Assembly (NCBI RefSeq): GCF_002288525.1
Contig: NZ_CP023068.1
Span: forward strand, 1,488,001 to 1,552,000
Length of the DNA stretch: 64,000 nucleotides
Direction: 5' to 3'
Origin: Sinorhizobium sojae CCBAU 05684
GTDB taxonomy: Bacteria > Pseudomonadota > Alphaproteobacteria > Rhizobiales > Rhizobiaceae
Positions 1 to 64,000 of the stretch are shown one piece after another. The translations under genes were made by a program, and so were the position numbers. The notes under the pieces are model-generated. The model had not been told where the DNA came from. It saw only the letters and a list, made by a program, of their open reading frames with translations, and made no database searches. Position 1 is the first letter of the stretch, and the number at the start of each line of letters is the position of its first letter.

Positions 1-1365
1 GAGATTGTCAGTCTGCTCGGCCATAGCGCAGGCGGCCGTCCTGGCGAGCGCTTGATGCGAAGGCTCGGCATGCCTGTCAGCGACGACACGATCCTGCGGC
101 GGCTGAAGCAGGATGCCGCGCTCGCTCATTGCGACGCTACGATCCGGGTCGTTGGCATAGACGACTGGAGCTGGCGGCGATCCTGGCGCTACGGCACGGT
201 GATCGTCGACCTGGAGCGCCGTTCGGTTGTCGATATCCTTGACGACCGGAGCGTGGCGAGTGCCGCGCGATGGCTGGAGCGGCACCCTTCTGTCGAAATC
301 GTGAGCCGAGACCGATGCGGGCTTTACGCGCAAGCCGCTCGCGAGGGTGCGCCGCAAGCGCGTCAGGTGGCTGATCGGTTCCATCTCATGCAGAATCTGC
401 GGGTCGCAATCGAGGAGCAGATGAGCCTTTCCGGCCGCGCTACTGGACGAGCATTGCTGTCGGATAAAAGTATCGGGAGCGCGCAAATCGATCTGATTCA
501 GGATGATCCGCACGTTGACGCAACGCACCGCCGCCGGGTGCGTCACGCTCATCGACAATCACGGCAGGTGGTGTTCGATACAGTGCACGCCTTGCGCAAG
601 GAGGGGCTGTCCTGTTCGGAGATCGCACGTCGCACCGGCTACGGCCGGCGCAGCATCGCGAAATGGCTGACTTTCGAGACGCCACCCGACCGACAGAAAG
701 CGGCGTTGAAGCCGACATCGCCCCTGTACTTTGAGGTGTTTCTCGCGGCATGCTGGAAAGATGGCAATCGTTGCGGACGGCATCTGTTCCACGATATCAA
801 ACAGCGCGGCTACACGGGCAGTTTTTCGAATCTCGAGCGGCTTCTCGCAAGCTGGCGCCGCGCCGAGAGGTCGGTCAAGGACAGTGCGTCGCCGGCTCCG
901 ATCATACCCGATCAACCGGCTCCCGATGCTGTCCCGATACGGGATCCGGGGACCGGCCATGTGATCTCGCCTGTAGTCGCAGCTGCCCTCTGCATGAAGC
1001 CGCGAGGCATGCTGACGATCAATCAGGCGAGCAAGGTGGATGCGCTGAAGCAGGGATCACATGAGTTTGCCCTGATGCGCAGCCTTGCCATCCGATTTCG
1101 CGGCATTCTCCGGAGCCGTGAATCGAGCAAGCTCGACATTTGGATCGACGATGCCGTCAGCACCGGGCTCGCCCCGATCGTCCGGTTCGCGCGGGTCTTG
1201 TGCCGTGACATCGGCGCCGTCCGCAACGCTATCGAACTGCCCTGGAGCAACGGCAAGGCAGAGGGCCAGATCAACCGCCTGAAGACGATCAAACGTGCGA
1301 TGTATGGCAGAGCAGGCCCGGAGCTCCTCAGAGCACGCATTCTCACCGTTATCTGCCAAGCGACA
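1..1365 (+). mobile_element. ISL3-type insertion element, left part outside the window
   Basis: The transposase frame is open from base 1, so the left end lies outside the window. I place the right end at 1365, where the inverted form of TGTCGCTTGGCA occurs. The same terminal word bounds the miniature element at 57100-57687, and bases 1-115 align with 57497-57611 inside that element. Beyond 1365 the sequence no longer looks like an ISL3 transposase. The left end cannot be checked here. Confidence 0.75.
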
Positions 1366-1812
1366 GCTTATCAATGGATGCGGAATGTGGTTTTGGCGGT
1401 CGCCCTACGCGAGCACCGGAACCTTCAAGCCGCCGGCGTCGCCGCCTTTGCCGATCACCCGAGTTTTCCGACTGCACGGAAGGCAAAACTTGGCCTCCTT
1501 GATCCGACCTTCGGCGGCCAAGCCGCAATTACGCCGATCTCCTATCAGGAAATCATCGACATTGCTCGCAACGTCGGGGTGGATCAGAAGCTTTGCGCCG
1601 ATCTTTTCAACACTCGCGTGAAAGCAGAGTCGTCGCCCTTGAGGGTAAATACGCTAGTCAGCGACCTTCGAGGGCAAGTCCTGCTTCCAGGATCGGATCC
1701 ACACCAGCAGAATAAGGGAGCGTTGCCTCGACTAGGATGTCTGGGGCGACACCACGCATTCGAGATCGGTGCCATCCACTTCGACCCGGTGGGTGGCAAC
1801 CAGCAAGAGTGA
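1..1812 (+). CDS. ISL3-family transposase, 5' partial, reading past the element end
   Basis: This is the DDE transposase of an ISL3-type element, which cuts and joins the element ends. The visible part holds the DDE-fold core starting near GIDDWSWRR, an HTH-like segment (CSEIARRTGYGRRSIAKWL) and the C-terminal family signature NGKAEGQINRLKTIKRAMYG. The zinc-binding N-terminus lies outside the window; a related one is seen at 57181. No stop occurs before the element end at 1365, so the frame runs about 149 codons into flanking DNA and stops at 1810-1812. The tail from residue 456 on has ordinary protein-like composition up to about base 1640 and may include a host gene fragment in frame. The last part is antisense to an S41 peptidase remnant. 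I doubt that the tail is functional. Confidence 0.75.
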   Translation, partial: EIVSLLGHSAGGRPGERLMRRLGMPVSDDTILRRLKQDAALAHCDATIRVVGIDDWSWRRSWRYGTVIVDLERRSVVDILDDRSVASAARWLERHPSVEIVSRDRCGLYAQAAREGAPQARQVADRFHLMQNLRVAIEEQMSLSGRATGRALLSDKSIGSAQIDLIQDDPHVDATHRRRVRHAHRQSRQVVFDTVHALRKEGLSCSEIARRTGYGRRSIAKWLTFETPPDRQKAALKPTSPLYFEVFLAACWKDGNRCGRHLFHDIKQRGYTGSFSNLERLLASWRRAERSVKDSASPAPIIPDQPAPDAVPIRDPGTGHVISPVVAAALCMKPRGMLTINQASKVDALKQGSHEFALMRSLAIRFRGILRSRESSKLDIWIDDAVSTGLAPIVRFARVLCRDIGAVRNAIELPWSNGKAEGQINRLKTIKRAMYGRAGPELLRARILTVICQATAYQWMRNVVLAVALREHRNLQAAGVAAFADHPSFPTARKAKLGLLDPTFGGQAAITPISYQEIIDIARNVGVDQKLCADLFNTRVKAESSPLRVNTLVSDLRGQVLLPGSDPHQQNKGALPRLGCLGRHHAFEIGAIHFDPVGGNQQE

Positions 1813-2000
1813 TTGATCCGAGAGCAGGAATGGGCGTGCCGCCACTACCGCGCCCGCCGTCCTGTTTCCGACCACGGTCGCACCATAGCGCTGTAGTGCA
1901 AAGGCGAGCACCTCGTTGCCGCTGCGGGTCGTTCCATCTACGAGCAGAATGACTGGCTTGATCTGGTGTGAGGCGTTTGGGGAGTTCATCACCGCCACCC
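1658..2000 (-). pseudogene. S41-family C-terminal processing peptidase, fragment
   Basis: The minus strand encodes the end of an S41 (Ctp/tricorn-type) serine peptidase. The segment ILLVDGTTRSGNEVLAF contains the catalytic-Ser region and is followed by YGATVVGNRTAGAVV. The frame breaks near 1755, and a second frame supplies the expected C-terminus beginning GVAPDILVEATLPYSAG. The N-terminal two thirds are absent. The frameshift and truncation make it a pseudogene. It lies between the ISL3-type element and the radical SAM operon and runs opposite to both. Confidence 0.65.
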
Positions 2001-2212
2001 ATATCGCCAGCTCGACCCCTAGCCGGCGGGCAACGCTGTATGGGGGCTCACAATACCGAACGCGGGTCCTTGGCGCGTTCGGACAAGGGTCTCCTCGAGT
2101 ATACTGGTCACGTCACATCAGCCTCGACCTTGGCCCAAAGGCAAAAAACCTTTTCAAAACGGTAATTTCAATCGAACCGACTGCCGGACCCGCGATGTCA
2201 TGCACGCATGAG

Positions 2213-2241
2213 TTGACAGTTTGACACTGCCTTCTTAACAT
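2213..2241 (+). promoter_or_regulatory. sigma70-type promoter of the radical SAM/B12 operon
   Basis: A consensus TTGACA (2213-2218) is separated by 17 bases from TAACAT (2236-2241). It lies about 145 bases upstream of the first gene at 2386 in an AT-richer stretch. A second TAACAT occurs 28 bases downstream in the tandem repeat, so two start sites are possible. The match to consensus is seen directly; transcription from it is inferred. Confidence 0.5.
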
Positions 2242-2270
2242 AGGTTTAACACTACTGCCTTCGTAACATA
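2226..2270 (+). repeat. tandem 17-bp repeat overlapping the operon promoter
   Basis: ACTGCCTTCTTAACATA (2226-2242) recurs as ACTGCCTTCGTAACATA (2254-2270), 16 of 17 bases identical with a 28-bp period. Each copy contains a -10-like TAACAT. The spacing and overlap with the promoter suggest an operator for a regulator encoded elsewhere, since no regulator gene adjoins the operon. Confidence 0.5.
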
Positions 2271-2385
2271 ACCTTAAAACTTATGGCGAAGCGCGTGAGA
2301 GGCCACGTCTATGTCTCTCTCGCTGCGTGTCTCTCGGGATCGGATTTGCGTACGACACCTTATCTGAGGACGGCAAAAGGAGGAC

Positions 2386-2628
2386 ATGTCGATGGTTGAA
2401 AGTAAGTTTCCTGGAAAATCCAAATGGCAGCTGCGCACCCGCAACGACAAAGCGGGCGAGCTTGAGATGGACGTTCCCGTGGATGAGTTGGTCAAGGCTT
2501 TGGCCAGCGAAGAGGAATCCGCCAAGTTCATGGAACGTCACAATCTGACCATGGAAGACTTTGTCGAGCGGGCCGAATTGCTCAACCGATATCTGAACAG
2601 CGCGGTGATCGACGTCACCCGCGTCTAG
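2386..2628 (+). CDS. 80-residue peptide, candidate precursor of the radical SAM/B12 operon
   Basis: This small acidic protein starts at ATG 2386 (MSMVES) behind a perfect AAAGGAGG at 2374-2381. I do not recognise the family. It has no Cys and no signal peptide. A basic N-terminal part (SKFPGKSKWQLRTRN) leads into an amphipathic acidic helix (VPVDELVKALASEEESAKFM), then MEDFVERAELLNRYL and a short tail ending in VIDVTRV. The TAG stop overlaps the GTG start of the radical SAM gene (TAGTG), so the two are translationally coupled. Size, position and coupling fit a RiPP-type precursor with a long leader and a short C-terminal core, but no GG cleavage site or known leader motif is visible. It could instead be a small accessory or carrier protein. 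Confidence 0.8.
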   Translation: MSMVESKFPGKSKWQLRTRNDKAGELEMDVPVDELVKALASEEESAKFMERHNLTMEDFVERAELLNRYLNSAVIDVTRV

Positions 2629-4826
2629 TGGCTGGGCTTCAGCCGGCGGTCGACCGTCGTACCCTTGCGATCGCGGCACGCGTGAACCGTTTTGCCGCGC
2701 CCAGTGCATTTATGGCCTATGCGCAATCTGTCCTTGCGGTCTATGTCGCGGCGGGATTGTGCTTTGGCCGAGATGGGCAGCGGCTCCGCCCGCATTTCGT
2801 TAGATATCGCGGTAAGACGGGTGACATGGCGGGGCCGGATTTGCCGCTTTGCGATTTCGGGGCGCAGGATGGCGGTTGGGCAAAAGGCACCGCCTTCGCC
2901 GAAAATCCTGCGGCCGTTGCTTTTCGCGCGCTGATCGGAATTTCACTGCCAGAGATGGATCGTGGCCCACTTATGTCCGGGCAATGGCAGCCGGGTGGCT
3001 TGGCCACCGCGTGGCATGCCGATCCGCCTGCACCCGGGGATTTCGTATTTTCCTATGCGGTCAGTCCGACAACGCCCGCGCCGGCGGATATCGATCATGC
3101 AGCGGCGCTGATCGGGGCGCTTCTCGACGTCGTCGAGTTGCTGGACGAGGACGAAGTCATCGTACCGGGCTGGATCGCGCAGGGCGCCGAGAAAAGGGAC
3201 CTGCCCGCGCCACATCCCGCGGCACCCCCCGAGATCGGCGCGCGAACCGATGGCAAGGCGGGCTCGGGCCATCGCCAGCCCCTGCATTCGGTTGTCGGAG
3301 CGCAGCCCTCAATCGTCGCTTTAGCGCGGCATTGGTCACTGGTTGCGGGCGCGATCGCCGACGGCTCGGGCCTGCCTGCCCCGATCACCGGTTTCCGCCT
3401 GCGTCGCACGGCCGACTGGCAGGTACCTTCTACCGGCGATCCGGCCGAGGTCTATGAACATCTCGGCCGCGTCTGCAATGTTTCGTGCAAATTCTGCTAT
3501 CTCTTCGGCAATCCCGGGAATCTAGCGATCGCACGCGGCACACGGGTCATTCGCCAGGACGAGGTTGAGACAAGGCTGCGCTATTTCCTCGCCGATACCG
3601 GTCAGGCGCTGTTCCATGCCGAGTGGGAAAACAACGAAACGCTGGTCGATCCGAAACTGCCGCAGCTTTTGCCGAGGCTGAGAGAGGCATCGGACAAACC
3701 CTTTTTCTTCGTCACGAACGGCAATCCCCTGACACCGGCGATGCTGGATCTTCTGGCCTCGGTCAAGCCGGTGCATGTGATCGTCTCGATCAATAGCGCC
3801 AATCCCGAATTGCGCGCGGATGTCATGCGCGAATCGAAGACAAGGCGCGCGCGTGCGCTAGAGGGGCTTTACGGGCTGGACGACCGCGGGATCTCATTCG
3901 GCATCAGCCTGGCCGCCTTTCCCGAGTTTCCGATCGACGATCTCCAGGCGACGATCGAGCATGTCGCGACCCTGCGCGCGGCTTATGTCCGGATCAACCT
4001 GCCGGGCTACACACGCTATTTGCCGCCCGAGCATCCCTTTGACACCCCGTCCACCTGGGCGCGCGTTACCGAATGGGCGCGCGCGTTGCGCGCGCACGTG
4101 CGACTGCCCATCCTCGTCATTCCCAGCGCGTTTGAAGAGAATCTCTACCATGACGATCCCGTGGCCGCGCGGGTCATCGGCACGATCCCGAACTCTCCCG
4201 CCGATCGGGCCGGGCTGCGGCCGGGCGACGTGATCGAGCGGATCGGGTTGCTGCCGGTGACGTCGCGCGCCTCGGCCCAGGCGCTTTTGTCACTGGATCG
4301 GGGTGATGCGCGGCTAACCGTACGACGGGGGGCAGCCGTCCATACGCTTTGCCTCGATGCGACGGCGGGCGCGTTTCCTTATGTCGGAGAGAGCTATGGC
4401 AAATACCGCTTTCCGAAGGGCATGGTGCTGGCACCCTCGCTGTCCGATGCCGATATCCGCCAGGTCTGCGACCAGATCGACGATTATGGCGCGAAGAATG
4501 CCTGGGTCTTTACCTCACGGCTGATGATGCCGGCCGTCCGCCGGCTTCTCGCGCCTTACGATCTTTGGGACCGCGTGCGGCTGGTGCCTGTCGACAACCA
4601 CTATCTGGGCGGAAATATCCAAGTGCTGGATATGGCGACAATCGGAGATATGACCCGCCATGTCGAGGCCGAGACAACCGCGGCGGCGCGCCCCGATTTA
4701 TTGTTGAGCCCCGGCACCGGGTTCAATCGCGAGGGCCGCGATCTTCTGGGGCGGCACTGGAAGGATCTGCCGAACCATTTCGACATTCCGTGCGAACTGA
4801 TGTCCTGTTCGCGCTTCACGTTCTGA
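2628..4826 (+). CDS. radical SAM protein with PDZ and DUF512-like domains
   Basis: This 732-residue protein starts at GTG 2628, overlapping the upstream stop. Residues 1-260 form an unrecognised N-terminal domain. The radical SAM cluster motif CxxxCxxC is C283, C287 and C290 (CNVSCKFC), followed by AEWENNE and NLPGYTR segments of the barrel. Residues about 512-585 look like a PDZ domain (IPNSPADRAGLRPGDVIERI). Residues 595-732 resemble DUF512 (GKYRFPKGMVLAPSL, LLLSPGTGFNREG). PDZ, radical SAM and DUF512 also occur together in a known uncharacterised family, TIGR03279. Here the PDZ lies between the other two, and a long N-terminal region is added. It presumably binds the 80-residue peptide or a later intermediate and does the first radical step. 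The substrate is unknown. Confidence 0.85.
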   Translation: MAGLQPAVDRRTLAIAARVNRFAAPSAFMAYAQSVLAVYVAAGLCFGRDGQRLRPHFVRYRGKTGDMAGPDLPLCDFGAQDGGWAKGTAFAENPAAVAFRALIGISLPEMDRGPLMSGQWQPGGLATAWHADPPAPGDFVFSYAVSPTTPAPADIDHAAALIGALLDVVELLDEDEVIVPGWIAQGAEKRDLPAPHPAAPPEIGARTDGKAGSGHRQPLHSVVGAQPSIVALARHWSLVAGAIADGSGLPAPITGFRLRRTADWQVPSTGDPAEVYEHLGRVCNVSCKFCYLFGNPGNLAIARGTRVIRQDEVETRLRYFLADTGQALFHAEWENNETLVDPKLPQLLPRLREASDKPFFFVTNGNPLTPAMLDLLASVKPVHVIVSINSANPELRADVMRESKTRRARALEGLYGLDDRGISFGISLAAFPEFPIDDLQATIEHVATLRAAYVRINLPGYTRYLPPEHPFDTPSTWARVTEWARALRAHVRLPILVIPSAFEENLYHDDPVAARVIGTIPNSPADRAGLRPGDVIERIGLLPVTSRASAQALLSLDRGDARLTVRRGAAVHTLCLDATAGAFPYVGESYGKYRFPKGMVLAPSLSDADIRQVCDQIDDYGAKNAWVFTSRLMMPAVRRLLAPYDLWDRVRLVPVDNHYLGGNIQVLDMATIGDMTRHVEAETTAAARPDLLLSPGTGFNREGRDLLGRHWKDLPNHFDIPCELMSCSRFTF

Positions 4827-4837
4827 GAGAGGGGCCG

Positions 4838-6487
4838 ATGACCCGAGCGATCCGTGCCGCCTTCGTCAGACCACCCTCGACGGTGACGCATGAATATTCA
4901 AAGCCGGTAGAATGCCTCGCGCTTGGCTATCTTTGCGCCGCGCTGCGCGAAGCGGGGCACGGGGCGGTGCTGTTGGACGGGCTCTTATGGCGGTGGAGCG
5001 TCGATGAGACGGTAGAGCGAATCCTTGCCGCGGATGTCGACGTGGTCGGATTGAGCGTCGCCTTTCAATATCTGCCGCCCGAAATTCCCGACATCGCCAA
5101 AAGGCTGCGCGCCGCCGGCTTTGCCGGGCCGATCTTGGTCGGGGGCCATTCGGTTTCTTTCGCAGCAGATGAGGTCGTTCTGGCACATCCCGAGATTTCG
5201 GCCGTCATCCGGGGCGAGGGCGAAAGCGCCATAGCCGCAATCGCCACCAAACTGGCCGCGGGCGAGGATTTCCGGACAGCGCCGGGCGTGACCTTCGCCG
5301 AGGATGGGCGAGCCGTTCAGCGGCCGGTCCGGCGCGAGGCAGATCTGGACGCGCTGCCAAGGCCGGCGCGCGATGCCGTGCCGGATATCCTCGCCAATGA
5401 CGGGCTGGTCGCAATCTCGACCAGCCGAGGCTGCTATGCGCGCTGCACCTTTTGCAGCGTCCCGCGCTTTTTCGGGCTGGAGGCAGGTCACAAACACGCG
5501 TCTGGCGCGTGGCTTTCCCGTTCGCCCGCCTGCGTTGTCGAGGAAATGCGCGATCTGAAGAACCGTTTCGGCATCATCGAATTGCTGTTCGTCGATGACG
5601 AATTCTTTGGCGGCAGCGAGGCGGGCAAGCGCCGCGCCGAAGAGCTGGCCGCGCGGCTGATTGAAGCCGATCTGGGGATTCGCTTCGCGATCTCGTGCCG
5701 GGCCGAAAATGTCGAAGAGGCGCTGTTTGCCCGGCTTCAGGCGGCGGGTCTGTCGCATGTCTTCATCGGCATCGAATCGGGCGTCGCTCAGGCGCTGAAG
5801 CTGTTCGCGAAGTCCCAGACCCTCGATGACAGCCGCCGCGCGATCGCAACGGTCAAGCGGCTGGGCCTGTCGTTCCAGGCCGGCTTTATGGCGTTCAACC
5901 ACCAAAGCACGCTGGCTGACATCCGGCTGAACCTCGATTTCCTCGAAGAGATCGGCGAGGCGAAACCGTATAATTTCAACACCGCCGCGGCGCCCTATCG
6001 CGGGACGCCTTTGGCCGACAAGGTCGCCCGCGACGGGATGATGACGGACGCCGCGCGGCGCACCGCGACGGGGTTTCTCGACCTCCATGTCGCGCTGGCC
6101 AGAGAGGCCGCGGCCGAGATCGCCGCCGCCGCTGCGCCGTTCATCGGCGCGATCGCCGCGCTGCAATCGGCGATCACCTATCAGTGGCGACGCGACGTGC
6201 CCGCGCGCTCTGACGAGACGCGGCGCGTCGTCAACGCGCTGGAAGCGGCGATCAATGCCGAGCTGTTCCAGATGATGCGCGAAACCGTCGAGACGCTGGA
6301 AAGCCAGCCCGCAATTTCCGGAGCCACGCTTCTTGACGATCTGCGGGCGCGACTGGGCACATGGCGCAAATCCAAAGAAGGATCGGTCGCTCTTGTCTGT
6401 GCCTGGGTGCGTCAGAAAGAGGGCGAGGTGCGCTATTGGACACAGTCCGATCTGATCGCCCATCCGCAGGAGCATGCCAATGCGTGA
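4838..6487 (+). CDS. cobalamin-binding radical SAM protein (class B-like), first copy
   Basis: The protein has 549 residues and starts at ATG 4838 behind GAGAGAGGGG. Residues 1-150 form a Rossmann-like B12-binding domain (VDVVGLSVAFQ, GPILVGGHSVSF, AVIRGEGE). It lacks the DxHxxG motif, as is usual for class B radical SAM proteins. The 4Fe-4S motif is C199, C203 and C206 in SRGCYARCTFC. A later LLFVDDEFFGG and a GIESG segment (FIGIESGVAQAL) are typical of this superfamily. The C-terminal 150 residues are Ala-rich and probably family-specific. Known relatives methylate unactivated carbon or phosphorus or rearrange rings. Its gene overlaps the next by 8-14 bases. Confidence 0.9.
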   Translation: MTRAIRAAFVRPPSTVTHEYSKPVECLALGYLCAALREAGHGAVLLDGLLWRWSVDETVERILAADVDVVGLSVAFQYLPPEIPDIAKRLRAAGFAGPILVGGHSVSFAADEVVLAHPEISAVIRGEGESAIAAIATKLAAGEDFRTAPGVTFAEDGRAVQRPVRREADLDALPRPARDAVPDILANDGLVAISTSRGCYARCTFCSVPRFFGLEAGHKHASGAWLSRSPACVVEEMRDLKNRFGIIELLFVDDEFFGGSEAGKRRAEELAARLIEADLGIRFAISCRAENVEEALFARLQAAGLSHVFIGIESGVAQALKLFAKSQTLDDSRRAIATVKRLGLSFQAGFMAFNHQSTLADIRLNLDFLEEIGEAKPYNFNTAAAPYRGTPLADKVARDGMMTDAARRTATGFLDLHVALAREAAAEIAAAAAPFIGAIAALQSAITYQWRRDVPARSDETRRVVNALEAAINAELFQMMRETVETLESQPAISGATLLDDLRARLGTWRKSKEGSVALVCAWVRQKEGEVRYWTQSDLIAHPQEHANA

Positions 6488-7100
6488 TCTTGCCACCTCC
6501 CAACAGGAAACGACACCGCTTGGCCGTACAGCGCATGTCCTGATGCAGACGCCGGACCCAGCCCACCAGCTTGCCGATCATATCGAGGCGATGAGGCTTG
6601 CGACGTTTCGCGCGCGGCTTTCGCCGCCTGAGGGGCCCGCCGGGCAGTGGATCCTCGATCTCGGTGACGAGATGGCCGCCCCCAACCGCCCGCAACTTCT
6701 GCTGAATTTCTTCGATCCTGACAGTTTTGGCGCACTCTGGGTCGCGGGCGAGTTGGTGCCGCATGCGCATGAGCGGCCATTCGCGACGCGGCTGCTGTCC
6801 GGACGCTACGCGCAATGGCTTTATCACCGGGACGAGACGGGCACCCTACACATTGTCGAAAAGATGCATGTCGCGGCGGGACAGATCTATGGCCTCGGGT
6901 CCGAGCGGATCCATCTGATCCTGATGCCGGCAGAGGGCACGCTGTCGTTGTCGATCCGCGGGCCGGCGCGCGGCCCGGCAGGCACGGCCCCGCAGCCGCC
7001 TTTGCCAGAGGATGCCGCCGCGCGCATCCGCGAGCGGATGCTGGCCGCCCTCCGCGATGCGCCTCCGGCAAAAGCCGCGCTTTTGGGGATCTGGGACTGA
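6480..7100 (+). CDS. cupin-like protein of about 206 residues
   Basis: Two starts are possible, ATG 6474 and ATG 6480, both inside the end of the preceding gene. I do not recognise a named family. The centre reads PHAHERPFATRLLSGRYAQWLYH and then HIVEKMHVAAGQIYGL with a later ERIHLIL. This resembles a cupin or cysteine-dioxygenase-type metal site (HxH, a following E, and a distal H). The C-terminus is Pro- and Ala-rich. The stop overlaps the start of the next gene (TGATG). In the operon it may be a small metal-dependent oxygenase, isomerase or binding protein. The fold is inferred from the His pattern only. Confidence 0.8.
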   Translation: MRDLATSQQETTPLGRTAHVLMQTPDPAHQLADHIEAMRLATFRARLSPPEGPAGQWILDLGDEMAAPNRPQLLLNFFDPDSFGALWVAGELVPHAHERPFATRLLSGRYAQWLYHRDETGTLHIVEKMHVAAGQIYGLGSERIHLILMPAEGTLSLSIRGPARGPAGTAPQPPLPEDAAARIRERMLAALRDAPPAKAALLGIWD

Positions 7101-8005
7101 TGCGGGGGGGCGAGCGGATCGTTCTGGGCAGTTGGGGGCTGGCCGGCCAGTTCGAACGCGCGGGCACGCGGATCGGCTATGGCGCGGTGCCGGAGGCCCA
7201 GGCCCTGGACGTGCTCGACCGGGCCTGGGCGCTTGGCATCCGGCATGTCGACACCGCGTCCGGCTATGGCGGCGGTGCGGGCCTAGCGCGGATCGCGCGC
7301 TGGTCGCGGAAAACGGGCCGCCACTTCGCTCTTACCCTGAAACTCGGGCGCCCTCTGAACGCAGAGGGCCGGCCAGAGCGGCGCCTGACCCGGCAGGATT
7401 TGGCCGATGAGCTTGCAAGCGCCGAGTCGGTCATCGGCCCATCGGCAAGCCTTCTGCTGAAGGATCCGCCATTGGACGCGCCCGAGGCCCTCGCCGTACA
7501 TCTCGAGACGCTGCAGGCATTCGCACCCGGAGGCCAGACGGGGATTTCTACGCACCAGATCGCCGCCTGCCACGATCTGCCCCTGCCGGGGGGCGGGCGC
7601 ATCGCACAAATCGAGTTCAACGGCGTCAATCAGGGCATGGCGGCGCCGGCGGCGCGGGCGTTGAAGGCCAAAGGCTGGGAGGTCTGGGCGATGCAGCCGC
7701 TTTGCTACGGGTTTCTGAGCGGGCGCTACACCGATCAATGGGCCTTCCCCGAAGGGGATTTTCGCGCGGCGTTGCCGCCCTCGATCCGGGCGCTTTATCT
7801 TCGGGGCGCGCAACTCTTTGATGCCGGACGCGCACGACCTAAAGGGATTTCCCCGTCCGTCGACGCCCTGGCCTTTTGTCTGAGTCACCCCGCCATCGAC
7901 AAGGTCGTGATCGGGCCGAAGACGGTCGCACAGCTGAACGATATCGAAACCGCGCTGGCGCATGCGGAAAAGCAGGAGGGCCTGGCGCATGACCATGCGG
8001 TTTGA
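7100..8005 (+). CDS. aldo/keto reductase-like protein without the catalytic His
   Basis: This 301-residue protein starts at ATG 7100, overlapping the upstream stop. It has aldo/keto-reductase features: the N-terminal strand IRHVDTASGYGG with D51 and Y56, K81 in LTLKLG, and a C-terminal cofactor-side motif IDKVVIGPKTVAQLNDI. The fourth member of the family tetrad, normally His in a YLLH-type strand, is K121 here (LLLKDPP). The barrel is probably intact, so it may bind NADPH or another ligand and act as a modified reductase, or it may have lost redox function. The longer open frame upstream of 7100 lies inside the previous gene and is not used. Confidence 0.85.
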   Translation: MRGGERIVLGSWGLAGQFERAGTRIGYGAVPEAQALDVLDRAWALGIRHVDTASGYGGGAGLARIARWSRKTGRHFALTLKLGRPLNAEGRPERRLTRQDLADELASAESVIGPSASLLLKDPPLDAPEALAVHLETLQAFAPGGQTGISTHQIAACHDLPLPGGGRIAQIEFNGVNQGMAAPAARALKAKGWEVWAMQPLCYGFLSGRYTDQWAFPEGDFRAALPPSIRALYLRGAQLFDAGRARPKGISPSVDALAFCLSHPAIDKVVIGPKTVAQLNDIETALAHAEKQEGLAHDHAV

Positions 8006-8984
8006 CGATCTTGCCGCGCTTGAACCGGCATTCCTCGCCCGGCTCGATCCGGCCGAATATGGCTGGGACGCAGAGGATCTTGCCCTTGCGCTCGCCGCGG
8101 CCACGCCCGATCTCGCGGCCTATATTCTGGACAATCTTGCGCCTGAAAGCTCTGGCGCGGTGCGCAGCGAGCTTGACGCCCAGCCCGACCCTGATCCGCT
8201 GTCGGCGCTTCGCGCGCAGCAGCGGATCATCAGCGCGCTTTTCTGGGAGTTGATCTATCGCCGCCATCCCGACGCCTATGACGCCTTTGCCGAGATCCAG
8301 GCCTTCCCCTTCCCCGATCTTTTCCCCGCGACGCTGCTGTCCGGCGCGCGCGTGCTCGATGTCGGCTGTGGCACCGGCGCCCTGACCCGCTGGGTTGCCC
8401 GGCATGCGAAAGAGGCAACCGGTGTCGATCCGGTCGCCCCGATGCTCGCGGTCGCGCGCCGCCGTTCCCGCAATGGGGCAAGCTTTCGTCTGGGCCGGTT
8501 TTCGGACTTACCCTTCCCAGCGGACAGTTTCGAAGTCGTCGTCTCCAATATGGCCTTTCAGCCCTTCGAAGACAGCGGCGGCATCAGCGGCCTCAACGAG
8601 ATGCGCCGCGTCCTCGCGCCGGGGGGTGAAATCCAGCTGTCGGCGGGCAGCCGCGCCGCCGATGAGATGCTGAGAGCCGAGGGGTTCGACGTCACTTTCT
8701 TCCCTGGCGCGCTCGGCTGGCACGAAACGCGCGTCGTGATGAATGAGGCCCATCGCGCAATCGTCGCCGAATTGTGTCGCCGTGGCGGTCAGGGCTTTAC
8801 CAGGTTCGAACAAGCCGATGAAATTGCCGGGCTCTTCACCACCGCCAGCTGGTCGGCCGCCCGCACGTTGGATTCGCTGAACGCCCTCTGGGACGGCGAG
8901 CGCCCGACTGCCGAGCTGTTCCAAGGCGACAACCTCTTTCAGCCGCTCGGCATTCCCATCTATCGCTGGAGGTCGCCGTCATGA
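7989..8984 (+). CDS. class I SAM-dependent methyltransferase
   Basis: The protein has 331 residues. ATG 7989 lies inside the end of the preceding gene (17-base overlap). SAM-binding motif I is VLDVGCGTGALTR at about residues 119-131, followed by the acidic post-I residue in EATGVD. Later motifs are LPFPADSFEVVVSNMAFQ and MRRVLAPGGEIQLS. The layout resembles BioC/UbiE-type small-molecule methyltransferases. An N-terminal region of about 110 residues precedes the Rossmann core. It presumably O-, N- or C-methylates the operon product. The stop overlaps the following start by 4 bases. Confidence 0.9.
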   Translation: MTMRFDDLAALEPAFLARLDPAEYGWDAEDLALALAAATPDLAAYILDNLAPESSGAVRSELDAQPDPDPLSALRAQQRIISALFWELIYRRHPDAYDAFAEIQAFPFPDLFPATLLSGARVLDVGCGTGALTRWVARHAKEATGVDPVAPMLAVARRRSRNGASFRLGRFSDLPFPADSFEVVVSNMAFQPFEDSGGISGLNEMRRVLAPGGEIQLSAGSRAADEMLRAEGFDVTFFPGALGWHETRVVMNEAHRAIVAELCRRGGQGFTRFEQADEIAGLFTTASWSAARTLDSLNALWDGERPTAELFQGDNLFQPLGIPIYRWRSPS

Positions 8985-9718
8985 CGCAACCTGTCCTGGC
9001 CGCTGAACTGGACGACTGGTTCACACACCACTTTCTGACGGCCGCGGCAGAGGCCCTTCGGCAACCCGATCCCGAGGATCCGTGGCAGCTTCACATCTTC
9101 GACGATGTGTTGTTGCCAGAGCGCTTTGACGCGCTTCGCGGCTTTCTCGAAGCCGCACGGTTCGAGCCGGTCTATGCGCTGGCCTCGTCGCCCGGCGAGG
9201 GACCCCAGGCGATGCGGGGACAGCCCTGCGACGCGGCGGCCTTTGACGCCGCGCCACTCGATCGGCGGCTTTTCCGGTTCGAGCGCCTGGCCGAGCGGGC
9301 AGAGGATGCCCCCTTCAGCCTGCCCTGGTTTGACTTCGCGCAATTCGTCACCCTGGCCCGTCGGGACGCGTTCGCACGGCTCTTCCGCCCCGAGGGGCCG
9401 CTTCTGGATGAGGTATTTCTGGACGTCCACCGCATGGGTCCGGGTGATTTTCTGCGCGCCCATACCGACAACCATTCGCGCCGCCGCTTCGCCCTGATCC
9501 TCTACCTCAATGCCGATTGGAACTCCGCGCAGGGTGGGCTTTTGCATTTCGGCCGGCCGAACGGACACAAGCGCGTGATAGAGCCGCGACCCAACCGTCT
9601 GGTCGTGTTCGATGTCGGTGCAGATCAGTGGCATGAGGTGCCGGAGCTGCCGTCTTCCAAGGCCGGACCGTGGCGCGCGAGCCTCGGGCTCTGGCTGGGC
9701 GAGACGGGGCCGCTCTGA
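8981..9718 (+). CDS. 2-oxoglutarate/Fe(II)-dependent oxygenase (prolyl-4-hydroxylase-like)
   Basis: This is a 245-residue protein in an ATGA overlap with the methyltransferase gene. The facial triad is visible as H161 and D163 in AHTDNHSRR, and H218 in DQWHEVPEL. R232 in WRASLGLWL is the expected 2-oxoglutarate anchor. The core ALILYLNADW and GGLLHF strands match the double-stranded beta-helix of P4H-type enzymes. It probably hydroxylates or otherwise oxidises the operon product. All catalytic residues are present, so I expect an active enzyme. Confidence 0.9.
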   Translation: MTQPVLAAELDDWFTHHFLTAAAEALRQPDPEDPWQLHIFDDVLLPERFDALRGFLEAARFEPVYALASSPGEGPQAMRGQPCDAAAFDAAPLDRRLFRFERLAERAEDAPFSLPWFDFAQFVTLARRDAFARLFRPEGPLLDEVFLDVHRMGPGDFLRAHTDNHSRRRFALILYLNADWNSAQGGLLHFGRPNGHKRVIEPRPNRLVVFDVGADQWHEVPELPSSKAGPWRASLGLWLGETGPL

Positions 9719-9757
9719 TGCCGGACCGGATGACATCTTGTTGCGAAGGGCACTGAG

Positions 9758-11317
9758 ATGAGGATCGCTCTGCTCAACCCCGCGCCCGAAAGCGCCCATC
9801 CCCTTGGCGTCAGTGGAGAGCCGATGGGCATTCTCGCGCTGGCCTCGGTGCTTCGGGCCGAGGGGCATGAGGTGGCGCTGCGCGATCTTGGCCTTCTGTT
9901 GCCCGATCAGCGGGCGGCGGCGCTGGAAACTGTGCTGGAGGGCGCAGCCCTTGCCGGGATCTCGTTGACCGGAGGGGCGCAGGTTGCCGCGATGACCGAC
10001 ATCGTCGCCGCCATCGACCGGGTCTGCCCGGACGCCTTTGTCCTGGCAGGCGGGGCGCTGCCGACCTTCGCGGCAGAGGCGCTTTTGCGCCAGATCCCGC
10101 GCGTCGACTGTGTCTTACGCGGCGAGGCCGAAGAAGCCCTGCCCGAGCTGATCCGCCATATCGAGGCCGGGACGGACTGGCGGGCCGTCAAGGGCGTGAC
10201 TTGCCTTGTCGAGGGGCAGGCGCGCTCACAGCCTTTGCCGCGGATGGTGCCGGATCTGGACAGCCTGCCCTTTCCCGCCCGCGATCTCTTGCCCGATCTC
10301 GACGCGGTCGGCCTGCAACCGACCCTCATCACCAGCCGTGGCTGCTGGGCGAAATGCACCTTTTGCACCAGCCAGGTCTTTCCCCGGCTTGCCGAGGGCT
10401 CGCTCTGGCGAGGGCAAAGCGCCAAATATGTCCTTGCCGAGCTTGACGCGCTCTGGTCCGATCACGGCGTGTCGAAATTCCGCATCCTCGACGACAATTT
10501 CGTCGGCCCCGGCACGCGCGGGCAAAGGCGCGCCCGCGAGATTTGCGAGGGCATCGAGACGCGCGGCGCGCGCGGCTATCGGTTCTTCGCCGCGATGCGG
10601 GCCGAAGTCATCAATGACGATATCATGGCGCGGCTGTTGGGGGCGGGGATGGACAGGATCTGCATCGGGATGGAGACTTGGTCGCCGTCCCAACTGCGCC
10701 GGCTTGGTAAGAACTCACCGATCGAGGTCAATCACCGCGCGCTGGATGTGCTGATGCGCCACCGGCCCGAAACGATCAACCTTGGCTGCATCCTGTTCGA
10801 TCCCGACACCACGCCCGAAGAGCTGATCGCCAATATCGAACTGATCGCGCAATATGGCGATCTTTATCAGATCAGCCAGCTGACCAGCCGGCTGGATGTG
10901 CTGCCCGGCACACCGGCCGAGCGCGATCTGCAGGCGCGCGGGCGGCTCAAGGGCGCGTGGGATGGCTATCGTTACGACTTCAGCGATGCGCGCGTCGGCT
11001 GGGCCTTCGATCTCTTGACCGGCGCGCTGGCCGATATCGCGAAGTTGGAGCAATATTGCCGCAAAATTGACGCCGAGACACCTGTGCCACGCGACAGCGC
11101 GGCAGAGCTTGGCGGGGCGTTGCATCGCTTCGCGATCGATTTCTTCCGCGAGGTCATCGGCGTCTGCGATGCGCTTTTGCCGGACGAAAGCGCCGCGTGG
11201 CGCGATGAGGCCGACCGGCTGCAGACCCGCGCTAAGGCGATGCGGGACCAGACCATCGGCCGACTGGCCCTGATCGAGATGGCCGCGACGTCCGCGGCGA
11301 CGACGGTGGCGCGGTAG
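9758..11317 (+). CDS. cobalamin-binding radical SAM protein (class B-like), second copy
   Basis: The protein has 519 residues, with ATG 9758 behind the purine run GCGAAGGGCACTGAG. The B12-binding domain comes first (RIALLNPAPESA, LAGISLTGGAQVA, DCVLRGEAEEAL). The radical SAM motif C196, C200 and C203 sits in SRGCWAKCTFC. Conserved FRILDDNFVGPG and RICIGMETW segments follow. It shares this plan with the 4838-6487 protein but the two sequences differ widely, so they probably do separate steps. It is the last gene of the operon, 39 bases after the oxygenase gene. I see no clear terminator after it. Confidence 0.9.
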   Translation: MRIALLNPAPESAHPLGVSGEPMGILALASVLRAEGHEVALRDLGLLLPDQRAAALETVLEGAALAGISLTGGAQVAAMTDIVAAIDRVCPDAFVLAGGALPTFAAEALLRQIPRVDCVLRGEAEEALPELIRHIEAGTDWRAVKGVTCLVEGQARSQPLPRMVPDLDSLPFPARDLLPDLDAVGLQPTLITSRGCWAKCTFCTSQVFPRLAEGSLWRGQSAKYVLAELDALWSDHGVSKFRILDDNFVGPGTRGQRRAREICEGIETRGARGYRFFAAMRAEVINDDIMARLLGAGMDRICIGMETWSPSQLRRLGKNSPIEVNHRALDVLMRHRPETINLGCILFDPDTTPEELIANIELIAQYGDLYQISQLTSRLDVLPGTPAERDLQARGRLKGAWDGYRYDFSDARVGWAFDLLTGALADIAKLEQYCRKIDAETPVPRDSAAELGGALHRFAIDFFREVIGVCDALLPDESAAWRDEADRLQTRAKAMRDQTIGRLALIEMAATSAATTVAR

Positions 11318-11992
11318 CCGTGCATGGCCGCGCGATCGATCGGGCACGGCATCAGGCCGCGGCGCGGGACAGACTGCAGGCTATCGAAGCGGCCGAGCGG
11401 CTGAGGCATCCTGTCATGGATCCCAAATAGGTGTGCCGGATCACGCGATCTCCGCGGGGTTTTGCTACTCGCAACTGATACTGGGGAGGCTGTCCCGAGG
11501 CCCGCACGGGTTGCTCCGGAATGAGGAGGAACAAGGCTTTACTCTTGCAAGGAGTGGCGCGTCACATTGTGGAGCGATCGGATCATCAAGGTGTCGCCAG
11601 CGCCTTGGAACATTTGCGTCATCTTGTCGCCATCGAAGCTGCCTTCGCGGGAGTCAAGGTCTACCATTGTGGGTTTTGCTTTGCCGCTTCAAACCGGAAA
11701 TTGTCATATGTCGGTTTGGTTTAGACGATAAACACCGCACGATTTTCCGCTAACGATTTCAGTGGAGCCACTTTGCCAAGGCGATTGCAGTTCAAACATC
11801 AACGGCAGCTCGGGCAATTTCGGGCCAGCAACGGTCGACGAGCGTTATGTCAAGAACTCGGCCATGCCAGCGTGGCCAAATACCAGCGCCGGCGCGACCG
11901 CTTCCAGATCAACCTCACCAAGGCATCCGGGCTTTGAAAGCCCCTCCCCTTCCTCCGCCCGTGAAAGCGTAACGTCAAAATCGAGGGCCGAG
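11318..11992. other. 675-bp stretch between the operon and the transposon
   Basis: There is no convincing complete gene here apart from a weak 67-codon frame (11521-11724). The plus frame ending at 11938 reads ELGHASVAKYQRRRDRF. It is protein-like and could be the tail of a lost gene truncated upstream. I do not recognise it. The transposon begins at 11993. Confidence 0.4.
11521..11724 (+). CDS. small hypothetical protein
   Basis: This 67-codon frame includes GVARHIVERSDHQGVASALE and AAFAGVKVYHCGFCFA. Its composition is protein-like rather than shadow-like, and no gene competes on the other strand. I do not recognise the family. No good ribosome binding site precedes ATG 11521, so the start may differ or this may be a fragment. 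Confidence 0.35.
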   Translation: MRRNKALLLQGVARHIVERSDHQGVASALEHLRHLVAIEAAFAGVKVYHCGFCFAASNRKLSYVGLV

Positions 11993-12120
11993 TGTCATTT
12001 GCCATTAAATTATGAGATTTCCGCGCCAATGATTTCAATACGTTGCCACGACACTTAATTTGAGAATCGGCCCTAAATTTGAGAATGCGACTTGGTTTTT
12101 GTCACTTAATGTGAGAATCA
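11993..12120 (+). repeat. left-end transposase binding repeats, copy 1
   Basis: After the terminal TGTC the left end carries four spaced versions of a TTAATTTGAGAAT-like word: AATTATGAGAT, TTAATTTGAGAATC, TAAATTTGAGAATG and TTAATGTGAGAATC. Arrays of this kind are bound by TniA/TnsB-type transposases. The right end (15500-15598) has the word once direct and twice inverted, so the ends are asymmetric. Confidence 0.7.
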
Positions 12121-12151
12121 GGCAGTCGAGATAATCGACGGTGTTCCTGCA

Positions 12152-13768
12152 ATGAGTGACCCACTTCCCGATGAAGTCGATGAAGCGCTTTGGGATGAAG
12201 CGTGCCGACGCGCAGACGCGATTCGGGAATTTCTGAAACACCGGACTGGCAAGATGACAGCCGGAGATGTGGCACTGCTTGCGACCGAGCTCGAAGTCAG
12301 TCGAGCGACCGCGTATCGCCTTATCAAGCTGTTTCGAGCCGGTGGCACGGTCATGTCGTTGGTGGATCGCAAGCGCGGTCGACCGCAGGGCCACCGGGTA
12401 CTGGATGACCAGCGGGAAGAGATCATCCGCACGACGATCAACAGATACTACCTGACACGAAACCGGCCGACAGTTTCGCAGCTGGTCCGGGATGTGCAGA
12501 CGAACTGCATGTCGGCCGGGCTCAAGCCGCCGCATCGCCGAACGATCAAGGCTCGTCTCGAGGAGATCGATCTGCAGAAGCGCGCCAAACGACGCGGCGA
12601 AACCGAGATCGTGAAGCAGACACAGGCCGTTCCTGGGGTGTTTGCCGCCTCCCGGCCTTTGCAGGTCGTTCAGGTCGACCATACGAAGGCGGACATCTTT
12701 GTCGTCGACGAGGAGACCCGGCAGCCGATCGGCCGGCCCTGGCTGACACTGGCGATGGATGTCTGCAGCCGCATGGTGACGGGATTTTACCTGACGATGG
12801 ATGCGCCCTCCCGGCTGTCGACCAGTCTGTGCCTGCTGCACTCAGTCTTCGACAAATCGGCCTGGTTGCGGGAGCGCGAGATCACCGAACCTTGGCCCGT
12901 CGCCGGTCTGCCGGAGACGCTGCACGTCGACAACGGCGCCGACTTCAGGAGCCGTGCTTTCAAGAGAGGGTGCCAGGATGCAGGCATTGCGATCGCATGG
13001 CGACCGCCGGCTGAGCCGCGCTTCGGTGGCCATATCGAGCGTCTGATCGGCACCCAGATGGGAAAACTCCACCTGCTGCCCGGCACGACTTTCAGCAGTG
13101 CGCAGGAGCTTGGCGAATACGATTCCAAGCGGCATTCGGCGCTCACTTTGCGCGAACTCGAGCGCTACATCGTCCTCGACATTGTCGGCTCCTATCATCA
13201 GTCGATCCACAGCAGCTTGGGCCGCCCGCCAATTGCCGTCTGGCGGGAGCACGAGGGCGAGATTCCGCTGCGACTGCCGCAGGATCGAATGCGTTTCTGG
13301 CTGGCGTTCCTGCCCGAACAGGAGCGCACATTGCGGCCAAACGGTATTCATCTGTTTGGCCTGCGCTACTGGTCAGCTGCGCTCAGCGCCGACGTCGGTC
13401 GCTCGAACCGTCGCCTGCTCGTCAAATACGACCCTCGGGACATGGCCCGTATCTTCGTACGGCGACCTTCGGGCAATTTCGTGGAAGCCCGCTATGCTGA
13501 TTTGACCCTGCCTTCGGTGACACTTCATGAGGCCGTGGCGGCGCGACGCACACTGCTGGCGAAAGGGCGACAGGAAATCAATACCCGCGCCATCGTCGGC
13601 ACGGCAATCGCGCAGCGCCAACTGGTGGATGCAGCAACCAAGAAGACGGCAGCCGTACGACGCGGCGGTGCAGGAAAGCCAAAAACGAACGTGGATGACC
13701 GCGGATGGGGCTCGCTTCGGGGAATCGACTCCAGCAAACCTGTGCCCTTTGTCGAGGACACGGAGTGA
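12152..13768 (+). CDS. tniA: TniA-like transposase (DDE, Mu C-terminal type)
   Basis: This 538-residue DDE transposase belongs to the TniA/TnsB/MuA group. An N-terminal HTH (VSRATAYRLIKLF, residues about 50-62) precedes a second DNA-binding region. The catalytic acids are visible in VVQVDHTKADI, LHVDNGADF and GGHIERLIG, with about 35 residues between the last two. The C-terminal Mu-type beta domain includes SSLGRPPIAVW and YDPRDMARIFV. It is full length. It catalyses strand transfer of the element ends and should act with TniB. The gene ends 6 bases before tniB. Confidence 0.93.
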   Translation: MSDPLPDEVDEALWDEACRRADAIREFLKHRTGKMTAGDVALLATELEVSRATAYRLIKLFRAGGTVMSLVDRKRGRPQGHRVLDDQREEIIRTTINRYYLTRNRPTVSQLVRDVQTNCMSAGLKPPHRRTIKARLEEIDLQKRAKRRGETEIVKQTQAVPGVFAASRPLQVVQVDHTKADIFVVDEETRQPIGRPWLTLAMDVCSRMVTGFYLTMDAPSRLSTSLCLLHSVFDKSAWLREREITEPWPVAGLPETLHVDNGADFRSRAFKRGCQDAGIAIAWRPPAEPRFGGHIERLIGTQMGKLHLLPGTTFSSAQELGEYDSKRHSALTLRELERYIVLDIVGSYHQSIHSSLGRPPIAVWREHEGEIPLRLPQDRMRFWLAFLPEQERTLRPNGIHLFGLRYWSAALSADVGRSNRRLLVKYDPRDMARIFVRRPSGNFVEARYADLTLPSVTLHEAVAARRTLLAKGRQEINTRAIVGTAIAQRQLVDAATKKTAAVRRGGAGKPKTNVDDRGWGSLRGIDSSKPVPFVEDTE

Positions 13769-13774
13769 GCTGGC

Positions 13775-14656
13775 ATGAACAACGAAATCTCCCACCTGAC
13801 CGCGAGCGCCGCAGCGCTGCTTGCTGAAACGGACGAGCAACGCATTCGTGCGATACGATCGCGCCGCTGGGTGCTCTACCCGCGCGCCAAGCAGGCGCTC
13901 GATCGGCTGAACCGGCTCCTCGATCATCCACGAGGAACGCGGATGCCTTCCGTCGCTATCTATGGCGACAGCGGCATGGGCAAGACGATGATCATGAAGC
14001 GCTTCCGCGACCAGCATCCGCCAACGTTCAATTCGCTGACGGGAACACTGAAGACACCGGTTTTGGCGATGGAGATGACCAGCCGGCCCGGCGAACGGCG
14101 GTTTTACGCCGAACTGCTGACCCTGCTCGGCGCACCCCAGCGGCCGCGGGCCGATATCGCCCAGATGGAGCAGGCTGCATTGCGGATCATGGAAGCGATC
14201 GGCGTGCAGGCGCTGGTGATCGACGAGGTGCACAACATTCTCGCCGGAACCTATCGTGAGCAGCGCATCGTTCTCAACACTCTGCGCTTTCTTAGCAATC
14301 GTCTGCGGATCTCACTCGTTTGCTTCGGCGTCAACGAGGCGCGGGAAGCCATTAGCGGCGACGTGCAACTGGCCCGCCGGTTCGAGCAATTCACGTTGAG
14401 CCGCTGGGCTGCAAACGAACAGTTCGAAACTCTGGTCGTGTCAATCTTGCGCAACACTCCATTGCGGCAGTCCTCGGTGTTAACTGCAAAATCGCTGCGG
14501 CGGATGCTGCAGATCACCGAGGGCATTACCGCCAACATTTTCCACACCATCAACACCCTCGCCATTGAGGCCATCGAAAGCGGACGCGAGCAGATTACCA
14601 ACGAAGCGATCGAGAAGTGGGAGCCGGAGTTTGATGCCGAGGCAGCCTTCGCATGA
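13775..14656 (+). CDS. tniB: TniB-like AAA+ ATPase of transposition
   Basis: This 293-residue AAA+ protein has Walker A GDSGMGKT (residues about 66-73) and Walker B LVIDEVHN. The sensor and arginine regions follow in CFGVNEARE and ARRFEQFTL. Members of this family (TniB, TnsC) bind target DNA in an ATP-dependent way and activate the transposase. The start at ATG 13775 follows the tniA stop. The 3' end overlaps the tniQ start by 23 bases. Confidence 0.92.
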   Translation: MNNEISHLTASAAALLAETDEQRIRAIRSRRWVLYPRAKQALDRLNRLLDHPRGTRMPSVAIYGDSGMGKTMIMKRFRDQHPPTFNSLTGTLKTPVLAMEMTSRPGERRFYAELLTLLGAPQRPRADIAQMEQAALRIMEAIGVQALVIDEVHNILAGTYREQRIVLNTLRFLSNRLRISLVCFGVNEAREAISGDVQLARRFEQFTLSRWAANEQFETLVVSILRNTPLRQSSVLTAKSLRRMLQITEGITANIFHTINTLAIEAIESGREQITNEAIEKWEPEFDAEAAFA

Positions 14657-15515
14657 CGCGGGAACATCCTCGCGGCAATTGCCGGTAATCTTGGCGCCCC
14701 ACGCCGACGAGCTCTTGTCGTCGTGGATCAGCCGGCATGCTTCCTTCTATGCGATCCCGCCACTTGGTATGCTGCGGCATTGTCTTCCCGAGGTGTCGTC
14801 TTTGCGCTCGGCCGATCGCAATCTGACCGCTACTCAGGTCACCCGCCTCGCCGGCATCTTCTCCACCGAACCGGCCACCCTGCGCCGCATGACCTTTTCG
14901 AATGTGGCGCCAGCATCGCGACGCCTGATTGCAGCCAGACCGCTACAGTCCTGTGCCTGTCATTCGGGTGACCACGAACCGAGGCCTCTCCTTCGCAGCC
15001 AGTTTCTCGGCTGGCGCATCACCTGTCCGCTTTGCGGCGACCTGCTCGAGCGCGCAGGAGGGCATGATCGCCCCTCTCCTTTCGACCGCTATAAAGGGGC
15101 CGCGCTCATAGGAGAACGGCTCCTCGACGATGAAGCCGAGCGCGGTATCCGAACCTGGACATCGCCGGCCGAAATCGCGCGCCTTCTGCTGATGCGACGC
15201 GTGCCGAGACCCCTTCCCCGTGAGTACGAACCGTGGCGATTCAGGGTGCTCGGCACAATCATTCCAGATCTCGATGGTGTCGTCGCTACGGAACGGAGGA
15301 ACCTGCCTACTCCAGCAAGTCCGATCCTGCCGCTGCATCTGCGACCTGCTCTGCTGGCAGGAGTAGCTATCGTCGAGCGGGCTGGACCAGAGATGCTCAA
15401 AATGCTGCGTGCGAAAATGATGGGTCAGAACCAAGCACGATTCAGCAGCGCTATCGACGAGATCATGACCCATACATGCCGTTCGGTGGCGTCTTCGCAG
15501 TTGCAGTTAATTTGA
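14634..15515 (+). CDS. tniQ: TniQ-family target-selection protein
   Basis: This 293-residue TniQ/TnsD-type protein starts at ATG 14634 behind GGAG and lies inside the end of tniB. The N-terminal TniQ domain includes HADELLSSWISRHASFY. CPLCGDLLER is one visible part of a zinc motif, and an upstream CxCH (CACHSG) may supply further ligands. It is intact here and frameshifted in copy 2. TniQ proteins help select or recruit the target site. No Cas genes or resolvase are associated with it. Confidence 0.88.
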   Translation: MPRQPSHDAGTSSRQLPVILAPHADELLSSWISRHASFYAIPPLGMLRHCLPEVSSLRSADRNLTATQVTRLAGIFSTEPATLRRMTFSNVAPASRRLIAARPLQSCACHSGDHEPRPLLRSQFLGWRITCPLCGDLLERAGGHDRPSPFDRYKGAALIGERLLDDEAERGIRTWTSPAEIARLLLMRRVPRPLPREYEPWRFRVLGTIIPDLDGVVATERRNLPTPASPILPLHLRPALLAGVAIVERAGPEMLKMLRAKMMGQNQARFSSAIDEIMTHTCRSVASSQLQLI

Positions 15516-15598
15516 GAATCCCGCCCGTCGGATTCTCATCTTTAAATGCCACATCCGGCTGAAACAGCCGCATTCTCACGTTTACGTGCCAAGCGACA

Positions 15599-16130
15599 GA
15601 TCGCCCGCTCGGCGGCGTTGTTGTCGATCTCGAGGTGCCGTCGTCGAGGAAGCGGCAAAGCGACGCGCAGCGGGTAATCGCATAGCGGATCGCCTCCGCC
15701 GTGCTGCTCGAGCGCGGCAGTTCCGTTCATCTTGTCCCACCACCGCCGGAGCGCCTCGATCTTCGGTTTGGCCTGACGCTGGCGGATGGTCTTGCGCCTG
15801 TCCGGCGGCGCTCCGCGGATGGCATTCTCGATGTCGTAGAGTTCGCCGATCCGAACGAGCGTTTCCTCGGCGATCGGATGCGTTCCGGGGCTGGTGGTCA
15901 AATCGTAGAACTTGCGGCGGACATGCGCCCACAGGCCGCCTCCTGGATGGCGGCGGGTTTATCGGGTTGGGTTGCTTCATAGAGGTCGCGGAACCCGGCA
16001 TAGCCATCGGCATGCAAGACGCCCGAGAAGTCTGCGAGGTGGGCTTTCGGATGCTCACCCTTGCGATCCGGACTGTAGAAGTAGGAGACGGCGGGCGGCG
16101 TCTCATCTCCCCAGGGGCGACCATCGCACC
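15599..16130 (-). pseudogene. IS66-family tnpC transposase, internal fragment
   Basis: The minus strand encodes part of an IS66 transposase. One frame gives VSYFYSPDRKGEHPKAHLAD and VLHADGYAGF; after a frameshift the next frame gives RIGELYDIENAIRG and LEIDNNAAERAI. The fragment stops exactly where transposon copy 1 ends, so its C-terminal end was removed by insertion or later rearrangement. The N-terminus and the tnpA/tnpB genes are absent. It differs from the IS66 element at 21.7 kb. Confidence 0.8.
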
Positions 16131-16262
16131 CCGGAACTGATCGGGATCATTTGAGCGCTCGCTTCCCCTCCTCAGGAATTTGTCGCAGGGAACACACCAA
16201 AACGGATTACATTTTGATCATCCGCCCGACAGATTGCATTAATTTGATTTGATTCTTCAGAA

Positions 16263-16472
16263 TCAAACCGACGCCTCATTTATTTTCGCGAGCACATCGT
16301 CGATTAACTCGACGACGTCTTGAATGCTGTTGTTTTTGAAAACGATCCTAGTGCCTTTGCTCAGTGCGCCCGATAGCGATCCCGAACTAGGCACCGGTGC
16401 AAAATGAAGGATTTCCTCAATCCGGATTGCGATGCTCGAATTGTCGGGGCGGGTAAGAGTAACAAAAGCCAT
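16263..16472 (-). CDS. small FlbD-like hypothetical protein
   Basis: This 69-residue protein starts MAFVTLTRPD. I chose ATG 16472 because GGAGTGACC precedes it; a GTG two codons upstream is less likely. The pattern 'hydrophobic strand, TRPDNSSIAIRIEEILHF, GTRIVFKNNSIQDVVE' resembles the small FlbD-like or SpoVT-independent strand-rich family of about 70 residues. The similarity is weak and the function is unknown. A 120-bp gap separates it from the IS66 remnant. Confidence 0.65.
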   Translation of the reverse strand: MAFVTLTRPDNSSIAIRIEEILHFAPVPSSGSLSGALSKGTRIVFKNNSIQDVVELIDDVLAKINEASV

Positions 16473-16499
16473 GGTCACTCCATGCAGATGAACTAGCGC

Positions 16500-17051
16500 T
16501 TTGAAAAAGTGTATGACGTCACGGTTAGCACGGCCGGGTGTAGTTAAACTCCCACCGCTGGGTGCGACATATTGTATGTTCCATTGGCAATTCCAGGTCG
16601 CCTAAAATACCAGAGTTACGGCACATCGTCACATAGTCAATTTGGACTATGAATTGCTGTGGTTAAGTTTCCAGATGTGTCTGTTGCTGTCTCCGTTCGC
16701 GCTGCATCAAGCTCATGACTCGGCATGCGACTCGACTAGGGAGTCCACATCCCGCTTCCGGCGCTCGGCGACGTGGCGGCCTCAGGCCCGGACCGCAACG
16801 TGATCTTGCTGTTCCGCCTCGGTGAGCGCATCATGCGCATCGAACTCACGAAGAGTCTGATCGAAGCTCGCCGACTGGGAGCACTGGCCGTAGGGGACAC
16901 AGTGGGTTGAGACCCACTCGTGCCCTCAGGAAGCGTTCGGCGAGCAAATAACGAAATTGCATACGGCGGCAAACTTAGTCAGACGGAATTCAGTTGACGT
17001 GTGAAGCGACAACGTTGTTCACTTGCTGGTAGTCGTCACGGGGAGGACGCA
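16500..17051. other. 550-bp stretch with one possible gene remnant
   Basis: There is no complete gene here. The plus frame 16742-16911 reads NVILLFRLGERIMRIELTKS and then LIEARRLGALAVGD without a start codon, and may be the tail of a lost gene. An AT-rich stretch lies at 16560-16680. I see nothing else in it. Confidence 0.35.
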
Positions 17052-17558
17052 ATGATAGACCTAGCAACAGCAACGGTAATCGCAAAGATGGCCTCGGATG
17101 CGGTGGGCGCGTTTGATAAGATTTTTCGCGGATTTGCAGATGTTGTGGCAAAAAAAGAGCCAACTGCGCCGCACGTTCCTCCACCGGATTTTGTTTACAT
17201 CGACAGTCCAGAACAAAAGGCCTTTGTTGCTAAGTCGCGTAAGACTGGCGCCACCTACCAGACTGTAACTTATCAGACGCTATGCGAAACGCTCAGCGGC
17301 GGCGATCGCGAATACATTGAGACATTAACACGCGCTATGGAGAATTATCAGCGTCAATGGAATAGTGCCTTTGAACAGCGGTCGTTGGCGAGCGGCATGG
17401 ACGTTGGCAGAATGGATGCCCAGTTGGACTACCTTGCTAGGCAGATAGCCGATTGCTTAATCAAAGTGCTTGATTTCGTTGGGAAAATGGGCCTCCACTT
17501 GGATGATCACTACAGTATGGCACGGCATGTAGCGGGAAAATATCTCGCAAGGGCCTAA
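17052..17558 (+). CDS. hypothetical protein of 168 residues
   Basis: The start is ATG 17052 (MIDLATATVIAKMASDAVGAF) behind GGGAGGACGCA. The N-terminal 30 residues form an amphipathic helix, then a Pro-rich linker (KEPTAPHVPPPDFVYID), then a helical C-terminal half with YIETLTRAMENYQRQW and LARQIADCLIKVLDF. There are no Cys pairs, signal peptide or membrane segment. I do not recognise the family. The lower GC than the radical SAM operon suggests a different origin. Confidence 0.7.
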   Translation: MIDLATATVIAKMASDAVGAFDKIFRGFADVVAKKEPTAPHVPPPDFVYIDSPEQKAFVAKSRKTGATYQTVTYQTLCETLSGGDREYIETLTRAMENYQRQWNSAFEQRSLASGMDVGRMDAQLDYLARQIADCLIKVLDFVGKMGLHLDDHYSMARHVAGKYLARA

Positions 17559-17951
17559 ATGCTCGTCGCCGAGATCGAATTCCGGAAAGCTGCGGGATCC
17601 CCCGTTCAAGAAGATCAGGGGGCGGGCGGTACCGTGAACATCTCAACAGACTTTGGACATCTCGATGGAAGATACCCAGCTTACCCCATCAAGTGCCATC
17701 CGAGCACGTAGCACCCGAAGGCGCGTCGACAACGCTCATAACCGAGCCGCCGCCCTTGAAGAGAACGATGTCGGGCGGGCCCAAAGCGGACGTTCAGAGC
17801 TGACCGATCCTTTGCCGGCAGCGGGCTTGGCTTGCGATCGTGCGCCCCGAGAATGGCTCGAGGTTTGTTCGCCATTAGCCCGACGAGTCCGATCCGGCTG
17901 AACTGACAGGGCGGGTTCGTGGATGCAAATCCTAGAGTGCGGGCGGGAACT
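17559..17951. other. 390-bp stretch without a supported gene
   Basis: Open frames on both strands overlap one another and have shadow-like composition rich in Arg, Ser and Pro. No ribosome binding site or recognisable motif favours any of them. Confidence 0.4.
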
Positions 17952-18857
17952 ATGCATACTAGAGAAAAATCGAAAATGCTTTGGAGCGCCTTGTGTATGA
18001 AATCGGCTTTCTATGGGCTGGTCTTCAGTCTTGGATGGTTAAACGCCCCCGCGGCTTTTGGCCAAGAATTGGTCATTGCTGCGCCGGCCAGATTGGACTC
18101 GAGGGAGCCTAATGAATGGGGCGACGCAGGGGATGTGATGTGGCGCAACAATGTCTATGAGGCGTTGGTCGGCGTCGACAACAACCTAAACCTCGTGCCC
18201 GCATTGGCTGTTTCGTGGGAATATAATGGCGTGGGTTTACTGCTCCGGTTGCGGGAGTGCAGGTTTACAAATGGCGACGCCTTGAGCTCGGCCGATGTTG
18301 CTGCTTCCCTTCGCCATGCTCAGGACCAAGGCTCTTTTCCTGGTCTCCGCATCGACGTTGTCGACGACCATACAATTCAGGTGATCGCGGAAAACGATCA
18401 AACGCCTCTCGCCGCCTGGCTAATATATCTGCCTGTCATACCGCGGAGCTGGGTAGATGGTGATCGCGGCGCTTCTCCGCCAGGAACCGGTGCTTACCGG
18501 CTCATGGACATACAACAAGACTATCGGGCCATATTTGAGCGAAACACTGATTGGTGGGGATGGACGGAAACCGAGATGACGGGAACCGCCGAGCGAATTA
18601 CTCTGGTCAATGTTAGAGACAAGTCAGTTCAGGTAAATTCGCTATCGTCGGGTCAGGCTGACTTGTTGTGGGCTTGGACAGAGGGATATGCTGACAAGGG
18701 GGACGAGACGATGCAATTCGTGGAACGCTTGGCTGGCGAGCGAATTCCAGCGATTCTCGCACCCGGCGGAATATTTGCAGGACGTCCTGGCCGCGTTCAA
18801 TCCGTACAATTCGATTGGTACGGCATCAAATGGGCCCACGTGCGAACATCTAACTAG
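17952..18857 (+). CDS. ABC transporter substrate-binding protein (family 5), C-terminally truncated
   Basis: This is a secreted solute-binding protein of the SBP_bac_5 (peptide/opine/nickel) family. A signal peptide is visible from the internal Met at 17997 (MKSAFYGLVFSLGW...AFG-QE), which is also a plausible start. Family features are VYEALVGVDNNLNLVPALAVSW, LLLRLRECRFTNGDALSSADV and GTGAYRLMDIQ. Full-length members are about 500-560 residues, but this one stops at about 300 and lacks the second half of the lobe structure. No permease or ATPase genes adjoin it. It is probably a decayed or domesticated binding protein. Confidence 0.7.
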   Translation: MHTREKSKMLWSALCMKSAFYGLVFSLGWLNAPAAFGQELVIAAPARLDSREPNEWGDAGDVMWRNNVYEALVGVDNNLNLVPALAVSWEYNGVGLLLRLRECRFTNGDALSSADVAASLRHAQDQGSFPGLRIDVVDDHTIQVIAENDQTPLAAWLIYLPVIPRSWVDGDRGASPPGTGAYRLMDIQQDYRAIFERNTDWWGWTETEMTGTAERITLVNVRDKSVQVNSLSSGQADLLWAWTEGYADKGDETMQFVERLAGERIPAILAPGGIFAGRPGRVQSVQFDWYGIKWAHVRTSN

Positions 18858-18865
18858 CGGCTAGT

Positions 18866-19330
18866 TCAACGGGCAGTTTCACCAACATCGATAAAGAGGG
18901 TCGTTCCCTCAATAGTAAATTGTTGCGGTCCCTCGGTGCGGCGAAGTTCCGATAGTGCGTTTGACAATTCGCCAGTTGCGAAATTCTCGGCTGCTTGTGC
19001 GGAGATTCTGTCCCCGGTGACTCTACGCACCGAGTTAATCACATTGGCAAGAAGCTGATTTGAGGTAGCACTGCAAGAGAGCGCGCAGGTCGTACTTTCG
19101 CCCGAGCACGTCGCAACGGGTGTCCCCGAACTGCACGACAACTCGCATAAACTTCCGGATGATGTATTGCAACTCGCCGCTAATGCGAACTCAGATTGCA
19201 TGCATAAAGCCGCGCTAAGGGAAACGCCCGCGAACCATTCAAGCAGGCTTTTCTTATCGACCGGCGCAGATATCCTGCGCCGATCGCTGCGGATACGCTG
19301 CGGCCGGAACTGCATATACATTTCTGCAAT
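18866..19330 (-). CDS. small secreted Cys-rich hypothetical protein
   Basis: The frame is open from 19381 and the start is uncertain. An internal Met at about 19330 gives MYMQFRPQ, and non-ATG starts nearer the hydrophobic segment are possible. A signal-like stretch LLEWFAGVSLSAALCMQSEFALAAS is followed by a Cys- and Ser-rich segment with six Cys (CNTSSGSLCELSCSS and further), then a helical region NQLLANVINSVRRVTGDRIS. It overlaps the 3' end of the upstream membrane protein gene on the same strand, so the two are probably coupled. I do not recognise the family. Confidence 0.55.
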   Translation of the reverse strand: MAEMYMQFRPQRIRSDRRRISAPVDKKSLLEWFAGVSLSAALCMQSEFALAASCNTSSGSLCELSCSSGTPVATCSGESTTCALSCSATSNQLLANVINSVRRVTGDRISAQAAENFATGELSNALSELRRTEGPQQFTIEGTTLFIDVGETAR

Positions 19331-20357
19331 CGGCATAGAGCTCAATCCGCTGTGTATTCTGCTCATTGTAAACCCCTTCAATCGATGCGAGATGAAAGCA
19401 GAAGTCTACATTACCATCAGGGTACCCTTCTACGTTTATTAGGGAATTTTCAAAGCCCGCAGGCAATATTTCGGAGTCGCCTACCGAGGTTTCGTAGTGC
19501 GCCTCAAGCGGCAAGCGAAGGACAGGACCCCGCGCCGCTTTTACAAATTCGCCGATCATGGATCGCAATGTCGTCTGCCGTTGAAATCCTATGGACATGG
19601 AGAGCGAAGACACACATTTCTCGCCAACGACGTTGATTTGGACGTCACCGAAACTGCTCTCGCAGGACGCCACAAAATAGCCATTCGAATAGCACTCGTC
19701 CGGCGTCACTGAAGCAATTCGCCAGGTCCTGCCGTCAGTGCTGGGTATTCGCACTGTGAAAAGCTCAGCTGACTTGGGTATCAAAACTCTCGCTTGACGC
19801 TGATTGGTAGGGACATTCTGGTTGATTTCCTTGATGCCCACGATCAAGTCGAATTCCTGGGGCGCGGGCTGCGGAGCGTCAGCGGGATTGATGACAAGAA
19901 GCTTGTTCTGGTACGGATTAAGTGCATCGCTTAAAGTCCAGTAGAATATAAAGGCGCCTGCGACAGAACCCCCCAGTTGAAACCAGGTCGTTGTCACTGA
20001 GCCTGTCGAGTCACCGACCACTCCGAAAGTCACGAGGGCAACCGACAAGCTCAAGAGTATGAAGAGCGTCTGAACATAGGGCTGGCTGTCATAGAGGAAC
20101 CGCGCCCAATCGAAAAAGGCTGGGAGGGTCGCGAGGATCACGGCGATGAGCAAGGTGATCAGCGCGAGTATATAAACCGGTATGTAGCGGCTAACCGTGT
20201 TGCGTGGCGCTGATCTTCTTTCGGCCTTTTGCTTTGGCTTAGAGCCTGAACCCGACAGTTTTTGCTCCGGTGACTCCGGTAACGGCCCATCCTTTAACGG
20301 TTCGACTGGCGGTCCAGGAACCGGCTTTGTCGCATCTGGATCATCCTGGTCCGACAT
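19254..20357 (-). CDS. membrane-anchored hypothetical protein
   Basis: This 367-residue protein starts at ATG 20357 (MSDQDDPDATKP) behind AAGGGGAGCAGCGGA. A Pro- and acid-rich cytoplasmic tail of about 50 residues precedes three likely membrane segments: YIPVYILALITLLIAVILA, VQTLFILLSLSVALVTFGV and FQLGGSVAGAFIFYWTL. A periplasmic domain of about 210 residues with several Cys follows (DECYSNGYFVASCES, VDFCFHLAS). I do not recognise the family. It overlaps the downstream Cys-rich gene and may form a small envelope system with it. Confidence 0.75.
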   Translation of the reverse strand: MSDQDDPDATKPVPGPPVEPLKDGPLPESPEQKLSGSGSKPKQKAERRSAPRNTVSRYIPVYILALITLLIAVILATLPAFFDWARFLYDSQPYVQTLFILLSLSVALVTFGVVGDSTGSVTTTWFQLGGSVAGAFIFYWTLSDALNPYQNKLLVINPADAPQPAPQEFDLIVGIKEINQNVPTNQRQARVLIPKSAELFTVRIPSTDGRTWRIASVTPDECYSNGYFVASCESSFGDVQINVVGEKCVSSLSMSIGFQRQTTLRSMIGEFVKAARGPVLRLPLEAHYETSVGDSEILPAGFENSLINVEGYPDGNVDFCFHLASIEGVYNEQNTQRIELYADCRNVYAVPAAAYPQRSAQDICAGR

Positions 20358-20852
20358 TCCGCTGCTCCCCTTAGAAAGACGCATTATTATCCAGCTTTGC
20401 ATAGCGTGAAAGGTCTCAATCGCGCTGCTCACTCTCAGAATCGAATGACCTCGGCGTTTCGCACTTAGACCTCGACGCGCCCCCCGTGATAGCGCCTAGC
20501 CCCGTCTCCGCAGATTTCGCGCGAAGATCGTAAGTCACACGACCAAACTGCAAAAGCTGCACAAATGGGTTAGTCGCACGAGGCGCACGGACTCACCCCA
20601 CCCCCGCGTCATCGCAAGCTCATGCGCCCTAGCATGCGCATGAAGCGGAGAGCCTAGCTGATAACCTCATCTGTACCAGTTGATATATTATGCGATCTTT
20701 TGAGCACATAAGGGGAACGCAGGAGCCAGAAGGTGACCTGCGTGTCCGGACTGGTCCTCCCACAGCCCATGGCAGCGCACGCGGCTCTAGACGCCCGCTT
20801 TACAACTACCCGACTTCGATCATGATTGGATTGGTCGTTGGAGGGAGGGATC
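20358..20852. other. 495-bp stretch without a supported gene
   Basis: This is the upstream region between two divergent membrane-protein genes (19254-20357 minus and 20853-21257 plus). It should hold both promoters, but I see no strong consensus. Open frames inside it look like shadows. Confidence 0.4.
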
Positions 20853-21257
20853 ATGTTCAAACGCATCGAGAGCCCGGAAGAAGGCTTCGTCCAGCTCAAG
20901 TATTGGTCCGACATCGTAGGCGTCTTTACGCGCCTCGGCTTTCTATATGCTGGCTTATTTTACACCCTTCGGCAGATAGATTGGGATGCCGCGCCGGAAG
21001 ATTCGTTTGGCGTGATGTGGATAACGCCGCTCCTTGCCTGCATATTCATCTACCTGCTCGCTGGTGCCCTCGGCGGCGTCTTCCTTGCCTACATGATCAC
21101 CGTGCTCCAGAACCAGTTCGTGCTGCCGACTAAAGAATTAGGGTTCTGGCGCCGAGTTCTTGGCCAGATCCTTTATTGGAGTGGGATATTTCTGTTCGGG
21201 ATTATTTTCGGGGCCTTCAACTTATACGTCCTCATAAATGCGACCTCGCCTTCCTGA
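20853..21257 (+). CDS. small membrane protein, three predicted segments
   Basis: This 134-residue protein starts at ATG 20853 behind GGAGGGAGGGATC. Hydrophobic segments are FTRLGFLYAGLFYTL, VMWITPLLACIFIYLLAGAL (continuing into a glycine-rich stretch), and ILYWSGIFLFGIIFGAFNLYV. I do not recognise the family. It stands alone between an intergenic stretch and an McrC remnant. Confidence 0.7.
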   Translation: MFKRIESPEEGFVQLKYWSDIVGVFTRLGFLYAGLFYTLRQIDWDAAPEDSFGVMWITPLLACIFIYLLAGALGGVFLAYMITVLQNQFVLPTKELGFWRRVLGQILYWSGIFLFGIIFGAFNLYVLINATSPS

Positions 21258-21456
21258 TTTGTTTACTTGTCGCATGGAGCGCTCCCCGGTTCACCGGACA
21301 GGATGCGCGTTCAGCCGCCTTAAAGATACGTGGGGTGCCCTACCGCTTACGATCGATCTGGAGAGCTGGCTAGGGCAAATTTTGGCGCCTCATGAGCGGC
21401 GACAGTCATACCGCCACGTTCCAGCGCACATGGACCGTGAAAGCCACTGCCTGCAG

Positions 21457-21640
21457 CTACGGGAGGAAAGCGTAAGCCGCGTGCCGCCTCTCCATGTCGA
21501 ATGGCAGGACATGCAAGCGCAAGTCTTCTGAAAGCTTGAATGGCTCGCTAAATTTGGGAAAGCCGCTCACCGCAGGGTAGACCAGGAACATGTCGCCCGC
21601 ACCGCCGAGATACTTCTGACCATACGCGAAGAGTTGATAG
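21457..21640 (-). pseudogene. McrC-like restriction component, C-terminal fragment
   Basis: The minus-strand frame RHYQLFAYGQKYLGGAG, DMFLVYPAVSGFPKF and LRLHVLPFDMERR matches the end of the McrC family, the nuclease partner of the McrB GTPase. The fragment is cut at 21640, exactly where a TGTCGCTTTGCA transposon end begins, so the N-terminal part was lost through an insertion. No mcrB is present in the window. Confidence 0.6.
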
Positions 21641-21728
21641 TGTCGCTTTGCATTTGATTGCGAGACTCCTGTGCCAATGATTTCATATGCTTGGCATGGC
21701 AATTAATTTGAGAATGGCCACTTAAATT
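21641..21728 (+). repeat. solo left end of a TniABQ-type transposon
   Basis: The stretch begins TGTCGCTTTGCATTTGATT and contains CCAATGATTTCATATG, TTAATTTGAGAATGG and a final CTTAAATT. This is the same plan as the left ends at 11993 and 49023 but is clearly diverged. It is interrupted at about 21729 by the IS66 element. No tniA follows. It is an older insertion scar within mcrC. Confidence 0.6.
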
Positions 21729-21811
21729 GTAACCGGTGTTTAGCCTCCACGTTGCCCTGCCTGCCGTGATCTGTGATCGGCTTTCCATGGAAGAACGAAG
21801 GGAGTTTCTCC

Positions 21812-22198
21812 ATGGAGACTACGTTGGAGGTTCTCACAACCGCCAAGGCTGCGGGTGCACGTCATCGGCAATGGCCAGAGGAGGTCAAGGCGCGGATCGT
21901 CTCGGAGAGTTTGCGGCCGGGCGTGACGGTGAACGAGGTGGCGGAACGTTATGGGCTGAAGCCGAACCACCTGTCGTCATGGCGCACGATGGCGCGGCAG
22001 GGCAAGCTGGTTTTGCCCCCGCCCGAGGATGCGGCGGAATTCGCGGCGATGGTTGTCGAGACGTGTGATGCCGTGCCGCCGATTATAGAAGTCAGCCGTC
22101 CCGAGATTATCGTCGGTCCGGTCATGATCCGCCTGGAGGAAGGCGCATCGGCAGCCCGGATCGCTGCGGTTGCGCGTGCGTTGGCGGCCTCGGCATGA
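21812..22198 (+). CDS. tnpA: IS66 TnpA accessory protein
   Basis: This 128-residue HTH protein starts at ATG 21812 (METTLEVLTT) behind GAAGGGAG. The HTH is VNEVAERYGLKPNHLSSWR, as in IS66/IS3-type TnpA. The C-terminus has the family segment IVGPVMIRLEEGASAARIAAV. The stop overlaps the tnpB start by 4 bases. Confidence 0.85.
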   Translation: METTLEVLTTAKAAGARHRQWPEEVKARIVSESLRPGVTVNEVAERYGLKPNHLSSWRTMARQGKLVLPPPEDAAEFAAMVVETCDAVPPIIEVSRPEIIVGPVMIRLEEGASAARIAAVARALAASA

Positions 22199-22548
22199 TC
22201 TTTCCGTCCAACCGCGTGCGGATCATGGTGGCGACCAAGCCTGTGGACTTCCGCAAGGGCCATGACGGGTTGGCAGCGTTGGTGAAGAACGAGCTGCGCA
22301 AGGACCCGTTCACTGGAACGGTCTTCGTCTTCCGGTCGCGCAAGGCAGATCGCTTGAAGCTGATCTACTGGGATGGCAGCGGCATGGTGATGGCCTACAA
22401 GCGACTGGAAGAACACACGTTCACCTGGCCCGGCATCAAGGACGGCTTGATGACGTTGAGCCATGCCCAGTTCGAGGCCCTGTTTGCGGGCCTGGACTGG
22501 CGTCGCGTCCGCGCTGTCGAGACGAGAGCGCCAGAGGCCATCGAGTAA
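22195..22548 (+). CDS. tnpB: IS66 TnpB (Orf2-like) accessory protein
   Basis: This 117-residue IS66 Orf2-family protein has its invariant motifs: VATKPVDFRKGHDGLAAL, FVFRSRKADRLKL, and YWDGSGMVMAYKRLE. Its length is normal and it is coupled to tnpA. It is required with TnpA and TnpC for IS66 transposition. Confidence 0.92.
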   Translation: MIFPSNRVRIMVATKPVDFRKGHDGLAALVKNELRKDPFTGTVFVFRSRKADRLKLIYWDGSGMVMAYKRLEEHTFTWPGIKDGLMTLSHAQFEALFAGLDWRRVRAVETRAPEAIE

Positions 22549-22616
22549 CTGCGTCACGATGACTCGGGTGGTACATTGCAGAGGTAAGCCGAGGCCGAAT
22601 TTGATAGACCCGGCGC

Positions 22617-24171
22617 ATGCTGAACGCCGTCGACCTGCCAGATGACATTGCCGCCCTGAAGGCGATGCTGATCGCAGCGGAAGCGCGTGAAGTTCGCAAG
22701 GACGAGCGGATCGAACGACTGGAAAGACTGGTTGCCGCCTTCAAGCAAGCAGCCTTCGGGCGCAAATCCGAGAAGACCGAATCCCGATCAATTCGATCTG
22801 GCGCTGGAGGATTTGGAAACGGCCATTGCGGCCGTCCAGGCTGAGGACGAGGCCGATACTTCTCCGGGCAAACGATCCTCCAAGCCACGCACGACCAATC
22901 GCGGCTCACTTCCCAGCCATCTTGCCCGTATCGAAGAGGTCATCGAGCCGGAAAGCCTGATCTGCGCCTGCGGCGGTTGCCTGCATTGCATCGGCGAGGA
23001 TGTGTCCGAGCGGCTGGATGTGGTCCCAGCGCAGTTCCGCGTCATCGTTACCCGTCGCCCCAAATATGCGTGTCGCGCCTGCACGGACGGCGTCGTCCAG
23101 GCCTCGGCCCCGGCCCGTTTGATCCAGGCAGGGCTGCCGACGGAGGCCACGGTCGCGCATGTCCTGGTCTCCAAATACGCCGATCATCTTCCCCTTTATC
23201 GGCAGGCGCAGATCATGAGCCGCCAAGGCATTGACCTCGACAGGTCCACGCTTGCCGACTGGGTCGGTCGGGCAGCCTATGAGCTGCGTCCCGTCTTCGA
23301 TGCGCTGATCACCGACCTGAAGCGCTCGTCCAATCTCTTCATGGACGAGACCCGCGCTCCGGTGCTCGATCCTGGCTCCCGTAAAACCAAGACCGGATAC
23401 TTCTGGGCGCTGGCGCGTGATGATCGACCATGGAGCGGCGATGCTCCACCAGGCGTCGCCTTCACCTATGCTCCCGGTCGCGGCGGACTGCATGCTGAGC
23501 GAATATTGCAGGGATTCTCGGGCATTCTGCAGGTCGACGGCTATGCCGGATACAACAGACTGATCGCACCTGACCGTGTCGGCTCGGACATCCGGCTTGC
23601 CTATTGTTGGGCACACGCTCGTCGCAAGCTGGTGGAGATCACCCGCAACGGAGCCGCCCCGATTGCCGAGGAAGGCGTCAAACGGATTGGCGAGCTGTAT
23701 CGGATCGAGGCCGAATTGCGTGGCCTCGATCCGCAAACCCGCTTTGCCGGAAGGCAGGAGAGATCAGCCCCGTTGGTCACAGACATGGAAGCATGGCTCG
23801 CCCATCACCGCGCCCGCATCGCTGCCAAATCGCCGCTCGGCGAGGCTCTTGCTTACATCGCCAAATACTGGGAGGGCCTGAAGCTCTTCCTGACCGACGG
23901 ACGCATCGAGATCGACAACAACAGCGTCGAAAGAACCATCAGACCGATAGCTCTCAATCGAAAGAACTCACTCTCCGCGGGGCATGACGCAGGGGCTGAG
24001 AGCTGGGCGACCATCGCCTCGCTCGTTGAGACCTGCAAACTCAATGCAGTCGATCCGCAAGCGTACCTGACCGCCACGCTCACCGCCATCGTCAAAGGCC
24101 ACAAGCAGAGCCGGATCGATGAACTCTTACCGTGGAATCATCCGGCCCTATGTTGCAAGTGCCACCAATGA
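22617..24171 (+). pseudogene. tnpC: IS66 TnpC transposase, frameshifted
   Basis: The gene starts at ATG 22617 with a coiled-coil (DIAALKAMLIAAEAREVRKD) and FKQAAFGRKSEKT. The frame then shifts near 22786, where an extra A appears to turn the expected KTDPDQFDLALEDLE into a +1 frame. The rest is intact: a Cys-rich zinc domain (CACGGCLHCIGE), DDE catalytic segments LFMDETRAPVLDPG and LQVDGYAGYN, and EIDNNSVERTIRPIAL near the end. A single base inactivates it unless ribosomes slip. Confidence 0.8.
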
Positions 24172-24278
24172 CCGCTGTGACCTATTGCGGTCGTAACGCA
24201 GGCCGAGCTGGTGATTTCGAGCAACAGTGAACGTCCCCGTTCCTTGATGCGCTGAAAGTCTGCGTTCCTTTCACGCTG

Positions 24279-25391
24279 TTGTCATCGACGCAGCCTAGCC
24301 GTCCGATTCAAGCTCCTTTCTTGGCACACTATCGGCCGCGCATCGTAGTTATCGGCGCAGGGATCATCGGTTCGGCGATCACCTATAATCTAGCCATTCG
24401 GGGTGCAGACGTCCTACTCATGGATCAAGGGCCGATGCCTGGTTCCGGCGTAACAGGTAAAGCGTTCGGCTGGGTCAACGTCATTAACGGAATGCCTGGC
24501 GACAGAAGCTATGCCCTCTGGCGGGAGGCCGTCGCTGAGTACCGGAATTTGAAATATGCTCTGCCAACGGCCTTTTCCCGCGCTCGTTTCGGCTCCCTGC
24601 TGTGGGAGGCTACATCACAAGAAACAGAGCAGTTTGCAGAGCTTCACCGTAGCGCCGGGGAGAGTGTCGAACTGTTGCAACGAAGCACCTTACAGGGATT
24701 GGAGCCACGCCTCCGCCAAGTCCCAGACCTCGCTGCCTTCTCGCCAGATGATCTGGCTCTTGACCCAATGCAGCTTGCTGGAGACTTGGTAACTGCCGCA
24801 ATCGCCGCTGGCGGCTCGACGCGTTTTGGCGCGGCCGTCAGTGCCATCGACACTGTCAATGGTAAGGTCTCCGGTGTACGGGTAGGGGATGAGAAAATCG
24901 CCGCTGACGTCGTTGTTGTGGCAGCGGGCGCTGGCGTCCATACGCTGACTGATCGGCTTGGCATTCAAACAGGCCTGACGACGTCTCCGGCCTTGCTTCT
25001 CCGTTACGCGTGTGATCGCCCCATCATCAACCATATCCTGCGTGGTCCCCGGCTGGAAATTAGGCAGACCAGCGATAGCACCTTGCTCGTTGCGAAGTCC
25101 TACGTGGAAACCGGAGATGAGAATTGCCCTCGGCTCGTAGGCGAGAAAATGCTGGCTGTGATGAAGGACGAGCTGGATTTGCCCGACGAGGTTGCGCTGA
25201 AAAGAGCGGAAATCGGAGATCGTCCGGTTTTTGCCGACGGCTTACCGCGTCTCGGTTTCCTCCCGGAGATCAGAAATCCCTATCTTGCAGTCGGCCATCC
25301 CGGTGTCATTTTGGCACCCCTGATAGGCCGCATGACCTCAGAAGAGATACTCGAAGGCCGAAACGCAAACGCTACATGCCGTTCTCACTAG
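24279..25391 (+). CDS. FAD-dependent oxidoreductase (DAO family)
   Basis: This protein of about 370 residues has the dinucleotide-binding motif RIVVIGAGIIGSAITYNLA near the N-terminus and the C-terminal signature LGFLPEIRNPYLAVGHPGV with GVILAPLIGRMTSEEIL. This is the D-amino-acid oxidase/glycine oxidase (DAO) fold. The only start seen is TTG 24279, about 100 bases after the IS66 end, so the native 5' end may have been replaced. Near the 3' end the +1 frame reads RYMPFSLE, the usual DAO terminus, suggesting a late frameshift. The substrate is unknown. Confidence 0.75.
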   Translation: MSSTQPSRPIQAPFLAHYRPRIVVIGAGIIGSAITYNLAIRGADVLLMDQGPMPGSGVTGKAFGWVNVINGMPGDRSYALWREAVAEYRNLKYALPTAFSRARFGSLLWEATSQETEQFAELHRSAGESVELLQRSTLQGLEPRLRQVPDLAAFSPDDLALDPMQLAGDLVTAAIAAGGSTRFGAAVSAIDTVNGKVSGVRVGDEKIAADVVVVAAGAGVHTLTDRLGIQTGLTTSPALLLRYACDRPIINHILRGPRLEIRQTSDSTLLVAKSYVETGDENCPRLVGEKMLAVMKDELDLPDEVALKRAEIGDRPVFADGLPRLGFLPEIRNPYLAVGHPGVILAPLIGRMTSEEILEGRNANATCRSH

Positions 25392-25493
25392 AATGCACAT
25401 TTAGGCAGGCGCGCCTGTCCGCATCTGGTAAATTGTCACCGTAGCACTCAATCCCGGAGTTATCCCGCCCAGGTGCGAGCGGCACACCGCTTA

Positions 25494-26338
25494 CCTTAAA
25501 TTGAGATTGCGGCTTGGATTTTGTCACTTAATGTGAGAATCAGGCGGTCGAGATAATCGACGGTGTTCCTGCCATGAGTACCCATTTCCCGACGCGGTCG
25601 ACCAAGCGCTTTGGGAGGCAGCGTGCCGAGGCGCAGACGCGATTCGGGAATTCCTGAAGCACCGGACTGGCAAGATGACAGCCGGAGATGTGGCACTGCT
25701 TGCGACCGAACTCGAAATCAGTCGAGCGACCGCATACCGCCTTTTATCACCTGCCCACTGTGTGGCGGCCTGCTCCGACCCACGGGCAGGCAGGGCCTCC
25801 CCTCGCCTTTCAGCGCTACAATGAGGCCGCACTCATAGGAGAACGGCTCCTCGACGAGGAAGCCGAGCGCGGTGTCCGAACCTGGACATCGCCGGCCGAA
25901 ATCGCGCGCCTTCTGCTGATGCGACGCGTGCCGAGACCCCTTCCCGAAGGTACGAACCGTGGCGATTCAGGATTCAGGGTGCTCGGCGCAATCATTCCAG
26001 ATCTCGATGGTGTCGTCGCTATGGAACGGAGGAACCTGCCGGCACCGGCAAGTCCGATCCTGCCGCTGCATCTGCGACCTGCTCTGCTGGCAGGAGTAGC
26101 CATCGTCGAGCGGGCTGGACGCTGGACCAGAGATGCTCAAAATGCTGTGTGCGAAAATGATGGGTCAGAACCAAGCACGATTCAGCAGCGCTATTGACGA
26201 GATCATGACCCATACATGCAGATCGATGGCGTCTTCGCAGTTGCAGTTAATCTGAGAATCCGGTCGCTCGGATTCTCATCTTTAAATGGCACATCCGGCT
26301 GAAACAGCCGCATTCTCACATTTACGTGCCAAGCGACA
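25494..26338 (+). mobile_element. internally deleted derivative of the TniABQ transposon
   Basis: The left part aligns with the left end and first 60 or so codons of tniA. At about 25742 it jumps directly into the zinc-motif region of tniQ (ITCPLCGG-type). The rest matches tniQ through to the right end, GTGCCAAGCGACA at 26338. About 2.7 kb of the parent is missing, including all of tniB. The outermost left TGTC is not recognisable. It is visibly diverged from the two full copies and so is older than them. Confidence 0.85.
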
Positions 26339-26416
26339 CCTAAATGCGCTACTCATGTGATATCAACTAACGTGCGAGTGCGCTAACTGCCCTCATTGAT
26401 CAACGAATGCGGCGGT

Positions 26417-26722
26417 TCACTGCTTTTCAATGAGCGTCCATCGCTGGCTCGGCGTGCACCCATCGCCGAGCTCGATAGTGGCGTCGCCGCTGTCGTCGAC
26501 TTCGGAATCCCATATTGCTCCATGAAGCGTCACCACGGTAGCGTTGTTCGGCGGCCCCGTGTGGCACGTGAATTTGTTCCCAGTTGCATCGACAATGCCC
26601 GATTCAAAGATTAGGCAGACATTTTCAGGATCGGTGGACCAGGTATTTATCGGGCCAAGCTCGTCGATCACCACTACACTGAAATTGTCTTCGCTAAGCC
26701 TAAAGACGTATCTATTCGCCAT
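26417..26722 (-). CDS. small hypothetical protein of 101 residues
   Basis: The start is ATG 26722 (MANRYVFRLSEDNFSVVV) behind GGAGAACGACG. The protein is acidic and strand-rich, with NVCLIFESGIVDATGNKF, TVVTLHGAIWDSEVDDSGD and a C-terminal CTPSQRWTLIEKQ. No signal peptide is present. I do not recognise the family. It lies downstream of the giant gene pair on the same strand, 222 bases after it, and may belong to that operon. Confidence 0.7.
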   Translation of the reverse strand: MANRYVFRLSEDNFSVVVIDELGPINTWSTDPENVCLIFESGIVDATGNKFTCHTGPPNNATVVTLHGAIWDSEVDDSGDATIELGDGCTPSQRWTLIEKQ

Positions 26723-26944
26723 CGTCGTTCTCCGTCGTTTCCTTACTTGATGAGTCAATCAGCCTAATGTTCCGGTGTGTTTGCCTCCGGGTTCAAACGC
26801 GACGCAAAATTGAACCTTCCGTCACCGGCTCCTGCCTTGAGCCGCGGACTTTCCGACCAGCGGCTTCCTCGAGAATTTCTCGCCATGTTCACGCCTTGTT
26901 CTGTTTTCAAGGTATCGACTCGCGCGCACAAGGACCGAGATATC

Positions 26945-29900
26945 TTAAGTGTCGACAGGTATCGGGGGCGAGACAGAGACGATGCGCGCTTGCGCTTCAA
27001 CCATTCCACCGAGACTCCGGACGGAAACGGCATCAGAAGCCTCTGCGTCACCACCGGTGAAGAACCAGTCAAACGTGAACGATGTGACATCGGGAGGTTC
27101 GGCGCTGCTGGCGGACGTCGGTGGCAGTGTCAACATCGATATATCTGCCCAAAACTCGCTATCTGCTGAAAGGCCCGCGATGGACGCGATTGTTAAGTCC
27201 ATGGAAGCGGACGCCAGCACGGAAAAATCCACAGGCTTCGCCGTCGTGAACGAGACACGAGCATCCTCGATGCCCCCGCCCCCATACATCACCTTTGCAT
27301 TGACTTTTTCACCTGGGTAATTTGCTTCGCTCGCAATCAAATTGAGGACGATTGCGCGAACCGGAGCGGCCTTGTCAGCAGGCAGTGAGACAGTAAATTC
27401 ACCAGCGTCCTGAACGCTCCCTCCTGACTGTATAGGTTTCGTCGACAAAGCGAACGAAATCGAAGCGATTCTCTTCGTTCCACGGGTTCCCACGAGCGGC
27501 CGCAGGAAAACGCTCAAACCGATCGGAGCCTTTTCTTTGTTGTCAGCGAATTTCGTGCCAAGCACCGAAAAGAGGTCGAAGTGAGCCACTTTGAATTGGT
27601 CCAATCCGGTGACGCCATTTGGCAGATTCCAGCATAAGGGTACGGCCGGGGTTTCGAATTCTACGACACGAACCGAACCTTTTCCCTCGGCTATCTTGAA
27701 TTCACTGCCCAGAAGCCTTCGAGCGTCATCGTACACCTCCACGTCTCTTCCTGCGCTGCGGACATTCAACGCTCTGACCACCGCAAGATGGCGATGAACA
27801 TAGAGTGGGTTGGGAGCCGTGGTGAGTGACGGTTCTAGCGCGACTGTCTTAGCATCGGCTTTCATTGTGAATTGATAAGTCCCACCGGTGTTCTTCACCG
27901 CGATCGCACTCACCGGATATCGCGACAATGCAGCATCGTTTCCTTCATCGAACGCACTGAGCAACTCGAAGTTTCGGCTGGTCCTTGTCCAGTTCATCAA
28001 CGTCGTGGGACTTGCGGAAGTGCGGTGTGCCTCTATGCGACCCGGCGGGCGGAATTCCAAAGTCTCCGCCCCCTTCGGGAGCGCCCACTCAACAGTTGCA
28101 AGCAGGACCGGAAGGGTGTTGCCAAAATATCCATTCTGATTCGGTCGCCCAAAGACCGATATTGAGGCTCGCCCCGCTTCGAGTGGTAAGTACTGAAATG
28201 CCAGCCCCTCGAGTGCACCCATGAAGGCTTTACAGACTGAAACGAAATCCCTGGAGTTATTGCCGCCCTTATAGAGTAACTCAGAATTAAACCTGACGTC
28301 GAACAGGTCGTCCTGAATTAAGATTTTGCAGACATCATCACCTGAACAAGACAATGTTTGTTCTTCGTCAAACTCGATCCACCACGCGTCGGCAGATGAC
28401 AGTTCGGTTGGAACCTGATCGTGCTCGACCACCCATCGATGATCGAGATATCGACGCAGAGCAACGCTTAAGAAGTGCTCTTCAAGATCAATGGGCGCAG
28501 CGGAAGGCTTGCCGAGATGAACGGGACAGAGAACCAGCGCCGTATTCGCAAAAGCGGGTGCCCTCGCCGAAATCGTATCGAAGGTTAGTCCGACCGGGCC
28601 TTCATTGCTGAGCGACATTGCCAGCGCCGTCTCGAGTTCCATGGGAGAATAGGTAAGTCGTGGGTCGGGACCGACCTCTTTTCGCGAGTCTTTGAGACCC
28701 ACTCGACCACTTCGAAGTTCGTATCCGAACCCGGTTTTGATCTCCGCCCCGATCCGATCAGCTAGCCCTCCGTGAACGTAAGGCGCTTCGTCCAGAACCG
28801 CCATGATGGGCGGCGTGGTTACTCCCGACGAACACCCAACCTCCGGAGACTGAGTCAATGGTATCAGCGCCCGAAGCCGCGGTCTTGTCAGTTGCAGGCG
28901 CGTTTGATCAGCGAGCATTGCGACATGGGTCCACGCCTCGAACGTCCGGTCGTCAGGGGGCGTTCTCCACGCCGGGACATCCGAAACAGCGCCATCTCGC
29001 AATGCTCCCGCATATCGCGATCTGACGACGAGCCGATGCCTGAAAAGCGTTGCCGAGGGCCTCTCCCATGGGAAGGCTTGCAGCCGCGTCTCTGCTGGAA
29101 ACGCATATTGCTGCCAGTCCTCATGGAGGTCGTTGAGTTTAAGGCGCGTGGTTTGTGTATCTGCATCTTCATCGTCGCGGTCAAAAAAGGCCTCGCCGAT
29201 GAAGGGGCCAAGGCCGGCATGGTCGCTCTTTAGCGCGATCACGGGAGTGCTAACCGGGTTGCCGGTCTTGTTAGCTTTGGGGTCAAACCACGAATAGATT
29301 GGACGCCCGGTGTGCCGCCAGCGCTGGGTTTGAATGTCGACGCTTCCCAACTGGCGCCACCGCCAACCGTTAGCGTTCTTCAATATTTTGTCCGGTCGAA
29401 GGGCTAGATCATAGCGGCGCTCTTTGCCAGCGTCGACGATCGTGATTGCGTCTGCGATGAGATCGGCCCAGTCGTTGATCGGCTCCTCAAAAGGGGTGGT
29501 CGGCTTCTTGAGCCTCGAGAGCCACGGTTCATCGTTCGTCGGATTCGGTGCGGCCAGAACGCCAAGCATGCTCTCAATTACCAGTGATGCTCCATCCATC
29601 ACATAATAGTCGTTTCCGCCGATCGTTCGCTTCTCGGTCGCAAGCTCGAGGATGCGGGGAGTGAACGCCGATACTTTCTCCGCTGAGAGCAGCGGTCTCA
29701 CAGTTAACTGTGCAACGAGACCGCGAGGGACATTGACTTCAATTGTCCACTCCGGGTTGATCCGTCCGGGCGGGGCTGCGCGGGGAGGAGCTACCCGCTT
29801 TACCTGCAGCTCAGTTCCTCCAGACGATATTGTCACGTCGGCTGAATGATGCCGCGCGAGGTTTGCCAACGCCCTGACGAGATTGGCAGCGTCTTCGATA

Positions 29901-32900
29901 TCAGGAAGAGGGCGCTCGTGGATGGACACAAGCTCGATTAGCAACGAAGACGCGGCGTAGTTGAGGACCATTTCCGCCGGCTTGTTTGTTAAACCATCCA
30001 AGGGAACGAGCTCAATAAGCATCTTGTCGATCGCGGGATCCGGTAGCGCATCGATCAACTTCGACAATCGATCGTCGAGTGTCCTTCCCAAGACGCCGGC
30101 GAGGAGGGCTTGCCGTGCCTTCTCAAATTTCTCTCGATCGGCAGTCGTGGGGGCAGAACGTGCCGCTGGATTGTTATACCAGCGATCGAAGTCCTCGTAG
30201 GCCACCTTCGGAAACACGATCTCGGCTGACACGACTTTCTGATATATTGGCAACCACTCTGTCCGGCCGGAAGCATCGTCTGGTGCAACAAGCACGAGGT
30301 TTCCCGGTGGCGTACGAGATCCCATATGATTGGCGCGAGAGCTGTTCGAGAGATCCCGCAAGCTGAGGGCGACGCGATCGCCGGTGTTTGAGGTTTCGAT
30401 GGAAAGACGCAACCAGCACGACGAATCATCAAGACCGCTAGGGGCTGGAATTGGATGGGGGCCGACCACGATCGTACCCTTCGGCCCGACTGCCGATACC
30501 AACCATTGTGCCGTTCCACCGACAATAGTGATGATGGCGCGCTCGTCTTCGAACGCATTGGATATAGGGAAGGTCCATGTTGATTCAGCTCTGTCGCCAG
30601 GCTTAGGGTTGGGCCGGAGGAACAGTGCAAGCTTTAATGTCCCTGCGCCGCCCCACCACATCAAATTCGTGAGTTCGATTACTGCACGTTGCCCCTCGCT
30701 TGGAAGCGTGAAAGCGCCCGTCCCGTCAGCGTTCCGCAGTACATCGAGTGAAGCTGCCATGCCCTCGGCCGCTGCCAGACCAATTCTCGGAAAATCTCCA
30801 AACAGCGGATGGACGCCATCGATACTAACGCCGATCCGTGGTGCGCGACCTTCCGTTTTCTCATTAAGGACCGTCCGGCCGATCGACGTCGAGCGCAGAT
30901 AGGGTTGATCCTGAATGTAGCCAACTGGAAGTGAATCTAGGTCGATGGTTTCACTCGGCCACCATGGCTCGTCAGGGACCTTTTGCAGCACGGTGGGCAA
31001 GGCGCCGGAACTTGAGATAATATGCGTAGCAACGCGGTAGGTCATGCCGTATGCTAGACTAGGTAGTTTAGCGTAGGTACCAAGTTGGTCCTTTGTCGGA
31101 GCATCGACCGTATAGAATGGGTCTGATGCCGGAAGTGCTTCATCCTGCGTCGGCGAAAACTCCACCATCGCATTCGACGAAAACGGCAGGCCATTGAATT
31201 CCAGAAAAAGTTGCCGCTGTCCGTCAACGTCCACTGATTGGAGAGGATAAAGTGTAAGTTCATCGATGTCCTGTGAACTACCGACGACCTGATGCTTGGC
31301 AAGGTTCGCATAAGCCCAATTGCTGTCGTTGCGCTTTATGAGCACTGAAACGCCGTTGTAGCGCTCAGCGAAGCTATCGAGGTCCGTAGTGTCGGCGTCC
31401 ACGCTGATCTGAATGGGCAACGGCCTTGGGACGTGATCCGGATTGAAACGAGCAGGCTTGCCGACAGGTAGAACGGCGGCGAGCACGTCGTCGTAAGCAC
31501 GCTTCATCTCCAATCTAAGCGCATCAATCTCAGCAGCGTCCAAGGCTTGAAGCGCATAGACCGGGCAAGCCGATGCTATGGGTTCGAACGCCCCACCCTT
31601 GTCTCCCGTTAAGCGACGAGCGAACCAATCGGCTTCCTGTATCGTTTCGATCAAGAGGTTGTGGCTCCATTGGGACGACGCGCCACGAGCTTGCGCCTTC
31701 GACTTAGCCTCGCTCACCAATGCCATCTCGTAAAGTGTCGCCTGCCCATGACGCGCAGCATCGAGGCCGTTCAACGATGTCTTGAGAAAATCGTTGAACG
31801 CATCATACGCAGACTCCCAATCCGCTGGCGTCCCGACACTACTATCGGCGAATAGCGTGCTCGCGTTGATGTCAGCTTTCTGGAATATTCCAAGAAGAAG
31901 ATCTTCCATGCCGATCTCCGACTGAAGCTTGGCTGCGAGATCTCCAAGTTCGGAAACTAGTTGCCGGTCCAGCGCCGCTGGTTGATCGTCATTTTCATCA
32001 AACCGTTTGCGGAGCTCGTTCTCTAGATCGTCTTCGTTCGCGTCAGCAGGGCCTGGCGTCACATAGAGATTCATGAGAGCCGACAGCAAGGCAGTGGTGT
32101 TAGGATCTTCCCCGATTTCGAACAAAGCGCGAAAAAGTTCAGCAACCTTCTCCCGTTCCGCTGAATCTGCTTCCGCGGGAGGCGTCGCGATCAGTGCTTT
32201 CACACGATTTCTGACGGAATCGCTGATCGTCCGCGGATCAGCCTCTGGCACCCTTTCCAAAACCTCGCCAATCAGCGCTGAGACAAAAGGCCCCCCCATG
32301 TTGCGGAACGGCATCTCGAGACTAAGCAGGAGCGGGTCGAGCATAGTCGCAAGTCCGTTCATCGTTCGCCAGATGAGGCGTTTTACGGAACTCGCCCGGG
32401 CGGTTCCGTTCTTCGGGTCGAGCCATTCAAAACCTTGAATCTGCGGAAATGACCAGAAAAGAGACCCTGACTTGTTGCGCACCTGTTCGAGCGTCCGGTG
32501 GATTATCGGTGCTTCCTCGTTGATCATGAGGAACCCGGTCTTTTCGTCGACGAGGCTCGAGGGGTCGTACTTGGGTTCCGATGTAGCCTGCGTCCTGCAG
32601 GCGATGGTCGAGCCAGACGGCAAGCCTGCATCATAGGTGATATCGAGTTCTTGGCCATCGGGTTGTTGCACGGTCGATTTTGGGATCGTGGGCGGTGCCG
32701 AGGCCGCGTTGAAAAAGGGCAACACAAGCAGGCCATTGAAATCGAACCCCGCATTGATCGCTTTCAATTCCACAAAGCGCACCAATCCCGCTTCCTGGGG
32801 TAGCGGAGCGTCCCACAGGCCGGCGGTCGACAGAACTTTCGATGCATCAAGCTCCTTGGCTGTATAAACGCCCCCGACGATTGGATCCTCGCCCGTCCAG

Positions 32901-33247
32901 TTGCCTCCATGGACACCTAGTGCCGCTACCCGCCGGTCAAGCCAGTCGATGATCTCATCAACTCGATTGCCGGAGGGCGCCCCCTTGGTCGTCAGCACCA
33001 GATCAGCAGGATCAACAAGGGTCAGATCACCCGCGGCGTCAAAACGATAGGCGCTGAACGTCGCTGTGGGTAGAGCCTTAAGGAACGCCCGGAATCGGTC
33101 TTTGGGAACGTTCGGTCCAAGGTTTGTGTCAAGCACATCAAAATTTAGATGCAGCATTACCGCCTTCAAAGAGTCAGGCGGGACAACCGGTCGATCGTAA
33201 GTTGCTCTCGGCTCGAAAACCACCGTGCAATAAACGCGATCATCCAT
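26945..33247 (-). CDS. giant hypothetical protein, 2100 residues
   Basis: This is a single uninterrupted frame from ATG 33247 (MDDRVYCTVVFEPRATYDRP). I recognise no domain, and I see no signal peptide, Walker motif, protease motif, membrane segment or simple repeat. The composition is that of a soluble beta-rich protein, with many short strands and loops such as LFLRPNPKPGDRAESTWTF and ISVFGRPNQNGYFGNTLP. The stretch EFTVSLPADKAAPVRAIVL near residue 1950 and a C-terminal segment ending FDWFFTGGDAEASD look like appended beta domains. The gene overlaps the end of the upstream 2402-residue gene by 8 bases (ATGGATGA), so the two are co-translated and probably form one complex. Confidence 0.85.
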   Translation of the reverse strand: MDDRVYCTVVFEPRATYDRPVVPPDSLKAVMLHLNFDVLDTNLGPNVPKDRFRAFLKALPTATFSAYRFDAAGDLTLVDPADLVLTTKGAPSGNRVDEIIDWLDRRVAALGVHGGNWTGEDPIVGGVYTAKELDASKVLSTAGLWDAPLPQEAGLVRFVELKAINAGFDFNGLLVLPFFNAASAPPTIPKSTVQQPDGQELDITYDAGLPSGSTIACRTQATSEPKYDPSSLVDEKTGFLMINEEAPIIHRTLEQVRNKSGSLFWSFPQIQGFEWLDPKNGTARASSVKRLIWRTMNGLATMLDPLLLSLEMPFRNMGGPFVSALIGEVLERVPEADPRTISDSVRNRVKALIATPPAEADSAEREKVAELFRALFEIGEDPNTTALLSALMNLYVTPGPADANEDDLENELRKRFDENDDQPAALDRQLVSELGDLAAKLQSEIGMEDLLLGIFQKADINASTLFADSSVGTPADWESAYDAFNDFLKTSLNGLDAARHGQATLYEMALVSEAKSKAQARGASSQWSHNLLIETIQEADWFARRLTGDKGGAFEPIASACPVYALQALDAAEIDALRLEMKRAYDDVLAAVLPVGKPARFNPDHVPRPLPIQISVDADTTDLDSFAERYNGVSVLIKRNDSNWAYANLAKHQVVGSSQDIDELTLYPLQSVDVDGQRQLFLEFNGLPFSSNAMVEFSPTQDEALPASDPFYTVDAPTKDQLGTYAKLPSLAYGMTYRVATHIISSSGALPTVLQKVPDEPWWPSETIDLDSLPVGYIQDQPYLRSTSIGRTVLNEKTEGRAPRIGVSIDGVHPLFGDFPRIGLAAAEGMAASLDVLRNADGTGAFTLPSEGQRAVIELTNLMWWGGAGTLKLALFLRPNPKPGDRAESTWTFPISNAFEDERAIITIVGGTAQWLVSAVGPKGTIVVGPHPIPAPSGLDDSSCWLRLSIETSNTGDRVALSLRDLSNSSRANHMGSRTPPGNLVLVAPDDASGRTEWLPIYQKVVSAEIVFPKVAYEDFDRWYNNPAARSAPTTADREKFEKARQALLAGVLGRTLDDRLSKLIDALPDPAIDKMLIELVPLDGLTNKPAEMVLNYAASSLLIELVSIHERPLPDIEDAANLVRALANLARHHSADVTISSGGTELQVKRVAPPRAAPPGRINPEWTIEVNVPRGLVAQLTVRPLLSAEKVSAFTPRILELATEKRTIGGNDYYVMDGASLVIESMLGVLAAPNPTNDEPWLSRLKKPTTPFEEPINDWADLIADAITIVDAGKERRYDLALRPDKILKNANGWRWRQLGSVDIQTQRWRHTGRPIYSWFDPKANKTGNPVSTPVIALKSDHAGLGPFIGEAFFDRDDEDADTQTTRLKLNDLHEDWQQYAFPAETRLQAFPWERPSATLFRHRLVVRSRYAGALRDGAVSDVPAWRTPPDDRTFEAWTHVAMLADQTRLQLTRPRLRALIPLTQSPEVGCSSGVTTPPIMAVLDEAPYVHGGLADRIGAEIKTGFGYELRSGRVGLKDSRKEVGPDPRLTYSPMELETALAMSLSNEGPVGLTFDTISARAPAFANTALVLCPVHLGKPSAAPIDLEEHFLSVALRRYLDHRWVVEHDQVPTELSSADAWWIEFDEEQTLSCSGDDVCKILIQDDLFDVRFNSELLYKGGNNSRDFVSVCKAFMGALEGLAFQYLPLEAGRASISVFGRPNQNGYFGNTLPVLLATVEWALPKGAETLEFRPPGRIEAHRTSASPTTLMNWTRTSRNFELLSAFDEGNDAALSRYPVSAIAVKNTGGTYQFTMKADAKTVALEPSLTTAPNPLYVHRHLAVVRALNVRSAGRDVEVYDDARRLLGSEFKIAEGKGSVRVVEFETPAVPLCWNLPNGVTGLDQFKVAHFDLFSVLGTKFADNKEKAPIGLSVFLRPLVGTRGTKRIASISFALSTKPIQSGGSVQDAGEFTVSLPADKAAPVRAIVLNLIASEANYPGEKVNAKVMYGGGGIEDARVSFTTAKPVDFSVLASASMDLTIASIAGLSADSEFWADISMLTLPPTSASSAEPPDVTSFTFDWFFTGGDAEASDAVSVRSLGGMVEAQARIVSVSPPIPVDT

Positions 33248-36200
33248 GGCGTGCCCCCATTATGTCCTCGGCCTTTCGAGCCGCCGCCGCGAGTTTCGGG
33301 TCGTCGATCGTCGCGTTCGTATCGACCGACGTGACGGTTTGCGCCTTTCCTCCTCGCAGCGTGTATTTGGCGTTTGCCCGGGCAGAGAGAGTGAAGAAGC
33401 GGGAGATGCGGATACTCACCGTCAGAGTTCCAGCCGCGTCAATCTGGCCGGTGTTGCGGTAAGCGAGCCTGAGGAGCAGCCCCATGTACACCGTCGCGAT
33501 CCCGGCGACGCTGACGTTGCCAGCTACCAACAGGACGAGCGAGACCGTCAATCCACCGCCGGAAGTGCCGATAAGTTTGCGGTACGCGAGCGCGACACTC
33601 AAGGTTATATAGACCTGGCCGCTTACGGGGCCAAAGGCAAACCCGAGTGAGGCGGATCCGCCCGCTGCCGCCTCCACAACGACCATCAACTCATTCCGGA
33701 ACGGCCGGTATTCGGTATCGACGCTGACATAGCCGGTTCCGCCCAGAATGAAGAGCGAGAAAAGGAACGGCGTCTCCGGCTTGCTCAGCGAAAATCTGTC
33801 GGAGATGACAAAGTCCGGAAAAGCGATCAGAGAGAAGCTGTTAGAAATAGAGATGTTGCTGACGCCGCTTGTTGCGTACATCAGGCTGACAGGGGGCATA
33901 GAGAATTCGTGCTCTACCCCGACAGGCACGCCACTCTGCTTGATGACCTTCAAACCGCCGAGTTCGCTCGGAAAGAGACTTCCCAGAGTGTCCTGTACGA
34001 ACTGAAAGGCGGGGTTCAATCTGATCCCCTTTGGATCGAAGTCCACCTTCAGTCCGGAGGCCTTATCATAGTGAATGGTAACCCGGCGCATTGTGACCAT
34101 CGTCTGTCCGCCGACGACCGCCTCGATGTCGGTAACCAGTGTGGCGCTACCGGTCTGCTCGACCTTGTCCGTGTCTTTGGAAGCGTCGAGCCTGACCTTG
34201 GCAATGAAGTCGGTATCGACAAAATCGAGTTGGAATGGGCCGATTGAGAAAAGCGATTTGCGGCCCTTCATCGGCGCATTAACATCGATCTGAACCCACG
34301 CCCGGAATAGCTTCTTTTCAAAGTCATGGGTGATCCTGATGGCATCTTTGACGCCATCGGGCACTCGATACCCCTTAAAAAGGGTGTCCAGCTTGAGGCC
34401 GCCGAAATTTCGGAAGATTCGGCCGATGTCGTAATTTCTAAGGTCAAACGGGATCAGGCTATCGCCGATCTGGCTGAAGGGTAGGCTAAGGCCAAGCGCC
34501 TTCAGGTCATCACCAAGTTTGCCGAACCAGGCTTCGGCTTTCGTCGTGTCAATGATCTTGTTGACGTCGTTATAGTAGTAGGCGAGACGCTCACGCGCGA
34601 AATCAAGATTGGGCATGGCAGGCGCCGTCGCCGCCGCCGCATAAAGGCGCAGGACCTTATTTGGCAGAGACCCCGGATCGCCGCTGTTGAACGCGCCGAT
34701 TGCTTCGCTAACCCGGTCAACATAGGCATTTGCGCTCGACAATGCGTCTGCAAGATCGTTGCCGATCTTTCGCACATCGACATCGATGGTCTTGGCGAGA
34801 TCTTTGAGTTGAGCGATGGCTTTATTGATGTCACGTTCTTGCAGCGCGGCGTCGAGCTTGTTGAACACTGCATCTATCTGGCCTTTGACCGCCTCCTCGG
34901 CCCTTTTTAAGAGACCCTCCAGCGTGTCGATTGTTCCGCCGACCCCTTCGCAAGCAGCCTTTATGGTTGCAATGCCGCCAAGCGCCTTGTTGCTCAGCCC
35001 CTTGAACTCCTCTTCGGCCAGAGTGCTGAGGTCTCTCAGTCGCTGCCGCAACGCGAGCTGGAACTCCAAATCCACAACGGTGGGTATGACGAGGCCGCTC
35101 AACGCGGCTCTCACGGCCGGCTCCACTATATTTTCGACGATCAATGTGAGTGCCTTGTCGGGACCTATCTCGATCGCGATGCCCTTTAGCTTTTCCTCGA
35201 CCCAGGCCCCGGCGCGATCGATGTCGTTAAATACCGCCCTCACGTCATTTTGAAGGCCTCTCAGGGCTTCGTCGATCCGCGTCAGTGCGGTGTCTACCAG
35301 ACCGTCTGCGACACGGCCAAGATCTCCGCCATATGACAGAAGGCCCGTCGGCAATTCGAATGTCGCCTGCAACGCGCGCTTGATCTCGTCGCAGATCGCC
35401 TGGAGGGCGGGATCGGCAATACTCTCCAATTCACGAATTGAATCGACCAACCAGGTTGCCGCGTCTCTGATCAAATTGGTGCAAAGTTGAATGACTTCGC
35501 TTGACGCCTGCTCCAGCGGCGCGCTCCCCTGTCCCAAGATCTGCCCGAGGGCGTCACATCGGCTCTCGATCGTGCTGGTTGCCTGGTCAAGCTCGGTCAG
35601 GCGAACCTTCATGCTTTCGAAGAGAGCCCTGTATGTGCCATCGTCCTGAGCCATGGCTTCATCCAGCTTTGCCGACGCTAGCGCAGCCAGTTCGTGGATT
35701 TTCAACTTTTCGATCTGGTATTTGATTGACTGAAGGTAGGCCTTCGCCGCTGTTTCGACGCCGCCCAGCGCCGCCGCGATGGATGACTCGCCATCGATAA
35801 TTCTGCAAACGGCGTACGCAGCGTCCGAGGCGATCTGTTGGGCTACCTCATCAAGTTCGGCGGCAAGACGATGCTGGATCTCGAATACGGTTGCCTCGAG
35901 ATCACCAGCGATTCCTTGCTGCACATTTCGAATTTTCTGCTGAAATTCCAACAAGCGCTGGGATGACCAAGGCTTGCTACGGTCATAGCTTGTGCGCACC
36001 AAGCTTAACTCGCGCGCCGCCCGCTGCAAAATGCCGGTGACCTCACTTTCCCAATCACGGGCAATCTGACGGGCTGCCGCGAGACTGCTGCCTGCGCTGG
36101 TCACGTCTTTGACGGTTTCCGTCAGGACCGGCCTCAGCTCGTCGCCAATCAAGTTTGCTATCGTCTCGACAAGCCGGTCAAGCCTCGTTGCCCTGCCGAT

Positions 36201-39200
36201 CGGAACTATCTCGGTATCGTCGTAGGCTCCCCATGAGCGAATTTCCTCAAGAATCAGAAGTTGCTTACGCCGAAGAGAACCGATGAAATCGTCAATAAGC
36301 TTATCGCAGCGGAGTACTTTGCTGCGATCTTCCAAGCTAAACTGCTGGACCTTCTGCCAATAGTCGTTCAGCTGAACCACGCAGGCCCTGAGCTTTGGAT
36401 CCTGCTGCAGTAGCGGGCCTGTGTCCTTGAGTTCCTGCCAAAGCAGCTGCGCAGAGCCTTTGATATCCCCACCAGTCTCAACCGCATTCAAAAAGCCGAC
36501 AAGGGCCTCGTCTAAGCCCTGTAGTTCCGGGGGGCCTTCCCCCGGTCTGTGCCAATGCTTGAGTTGGGCCGAGGGGTGAGGCGGTTCGAGGGAACTTGAA
36601 TCTCTCAGCGCCTCAGCGATCCTCGTGATCTTTGTAGTCTCTTCTGGTCTTGGCCGCATGAACGTGATCGACTCAAGCCCGACATAGAGCGGCTTTCCAC
36701 TTCGTCCTGCATTGACCATGGTGCGGGCGGACGCCGGCGCAAGCCTCCAGGTGAAACGGCGAAAGCCGCGTGGAATGCGACGAGCGCTTGGCGCGCGAGC
36801 GTCCTCCTCAGGGCCTATATCGCTCTGCCGCTGCAACTCGTCGGTTGGGAAAGGCAACCGGGAATAATCGATGCCTGCTCTCGAAATCCATTCGTCGGTG
36901 TTATCTCCTGCACCTGGTGTGGCATCGGCGAAGAAGTACAGATTTTCAGGTTCAAGGCACTCCTGCGTCGCTGTTGGGGCGTCTCCTTCTCCTTCCGCGT
37001 TCGTAACGAAGCCGATGTCCGGCCGCGGGTAGACCTGCGGTCGTTGGGTGGCGCTGTATCGGTTCCAAAGCGGGATCTTCCAGCCAAATTCACCCGTGTC
37101 TTCCGACCATTCGCTGTCGACGTTGATGATCTTTTGATTGAACTGAACCGACCGCAGGAAGCCGCTGCTCTCAAGCTCCGCTGGAAAATCCGGATAGTTC
37201 CGTACCGGTTCGAGCAACTCGATATACTCACTGACTTTCCGCAGGACCGGTCGTCTGGTCCTCGTCTCAGCTTTTTCGCCCTTTGGTGCGAATTGCGCGG
37301 TGGGATTGACCGTCCTTTCATAGACGACAACATGTTTCGCTCTGTGCCAAAAGACGGCAATACGCCCTATGATTTCGATCTTCTGGCGTTGGACAAAGCC
37401 ATTCCTCGTCTCGGAGATAATCGCCAGCCGGTTCTCCAAAAACTCTGCTTTCTGGTCGGCATCGCCCCCAATCGGGGATAAAGCAACGCGCTCTATCGAA
37501 CCGCGGGTTGAGGCTGGATTGGCAAGCAGGGTGTTGAAGAAGTTCTTGGACTCGAGTGGCCACAGCGCGCCGCCACTCAAGCCGTGCTTGTTGTCAAAGC
37601 GAAGCTTCCCTGTCTCAGGCTCGTTGGCCACCTCGCCATCAATAATAGGCGGGCGATGGAGAGCGGTTGAGCGCAGCGCAAAAAGAGTGCCGCGCTGGAA
37701 ACGCGCCGGCGCAAATGCCACGTCTGAATCTGGATCTGCAGACCAAATTTCGAGCCGCTCCGGTCTTCGCGAGAGCGTCTGGTGCAATGCCGACCACCGC
37801 AGCGAGACATCATCGTCCAGCCGCACCGTGGCTTCCCGGTTCGGAAGCCGGCCAACAAGAGCTTCTATTTCTGCTATCCGCGCTCGCCGAGAGGGTCCCA
37901 ACTCTTCGCTCGGCTTGATGCCGACGCTCAAGCCGTACAGAAACTCGGCTCTGAGCGCTTCCAAGCCGACGCCCATGCCAAGCTCGCCGGCTTGTCGGAA
38001 GATTTCCCCGCTCTCCCACTGCGGAAGAACGTAACCACGTTCAACGTCGCTGGGTTTGATCCAAATTTCAGCCGAGGGGGTTAGACGGAACTCGACGGCC
38101 CGGCGGTGTACGTCGTCCACAGCAGGCCGTAGTTTTTCTTCTTCCGAGGGGTTTATGTCGTGGAGTTCCAGGCGTTTCGGCTTGTCCATCGATTCCCCAG
38201 CGACCTGCGGAGGAAATTCGTATTGGTAAGTAGGCGCAGTTAGTTTCAGCTGCCATTGACGCGTGTCACTATCGTAGAACGCAACGATCGCGTTATCCTG
38301 TGAGCCAAGCGCTTCGAGAGCCTGTGAACGGAATCTGACGATTCCGAAAGGTTCCTGCGCCAGCACAACGTACTCGTCGCGCTCAACTATACCGGGCGTC
38401 TGGTCGATCAGATCCGACTGTAGCCAGCGGTCATCCTTGTCACTGATCACCTCTCTGCAATCGAGGAGAAATCGGCTTGTTGAGGCGGCTTGTCGCGAGA
38501 CGATCAAAAGTGGTTGGGGTCTATTAGTGCGCTCGCCCCACGGAAGGGTTAGCGCCACCGGTGCCGCGCGTGACAAGAGCAACCGCAGCCGTAAAAAAAT
38601 GTCTGGCAATTGGAAAGTGTTTGAATTTGTGCCGACCGGAATTCGGCTGCTGCTCGGCTTTCTCGCTGAAAACCAGAAATGGCTTTGGTCGGCGCTGTTA
38701 GAATCGTCGTTCACCGTGGAACCGACAGTCTGCAGCGACATCCCCGCTAGCATCGCTGTCATTGATGTTGCGTTCGCAACATCTCGAGGTTGAAGACGGA
38801 ACTGGCACTTTCTATCGCCGCTGTGCTTTATGTCGCTTGAGATTATCAGGTTTAAGTCCGGACAGCCGACACCGCCTTTTCTTCCGGTTAGCAAGGGCAG
38901 CCATGCATCCGCCGGCACCTTGTATGCGGGGTCCCCATCCGCGCCGAGGGCGCTATCCCACATTGTCAGCCGATAGTCCGGTTCGGCTCCGGATCCGACC
39001 TTCCAATCAAGATTCCCATTCTTGCTTCGCCTGATATCGAAATCGGCAGTGAGCGAGAAGAGCGCGGTCTGAGGCGCGATGTAGATGTCGGCCAAGGATG
39101 AATCCGGAGCGGCCGACTGGTTACTCTCCAGAGCCAGGACGGCAAGTCGCATGCCACGGATTGCGTTCTGTATCAGATCCGCGGCACTTCTTCTCTTTTC

Positions 39201-40448
39201 ATCCGGTTCGATCCATGGGGTACTGAACCTTCCCGTCAAGCCCAGGCGGGCCGCCAGCACGTGTTCAACTGGCTCTGCGCCCCCTACGACCGACCAAATC
39301 TCCGCGTCAGCAATGGAATAGCGGTGTTCGAGTTCAATAGGGAGCACGTCGTCGCCGACATCAAGAAATTGATCCTCATTAAGCAGTCCCGGAACCTTAA
39401 GGTGCAGCCGTCCCGAAATTTTGGCAACGTCGCCATCCTCCCACGGACCACTGGCACCCGCCGCAACGCTTATGCGGTAAAATATGCTCGTCTCTACTCC
39501 GTCCTTCGTGCCGAAGCGGATGCTGAATCGATGGGCACCAAGCGCTCCAGGCACTCTCAGGGTGCCTCTGGTCACAAAGCCTAGGGGAGCCAAAACGCGG
39601 GTAGCCATCAGCCTCCCATCGCTCAGCCACAGCCTACTGGGCGCTTCCACGCATCCGCTACTCCGGCCTTTAGAGAATCCGAGTTGGCCCAGTGAAAAGT
39701 CACTCGGGATAGCTACAAGTGACGAAGGTCGTCGACCGACCACCAGCGTGTCGATACTAACGGGACGGTCAGCCAGTCTTTCGATCTTGCTGGCGTAGAT
39801 CACTCCAAACGGAAATGCATCCGTCTGGGCATTCCCCGTCGTAAATTGAGGTGTAATCGTGGGAAGCGCGAGATCGAAACGATAAGAAGAGTTGTGCGTA
39901 TTGTCCTTTTCGTCGGGCTGGCCAACGATAAGGTCGCTGTAGTAGCGAGCTGCACCTTTTGCGAACTTACGCGACAGCAACAGGCGTCGTTCGATTGGAG
40001 GTAATACCTTGCACGCAGCGTTATTCTTTCGGTTGATCGTGTATTGATCGAAGATCAGACCACCTCTGAACAGGAGGCGTCGGTTCCAGATTAAGCTGCC
40101 GCGGCTTGGAGGATCGAGTCTCAGCAGGACGGAATCTCGGGCGTCCCTGAACAGATCCATGAGTCTTCTGTCGTCTAAGGTCTGTATTTGGTCAACCTTG
40201 GAGAGGTCAGAATCTATCGCCTTCCAGGAGGCATTGCCATCGAAGCCCCCTCTTGGCGTCCAACGCAGGAAAGCTGAGAGAGGCCTTCTCCTATTGCCGC
40301 TTTCCGCATAGAAAACGTCTACGACACCGACAGCCCGCACCGTGTTTTCGTCTTCATCGGCGGTCGACTCATATAGCCGTCTTACAGGCGGCCATTGAAA
40401 TGCGCCGAAGAATCGAAACGCCAAGTAGCGTCTTGCGTCGGGCTTCAT
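33240..40448 (-). CDS. giant hypothetical protein, 2402 residues
   Basis: I chose ATG 40448 (MKPDARRYLAFRFFGAFQWPP) because GGGGGAATGGC precedes it. Residues 1-1280 are mixed or beta-rich without a known motif. Residues about 1300-1930 are strongly helical with coiled-coil character (LVETIANLIGDELRPVLTET, LAAELDEVAQQIASDAAYAV, VDRVSEAIGAF). Residues about 2200-2340 are Gly-rich alternating hydrophobic strands (GGTGYVSVDTEYRPF, GGLTVSLVLLVAGNVSVAG) resembling a membrane-associated or pore-type beta structure. There is no signal peptide. The plan, a long helical shaft next to hydrophobic beta strands, recalls very large toxins or particle proteins, but I cannot assign a family. Confidence 0.85.
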   Translation of the reverse strand: MKPDARRYLAFRFFGAFQWPPVRRLYESTADEDENTVRAVGVVDVFYAESGNRRRPLSAFLRWTPRGGFDGNASWKAIDSDLSKVDQIQTLDDRRLMDLFRDARDSVLLRLDPPSRGSLIWNRRLLFRGGLIFDQYTINRKNNAACKVLPPIERRLLLSRKFAKGAARYYSDLIVGQPDEKDNTHNSSYRFDLALPTITPQFTTGNAQTDAFPFGVIYASKIERLADRPVSIDTLVVGRRPSSLVAIPSDFSLGQLGFSKGRSSGCVEAPSRLWLSDGRLMATRVLAPLGFVTRGTLRVPGALGAHRFSIRFGTKDGVETSIFYRISVAAGASGPWEDGDVAKISGRLHLKVPGLLNEDQFLDVGDDVLPIELEHRYSIADAEIWSVVGGAEPVEHVLAARLGLTGRFSTPWIEPDEKRRSAADLIQNAIRGMRLAVLALESNQSAAPDSSLADIYIAPQTALFSLTADFDIRRSKNGNLDWKVGSGAEPDYRLTMWDSALGADGDPAYKVPADAWLPLLTGRKGGVGCPDLNLIISSDIKHSGDRKCQFRLQPRDVANATSMTAMLAGMSLQTVGSTVNDDSNSADQSHFWFSARKPSSSRIPVGTNSNTFQLPDIFLRLRLLLSRAAPVALTLPWGERTNRPQPLLIVSRQAASTSRFLLDCREVISDKDDRWLQSDLIDQTPGIVERDEYVVLAQEPFGIVRFRSQALEALGSQDNAIVAFYDSDTRQWQLKLTAPTYQYEFPPQVAGESMDKPKRLELHDINPSEEEKLRPAVDDVHRRAVEFRLTPSAEIWIKPSDVERGYVLPQWESGEIFRQAGELGMGVGLEALRAEFLYGLSVGIKPSEELGPSRRARIAEIEALVGRLPNREATVRLDDDVSLRWSALHQTLSRRPERLEIWSADPDSDVAFAPARFQRGTLFALRSTALHRPPIIDGEVANEPETGKLRFDNKHGLSGGALWPLESKNFFNTLLANPASTRGSIERVALSPIGGDADQKAEFLENRLAIISETRNGFVQRQKIEIIGRIAVFWHRAKHVVVYERTVNPTAQFAPKGEKAETRTRRPVLRKVSEYIELLEPVRNYPDFPAELESSGFLRSVQFNQKIINVDSEWSEDTGEFGWKIPLWNRYSATQRPQVYPRPDIGFVTNAEGEGDAPTATQECLEPENLYFFADATPGAGDNTDEWISRAGIDYSRLPFPTDELQRQSDIGPEEDARAPSARRIPRGFRRFTWRLAPASARTMVNAGRSGKPLYVGLESITFMRPRPEETTKITRIAEALRDSSSLEPPHPSAQLKHWHRPGEGPPELQGLDEALVGFLNAVETGGDIKGSAQLLWQELKDTGPLLQQDPKLRACVVQLNDYWQKVQQFSLEDRSKVLRCDKLIDDFIGSLRRKQLLILEEIRSWGAYDDTEIVPIGRATRLDRLVETIANLIGDELRPVLTETVKDVTSAGSSLAAARQIARDWESEVTGILQRAARELSLVRTSYDRSKPWSSQRLLEFQQKIRNVQQGIAGDLEATVFEIQHRLAAELDEVAQQIASDAAYAVCRIIDGESSIAAALGGVETAAKAYLQSIKYQIEKLKIHELAALASAKLDEAMAQDDGTYRALFESMKVRLTELDQATSTIESRCDALGQILGQGSAPLEQASSEVIQLCTNLIRDAATWLVDSIRELESIADPALQAICDEIKRALQATFELPTGLLSYGGDLGRVADGLVDTALTRIDEALRGLQNDVRAVFNDIDRAGAWVEEKLKGIAIEIGPDKALTLIVENIVEPAVRAALSGLVIPTVVDLEFQLALRQRLRDLSTLAEEEFKGLSNKALGGIATIKAACEGVGGTIDTLEGLLKRAEEAVKGQIDAVFNKLDAALQERDINKAIAQLKDLAKTIDVDVRKIGNDLADALSSANAYVDRVSEAIGAFNSGDPGSLPNKVLRLYAAAATAPAMPNLDFARERLAYYYNDVNKIIDTTKAEAWFGKLGDDLKALGLSLPFSQIGDSLIPFDLRNYDIGRIFRNFGGLKLDTLFKGYRVPDGVKDAIRITHDFEKKLFRAWVQIDVNAPMKGRKSLFSIGPFQLDFVDTDFIAKVRLDASKDTDKVEQTGSATLVTDIEAVVGGQTMVTMRRVTIHYDKASGLKVDFDPKGIRLNPAFQFVQDTLGSLFPSELGGLKVIKQSGVPVGVEHEFSMPPVSLMYATSGVSNISISNSFSLIAFPDFVISDRFSLSKPETPFLFSLFILGGTGYVSVDTEYRPFRNELMVVVEAAAGGSASLGFAFGPVSGQVYITLSVALAYRKLIGTSGGGLTVSLVLLVAGNVSVAGIATVYMGLLLRLAYRNTGQIDAAGTLTVSIRISRFFTLSARANAKYTLRGGKAQTVTSVDTNATIDDPKLAAAARKAEDIMGARHG

Positions 40449-40726
40449 GCCATTCCCCCAGGAATTGACTAGAATACACAACTTAAAGCTGTATTTCGTC
40501 GGAAGACGCAGGCGCACCCGTCCGCGACGAACAACTCGCGGGTACGCTCGACAGAAGGCGAGACTACGCCTTCAATTTACAAAGCTGACACGAGATGCGC
40601 TTACAACTTAACCGCACAAAATTGCTACCTCTGCAACTAGCATTACTTTGACCGGCGAGGCTGCTTCGCAAAATTGATTGGTACAATCTGATATTGTATT
40701 AGTATCCTCTCACACGGAGATGCTCG
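40449..40726. promoter_or_regulatory. probable promoter region of the giant gene pair
   Basis: This is a 278-bp AT-rich gap between the giant genes (leftward) and a decayed small gene (rightward). It should contain the leftward promoter. I cannot pick a single confident -35/-10 pair. Confidence 0.3.
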
Positions 40727-41099
40727 ATGCAACAGTTTAGCTACTTGCGCAGGTTGTTAATTGCCACCTTACTCGCCCTCGCTCCGACGTGGACGATGCC
40801 GCCTTGGGCTTTGCGAGCGAGATGCTAGCGATGAACAAGATATCCAGAGAGCAATCGGCGAAAAGCTGAAAATAGCGCTGCCCGTCAAGCAAGAACTGTC
40901 CAGTGCTAACAAGCGAAACATCTTGGGGTATCAAACCCCCTACCTGAAGCATCACGAAGCGAGTGATGCGAGTATGAAAGAATTCCTCGGGAGCTTTCCC
41001 GACAAAGTACTCAATCACACCAAGACTGTCGATGGATGCAGTTCGATGCCCGGGTATGCGGTCGTTCTCCCACGATCTGTAGGCAATTCCCCGCGATAA
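40727..41099 (+). pseudogene. small secreted protein, frameshifted
   Basis: ATG 40727 behind CGGAGATGCTCG opens a signal-peptide-like start, MQQFSYLRRLLIATLLALAP, which stops after 33 codons. The +1 frame continues with coherent sequence, DEQDIQRAIGEKLKIALPVK and LGYQTPYLKHHEASDASMKE, to 41099. One frameshift near 40810-40830 would join them into a secreted protein of about 120 residues. The family is unknown. Confidence 0.45.
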
Positions 41100-41232
41100 G
41101 CGGATCCTCTTGTCGCCGCAGGCAGCGGCCCGAAACCTTGCGATTTCAGCAGTCGGTGAATGTTGCTAGTATTTTCCGGTACAGACCGGCCGAGCTAACA
41201 AAGCGCCGATAAATAAAGCGGAAGGAGGGTCC

Positions 41233-41619
41233 ATGATGCTCGGAACTGGCAAGCACGTAATCGGAATAGTCCTGATCGCGGGCGCCATTGCAACGATTCC
41301 TCACGCGGTGATTTCGCGAGATCAGAGTCCTGCAAATGTCCGCGGCGAAATACGCAGGGCTTGCTCGAAGTTATCGAACGAGCGCAGGATGCAGGACCGC
41401 TGTGTAGTAAACGACATGAGGGCCAGACGCAGCATGATTGCCCGTCACTACCCCGGCTATATGATTGAAGGTTGCAAAGCCGTGGCCGGCTTCCGAGTTG
41501 CCGCGAAACAGCAATCTAATGACGTCCCTCTCGGATTATACTCGGAAACTCTTTTGTGCCTAGAACGTCAGCAAAAAGAATTCGACGAAATGGGGGAACG
41601 CCGCGGCATTCTGCGATGA
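41233..41619 (+). CDS. small exported hypothetical protein
   Basis: This 128-residue protein starts at ATG 41233 behind a strong GGAAGGAGGGTCC. An N-terminal hydrophobic segment (HVIGIVLIAGAIATIPHAV) is a signal peptide or anchor. The mature part is basic with four Cys (RRACSKLSN, DRCVVNDMR, EGCKAVAGF, LLCLERQQ), probably two disulfides. I do not recognise the family. The IS630 element lies 190 bp downstream. Confidence 0.7.
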   Translation: MMLGTGKHVIGIVLIAGAIATIPHAVISRDQSPANVRGEIRRACSKLSNERRMQDRCVVNDMRARRSMIARHYPGYMIEGCKAVAGFRVAAKQQSNDVPLGLYSETLLCLERQQKEFDEMGERRGILR

Positions 41620-41803
41620 TATTCTCTTGGCAACGTTTGTGGGCATGCCGGAGCATTGTCGCGCCGTTGGCGTCGAACTCCTCAGATAGATGAATGGCTC
41701 CCGTCGCGCCTTTGGACCGTCAATGGGGACGAAGGCTGGGCGGTGATTGTTCGGCCGATTGAGGAAGCGGCGCTCCTGCTAAAGCAGTCAGAGCTGCGAA
41801 GAG

Positions 41804-42907
41804 CTAGTGGATTGATTCCAACGTTTGGAACCCTCGGTTTCGGGCGGCGATGATGTCCTCGGGATCGGCTTTCCAGATAAATGGCTTTGGGTTGTCGGCA
41901 TTGTATTCGCGAACGAAGCGGTTGATGGCGGCCTGGAGATCGACGACGGAATGGAAGACGCCGTGCTTGAGCCTGCGCCGCGTGAGTTTGGCGAAGAAGC
42001 CCTCGACGGCATTGAGCCACGAGCACGAGGTCGGCGTGAAGTGGAAGGTCCAGCGCGGATGGCGGGCGAGCCAGGCGCGGACCTTGTCCTTCTTGTGTGC
42101 GGCGTAGTTGTCGAGGATCACGTGGATCGCCTTATTGGCCGGCACCTCGCGCTCGATGCGGTTGAGGAAGCGGATGAACTCCTGATGGCGGTGGCGCTGC
42201 ATGTTCTGTGCGATAACCGTCCCATCGAGCACGTTGAGCGCGGCAAACAGTGTGGTCGTGCCATGCCGCTTGTAGTCATGAGTCAAGGTTCCGAGTCGGC
42301 CCTTCTTCATCGGCAGGCCGGGCTGGGTGCGGTCGAGCGCCTGGATCTGCGACTTCTCGTCGACCGACAGCACCACGGCATGAGCCGGCGGATCGACATA
42401 CAAGCCGACGATGGTCGTGAGTTTCTCGGCGAAGGCCGGATCGTTGGAGAGCTTGAAGTGCCGCCAGCGATGCGGACTGAGACCGTGCGCCTTCCAGATC
42501 GCTTGCACCGTCGAGGCCGCGATCCCGGCGACCTTGGCCATCGCGCGCAGCGTCCAGTGGGTCGCCTCATGCGGTGGCGGTTCCTGCGTCAGGCGGATGA
42601 TCTCGGCGACACGCTCCGGCGGGACCGGCGTCTTGCCGGGCGGACGGGATTTGTCGCGAAGCAGGCCGTCGACGCCCTCATGCATGAACCGCTCCTGCCA
42701 GCGCCAGACACAGGTCTTGGACTTGCCGGTCTTGGCCATGATCGCCGAGGTGCCCAGACCGTCGCCGCTCAGAAGGACAATACGCGCCCGCCAGACGTGC
42801 TTTTGCGGGCTCTTGGGGTCCGCGGCGATGGCGCCTAATCGCTGACGCTCGGCGGGGAGATACGGTGAAGGAAATGTCGCTGCGCATGCGACAGACTCGC
42901 ATGCCAT
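41804..42907 (-). CDS. IS630-family transposase
   Basis: This 367-residue DDE transposase starts at ATG 42907 (MACESVACAA). The N-terminal HTH region includes TSAIMAKTGKSKTCVWRWQE. The catalytic segments are VVLSVDEKSQIQALDRTQPG, AIHVILDNYAAHK and SWLNAVEGFFAKLTRRRL, the expected D, D and E. It is full length. The TAG stop codon (41804-41806) is formed by the last element base and the TA target, so the gene end depends on the insertion site. Confidence 0.93.
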   Translation of the reverse strand: MACESVACAATFPSPYLPAERQRLGAIAADPKSPQKHVWRARIVLLSGDGLGTSAIMAKTGKSKTCVWRWQERFMHEGVDGLLRDKSRPPGKTPVPPERVAEIIRLTQEPPPHEATHWTLRAMAKVAGIAASTVQAIWKAHGLSPHRWRHFKLSNDPAFAEKLTTIVGLYVDPPAHAVVLSVDEKSQIQALDRTQPGLPMKKGRLGTLTHDYKRHGTTTLFAALNVLDGTVIAQNMQRHRHQEFIRFLNRIEREVPANKAIHVILDNYAAHKKDKVRAWLARHPRWTFHFTPTSCSWLNAVEGFFAKLTRRRLKHGVFHSVVDLQAAINRFVREYNADNPKPFIWKADPEDIIAARNRGFQTLESIH

Positions 42908-42956
42908 CAAGCCAAGGGGAATCCCAATTCAGACTCTTTTGATCCGATCAATCCAC
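41807..42956 (-). mobile_element. IS630-family insertion sequence
   Basis: The ends are inverted GTGGATTGAT at 41807 and 42956. A TA dinucleotide flanks each side (41805-41806 and 42957-42958), the usual IS630 target duplication, here inside CTAG. One full transposase gene fills the element. It lies against a tniQ fragment on its right, so it probably inserted into an older transposon remnant. Confidence 0.88.
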
Positions 42957-42984
42957 TAGCGCATGAGCTGTTATTTGCGGTGCC

Positions 42985-43203
42985 GAACAATCTGTTCGGC
43001 CGATCTCCATCTGAGCGGCGATCAGGTCATCCGTCTCGCCGCATCTTCTCCACCGAACCTGCCACCTTGCGCCGTATGATCTTTTCGAACATAGCGCCAT
43101 CATCGCGACGGCTGATTGCAGCCAGACCGCTGCAGTCCTGCTCCGCCCGTCAGCCGGGCGAACACGAATCAAGGCCCGTTCTTCGAAGCCAACATCTCGG
43201 CTG
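42985..43203 (+). pseudogene. tniQ fragment of a third TniABQ-type transposon
   Basis: The stretch aligns with 14805-15010 of copy 1, for example ATCTTCTCCACCGAACC and GCAGCCAGACCGCTGCAGTC, at roughly 80-85% by eye. It encodes the RLAxIFSTEPATLRRM segment of TniQ. Both ends of the gene and the rest of the transposon are missing, and the IS630 element lies immediately to the left. Confidence 0.75.
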
Positions 43204-43800
43204 ACGCGCACACCGGCGCCCAATCGGGTCGTTGAGGTCAGCGGGGCCGTACCCTGAGGGCGAATACGGTAGTTGTTCACTCCGATTGTCGTGCACGGCG
43301 ACGAACGGAGGATGTAGCCCGTTGCAGCGTTGCTGGCGTGCGGGAGCGGTTCAAAGCTCCCATTTACAGCTTTGAACCGACCGTCCCGGCGCAGACATCC
43401 TCGGCTTGACCTCTCGGTCCGCCCCGAACGCGACGTTAGAGCATTCTATTGGCAATAGCGCTCTTTGCTCGTTCCGAGGGGCGAGTCAAACGGCAACGTT
43501 CCACCCGACTAAGACGACAGGAAGCCGGCGACATGCCGGCTGCCCGGGATGTCGATTCCTATCCCTCGCCTTGAAGGGATCAGAACCAACGACCCTGTTG
43601 TCACGAAATCCCTCCGTCTCAACTTCCCCAGTAGGGGCATCAGCTCAGCGTGGGTTGAACGACAGATTTGGGGCCGACAACTTGCAGACGTTCACCCCGT
43701 GGCGGCCGAGCTCGCGAACTGATCCTTTACCGACGTGTGTAACCTCAACAGGAGACGCTCCTAACAACTGACGGCGGTCGTTCACATATTCGGGCCAATG
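43204..43800. other. 600-bp stretch without a supported gene
   Basis: One plus frame (43406-43771) is Ser-, Thr- and Pro-rich with no motif or ribosome binding site, and looks like noise. The stretch separates transposon debris from the 3' end of the KAP NTPase gene. I see nothing else in it. Confidence 0.45.
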
Positions 43801-46800
43801 TCATTCGGCAGGTTCATTCTCGCTGGATTCTACGTAACGTGCAATTACCTTCGAACCTGGAATCTCTCGCGATAGAATGGTCAACTGGTCGACATCCATT
43901 TTGTCTAAAACCTCAGTGTTTCGTTCGAGTATCCCCTTGCCATTTAGCTGGTTGATGGCCCGAGCGACTATTGCCAAAGGGTCGCTTGAAAGGCTCGGCA
44001 GAGTTGGAACAAGCGCCGTGGCGAGCGAGCTTCTCTGATCACTGTTGCGGGCCAACGAGACGATGCTGTCGATCCCACTGATGAGGATTCCAAGCGGCTT
44101 TGCTTCTCCCGGCCGCGTCAGCACGATCGGCGCTATCTCGACAAAGAACGTCAGGCCAAGTTTCTGCCGTTTAGCCAGCGCGTAGGTGAGTATCCGTTCC
44201 CTCTGAGCCTCATTGAGACCTTTAACCTCGAACAGTGTCTTCAGGACTCGATCTTCTTTGTCGCCGAGCTCCGAAAGCCAGATCGAAAGTGCCCCATCGG
44301 GCCGGTCATTGATCTGCTTGGGCGGGACCGCCAGAATTTCCTTCGCAATATCCAAGCACCGATGTTCGTCTCCGCTGGCGGAGAGTGCGCCAACTATTGC
44401 CTGAATCTCTTCTTCGCCTGCGTCGTTCGCCTGTTTACCGGTCAGGAGTTTCGTCACATCACCAGGTGATATGAACGAGGCGATCTGCCTCACGGATTCA
44501 ACGACAGATGCTGGTGAATGCGGCCATAAGATCGTGGCCACGTCTGATACTCCGGTGCGTATATTCTCACCAACGATACCGCGCGATACCATGTCTACGA
44601 CAGACTTGAAGACGTCCCCTGATCCCGGGAGTGCGGGGTTTTCCCTGATGAACTTGATCGCACGTGAGGCGATGGTGCTGGGGTCATACTGCCCCGTCTG
44701 TTCGTCTTCCACCGGCCAGTTGTCTGCCATCTCGCGATGCAGGATTGGATAGGCCTCGGGAGAACCCGCCGCTTGCTCGAAGAGTGGCTTAAGAACAGCA
44801 GCGATCTGCCCCTTTGGAGCGCTGCTAAGGAGTATTCGAGCGGCAGGAAAAACCGCGGACAGGTAATCAGCTCTGGTCGACATCGCGAGCACGCGTGCCC
44901 CGGAGGTCTTCGTATGGGCCAAAAGCGGGGCCGATGACCATTCAGCCTCGGGTGCGGCGGCTATGAACCTTACATACTTCTCCGCTTCATCCGCCTCGAC
45001 AGCGTCGGCATTCACGAACGCGTTCATCTGACCCGCTAAGGCCGTTTTCTGTTCATCATTCAGCTCTTGAAGGTTTGAGGCAATGTATTCGAGGGATGTC
45101 CAAGGCAAATCCCCGAAGGCCTTACTAGTTAGAGTTCCGATCAATCCGTCCCAGGACTCCCTGTCGCGGCGCATCAGGATTTTTGCGATCCGGACCATGT
45201 ATCCAGAAGTCTCGCCGTCTTCGCTCCATGATTGAGCGAGAGGGAGAACTCCCGATGCGGTTTTCTGATCTATGTGATCCGCCCATCGGGTGGCCAGGTC
45301 AAGAAACTGCTGTGCGCCGGTTTTCCAATCTAATCCCCAATGGTCGGCGTCTCCCATCTCCTGGTGCAGTCGATTGGCCAGTGCGAGGAGAAATATTCGT
45401 GCTTGCTGGATTGTAGCCAAGGCAGCGTGGGCAGCCGCCTCGATCCACGCTCTGGATACGCCGTCGGAATCAGGGATAGCGACAAGCCCAGTTAGCTGCT
45501 GCCACAATACTTCACGGCTCTCCTGACCGCCTTCAGCGAGACCTTTGAACACCTGCCCGAATCTCTGGAGCATGCGATCTTTGTCAGGGATGCCTTCCGG
45601 ATCGCTTTCGAGCTCATCAATGCCCAGACGGGTGTAGTCCTCAGCGAGGAAATGCAGCAGGTGTTCAGCATGCTCGTCCATCCACCTTTCTAACTGTGCG
45701 AAGGGTAGCGTCTGCGCTCCCTGAGAGGATTGGATCTCTCGTCCCAGCAGCCAAGTTCTCAAGCGGGAGTCCGTGGCGGGAGAAAGCCCGTTGTTCGCGC
45801 GAACATCGAGGACGAGCTCGGCCGCGGCCTTGGCATCGGAGACCAGTTCCTCGAGGTTTGGAGTTTCGCCGGTGGGTAGGCGCCACTCGAGATTCTGCCC
45901 CGTAAGCAGATCGCTGGAGAAGCTGTCGGCAACCTCACGTCTGTCAGCCGCCGCGAGGGAGGCGATAATCTCCTTAGCGGCGGTTGGCCCAACGTTCATC
46001 CTGATATCTTTGAGGTCGATCATCTGGCGCGCCAAGGGAACCATCAAGCCGTTGCGGGCCTCCGTCGGGATTCGATCGGCTATCGCAGCCAGAACCCTGG
46101 CCGCGTTCACACGGCGCGTCTGCGTGTCGTCCGAAAGCCCTTCGGCGAGCTCTTCCAGCAATCGAACGTCTTCGCGGCCGAGGTCATTGTCGTCGAGATG
46201 GTGGCCAAAGATTTCCAGGACTCCTTGGGTGTCGCCGGAAACGAACGCATCATTGAGCTCAGCGGCGCGATCTCCGTACTTCCGGGAAATCGCATCCTGC
46301 GCAAGAAGTAGAAGTGGCTGCAGCGATTTCGGCCACCGAAGATCAAGGAGGCTCGACAGGTACTGACGAAGGTTTCGGTGCTCGGCGCGGACGTCATTCC
46401 CGACCATACCATTTTGAACGACGAGGAAGTCCTTCAGAGCATGTTGAGCGCCGACCGCAAGCGAATCCAATGCCTCGCGCCTGAAAACTACGCGGTTGAA
46501 TTCTTGGATTAGTTCCGGGCGTTTTTGTAGCTCGTTGTAGAAATCTGGAAAATCGACGCGCAGCACGCATAGAGCGGCCAAGGCCAGGGGATGATTTGAT
46601 ACAGCGCCGGCATAAAGGACGCCGGGGGCGGTTGATCCGACTCCGCTGCGCTCGCGCTGAACGGCAATCCACCACGTCTGTGTGAACGCATTTAGGATCT
46701 GAATTGCGTTGCGCGGACTCTGGACACCCACGTGGATAAGCCTTTCCACGACATCGTGCAGCCGCACCCCGCCTTTTTCGATTTCAGCGGCGATAGAACC

Positions 46801-47886
46801 GGACTCCCGAAGCTTCTTCTCCGTGAACTGCCTCATGTCCAGTTTAGGGAAGGGCGGGATCTCTAGCCGGAACTGGAACAGGCGGTCGAGATAGCGTCGC
46901 GCGTCCGAGCGCGTGAACACCGATCCCGGCAGCTCCGGATTGATCCTCCCGCGTCCACGAGACAGAGCATCTGCCACTCGGTCTTCGTCACAGGAAATGA
47001 CGAAGATGACGCCAAAATTCTCCGTTTCCTTGCCAAGTGGGAGCTCTAGGAAAGTTCGAATGGCATCCAATCCAGAGACCATTTCAGCGGCGGACAATCG
47101 GTCGAGATCATCCACGAACACAATGAGCCGCTCGCAAGAACGACCTTCGCGTCCTGCCCTGAATTCCTTAATTTGATCCACCAGCAATCGTTCGTATTCC
47201 TCTGCGGTCGTGGCGGGGAAGGAAATCACCGACTGATTGTTGAAAAGCGTGGGTGACTTAAGTCGGATATCGACCACGTATTTGCCGAGGAATGCCGCAA
47301 CAACTGCTCCCACGGACAGGACGAGCGTCAGGCCCCATTGGTCCGACAGGCCTAGAGAGTAGGAGGCAGCCCATATGATCCCCATGGTGGCCGCGAGAAG
47401 TCCTAGGAACAGCACGACCGAAGCGGCATTTTGAAGGACGGCTTCTTTGAGCCATTCTCCCATGCCTCGCCTGCTCTGGGCGGAGTCGGTCACCTGCTGG
47501 TAGAGGTTGCGACGAAGTTCCACATCGTCGCCTCCCAACTGGAGAAACACGTGGCGGAGCAATGCCCGCTTGATGTCTTCGTCCCCTCCATACCTCCACG
47601 CGTTGAAGGTAATTGGACGGAATCGATCTCTTCGCCTCTTCCCCTTGGGACCGCTGGAGTCTGAAGCGAGAGAGGCGAGATAAAGCTCCTTGATCGTGCT
47701 TTTCCCGGTTCCCCAAGACCCAAGCAATCCAATACTGAATGGAGCTCGATGCGGGCCTTCAATCAGATTCCTGAGGGCGTTCGCGAAATGCTCGTGCCCG
47801 AAAGCATCATTCGTCAAATCGGACACTTCTTTATCAAGAACACTTGGCATGTGCCGGTTGCCAAATCCTCCAGTACCTTCGTTCAT
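43801..47886 (-). CDS. KAP-family P-loop NTPase, 1361 residues
   Basis: I chose ATG 47886 (MNEGTGGFGNRHMPSVLDKE) because GGGGGGAAAAAG precedes it. The KAP domain has Walker A GSWGTGKST (residues 56-64), a membrane hairpin inserted after it (VVLFLGLLAATMGIIWAASY and LVLSVGAVVAAFLG), then Walker B LIVFVDDLDRLS near residue 250 and SCDEDRVADALS. About 900 further residues are helical and may form a repeat scaffold (LARQMIDLKDIRMNVGPTAA, LTSKAFGDLPWTSLEYIASN). KAP proteins are peripheral-membrane NTPases, some of which exclude phage. It stands alone, upstream of neither giant gene. A defence role is possible but inferred. Confidence 0.88.
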   Translation of the reverse strand: MNEGTGGFGNRHMPSVLDKEVSDLTNDAFGHEHFANALRNLIEGPHRAPFSIGLLGSWGTGKSTIKELYLASLASDSSGPKGKRRRDRFRPITFNAWRYGGDEDIKRALLRHVFLQLGGDDVELRRNLYQQVTDSAQSRRGMGEWLKEAVLQNAASVVLFLGLLAATMGIIWAASYSLGLSDQWGLTLVLSVGAVVAAFLGKYVVDIRLKSPTLFNNQSVISFPATTAEEYERLLVDQIKEFRAGREGRSCERLIVFVDDLDRLSAAEMVSGLDAIRTFLELPLGKETENFGVIFVISCDEDRVADALSRGRGRINPELPGSVFTRSDARRYLDRLFQFRLEIPPFPKLDMRQFTEKKLRESGSIAAEIEKGGVRLHDVVERLIHVGVQSPRNAIQILNAFTQTWWIAVQRERSGVGSTAPGVLYAGAVSNHPLALAALCVLRVDFPDFYNELQKRPELIQEFNRVVFRREALDSLAVGAQHALKDFLVVQNGMVGNDVRAEHRNLRQYLSSLLDLRWPKSLQPLLLLAQDAISRKYGDRAAELNDAFVSGDTQGVLEIFGHHLDDNDLGREDVRLLEELAEGLSDDTQTRRVNAARVLAAIADRIPTEARNGLMVPLARQMIDLKDIRMNVGPTAAKEIIASLAAADRREVADSFSSDLLTGQNLEWRLPTGETPNLEELVSDAKAAAELVLDVRANNGLSPATDSRLRTWLLGREIQSSQGAQTLPFAQLERWMDEHAEHLLHFLAEDYTRLGIDELESDPEGIPDKDRMLQRFGQVFKGLAEGGQESREVLWQQLTGLVAIPDSDGVSRAWIEAAAHAALATIQQARIFLLALANRLHQEMGDADHWGLDWKTGAQQFLDLATRWADHIDQKTASGVLPLAQSWSEDGETSGYMVRIAKILMRRDRESWDGLIGTLTSKAFGDLPWTSLEYIASNLQELNDEQKTALAGQMNAFVNADAVEADEAEKYVRFIAAAPEAEWSSAPLLAHTKTSGARVLAMSTRADYLSAVFPAARILLSSAPKGQIAAVLKPLFEQAAGSPEAYPILHREMADNWPVEDEQTGQYDPSTIASRAIKFIRENPALPGSGDVFKSVVDMVSRGIVGENIRTGVSDVATILWPHSPASVVESVRQIASFISPGDVTKLLTGKQANDAGEEEIQAIVGALSASGDEHRCLDIAKEILAVPPKQINDRPDGALSIWLSELGDKEDRVLKTLFEVKGLNEAQRERILTYALAKRQKLGLTFFVEIAPIVLTRPGEAKPLGILISGIDSIVSLARNSDQRSSLATALVPTLPSLSSDPLAIVARAINQLNGKGILERNTEVLDKMDVDQLTILSREIPGSKVIARYVESSENEPAE

Positions 47887-48336
47887 CTTTTTCCCCCCAA
47901 ACCGGCAATCTCGAGAAATAACACTATAACGGGAGAAAGACGATCCAGGACAAGCAAATCCGACGTCTCCCAGGCCGAATGCCCAGGGTAAGGCTGGTTG
48001 AACGACCGCTTGAGTGGGGAACTGAGAACCTGGCATGTAGTCGCAGTGTCCGCTCCGGGGCGCGAAGCCGCCTTTGAATTGCAAATGCGCGGATGCTACC
48101 CAGCCCTTGACTATCAGGAATGTCATCGAGATTGCCGCAAGCCCGATCCAGGCGCCGCAGGTCAACCATTTGGGTATTGTATGACGGTATGCCTGGAGGC
48201 TACCGCAAGTTGATCTTCAAGGTTCATTGGGGAGAGCACTGGAATGGCAACCTCTGGCGGCCCTGAGGATTCGCGCAGGCGAGACCGCATCTTCCTCCCG
48301 GCGGCTGCAGCCGGAGGGCACCACGCGACCACAGAG

Positions 48337-48657
48337 TTACCGCACATGGGTTCGGTCACCCGCTACGGCCTTACGCAGGGCGGCCGCCCGACGCTCGCGA
48401 AAGTGCACATCGGCGTCAGCATCATCGACGTCCGGTCGGGTGTCCTGGAGCGCCTGCAACACTTTCGCGCGGAACCAGGTATCGTAAGCCTCGCTATGAC
48501 TGACAAGTTCAAGCGGCAGAGCGCCTTCATTCGCCGTCCGGGTTAACAGGATTCGAACGGCATCTGAGAGCGTGAGTCCCATGTTTTCTAGAACCGCCGT
48601 GGCGCGCTCTTTGACGTCGGCATCAATCCGGGTCTGGACCAGTGCATTTGAAACCAT
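48337..48657 (-). CDS. RelB/DinJ-type antitoxin, no toxin partner seen
   Basis: This 106-residue protein starts at ATG 48657 (MVSNALVQTRIDADVKERAT) behind AAGGGAGACACGGAT. The ribbon-helix-helix segment LVQTRIDADVKERATAVLEN, then MGLTLSDAVRILLTR, is typical of RelB/DinJ, which bind their own promoter and neutralise a RelE/YafQ-type toxin. No toxin-like frame follows on the minus strand, and upstream there is only noncoding sequence. It is an orphan, or its partner was lost. Confidence 0.8.
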   Translation of the reverse strand: MVSNALVQTRIDADVKERATAVLENMGLTLSDAVRILLTRTANEGALPLELVSHSEAYDTWFRAKVLQALQDTRPDVDDADADVHFRERRAAALRKAVAGDRTHVR

Positions 48658-48890
48658 ATCCGTGTCTCCCTTCACTGTCATTGTAATGCACCTGCATGAC
48701 AAATTCCAGGGCCACTCCGAAGTCTCGTCGAACAAACCTCGCATTCGACGCCTCTACCAGCGCAGTTCCGGTCGATACATTATGCGATTTTCGAAGCACA
48801 AAATGAGAACATCTCCGTAGTGCCCGTGGCGAGGCACCATAGCGGCCCCTACGTGCCTTGCCCCGTTGCTTACTGTCGCACCAGAAAGGG

Positions 48891-48912
48891 CGGCCCCGCC
48901 ACGGCGGGGCCG
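48891..48912. terminator. GC-rich perfect hairpin
   Basis: CGGCCCCGCC and GGCGGGGCCG form a 10-bp perfect stem with a 2-base gap (8-9 bp with a larger loop). It lies between the antitoxin gene and transposon copy 2. Only a short T run follows on the minus side, so termination is plausible but not certain. Confidence 0.45.
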
Positions 48913-49181
48913 AAGAATTGAGCGGCTTGGCCCGCGCAGGTTATTTCAGCCGTGGTCCGGTCGGCATCAAGCGTAACATTCGGGAACGTGAGTCCGAGTT
49001 TTCAGAGCTCGCATTTCATGCTTGTCATTTGCCATTAAATTATGAGATTTCCGCGCCAATGATTTCAATACGTTGCCACGACTCTTAATTTGAGAATCGG
49101 CCCTTAATTTGAGAATGCGACTTGGATTTTGTCACTTAATGTGAGAATCAGGCAGTCGAGATAATCGACGGTGTTCCTGCA

Positions 49182-50798
49182 ATGAGTGACCCACTTCCCG
49201 ATGAAGTCGATGAAGCGCTTTGGGATGAAGCGTGCCGACGCGCAGACGCGATTCGGGAATTTCTGAAACACCGGACTGGCAAGATGACAGCCGGAGATGT
49301 GGCACTGCTTGCGACCGAGCTCGAAGTCAGTCGAGCGACCGCGTATCGCCTTATCAAGCTGTTTCGAGCCGGTGGCACGGTCATGTCGTTGGTGGATCGC
49401 AAGCGCGGTCGACCGCAGGGCCACCGGGTACTGGATGACCAGCGGGAAGAGATCATCCGCACGACGATCAACAGATACTACCTGACACGAAACCGGCCGA
49501 CAGTTTCGCAGCTGGTCCGGGATGTGCAGACGAACTGCATGTCGGCCGGGCTCAAGCCGCCGCATCGCCGAACGATCAAGGCTCGTCTCGAGGAGATCGA
49601 TCTGCAGAAGCGCGCCAAACGACGCGGCGAAACCGAGATCGTGAAGCAGACACAGGCCGTTCCTGGGGTGTTTGCCGCCTCCCGGCCTTTGCAGGTCGTT
49701 CAGGTCGACCATACGAAGGCGGACATCTTTGTCGTCGACGAGGAGACCCGGCAGCCGATCGGCCGGCCCTGGCTGACACTGGCGATGGATGTCTGCAGCC
49801 GCATGGTGACGGGATTTTACCTGACGATGGATGCGCCCTCCCGGCTGTCGACCAGTCTGTGCCTGCTGCACTCAGTCTTCGACAAATCGGCCTGGTTGCG
49901 GGAGCGCGAGATCACCGAACCTTGGCCCGTCGCCGGTCTGCCGGAGACGCTGCACGTCGACAACGGCGCCGACTTCAGGAGCCGTGCTTTCAAGAGAGGG
50001 TGCCAGGATGCAGGCATTGCGATCGCATGGCGACCGCCGGCTGAGCCGCGCTTCGGTGGCCATATCGAGCGTCTGATCGGCACCCAGATGGGAAAACTCC
50101 ACCTGCTGCCCGGCACGACTTTCAGCAGTGCGCAGGAGCTTGGCGAATACGATTCCAAGCGGCATTCGGCGCTCACTTTGCGCGAACTCGAGCGCTACAT
50201 CGTCCTCGACATTGTCGGCTCCTATCATCAGTCGATCCACAGCAGCTTGGGCCGCCCGCCAATTGCCGTCTGGCGGGAGCACGAGGGCGAGATTCCGCTG
50301 CGACTGCCGCAGGATCGAATGCGTTTCTGGCTGGCGTTCCTGCCCGAACAGGAGCGCACATTGCGGCCAAACGGTATTCATCTGTTTGGCCTGCGCTACT
50401 GGTCAGCTGCGCTCAGCGCCGACGTCGGTCGCTCGAACCGTCGCCTGCTCGTTAAATACGACCCTCGGGACATGGCCCGTATCTTCGTACGGCGACCTTC
50501 GGGCAATTTCGTGGAAGCCCGCTATGCTGATTTGACCCTGCCTTCGGTGACACTTCATGAGGCCGTGGCGGCGCGACGCACACTGCTGGCGAAAGGGCGA
50601 CAGGAAATCAATACCCGCGCCATCGTCGGCACGGCAATCGCGCAGCGCCAACTGGTGGATGCAGCAACCAAGAAGACGGCAGCCGTACGACGCGGCGGTG
50701 CAGGAAAGCCAAAAACGAACGTGGATGACCGCGGATGGGGCTCGCTTCGGGGAATCGACTCCAGCAAACCTGTGCCCTTTGTCGAGGACACGGAGTGA
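49182..50798 (+). CDS. tniA: TniA-like transposase, copy 2
   Basis: This protein is identical in sequence to the copy 1 TniA (538 residues); one synonymous difference is visible near 50452. All catalytic segments are intact (VVQVDHTKADI, LHVDNGADF, GGHIERLIG), so it should be active. Confidence 0.93.
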   Translation: MSDPLPDEVDEALWDEACRRADAIREFLKHRTGKMTAGDVALLATELEVSRATAYRLIKLFRAGGTVMSLVDRKRGRPQGHRVLDDQREEIIRTTINRYYLTRNRPTVSQLVRDVQTNCMSAGLKPPHRRTIKARLEEIDLQKRAKRRGETEIVKQTQAVPGVFAASRPLQVVQVDHTKADIFVVDEETRQPIGRPWLTLAMDVCSRMVTGFYLTMDAPSRLSTSLCLLHSVFDKSAWLREREITEPWPVAGLPETLHVDNGADFRSRAFKRGCQDAGIAIAWRPPAEPRFGGHIERLIGTQMGKLHLLPGTTFSSAQELGEYDSKRHSALTLRELERYIVLDIVGSYHQSIHSSLGRPPIAVWREHEGEIPLRLPQDRMRFWLAFLPEQERTLRPNGIHLFGLRYWSAALSADVGRSNRRLLVKYDPRDMARIFVRRPSGNFVEARYADLTLPSVTLHEAVAARRTLLAKGRQEINTRAIVGTAIAQRQLVDAATKKTAAVRRGGAGKPKTNVDDRGWGSLRGIDSSKPVPFVEDTE

Positions 50799-50804
50799 GC
50801 TGGC

Positions 50805-51686
50805 ATGAACAACGAAATCTCCCACCTGACCGCGAGCGCCGCAGCGCTGCTTGCTGAAACGGACGAGCAACGCATTCGTGCGATACGATCGCGCCGGTGG
50901 GTGCTCTACCCGCGCGCCAAGCAGGCGCTCGATCGGCTGAACCGGCTCCTCGATCATCCACGAGGAACGCGGATGCCTTCCGTCGCTATCTATGGCGACA
51001 GCGGCATGGGCAAGACGATGATCATGAAGCGTTTCCGCGACCAGCATCCGCCAACGTTCAATTCGCTGACGGGAACACTGAAGACACCGGTTTTGGCGAT
51101 GGAGATGACCAGCCGGCCCGGCGAACGGCGGTTCTACGCTGAACTGCTGACCCTGCTCGGCGCACCCCAGCGGCCGCGGGCCGATATCGCCCAGATGGAG
51201 CAGGCTGCATTGCGGATCATGGAAGCGATCGGCGTGCAGGTGCTGGTGATCGACGAGGTGCACAACATTCTCGCCGGAACCTATCGTGAGCAGCGCATCG
51301 TTCTCAACACTCTGCGCTTTCTTAGCAATCGTCTGCGGATCTCACTCGTTTGCTTCGGCGTCAACGAGGCGCGGGAAGCCATTAGCGGCGACGTGCAACT
51401 GGCCCGCCGGTTCGAGCAATTCACGTTGAGCCGCTGGGCTGCAAACGAACAGTTCGAGACTCTGGTCGTGTCAATCTTGCGCAACACTCCATTGCGGCAG
51501 TCCTCGGTGTTAACTGCAAAATCGCTGCGGCGGATGCTGCAGATCACCGAGGGCATTACCGCCAACATTTTCCACACCATCAACACCCTCGCCATTGAGG
51601 CCATCGAAAGCGGACGCGAGCAGATTACCAACGAAGCGATCGAGAAGTGGGAGCCGGAGTTTGATGCCGAGGCAGCCTTCGCATGA
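50805..51686 (+). CDS. tniB: TniB-like AAA+ ATPase, copy 2
   Basis: This protein differs from copy 1 by a single substitution (Ala to Val at residue 146, in GVQVLVIDE). Walker A GDSGMGKT and Walker B LVIDEVHN are intact. It is expected to be functional. Confidence 0.92.
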   Translation: MNNEISHLTASAAALLAETDEQRIRAIRSRRWVLYPRAKQALDRLNRLLDHPRGTRMPSVAIYGDSGMGKTMIMKRFRDQHPPTFNSLTGTLKTPVLAMEMTSRPGERRFYAELLTLLGAPQRPRADIAQMEQAALRIMEAIGVQVLVIDEVHNILAGTYREQRIVLNTLRFLSNRLRISLVCFGVNEAREAISGDVQLARRFEQFTLSRWAANEQFETLVVSILRNTPLRQSSVLTAKSLRRMLQITEGITANIFHTINTLAIEAIESGREQITNEAIEKWEPEFDAEAAFA

Positions 51687-52544
51687 CGCGGGAACATCCT
51701 CGCGGCAATTGCCGGTAATCTTGGCGCCCCACGCCGACGAGCTCTTGTCGTCGTGGATCAGCCGGCATGCTTCCTTCTATGCGATCCCGCCACTTGGTAT
51801 GCTGCGGCATTGTCTTCCCGAGGTGTCGTCTTTGCGCTCGGCCGATCGCAATCTGACGGCTACTCAGGTCACCCGCCTCGCCGGCATCTTCTCCACCGAA
51901 CCGGCCACCCTGCGCCGCATGACCTTTTCGAATGTGGCGCCAGCATCGCGACGCCTGATTGCGGCCAGACCGCTACAGTCCTGTGCCTGTCATTCGGGTG
52001 ACCACGAACCGAGGCCTCTCCTTCGCAGCCAGTTTCTCGGCTGGCGCATCACCTGTCCGCTTTGCGGCGACCTGCTCGAGCGCGCAGGAGGGCATGATCG
52101 CCCCTCTCCTTTCGACCGCTATAAAGGGCCGCGCTCATAGGAGAACGGCTCCTCGACGATGAAGCCGAGCGCGGTATCCGAACCTGGACATCGCCGGCCG
52201 AAATCGCGCGCCTTCTGCTGATGCGACGCGTGCCGAGACCCCTTCCCCGTGAGTACGAACCGTGGCGATTCAGGGTGCTCGGCACAATCATTCCAGATCT
52301 CGATGGTGTCGTCGCTACGGAACGGAGGAACCTGCCTACTCCAGCAAGTCCGATCCTGCCGCTGCATCTGCGACCTGCTCTGCTGGCAGGAGTAGCTATC
52401 GTCGAGCGGGCTGGACCAGAGATGCTCAAAATGCTGCGTGCGAAAATGATGGGTCAGAACCAAGCACGATTCAGCAGCGCTATCGACGAGATCATGACCC
52501 ATACATGCCGTTCGGTGGCGTCTTCGCAGTTGCAGTTAATTTGA
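51664..52544 (+). pseudogene. tniQ: tniQ, frameshifted copy 2
   Basis: The gene begins like copy 1, but a G is missing at about 52126-52131, where AAAGGGGCC has become AAAGGGCC. The frame ends at 52138-52140, leaving about 158 residues with the N-terminal domain and CPLCG motif. The remaining C-terminal half persists in another frame to 52544. The full-length TniQ of copy 1 could still act in trans. Confidence 0.88.
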
Positions 52545-52640
52545 GAATCCCGCCCGTCGGATTCTCATCTTTAAATGCCACATCCGGCTGAAACAGCCGC
52601 ATTCTCACGTTTACGTGCCAAGCGACAAGCAAGCAAGAGA

Positions 52641-53309
52641 CTACTTGCCGTAGAATTTTTGCACCGCCTCGATGTCGAGTTCGCTCAGTTTCCCGTCGCC
52701 GTTCCATGTCGGGTTACAATAGTTCATGATGGAAAAGGGATCATACTTCGTCACATTGTAGTCGCCGGTCGTGCCCTGCGCGTTTTCAGCGCGGCACTGC
52801 GCAGGAGCATCGGGGCGGTTCTGCTCATGGGCAAACCCGAGGGCATGGCCGAACTCGTGCGCGGCGATCGCGTACACGCAAAAGTCTTGGGTGCGCTGAC
52901 AGCCAGGACTCCAGTTCGCAAAGGTGAAATTCAGGACCATTCCTTCGGGCCGCTTGTCGAGGTAGCGTCCCAGCGCCTTCACGTGCGGCCCCTCATCGGC
53001 GATACGAATGTGAATTCCGGAGTCGTTGGCGGCGCAAGCCCTCCAACCTGTAAACCGGACGGCGGAATGCCGTTCCCAAGTCTCCTCGACAGCAGACCGA
53101 GTAATTGCTCGATAGCGCGCGTCGTTCTCCCCCGGGTTTTCCCAGCAGACCTGGATCGGTAGAGTCTCCCATTTCGATTGACGGATGACAGTCCCGAACA
53201 ATTCCTCATCAGTGACACCCGCGGGACGGGCGCTCTGGGCTTGTGCCAAAGAGCATGACATTGTCAACAAAGTCCCGGATACTAGCCAAACCCGAAGTTT
53301 GTTTCTCAT
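52641..53309 (-). CDS. secreted matrixin-type zinc metalloprotease
   Basis: This 222-residue protein starts at ATG 53309 behind GGGGAGGGGCACAC. The signal peptide MRNKLRVWLVSGTLL... ends near AQAQS (residue 26). The zinc motif HEFGHALGFAH gives H151, E152, H155 and H161, followed by EQNRPD. M195 in SIMNYC is the metzincin Met-turn. There are six Cys in the mature part. No long propeptide or cysteine switch is obvious, so the mature enzyme may be active as secreted. It leads a row of minus-strand secreted-protein genes, spaced 78, 37 and 115 bp apart. Confidence 0.9.
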   Translation of the reverse strand: MRNKLRVWLVSGTLLTMSCSLAQAQSARPAGVTDEELFGTVIRQSKWETLPIQVCWENPGENDARYRAITRSAVEETWERHSAVRFTGWRACAANDSGIHIRIADEGPHVKALGRYLDKRPEGMVLNFTFANWSPGCQRTQDFCVYAIAAHEFGHALGFAHEQNRPDAPAQCRAENAQGTTGDYNVTKYDPFSIMNYCNPTWNGDGKLSELDIEAVQKFYGK

Positions 53310-53387
53310 GTGTGCCCCTCCCCTAAACTCCGATTTTTGGGCCGAAGGTGCCAGATACCACCGTGCGTGTCGCGTCGCGGCTGCGGG

Positions 53388-54143
53388 TTATTCGGTCTGC
53401 AGCGTAACGCTCACACCGGACCCCACTTCGTCTCCGTTCCTATAATAGAAATCGTCCGCCATCGCCTTCCCGGCCAACCGTTCGACGTCTTCTGCCGTCA
53501 GCCCTTCTCCCGACTTTTCAAGGTCAGGCAGATGGCCAGAAAGGGTGTTCACAAATCGGGCAGAACCGTATTCGTCTGGCCGCGAGACGTACAGCTCTCC
53601 AGCTTCGCCCAATGCGATCGCGCTTCCCGGTACCGAGTTGGTGACGTTTACCTGGTTGATGCAACTCATTCCCACGGGGCACGGTCTGCCTCTTATTAGT
53701 CTGGCCCATTTGGGGCCGCCGATCATCACAGCGAAATACATGACCCCAGCCTTCGATTTTGAGACTTGGCTTGCGATCAATGCGTCATAGAAAACTCTGT
53801 GGGTCTGCCTCCAAGGGCGAACGTGTCTGTCACAATAATGGTCATGGATCACAGCCGCCTTGATGAACGCTGCCTCGAAAGGGGCGCCCACAAGTGGCCT
53901 CGCCCAAGGGGGAATGGACGCCCCATCAGTCAGCAGGCCCTTACTTGCCTGCCAGCCTAGTCCGCTCGCGTCCACGAAACCGAAGTCCTGGCCTAGTCTG
54001 CAGTTTCCCGCGGTCTCGCACCCCGGAGGCAGGAGCTCGAGACTACCAACGAAGTCTGCCTTCGAGTGAGAAACGAAGGCGAGTGTCGTTGCCAGGAAAA
54101 CCGTAGCGGCGACCGGGAAACGCTGATCGATTGTTCGTCCCAT
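53388..54143 (-). CDS. secreted DUF1353-like protein
   Basis: This 251-residue protein starts at ATG 54143 behind GGAGGGGAAAG. The signal peptide is MGRTIDQRFPVAATVFLATT with cleavage near SHSKA. The central part matches DUF1353: LTDGASIPPWARPLVGAPF, then AAVIHDHYCDRHVR and HRVFYDALIASQVS. DUF1353 is common in phage and secreted proteins and has a probable catalytic or metal-binding HD pair (HDHYCD). Its function is unknown. A long C-terminal tail of about 90 residues follows the domain. Confidence 0.8.
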   Translation of the reverse strand: MGRTIDQRFPVAATVFLATTLAFVSHSKADFVGSLELLPPGCETAGNCRLGQDFGFVDASGLGWQASKGLLTDGASIPPWARPLVGAPFEAAFIKAAVIHDHYCDRHVRPWRQTHRVFYDALIASQVSKSKAGVMYFAVMIGGPKWARLIRGRPCPVGMSCINQVNVTNSVPGSAIALGEAGELYVSRPDEYGSARFVNTLSGHLPDLEKSGEGLTAEDVERLAGKAMADDFYYRNGDEVGSGVSVTLQTE

Positions 54144-54180
54144 CTTTCCCCTCCAGCAATGGCGTCGATCTAAGTGAATG

Positions 54181-55779
54181 TCATCCGCGCGGAGGACATG
54201 CGGCCAGCGCTTGCGTCAGCTTAAGGCGCGGCGTGCCGTCGTCTGTGTTGACGCTTGTCGCCAACATGCACCGTGCGATCTCTGCGCCGGTGTAGCCGGG
54301 CCGCACGAGCTTCAGCAGAACATGAGCCGCAGCGCAGTACGGTGATGCCATCGATGTCCCGCTCATCTTTCCATAGGCGGACTCTGAAGGCTGACTATTC
54401 GCGTCGAAGGCAACGGCGCTGAGGACGTTGACACCCGGGCAGGATATCTGGGCTCCGCTGTTCGAAAAGCCAGCCCTGCTGCCGTTAGATCCATGTGCTC
54501 CCACGATGTATCCGTTGTCGGCGATACCCCGTTCGCGTGCGGTGATGGCGGCCCAGTTGAAGGGGCTTGCATACTTCGCTTGGATCGGGACACCGAGTCC
54601 GGAACTGTCATTGCCGGCAGCCGAGAATATTACCTTTCCACTCTGATCAGCCCGCTCAAGCACGGTTACGAGCATAAGCCCTTGCATCTCCACCAGCGTT
54701 CTCCATTGAGAGGACTCTGGGAGATCAGGATTGATGCCGAAGTTGCGTCTCCAGTTATATCCGAGGCTGACGTTGAACGTCCTTATGTCGCTCTGCTCCA
54801 GCACAAACCTATCCAATGTGCTGAGAATCTGGCCAAAAAGCACCATGAATCTCAGTTCGGGGTTTCCTTCCATAGCCTCGAAAAAGACGTCGCCTGCGCG
54901 GGCCCTGACGAAACAGTTCGGAAGGACGCCTTGGACGCCTTTTCCGTTGTGAAGCCCACAGCCAATCCCGGCGACATGATTGCCGTGGTTGTCCGGTTTT
55001 GTATCTGGCGGCAGCCCGAGGAAGATAAGATCCGTGTGTCGCGAAAATCCAACGTCAAGGACGCCCAAGATTGCTCCGTCGCGGGCTCCGGGCATGTTCC
55101 ACAGTTGATCGGCTTCTATGTCGCTTACGCCCCAGTCCATTACTTCGCCAGCCATCGCAGCCACGGGCGCAGCTGTCTCTGGGGGGAGCGCGCTGGTCGG
55201 GTCAGCTTCCGGGTCGTTTCCGCTTTTGTCGGTTAGAAGGATGTCGGGCGTGGCGGCTTGAACCCGGCTGTCCTTCCTGAATTCCGAGATAGCTGTGGTA
55301 ACGCCCCGCAGAATCGCATCGTTGGAACTTTGGTCGGACAATCTCGGCTCGAAGTATTGCGAGATGTCCACGTCGATCTGAATCGCCCCGATGTTCGGAA
55401 ACGTTTGAATGACTTCGACGTTCTTCGTCTCCACATAGTCTTCAATCTGCTCAGGGGTGGTGTTGGGCTTGAACTGTATTATCATCGAGTTCGGCACCAC
55501 GAACGGCATGCTCTTGGTCTGCTCGCCGCTCATTTCCAGAGCGGCTTTCCCGGCAGGATCGAGTCCCTCGGTGTCGGCCGTCAGCTCCCGCGGCTGTGTC
55601 CTTTGCTTCTTCCATTCCTCGACGCCAACGGTACCGAGTTGCTCGATCGCGGCGCTAGCGTCTTTCGATGGGAGAGCGGTTCCGGATTTGGAAAACGTGG
55701 ATTGCCCATGCGTGGGCAAAGCAACTGCAATCGAAGATAGCGTCGCCAGCCCTAACAGGGTGATCGTTCTGTACAACAT
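54181..55779 (-). CDS. secreted subtilisin-family (S8) serine protease
   Basis: This 532-residue protein starts at ATG 55779 behind a strong AAGGAGGGTGCG. A signal peptide (MLYRTITLLGLATLSSIAVA) is followed by an I9-like propeptide at about residues 91-180 (MIIQFKPNTTPEQIEDYVET). The catalytic triad is D242 (GVLDVG), H268 (HGNHVAG) and S476 (GTSMASP), with oxyanion N390 (SAAGND). There is no C-terminal anchor or autotransporter domain, so release to the periplasm or medium is likely. It is 37 bp upstream of the DUF1353 gene. The full set of catalytic residues argues for activity. Confidence 0.93.
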   Translation of the reverse strand: MLYRTITLLGLATLSSIAVALPTHGQSTFSKSGTALPSKDASAAIEQLGTVGVEEWKKQRTQPRELTADTEGLDPAGKAALEMSGEQTKSMPFVVPNSMIIQFKPNTTPEQIEDYVETKNVEVIQTFPNIGAIQIDVDISQYFEPRLSDQSSNDAILRGVTTAISEFRKDSRVQAATPDILLTDKSGNDPEADPTSALPPETAAPVAAMAGEVMDWGVSDIEADQLWNMPGARDGAILGVLDVGFSRHTDLIFLGLPPDTKPDNHGNHVAGIGCGLHNGKGVQGVLPNCFVRARAGDVFFEAMEGNPELRFMVLFGQILSTLDRFVLEQSDIRTFNVSLGYNWRRNFGINPDLPESSQWRTLVEMQGLMLVTVLERADQSGKVIFSAAGNDSSGLGVPIQAKYASPFNWAAITARERGIADNGYIVGAHGSNGSRAGFSNSGAQISCPGVNVLSAVAFDANSQPSESAYGKMSGTSMASPYCAAAHVLLKLVRPGYTGAEIARCMLATSVNTDDGTPRLKLTQALAACPPRG

Positions 55780-55894
55780 CGCACCCTCCTTATTTCAGAA
55801 GTTCAAATGAAAGCTCAATAATGTGTGGGGATCCGCGCGGGCTTTGCGGCAAAAGCTCACAATCTGCGGAACTCCACGATATTGCGCCAGTATC

Positions 55895-56617
55895 TCAGGC
55901 GATTGGCCCGCCTCTCAGGGGCAGAGGGAAAAAGCGGACCTTCAGCCCCTTCGCTACGCGGTACCTGGCAATCCAGCTCTCCAGGGTGAAATTTTGCTTC
56001 CACTTCGCGGCGGAGCTGGAGTTTGAATAGATAAGCCGGCTCCCGTTGCCCGTGTGGGGCCCAAGCAGCCCCACATGGCCTATGTTTCGGCGCGTACCGA
56101 CCGTCTCCGTTGGCGAGATGATGATCCCGCCCGCTGGTACTTCGTCATCCTGGAGTGTGTGTCCGAAGCAGGCGCGTAGTTCCTGGTCAAAGATAGCGGT
56201 TCCGTCGGTTCTCGTTATCCATCTGCCAAGAACCTGGTGGGCGATCCTCCGAACAGCCCACACGCACGCCAAATTCCCATGGTCTGGTCCGTCAGCGGAC
56301 GAAAATCTGTCGACCTGCTCGACGGCCCGAGAATGCACGTCACGATGGGCGTTAGCATCGCTAGGACCACATGAGACGCCCGCTGCCGTCGGCGTTGCGG
56401 TCTCACGCTGGAGGACATCAATGGCGGTGTCCGAGTCGCGCAATTCCAGTCCGCGCTCGGTAATTTCGAAGAGAAGTTGGCCGGAATCCTCCTCGCCGCG
56501 CTGTGTCACCACAAGATATCTTCTGCCATTGACGTTTATCTCGGCCCCCTCGTTCACGTAATCAGTTGTGTCGTCAAGAAACGGCTGAATTTCGGGATAT
56601 CGTTGCTCCACACTCAT
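55895..56617 (-). CDS. NlpC/P60-like peptidase, probable
   Basis: This 240-residue protein starts at ATG 56617 (MSVEQRYPEIQPFLDDTTDY) behind GGAGGGGAATGACC. The first 70 residues are a small domain (GRRYLVVTQRGEEDSGQLLF). The C-terminal half shows an ACVWAVRRIAHQVLG helix with C118, then GGIIISPTET and IGHVGLLGP with H181. This order (Cys on the first helix, His on a following strand) is typical of NlpC/P60 and CHAP peptidases, which cut peptidoglycan peptides or amide bonds. No signal peptide is seen, unlike its neighbours. The assignment rests on the motif pattern only. Confidence 0.6.
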   Translation of the reverse strand: MSVEQRYPEIQPFLDDTTDYVNEGAEINVNGRRYLVVTQRGEEDSGQLLFEITERGLELRDSDTAIDVLQRETATPTAAGVSCGPSDANAHRDVHSRAVEQVDRFSSADGPDHGNLACVWAVRRIAHQVLGRWITRTDGTAIFDQELRACFGHTLQDDEVPAGGIIISPTETVGTRRNIGHVGLLGPHTGNGSRLIYSNSSSAAKWKQNFTLESWIARYRVAKGLKVRFFPLPLRGGPIA

Positions 56618-56659
56618 GGTCATTCCCCTCCACCAATAAGTCAGGATACGCGGCGGCAT

Positions 56660-57099
56660 CTTGAATTAGACAACACGAGTGCTTCTCAGAAGTGATTGGC
56701 GTCACCAGCCACTTCTCTCTGCAACTATTCACTAAATGTAATCGCCCCGCGCTACCGTCGATTAAGTCCTGAGCAACAATGCTCGCAGCATTCGCACGAC
56801 AAATATCCGCAGCTATCTCGCGATGGCCGCCAAACGAAAAATCGACATTCTATCTGCAACGGCTGCTTATTGTACTCCCGCCGGAATACCTGTCTGTTCC
56901 AGAAGTAACATTGCTGCTCAATGCAGCGCCCTGCGGGAGGCATTTATCAGCACCAGTTTATACAACCAACCCCTTAAATTAGCCAGTTGCAAAGCCGCCC
57001 GTTACAATTTGTGATTCACAAATCTCCAACGCTAATTTTTCTTGTGGGAAGTCATTGGAAGTGACCGTCGATGCCTGCGTGCAAGGGCAGACGCCGTAC
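56660..57099. other. 440-bp AT-rich stretch without a supported gene
   Basis: Three overlapping short frames look like noise and none has a ribosome binding site. The left part should carry the promoter of the minus-strand peptidase genes. The right part ends at the terminus of a miniature element at 57100. Confidence 0.4.
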
Positions 57100-57687
57100 T
57101 GTCGCTTGGCATTTAATTTGGGTCTCCCTCAATTTGTGTGGTTCACTCGCCGTTAGACATGATGCCGCTATAGGCGTGGTATGCGAACGAAAATGAAATG
57201 GCCGCCGGCCAGGGATCAAGTTCTGGGTGTCGCGCTCACTGATGATGACAGCTGGGTTGTTTCCGCTGCCGGACCAGCCTTCGGCATTTGCCCTGATTGC
57301 GGACGGCGGACCCGAAATCGGCATGGCTGGTCCAACCGAAGCCTTCAAGATCTGCCGGTCCAGGGAAAGACCGTAACGGTGAAGCTTCGGTTGAGCCGCT
57401 GGCGGTGCGCGCATCAGAAATGTGAACGACAAACGTTCACCGAGCGACTGCCGACGACTGCCTCCCCTTATGCGCGCCGGACAAGGAGGGTCTCCGCGAT
57501 TGTCGGTCTGCTAGACCATAGCGCAGGCGACCGTCCCGGCGAGCGCTTGATGCGACGCTCGGCATGCCGGTCAGCGACGACACGATCCTGCGGCAGCTGA
57601 AGCGGGATACCGAGCCCGCTGCTGCCGCTCGGCCAAAATCGCCACCACACAAAGTGAGGAAGAACCCGTTTACGTGCCAAGCGACAG
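57100..57687 (+). mobile_element. 588-bp miniature ISL3-derived element
   Basis: It is bounded by TGTCGCTTGGCATTTAATT at 57100 and the inverted TGTCGCTTGGCACGTAAAC at 57687. The inner parts also match (CTCAATTTGTGTGG against CTCACTTTGTGTGG read inward), giving imperfect inverted repeats of about 43 bp. Inside is the 5' third of an ISL3-type transposase gene joined directly to the right end, so it is an internal-deletion derivative movable in trans. Confidence 0.8.
57181..57640 (+). pseudogene. ISL3-family transposase, N-terminal fragment with frameshift
   Basis: ATG 57181 opens the ISL3 N-terminal zinc domain: CPDCGRRTRNRHGW, then RWRCAHQKCERQTFTERL, with Cys pairs CxxC and C...C. The frame matches the window-start element up to GERLM, where a missing base (GCGACGCTC against GCGAAGGCTC) shifts it. 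The gene ends after about 150 codons in the deletion junction. It supplies the N-terminus that the copy at 1-1812 lacks. Confidence 0.8.
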
Positions 57688-57976
57688 GGATACGTCGATG
57701 CCGGCATACTGCTTCATGGTCGTCTCTCCGTGCTGCTATGGAGCAGGCCACTCCTGACTCCGCGACACCATCATTGTGAGGGACGACCACCGGCCCTTCA
57801 AACCGGGCGGGCCGGGTTCCGCCCGTTACACCATCTTTTTAGCACAGAACGGAAACATCCGATTTGCTGCGATGAAAGTCTTCGGACGCTTAGCAGCGGT
57901 GCACATGGCCGAGAGCCGAGTCAGCTTCTCGGGACGCCAATTGCTGAAAGTGCGCAGTCGCTTTAGGGGGAGCTTC

Positions 57977-58912
57977 TTAGGGCTTAGCGAGGCTCACCTT
58001 CTTTCCGATATGATCGCGCCAAAGTCCAAGCCGCTTTATTCGATATTCAACCAGCTCTGGTGAGGTCCCGAAGAAAGACGCAATCTCAGCGGCACTCTTG
58101 CCATCCGAGATCATTCGCTTGACCGCATCTCGTGGGAGCAACGTCGCCGACGCAAGGAAATAAGCGTCGTGTTCTTCAGCACTGTCGTACGTACGGCCGA
58201 AGGAGCCGGCAATCTTCGCTATCTTAGTAAGCTTATGCCCGGAAAGAATGTGCCAATACTCTTCGAGCAGCGTTACTCTTTGTCTCTCTATGGTATGGGA
58301 GTCGTTTAGAAAAACAACCCAGCTATCCTGAACAGCGTTCAACGGAATGCTCATCGCCGACCACTCGTTGCACGATGGTCCTGCAAGCGTGTTTCTTGTT
58401 TTCTCATCGATGCAGGATGAATCCCGCAGCCGCTCTACTGTGACTGAATCGACAATCAAAAAGAACGGATCCAATGGATCGTTCTTCTTCAATCCTAAGT
58501 CCTTTCGGAAATCTTCAGCGGTCTGCTCTAGTTCCTCCTTGGACATAACGATAACTTCACCATCTGTTAGCGCATTGCTCGGCTCCGATGTGTCTCCCTC
58601 GGCATAGTGCTGCCGAAGACATGCCGCGGCCCGCAGCAAGGTTTGCACCGTCCCGGAGGATGCGTTCTTCCCGGCGCGGAAGTGGACGAATGCCACCTGG
58701 TCAAAGCCGAGCTCATGTGCATCGGCGTCCGGGCCGAGCCACTCGAGCAGCCTGATCTTGGAGTTGTTGTCGGGCGATCCATCGCCCCGCTCGATGCGGG
58801 CCAGCGTGGAGAAACTGATCCCCACGATCCCCGACAGCGCCCTAATGCTGAAGCCTTCGCGTTCTCGCTTCTCGCGGACGGCCCTGACGAGTTTTTCCTC
58901 GAATTCGTTCAT
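57977..58912 (-). CDS. XRE-type regulator with ImmA/IrrE-like domain
   Basis: This 311-residue protein starts at ATG 58912. The N-terminal XRE helix-turn-helix is FSIRALSGIVGISFSTLARI (residues about 21-40). The C-terminal half resembles the ImmA/IrrE (DUF955) peptidase fold, with LLEEYWHILSGH where HExxH normally lies and DAYFLASATLLPRDAVKRM after it. The first zinc His of HExxH is not obvious, so catalysis may be lost. A second HTH-like tail (AAEIASFFGTSPELVEYRIK) follows. Such proteins are switches for mobile elements and defence operons. It is divergent from the E2-like gene and probably controls it. Confidence 0.82.
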   Translation of the reverse strand: MNEFEEKLVRAVREKREREGFSIRALSGIVGISFSTLARIERGDGSPDNNSKIRLLEWLGPDADAHELGFDQVAFVHFRAGKNASSGTVQTLLRAAACLRQHYAEGDTSEPSNALTDGEVIVMSKEELEQTAEDFRKDLGLKKNDPLDPFFLIVDSVTVERLRDSSCIDEKTRNTLAGPSCNEWSAMSIPLNAVQDSWVVFLNDSHTIERQRVTLLEEYWHILSGHKLTKIAKIAGSFGRTYDSAEEHDAYFLASATLLPRDAVKRMISDGKSAAEIASFFGTSPELVEYRIKRLGLWRDHIGKKVSLAKP

Positions 58913-58923
58913 TTTTACCCAAT

Positions 58924-58969
58924 TGTGCGATCAGCACACGTTGACACGTTTCCTCGCTAAAGGCATCCT
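58924..58969. promoter_or_regulatory. divergent promoter/operator region
   Basis: In the 93-bp gap between the divergent genes an inverted repeat TGTGC(gatca)GCACA lies at 58924-58938. A TTGACA (58941-58946) follows, with CATCCT 17 bases further on as a poor -10. This fits binding of the XRE regulator to its own promoter and that of the plus-strand gene. Confidence 0.35.
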
Positions 58970-59005
58970 GTGCTGGTGACACAGATTCGCACATCGGCAG
59001 GTAAA

Positions 59006-59974
59006 ATGGAAGTCTTGTTAAACGGCGATGCGCGCGCTGAGTTGCAGCGGATTGGCGACGGTTTGGACGCGCGCCAGCCCGTGAGGGTAAAGGACGGGGG
59101 CATCGTCATCCTCGACCCGCAGCCCACGTCAACAACCGTCCAGGAGAAAAATCATGAGCAACGACAGAGTGCGCGAGGACCCGCAGCCAGGTCACGGCAA
59201 GGGTCCACCCGACGGCAAGGGTCGTCCGATCGATCACGGGCGACCCGTGCCCAACCACGGGTCGTCGGCCTCGCCGGCCACTACGCTCGGCAGCTAGAGG
59301 ATGTGCAACGAGCATACCCCGGAGCAACTCTCCTCCCCGACGAGCACGGGGTATGGCTTCTCGCGCGCAGCCGCGTCTTGGATGGCCTAGCGCGCGAAGC
59401 CAAATTTCTTATCGCCTTGCCGTACACACCTGCGGTGGAGCCGCGCGGATGGGCGTTTTGGGAGCAAGATGGGCAGGTCGAATGGATCGGCCCGCGACAC
59501 ACTAATTTCACTGATGGCTCTGTATGCGCTTATCACCCGAAGCTCGACAACGCTTGGTCGCCGGGCGGTGACTTGCGCACTTTGCTGGACCTCTACAGCG
59601 TATGGGCGCTCCGGCACCTGCACTTGGCGGTTTTTGATCGGTGGGTGGGACGCCAGCACGCGATGCCGGATGCTGCAGGGCGATCTGACCCCTACTACCG
59701 GCTACTCCAGTTCAAGGAGGCTGAACTTTGCAGCTGTGGGTCAGATCGGCGATATGGCGCGTGCTGCCGACCGTACGATCTGAAATTGCCGTTCCTCTCA
59801 ATTAAGCGGATGTTCGAAAAACGCAACGGTGGCCGCAGCATCCTTGATCGCGCTGCCCCTCCGGAAATTACAGCATCAGTCACCAGTGGTGGACGAAATG
59901 CCCCACCTCCCATCTTGGATGTTCACGACCCTCTGCGAGAGCACATCGTGGCCAAAGCAGGCAAGATGGGGTAG
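59006..59974 (+). CDS. E2-like (UBC fold) protein with C-terminal SEC-C zinc motif
   Basis: This 322-residue frame starts at ATG 59006, but the 5' part is uncertain. Residues about 45-95 are Arg-rich and may be noncoding or shifted. The confident part begins near QLEDVQRAYPGATLLPDE. The segment NFTDGSVCAYHP, then AWSPGGDLRTLLDLYSVWAL and DRWVGRQ, matches bacterial E2-like domains of CBASS and related conjugation systems, with the Cys of GSVCAYHP as probable active site. A SEC-C zinc motif CSCGSDRRYGACC follows. E2 proteins carry a ubiquitin-like or target protein as a thioester. No E1 adjoins it on this strand. The E1 of the CBASS operon is 3 kb away. Confidence 0.6.
   Translation: MEVLLNGDARAELQRIGDGLDARQPVRVKDGGIVILDPQPTSTTVQEKNHEQRQSARGPAARSRQGSTRRQGSSDRSRATRAQPRVVGLAGHYARQLEDVQRAYPGATLLPDEHGVWLLARSRVLDGLAREAKFLIALPYTPAVEPRGWAFWEQDGQVEWIGPRHTNFTDGSVCAYHPKLDNAWSPGGDLRTLLDLYSVWALRHLHLAVFDRWVGRQHAMPDAAGRSDPYYRLLQFKEAELCSCGSDRRYGACCRPYDLKLPFLSIKRMFEKRNGGRSILDRAAPPEITASVTSGGRNAPPPILDVHDPLREHIVAKAGKMG
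59154..59297 (+). CDS. 47-residue Gly/Pro-rich small protein, possible
   Basis: ATG 59154 follows a good AGGAGAAAAATC and opens MSNDRVREDPQPGHGKGPPD in a different frame from the E2-like gene it overlaps. It ends ATTLGS with TAG at 59295-59297, just before the confident start of the E2-like domain. If real, the E2-like gene would have to restart near 59300. It could be a conjugated or regulatory peptide, or a chance frame. Confidence 0.35.
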   Translation: MSNDRVREDPQPGHGKGPPDGKGRPIDHGRPVPNHGSSASPATTLGS

Positions 59975-60148
59975 ACCTGTAGGCTCTGTGGGCTAAGAGC
60001 AATTCTCTGAAGGGCAACCCCTCGCCTTGAGATCCCATCAGGGGTGAGTAGCGGCAGAGTGAGGTCGGAATCGAACCCATGACACCATAGGATCATTGAG
60101 ACCAAAACACTGATTCGATGTGATAATGTCATATCAAAGAAGAACCCG

Positions 60149-60358
60149 ATGAACGAAGACGAGCTGAACAAGCGTTTAGATGCCCTCCATGCCCGTTTGA
60201 CATGGATTTCTGACACAGAGGCCCGGGCGGCTTGGATCCAAGCTTATGGTGCGAATGGAGAGTTCGACCAAGAGCGCACCAAGATTCTCACCGACGCTGA
60301 GGACGTCCTCGACCAGCTGGTTGCGTTGGGGGGCGGACCCAAGTTTCAATACAAATAG
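60149..60358 (+). CDS. small hypothetical protein of 69 residues
   Basis: ATG 60149 (MNEDELNKRLDALHARLTWI) follows AAAGAAGAACCCG. The protein is helical, acidic and hydrophilic. It ends 7 bases before the next gene, so the two form an operon. I do not recognise it. It may be the partner of the HEPN-like protein. Confidence 0.6.
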   Translation: MNEDELNKRLDALHARLTWISDTEARAAWIQAYGANGEFDQERTKILTDAEDVLDQLVALGGGPKFQYK

Positions 60359-60365
60359 ATTTGCC

Positions 60366-61018
60366 ATGAACGACGCAACCGGATCCGTCTTTAATGCCTC
60401 CCCACCTCCGCGCGCGGCTGATGTCCTGTTCGGGTCGAGCACTGAAGACTGGCCACTCAATGCTTGCATTCAGCACTGGGGCGAGGTTGACCATGCTTAT
60501 AAGGCCGGCTTCCGGAGGGCTGCTTACCAGCTGGCCGCACAGATGTGCGAGCGCCCCCACGATCAGGATTCCATCGTTTATCCGATCGTCTATCTTTACC
60601 GTCATCACGTCGAACTGATGCTCAAGGACATTTTCCGCCTCGGCGCCGATCTTCTCAACGCGCCGATATCGGGAAGTCAGGAAAAGCACCTGGGTCGGCA
60701 CGATCTTGCGCAGCTGTGGAACATGATTCGGCCCATGCTTGATCCCATTTGCGATCTGGCAGGCGCCGACCACTTGCCCTGGAAGATCTCGACGGTATCG
60801 AAGCCTACATGCGCCAGCTAAATGAGCGGGATCCACGAGGGGAGAGCTTCCGCTACGCGCGCAGTCGCGACGCGACGCGCACGCTGGGGGCGGATCTCGT
60901 CCATATTAATATCCGCTGGTTTGCCATACATATGGAGAAGCTGGCCGATTATCTCGACGGCCTAGAAAACTGGCTTGGAATGCTGGTTGACGGGCGTGAC
61001 AAGGCTTATGCCGGATGA
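60366..61018 (+). pseudogene. HEPN-like helical protein, frameshifted
   Basis: ATG 60366 (MNDATGSVFNASPPPRAADV) opens a frame with IVYLYRHHVELMLKDIF and HDLAQLWNMIRPML. These RHxxELxLK and HxLxxLW patterns occur in HEPN-like proteins near defence genes. At about 60783 the reading shifts by one base, and the other frame continues coherently with ALEDLDGIEAYMRQLNE and ADLVHINIRWFAIHMEKLAD to 61018. Joined, they make about 216 residues. It could be a real mutation or a sequencing error. Confidence 0.55.
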
Positions 61019-61105
61019 CATTTCAAGAACCGCAGGTGGCTTTGGGGAGCTTGCCTCCCATCGTGACGTCCGCACCATTGCCTGCCCGCCAAAGTTTTCG
61101 GCGGC

Positions 61106-62521
61106 CTATTTGAGCGTCAGCGTAGCCACATATTCTCGGGTTCCAGCGTTGAACTCGTGGAGCACTGTTTCAGGCATGGTATTCCACCGGTGGCCGAGCG
61201 CGACGGCGAACTGAGATGGACCGGCATAATAGAACTGGATCTGCTTCAGCTGGTATTTTGCCGCAAGACGGGCAATGCGCCCTTTGACCTGCCCGACGAT
61301 CGCCTGCATTTCTTTGGCCGACGTAACCGGCACTGAGAGTTGGAAGCGCTGGATTTTTTCGGCAGGAATCCCCGATGAGACCAGATCGCGGAAAGGGTCC
61401 CGGAGGATCCCGATGCTCACGGTCAAAACATCACCTGGATCCAGCTGAGGCTCCGACACGTCCCATTGAGGATACGCAGCGCCTGCCTCAGGACGATCGT
61501 CCGTTGCCCATACGCCGTCACGGGTCAGGATATCGATGTCGAAGCCGGAGGCTGATCGAAACGACCATCCGAGAGCAAAGCCGGCCGACAGACGATAGGA
61601 TCCCTGCAGAGTCAGGCGGGACGCTCCCTGTTGCTTCAGCCAGGTGGCCGTTCGCTGCAGAGGCTTGAGCAATCCTTCATGCCAGTCGGCCGTGCTGCCG
61701 GCGCCGGCCGAAAATGCGGCGGCGTCCAGTTCCAGCATCGAGGGATTACTCTCCTTCCGGTCGGAGAGAATATGCAGAGCGAAGGGTGGCAAAGGCAGGC
61801 TTTCGTCCATCGCTGCTTCAATACACTGAACCAAGGCCGATCGGGTCAGGAAACTGCCGATGTTGTGGTTCGCCTTGGCCATTGCGAGAAGATCGTCGAA
61901 GATCTTCTGGAGCTGGCTGGACTTGAGGTCCAAGGCGGGAAACGCCTCATGGAACGCACTATCAAACAGGCTTCGGGCTGTGTTTTCGTCCGGTATGTTG
62001 CGTTCGTCAAAGTCTACAAAATCGACCACGAATCCGCCAAGCGGATCCGGATATTGAGCGACAACATCGGCTCGGAACTTGGCATCGAAGTGTGCCTTGA
62101 TCTCCGTAAACGGATCATAGAATGGGCGCGCCTTCCGGACCCGGTCCCGGTCCTTCGCCATGTAAGCCAAGGTGGCGGGAATCTGCGGCGTGACGAGAAT
62201 ATGGGTTCTCGCGGTATCGGGGTAGCTATCATGATAATGAGAGAACCCTTCCACGATCTCCTTGACGTCGGCCGGCTTAAGAACACCCGACTTGGCCTGA
62301 TGGCGGTCGATGACTGAGCCGTGTGGCGCCAGAGGCGCAAAAAAGCGGGCTTCGAGATCTTCGAGACCTTCGAAGATCATGCCTTCGAACGCGGGATTCA
62401 CGAGCCAGGCCGGCAGTCGGGCAAGGCCGTCCCAGATCTGGTATTCAAAACCATTCTGGGCGATCACGCCACCCATACCTCTGTAATCGGTCAGCGTTGG
62501 CGCTGGCTGCTTGTCGGTCAT
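61106..62521 (-). CDS. cap4: CBASS effector: Cap4-like nuclease with SAVED domain
   Basis: This 471-residue protein is in an ATGA overlap with the JAB gene. The N-terminal half is a DUF4297/Cap4-type restriction-like nuclease: FEGMIFEGLEDLEARF then RHQAKSG with Q75 and K77 of the PD-(D/E)xK-like core. Residues about 260-471 form a SAVED domain (LTLQGSYRLSAGFALGWSF, then FYYAGPSQFAVALGHRWN), which binds cyclic oligonucleotides. In CBASS the second messenger made by a CD-NTase activates the effector to degrade DNA and stop phage growth. It is the last gene of the operon. Confidence 0.87.
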   Translation of the reverse strand: MTDKQPAPTLTDYRGMGGVIAQNGFEYQIWDGLARLPAWLVNPAFEGMIFEGLEDLEARFFAPLAPHGSVIDRHQAKSGVLKPADVKEIVEGFSHYHDSYPDTARTHILVTPQIPATLAYMAKDRDRVRKARPFYDPFTEIKAHFDAKFRADVVAQYPDPLGGFVVDFVDFDERNIPDENTARSLFDSAFHEAFPALDLKSSQLQKIFDDLLAMAKANHNIGSFLTRSALVQCIEAAMDESLPLPPFALHILSDRKESNPSMLELDAAAFSAGAGSTADWHEGLLKPLQRTATWLKQQGASRLTLQGSYRLSAGFALGWSFRSASGFDIDILTRDGVWATDDRPEAGAAYPQWDVSEPQLDPGDVLTVSIGILRDPFRDLVSSGIPAEKIQRFQLSVPVTSAKEMQAIVGQVKGRIARLAAKYQLKQIQFYYAGPSQFAVALGHRWNTMPETVLHEFNAGTREYVATLTLK

Positions 62522-62979
62522 GCGTCCAATTCCAATTTTACGTTTTGCTCGAAGCCGCGTGGATCAAAGAGCCAAGCGCCCGCCTCGAATTTGTCGGCGC
62601 GCAGGCGAACGATCATCAGCACTGCGAAGCTGCCCTTGAAATCCGGATCCCTGACCAGATCCCGCATGCTCTGGACGTCGACCCCACTAGGGCGGACTTC
62701 GAAGCTGGGATGGCTGTGCCACTCGCCGATATAGTTGTAGCGGCGATACTGGTGATGAGTCCGGTCGAAGAATCGCGTTGCATCGCGTACGGCCTGAAGA
62801 ATGTCGACCAGGAACCGGCTGAAAGTGCCGGGCCGAGCCTGAAGCGTCATTGTGGATACGCGGAAGTGCGAGGGCTCAACCTGTTCGCCGAACAGCTGGC
62901 CCCCGATTTCCTTGTCGCCGGCACGCTTGAGGGCAGTCGTCAGAGTTGCCAGTTCACTGGGTGAAAGCTTTAAGAGCAT
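62518..62979 (-). CDS. cap3: JAB/JAMM deconjugase (Cap3-like)
   Basis: I chose ATG 62979 (MLLKLSPSEL, 153 residues) with GGAG upstream; a TTG at 62997 would add six residues. The JAMM zinc signature is complete: E24 in DKEIGGQLFG, then HSH with H88 and H90 in GEWHSHPSFE, and S98 and D101 in RPSGVD. In type II CBASS this protease removes Cap2-made conjugates from the CD-NTase. It overlaps the E1 gene by 26 bases and the effector gene by 4. Confidence 0.88.
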   Translation of the reverse strand: MLLKLSPSELATLTTALKRAGDKEIGGQLFGEQVEPSHFRVSTMTLQARPGTFSRFLVDILQAVRDATRFFDRTHHQYRRYNYIGEWHSHPSFEVRPSGVDVQSMRDLVRDPDFKGSFAVLMIVRLRADKFEAGAWLFDPRGFEQNVKLELDA

Positions 62980-64000
62980 CCAGCAATTCTCCGGCAATCT
63001 CGATTACAAATTTCTGGGCCTCGGCATCCTCGGTATTGCTATTCCACTCTGACGGACCGCCGACATCGAGCGCGATCACATGGCCGTGCATGTCAAAGGC
63101 CCATTCCTTCCGGAAGCCAATCAGCAACCACCGGAAATCGTCAAGCTTGTCGTCAAGGATGTCGAGCACAACGCGGGCGGCATGTGAGGCGGCCATGCTG
63201 ATCGCCGCATCATCCGCTACGATGATCTCGCCGTTGTGGCTGATTGCCTCATAAGCCCTATCGCCGGCCGAAAGCGGCACGACGCGCCCTTTTTCATCTG
63301 TCCAGTTCAGGAGGGCCTCTCGGCCGAGGGTATAAGCGGCATTTCGCTTCGGTACGGACGGCGCAACCAAGGCCCCGATTCCGCCTTCGAACACTTCCAC
63401 AGAAACGAATGGCTTCTGGTTTTCGAAAGCCAGGGCACCAAGCAGCATCGAAGTCGCAGGATCGCCGGCGGCATCCACGATGATGTCGCAGGCCGTGATC
63501 AGATCGAAATGAGCCGCGTTGGTGCTAGCTGATTTCTGCCAGTTCAGGTTCTGGTCAACGGTCATGATATTTGCGCCCGGGACGATATGCAGAAGCCGGC
63601 GCTTTAGCCCATGGACCTTGTGATATCCGACGTCCCGCCAGTCGAGAACATGGCGCTCCAGATTGCCCGGCAGGAACACGTCGCCATCGAAGATGCGCAG
63701 GGTGTCGATCCCGCTACGCAACAGCATTTCCGCAACTTTCGAGCCCACCGAACCGGCCCCGACAATGGCAACCTTTTTGCCTTGTGAAGACGGTGCACGA
63801 CCGGAGCGCAGACCCGTTTCGGGAGGCAGGATATAGACCTTGCGGTGATAGGCATTATCCGAAAGCACATGGAAGACGTTGATGCCATCATCTTCGATGA
63901 ACACAGTTACGAAGTGCACTTCGCCTTCCACGGGCGAACTCTCCCAGAGAGTGGATGTGAAGGCGGTTCGCTCTAAAGGAAGACCATCGGGCACTTTCCC
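62954..64000 (-). CDS. cap2: E1-like ThiF-family protein (Cap2 E1 part), 5' end outside window
   Basis: The frame is open to the right edge, so the start is unseen; a Met at 63994 may be internal. The ThiF Rossmann motif is KKVAIVGAGSVGSKVAEML. LRIFDGDVFLPGNLERHVL and ITACDIIVDAAGDPA follow, as in bacterial E1 proteins that adenylate the C-terminus of a target. In type II CBASS, Cap2 (E2-E1) conjugates the CD-NTase. The E2 domain and CD-NTase gene should lie just beyond the window on the same strand. Confidence 0.85.
   Translation of the reverse strand, partial: GKVPDGLPLERTAFTSTLWESSPVEGEVHFVTVFIEDDGINVFHVLSDNAYHRKVYILPPETGLRSGRAPSSQGKKVAIVGAGSVGSKVAEMLLRSGIDTLRIFDGDVFLPGNLERHVLDWRDVGYHKVHGLKRRLLHIVPGANIMTVDQNLNWQKSASTNAAHFDLITACDIIVDAAGDPATSMLLGALAFENQKPFVSVEVFEGGIGALVAPSVPKRNAAYTLGREALLNWTDEKGRVVPLSAGDRAYEAISHNGEIIVADDAAISMAASHAARVVLDILDDKLDDFRWLLIGFRKEWAFDMHGHVIALDVGGPSEWNSNTEDAEAQKFVIEIAGELLDALKAFTQ

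Follow-up and report, generated by a model that had tools for sequence, protein, structure and literature searches.

The window analysed here, a stretch of 64,000 nucleotides from Sinorhizobium sojae CCBAU 05684, carries eight intact open reading frames (ORFs) on the plus strand between positions 2386 and 11317, separated by overlaps or short gaps. This confirmed the tightly coupled operon with overlapping genes seen in the earlier note. The genes (g1 to g8) and the C-terminal domains of g2 are listed below.

2392..2628, plus: g1, putative precursor peptide of 78 aa (80 aa if the start is at 2386), with a helical leader and the C-terminus VIDVTRV
2628..4826, plus: g2, radical SAM / PDZ / DUF512 protein, probable cobalamin enzyme, with an extra N-terminal domain (residues 1 to about 267)
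4155..4436, plus: g2, PDZ domain (residues 510-603 of the model, with VIA matches to RseP-type PDZ domains; further matches to DegQ and other PDZ sequences)
4437..4823, plus: DUF512-type, probably cobalamin-binding domain of g2 (residues about 604-732)
4838..6487, plus: g3, B12-binding radical-SAM enzyme, present in 6/6 complete loci
6474..7100, plus: g4, cupin-like protein resembling 3-His thiol dioxygenases
7100..8005, plus: g5, aldo-keto reductase (AKR) family protein, with Lys replacing the catalytic His
7989..8984, plus: g6, SAM-dependent methyltransferase with a helical N-terminal part (start at 7962, 7989 or 7995)
8981..9718, plus: g7, 2OG-Fe(II) oxygenase
9758..11317, plus: g8, second B12-binding radical-SAM enzyme, found in the window only among the loci found

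The best start of g1 was the ATG at 2392, which has AAGGAGG eight bases 5' of it, and the last base of the g1 stop is also the first base of the g2 start codon, GTG. Promoter- and terminator-like sites were no commoner than in shuffled sequences. An imperfect direct repeat, GCCTTC(T/G)TAACATA, was found 5' of g1 (2213-2270) and is a possible operator. The operon is also adjoined by a truncated S41 (C-terminal-processing type) peptidase fragment (1735-1998, minus), located at the end of an ISL3 transposase gene.

Related loci and the g1 peptide family

A homologue search with g2 gave 38 matches, including the window's own, spread over Streptomyces, Actinoplanes, Micromonospora, Carbonactinospora, a Silvibacterium MAG, Methylobacterium and others. 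One homologue (P0035) apparently continues into a B12-binding protein, and its tail looks frameshifted. Starting from an alignment of 29 g2 family members, loci were located in five named genomes: Streptomyces sp. WAC 01529 (L011), a MAG labelled Corynebacterium (L012), Actinoplanes sp. KI2 (L013), a Crocinitomicaceae MAG (L014) and Rhizobium lentis (L015). Five is a lower bound, because the scan relied on exact peptide patterns. An additional Actinoplanes locus (L023) came from the family of L013.

Gene-neighbourhood comparison recovered g1 to g5 in all six complete loci found. The concern raised in the earlier note, that the gene set might lack conservation across genomes, was thus dispelled, and its set of eight was narrowed: g1 to g5 recur, but g8 lies outside the conserved set. 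Matches to g8 in the related loci reached only 26-28% and all fell on g3, so g8 was rejected as a member. Four of the six complete loci have in addition an MFS gene and a FemAB-like gene, neither of which occurs in the window or in R. lentis. Because of these MFS genes, the intracellular product deduced earlier from the missing transporter does not hold as a rule for the family, although it may still apply to the window. The PhyH gene of L013 was matched in pieces only. In L015, the R. lentis cluster is adjoined by two genes divergent from it (7502-8984, minus), one QueC-like and the other unmatched in Pfam.

The occurrence of the cluster is very sporadic. Counting the seed genomes, it was present in 1 of 392 Streptomyces genomes, 2 of 354 genomes from the family of L013, 1 of 200 from the family of L014 and 1 of 148 from the genus of L015. 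For the window's own family and order, the counts were 1/394 and 1/297. Within the window's genus, g2 was matched in none of 32 genomes; the weak hits there (E 5e-5 to 8e-4) covered the PDZ part only, and one the radical-SAM part only.

As a lone query, g1 retrieved only itself from the database, and its family was reached only by a profile built from the peptides of seven related loci (window included). Of the 32 proteins (57-86 aa) retrieved with the profile, one was that of the window itself, which leaves 31 relatives (P0040-P0070). Seven of these relatives appear to share a genome with a g2 match, two of the seven being loci already counted. An HMM built without the window row picked g1 alone among 1450 window frames (E=3.2e-12; next 2.5). 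A g1-type short ORF was located no more than 0.8 kb upstream of g2 in 7/7 loci, the window counted. The ORF lies directly upstream of g2, except in L013 and L023, where g4 sits between the two.

The family alignment comprised 34 rows, all ending at the same column, and the final residue was Val in every row. Position -1 was Val in 29 rows, Cys in two, and Arg, Met or Ala in the others; position -2 was Asn in 32, with Thr in the window and one Lys; position -3 was Val in 31, with single Ile, Leu and Met. The terminus was VNVV in 27/34 rows, the rest being VTRV (window), INVV, LNVV, VNCV (twice), VNMV and MKAV. The leader was conserved as well (Leu at -10 in 34/34), and positions -4 to -9 varied by taxon. 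A conserved leader and a VNVV-type tail thus stand beside modifying enzymes in 7/7 loci. Judged by its sequences, the family looks like a RiPP precursor, and the tail would be the modified core.

Alternatively, g1 could be a docking or scaffold protein instead of a substrate: its C-terminal tag would be bound by the g2 PDZ domain, and the product would be made from free metabolites with g1 as carrier. The leader is indeed conserved as much as the tail, the fixed C-terminal Val has the look of a PDZ tag, and a leader-like paralogue without tail occurs in two Actinoplanes loci. However, a short precursor-like ORF near radical-SAM genes is the usual RiPP layout, and the set holds no enzyme resembling a carrier-loading one, except perhaps the FemAB-like protein, which is restricted to 4/6 loci. 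We consider a scaffold role unlikely and read g1 as a precursor. The tail-less paralogues (L013 4330-4500; L023 6620-6796) are located directly before the MFS gene and resembled PqqD weakly (E 0.04-0.08). Among the eight window proteins, no PqqD/RRE model was matched at E<=0.1.

Radical-SAM enzymes and tailoring candidates

The earlier note counted three radical-SAM proteins, two of them B12-binding. The three stood, but probably all are of the cobalamin type, because g2 ends in a DUF512 domain, which binds cobalamin elsewhere, and its two best Foldseek matches in the PDB were solved DUF512 proteins (9cg2, 4.9e-10; 9cg1, 2.1e-8). The fold match spanned residues 268-731; residues 1-267 were scarcely covered by the VIA match list. 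With a limit of E<=1, PF04459 (DUF512) was detected in 12 of the 14 family members; the strongest match had 4.1e-6, and the window protein reached only 0.043. Excerpts of one study describe cobalamin binding and MeCbl formation for four DUF512 proteins (PMC11659888).

The cluster motif CX3CX2C of g2 (C283, C287, C290) was invariant in the 29-member alignment, as was Y291, the aromatic residue right after the third Cys. In the solved structures, the aromatic between cluster and cobalamin is Y23, F95 or Y47, as given in the same excerpts (PMC11659888). Thus g2 resembles csDUF512 (9cg1), pfDUF512 (9cg2) and Mmp10 (7qbs) in having a DUF512-type cobalamin domain C-terminal to its radical-SAM core, and an aromatic directly after the third cluster Cys. 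According to the excerpts of PMC11659888, csDUF512 also carries a PDZ domain, as g2 does, and the csDUF512-like PDZ subgroup has a DDD motif on the cluster loop and its PDZ N-terminal to the radical SAM. By that description g2 falls outside the subgroup: DDD after the cluster motif was absent from the g2 alignment, and the PDZ is C-terminal to the barrel, between radical SAM and DUF512. Further differences from the three proteins are the approximately 267 residues ahead of the core, the peptide and tailoring genes adjoining g2, and Met669. This residue, invariant in 29/29, aligned in sequence with the Leu that lies under the cobalt in 9cg1 and 9cg2, a feature of three solved structures that is not given as a criterion for the class.

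The PDZ domain of g2 (residues 510-603) aligned with 2zpl over 88 of 94 residues, nearly the whole RseP-type domain. Its helix 547-556 starts at the invariant Arg547, and Lys592-Tyr593, near the domain end, were invariant in 29/29.

Sequence relatives of g3 in the PDB were OxsB (3.4e-22), AprD4 (8.9e-12) and CysS (1.4e-4); for g8, it was OxsB (8.1e-16). These enzymes act on small-molecule substrates and, unlike the operon of g3 and g8, have no precursor peptide. Both proteins scored below the cut-off (281.85 bits) of TIGR03975, the RiPP-maturation radical-SAM C-methyltransferase model (g3, 63.7; g8, 72.9).

The cupin-like g4 is perhaps a 3-His iron oxygenase. Its identity to thiol dioxygenases was 17-19%, with modest model confidence, and it matched no thiol dioxygenase model of Pfam or NCBIfam. 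In g5, the Lys at the catalytic-His position of AKRs was found in 6/6 family members compared.

Predicted product and substrate recognition

Taken together, these data point to a RiPP-type biosynthetic cluster with g1 as the precursor of a modified C-terminal core, to which we assign a probability of about 0.68, the PDZ step described below not counted. A modified, peptide-derived product would thus be the most likely output, in support of the small modified product proposed earlier. The statement that no described pathway has this gene set was borne out as well: no NCBIfam model reached its cut-off for the operon proteins, and full-text searches of an open-access library found no description of such a cluster, which does not imply absence from print.

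According to the proposed mechanism, g1 would be a precursor whose helical leader is followed by a core of very few residues at the C-terminus: Val-Asn-Val-Val in most relatives, Val-Thr-Arg-Val in the window. g2 and g3 would act on this core, most likely by C-methylation, or by another radical change, at unactivated carbons. Further tailoring may be performed by the cupin-like protein, the atypical AKR, the methyltransferase and the 2OG oxygenase. The product would be released by a protease encoded outside the operon, and it may be exported. In the window, the extra enzyme g8 accompanies a changed core.

Polytheonamide- and bottromycin-type RiPP clusters likewise combine a small precursor gene with genes for a B12 radical-SAM C-methyltransferase, a methyltransferase and oxygenases. 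The window cluster differs from them in its PDZ/DUF512 enzyme, its AKR and cupin-like partner, and its predicted core, which would comprise only about the last four residues of the precursor. In the mycofactocin and PQQ pathways, a very short core within a small precursor is matured by radical-SAM enzymes. An intracellular cofactor or signal made in this manner, as the earlier note proposed, would fit the very short core, the redox-type partners (AKR, oxygenases), and the window and R. lentis loci without exporter. Yet cofactors of this kind sit poorly with the MFS gene in 4/6 complete loci and with an occurrence as sporadic as 1/392 in Streptomyces, and the window cluster has, unlike those pathways, cobalamin-type enzymes. 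Identity with mycofactocin or PQQ was rejected: at E<=0.1, g1 had 0 and g2 had 13 NCBIfam hits, with no MftA, MftC, PqqA or PqqE model among them. We regard an intracellular cofactor or signal as very unlikely.

For the RiPP-type cluster, a more tentative proposal, possible but short of probable, concerns the PDZ domain of g2. This domain would grip the carboxylate and the Val side chain of the precursor C-terminus and present the tail to the radical active site. The free C-terminus of the precursor (VNVV-COOH; here VTRV-COOH) would then be read by a class-2 cobalamin radical-SAM enzyme: Lys592/Tyr593 would lie close to the carboxylate, Arg547, where the binding helix begins, would face the Asn or Thr at -2, and the exposed -1 would be free to vary. 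If so, substrate recognition in RiPP biosynthesis could be C-terminal and PDZ-guided, and a PDZ/DUF512 radical-SAM enzyme would gain both a substrate and a rationale for its PDZ domain. In excerpts of PMC11659888, the substrates of csDUF512 and pfDUF512 are called unknown; excerpts of a 2025 review ask which reactions DUF512 radical-SAM enzymes catalyse and call the role of their PDZ unknown (PMC13331322). The cluster encodes a candidate substrate of a DUF512 enzyme, so that the question can be addressed by co-expression and mass spectrometry. The predicted products are tiny, heavily modified peptides with a thin spread across actinobacteria, Rhizobiaceae, a Bacteroidota MAG and others, and the operon studied here probably brings together three cobalamin radical-SAM enzymes.

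Genomic setting

The GC content of the operon was 65.0%, vs 57.5% in the rest of the window. This contrast, together with the wide taxonomic spread and rare occurrence of the cluster, suggests that it moved horizontally. The operon is flanked by an ISL3 transposase (55-1809) on one side and a TniA/TniB/TniQ transposon (genes 12152-15512) on the other. With transposases on both sides, the deviating GC content, a divergent core and no exporter, the operon could be a decaying passenger of a transposon-rich island, its product still made only by relatives. Decay is hard to reconcile with eight open ORFs in tight overlap, with key motifs retained in g2, g4 and g5, and with an enzyme (g8) gained and not lost; we consider it the least likely of the readings weighed here. 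A RiPP-type cluster that is intact in the window remains our preferred reading.

Plasmid records contained neither a g2 homologue at E<=1e-5 nor operon-like DNA, and viral contigs gave no match. The region downstream of the operon (16200-21900) had a short transposase-like piece in common with plasmid records, amounting to 3% of the query among the matches listed. The plasmids sharing it, again among the matches listed, were from Sinorhizobium (36/50 records), Rhizobium and Agrobacterium.

The TniA/TniB/TniQ transposon is present in two copies (11993-15598 and 49023-52627), 99.6% identical over 3.6 kb. Two adjacent giant ORFs of 2100 and 2425 aa (26948-33247 and 33243-40517, minus), whose ends overlap by a few bases, were matched by neither Pfam (E<=1e-4) nor PADLOC (E<=1e-3). 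Near them lies a 1454-aa KAP NTPase (43804-48165) resembling QatA and PifA. A SAVED-domain protein (61109-62521, minus) is a probable CBASS effector: along its whole length it matched a PADLOC model for an endonuclease effector (E=3.4e-257).
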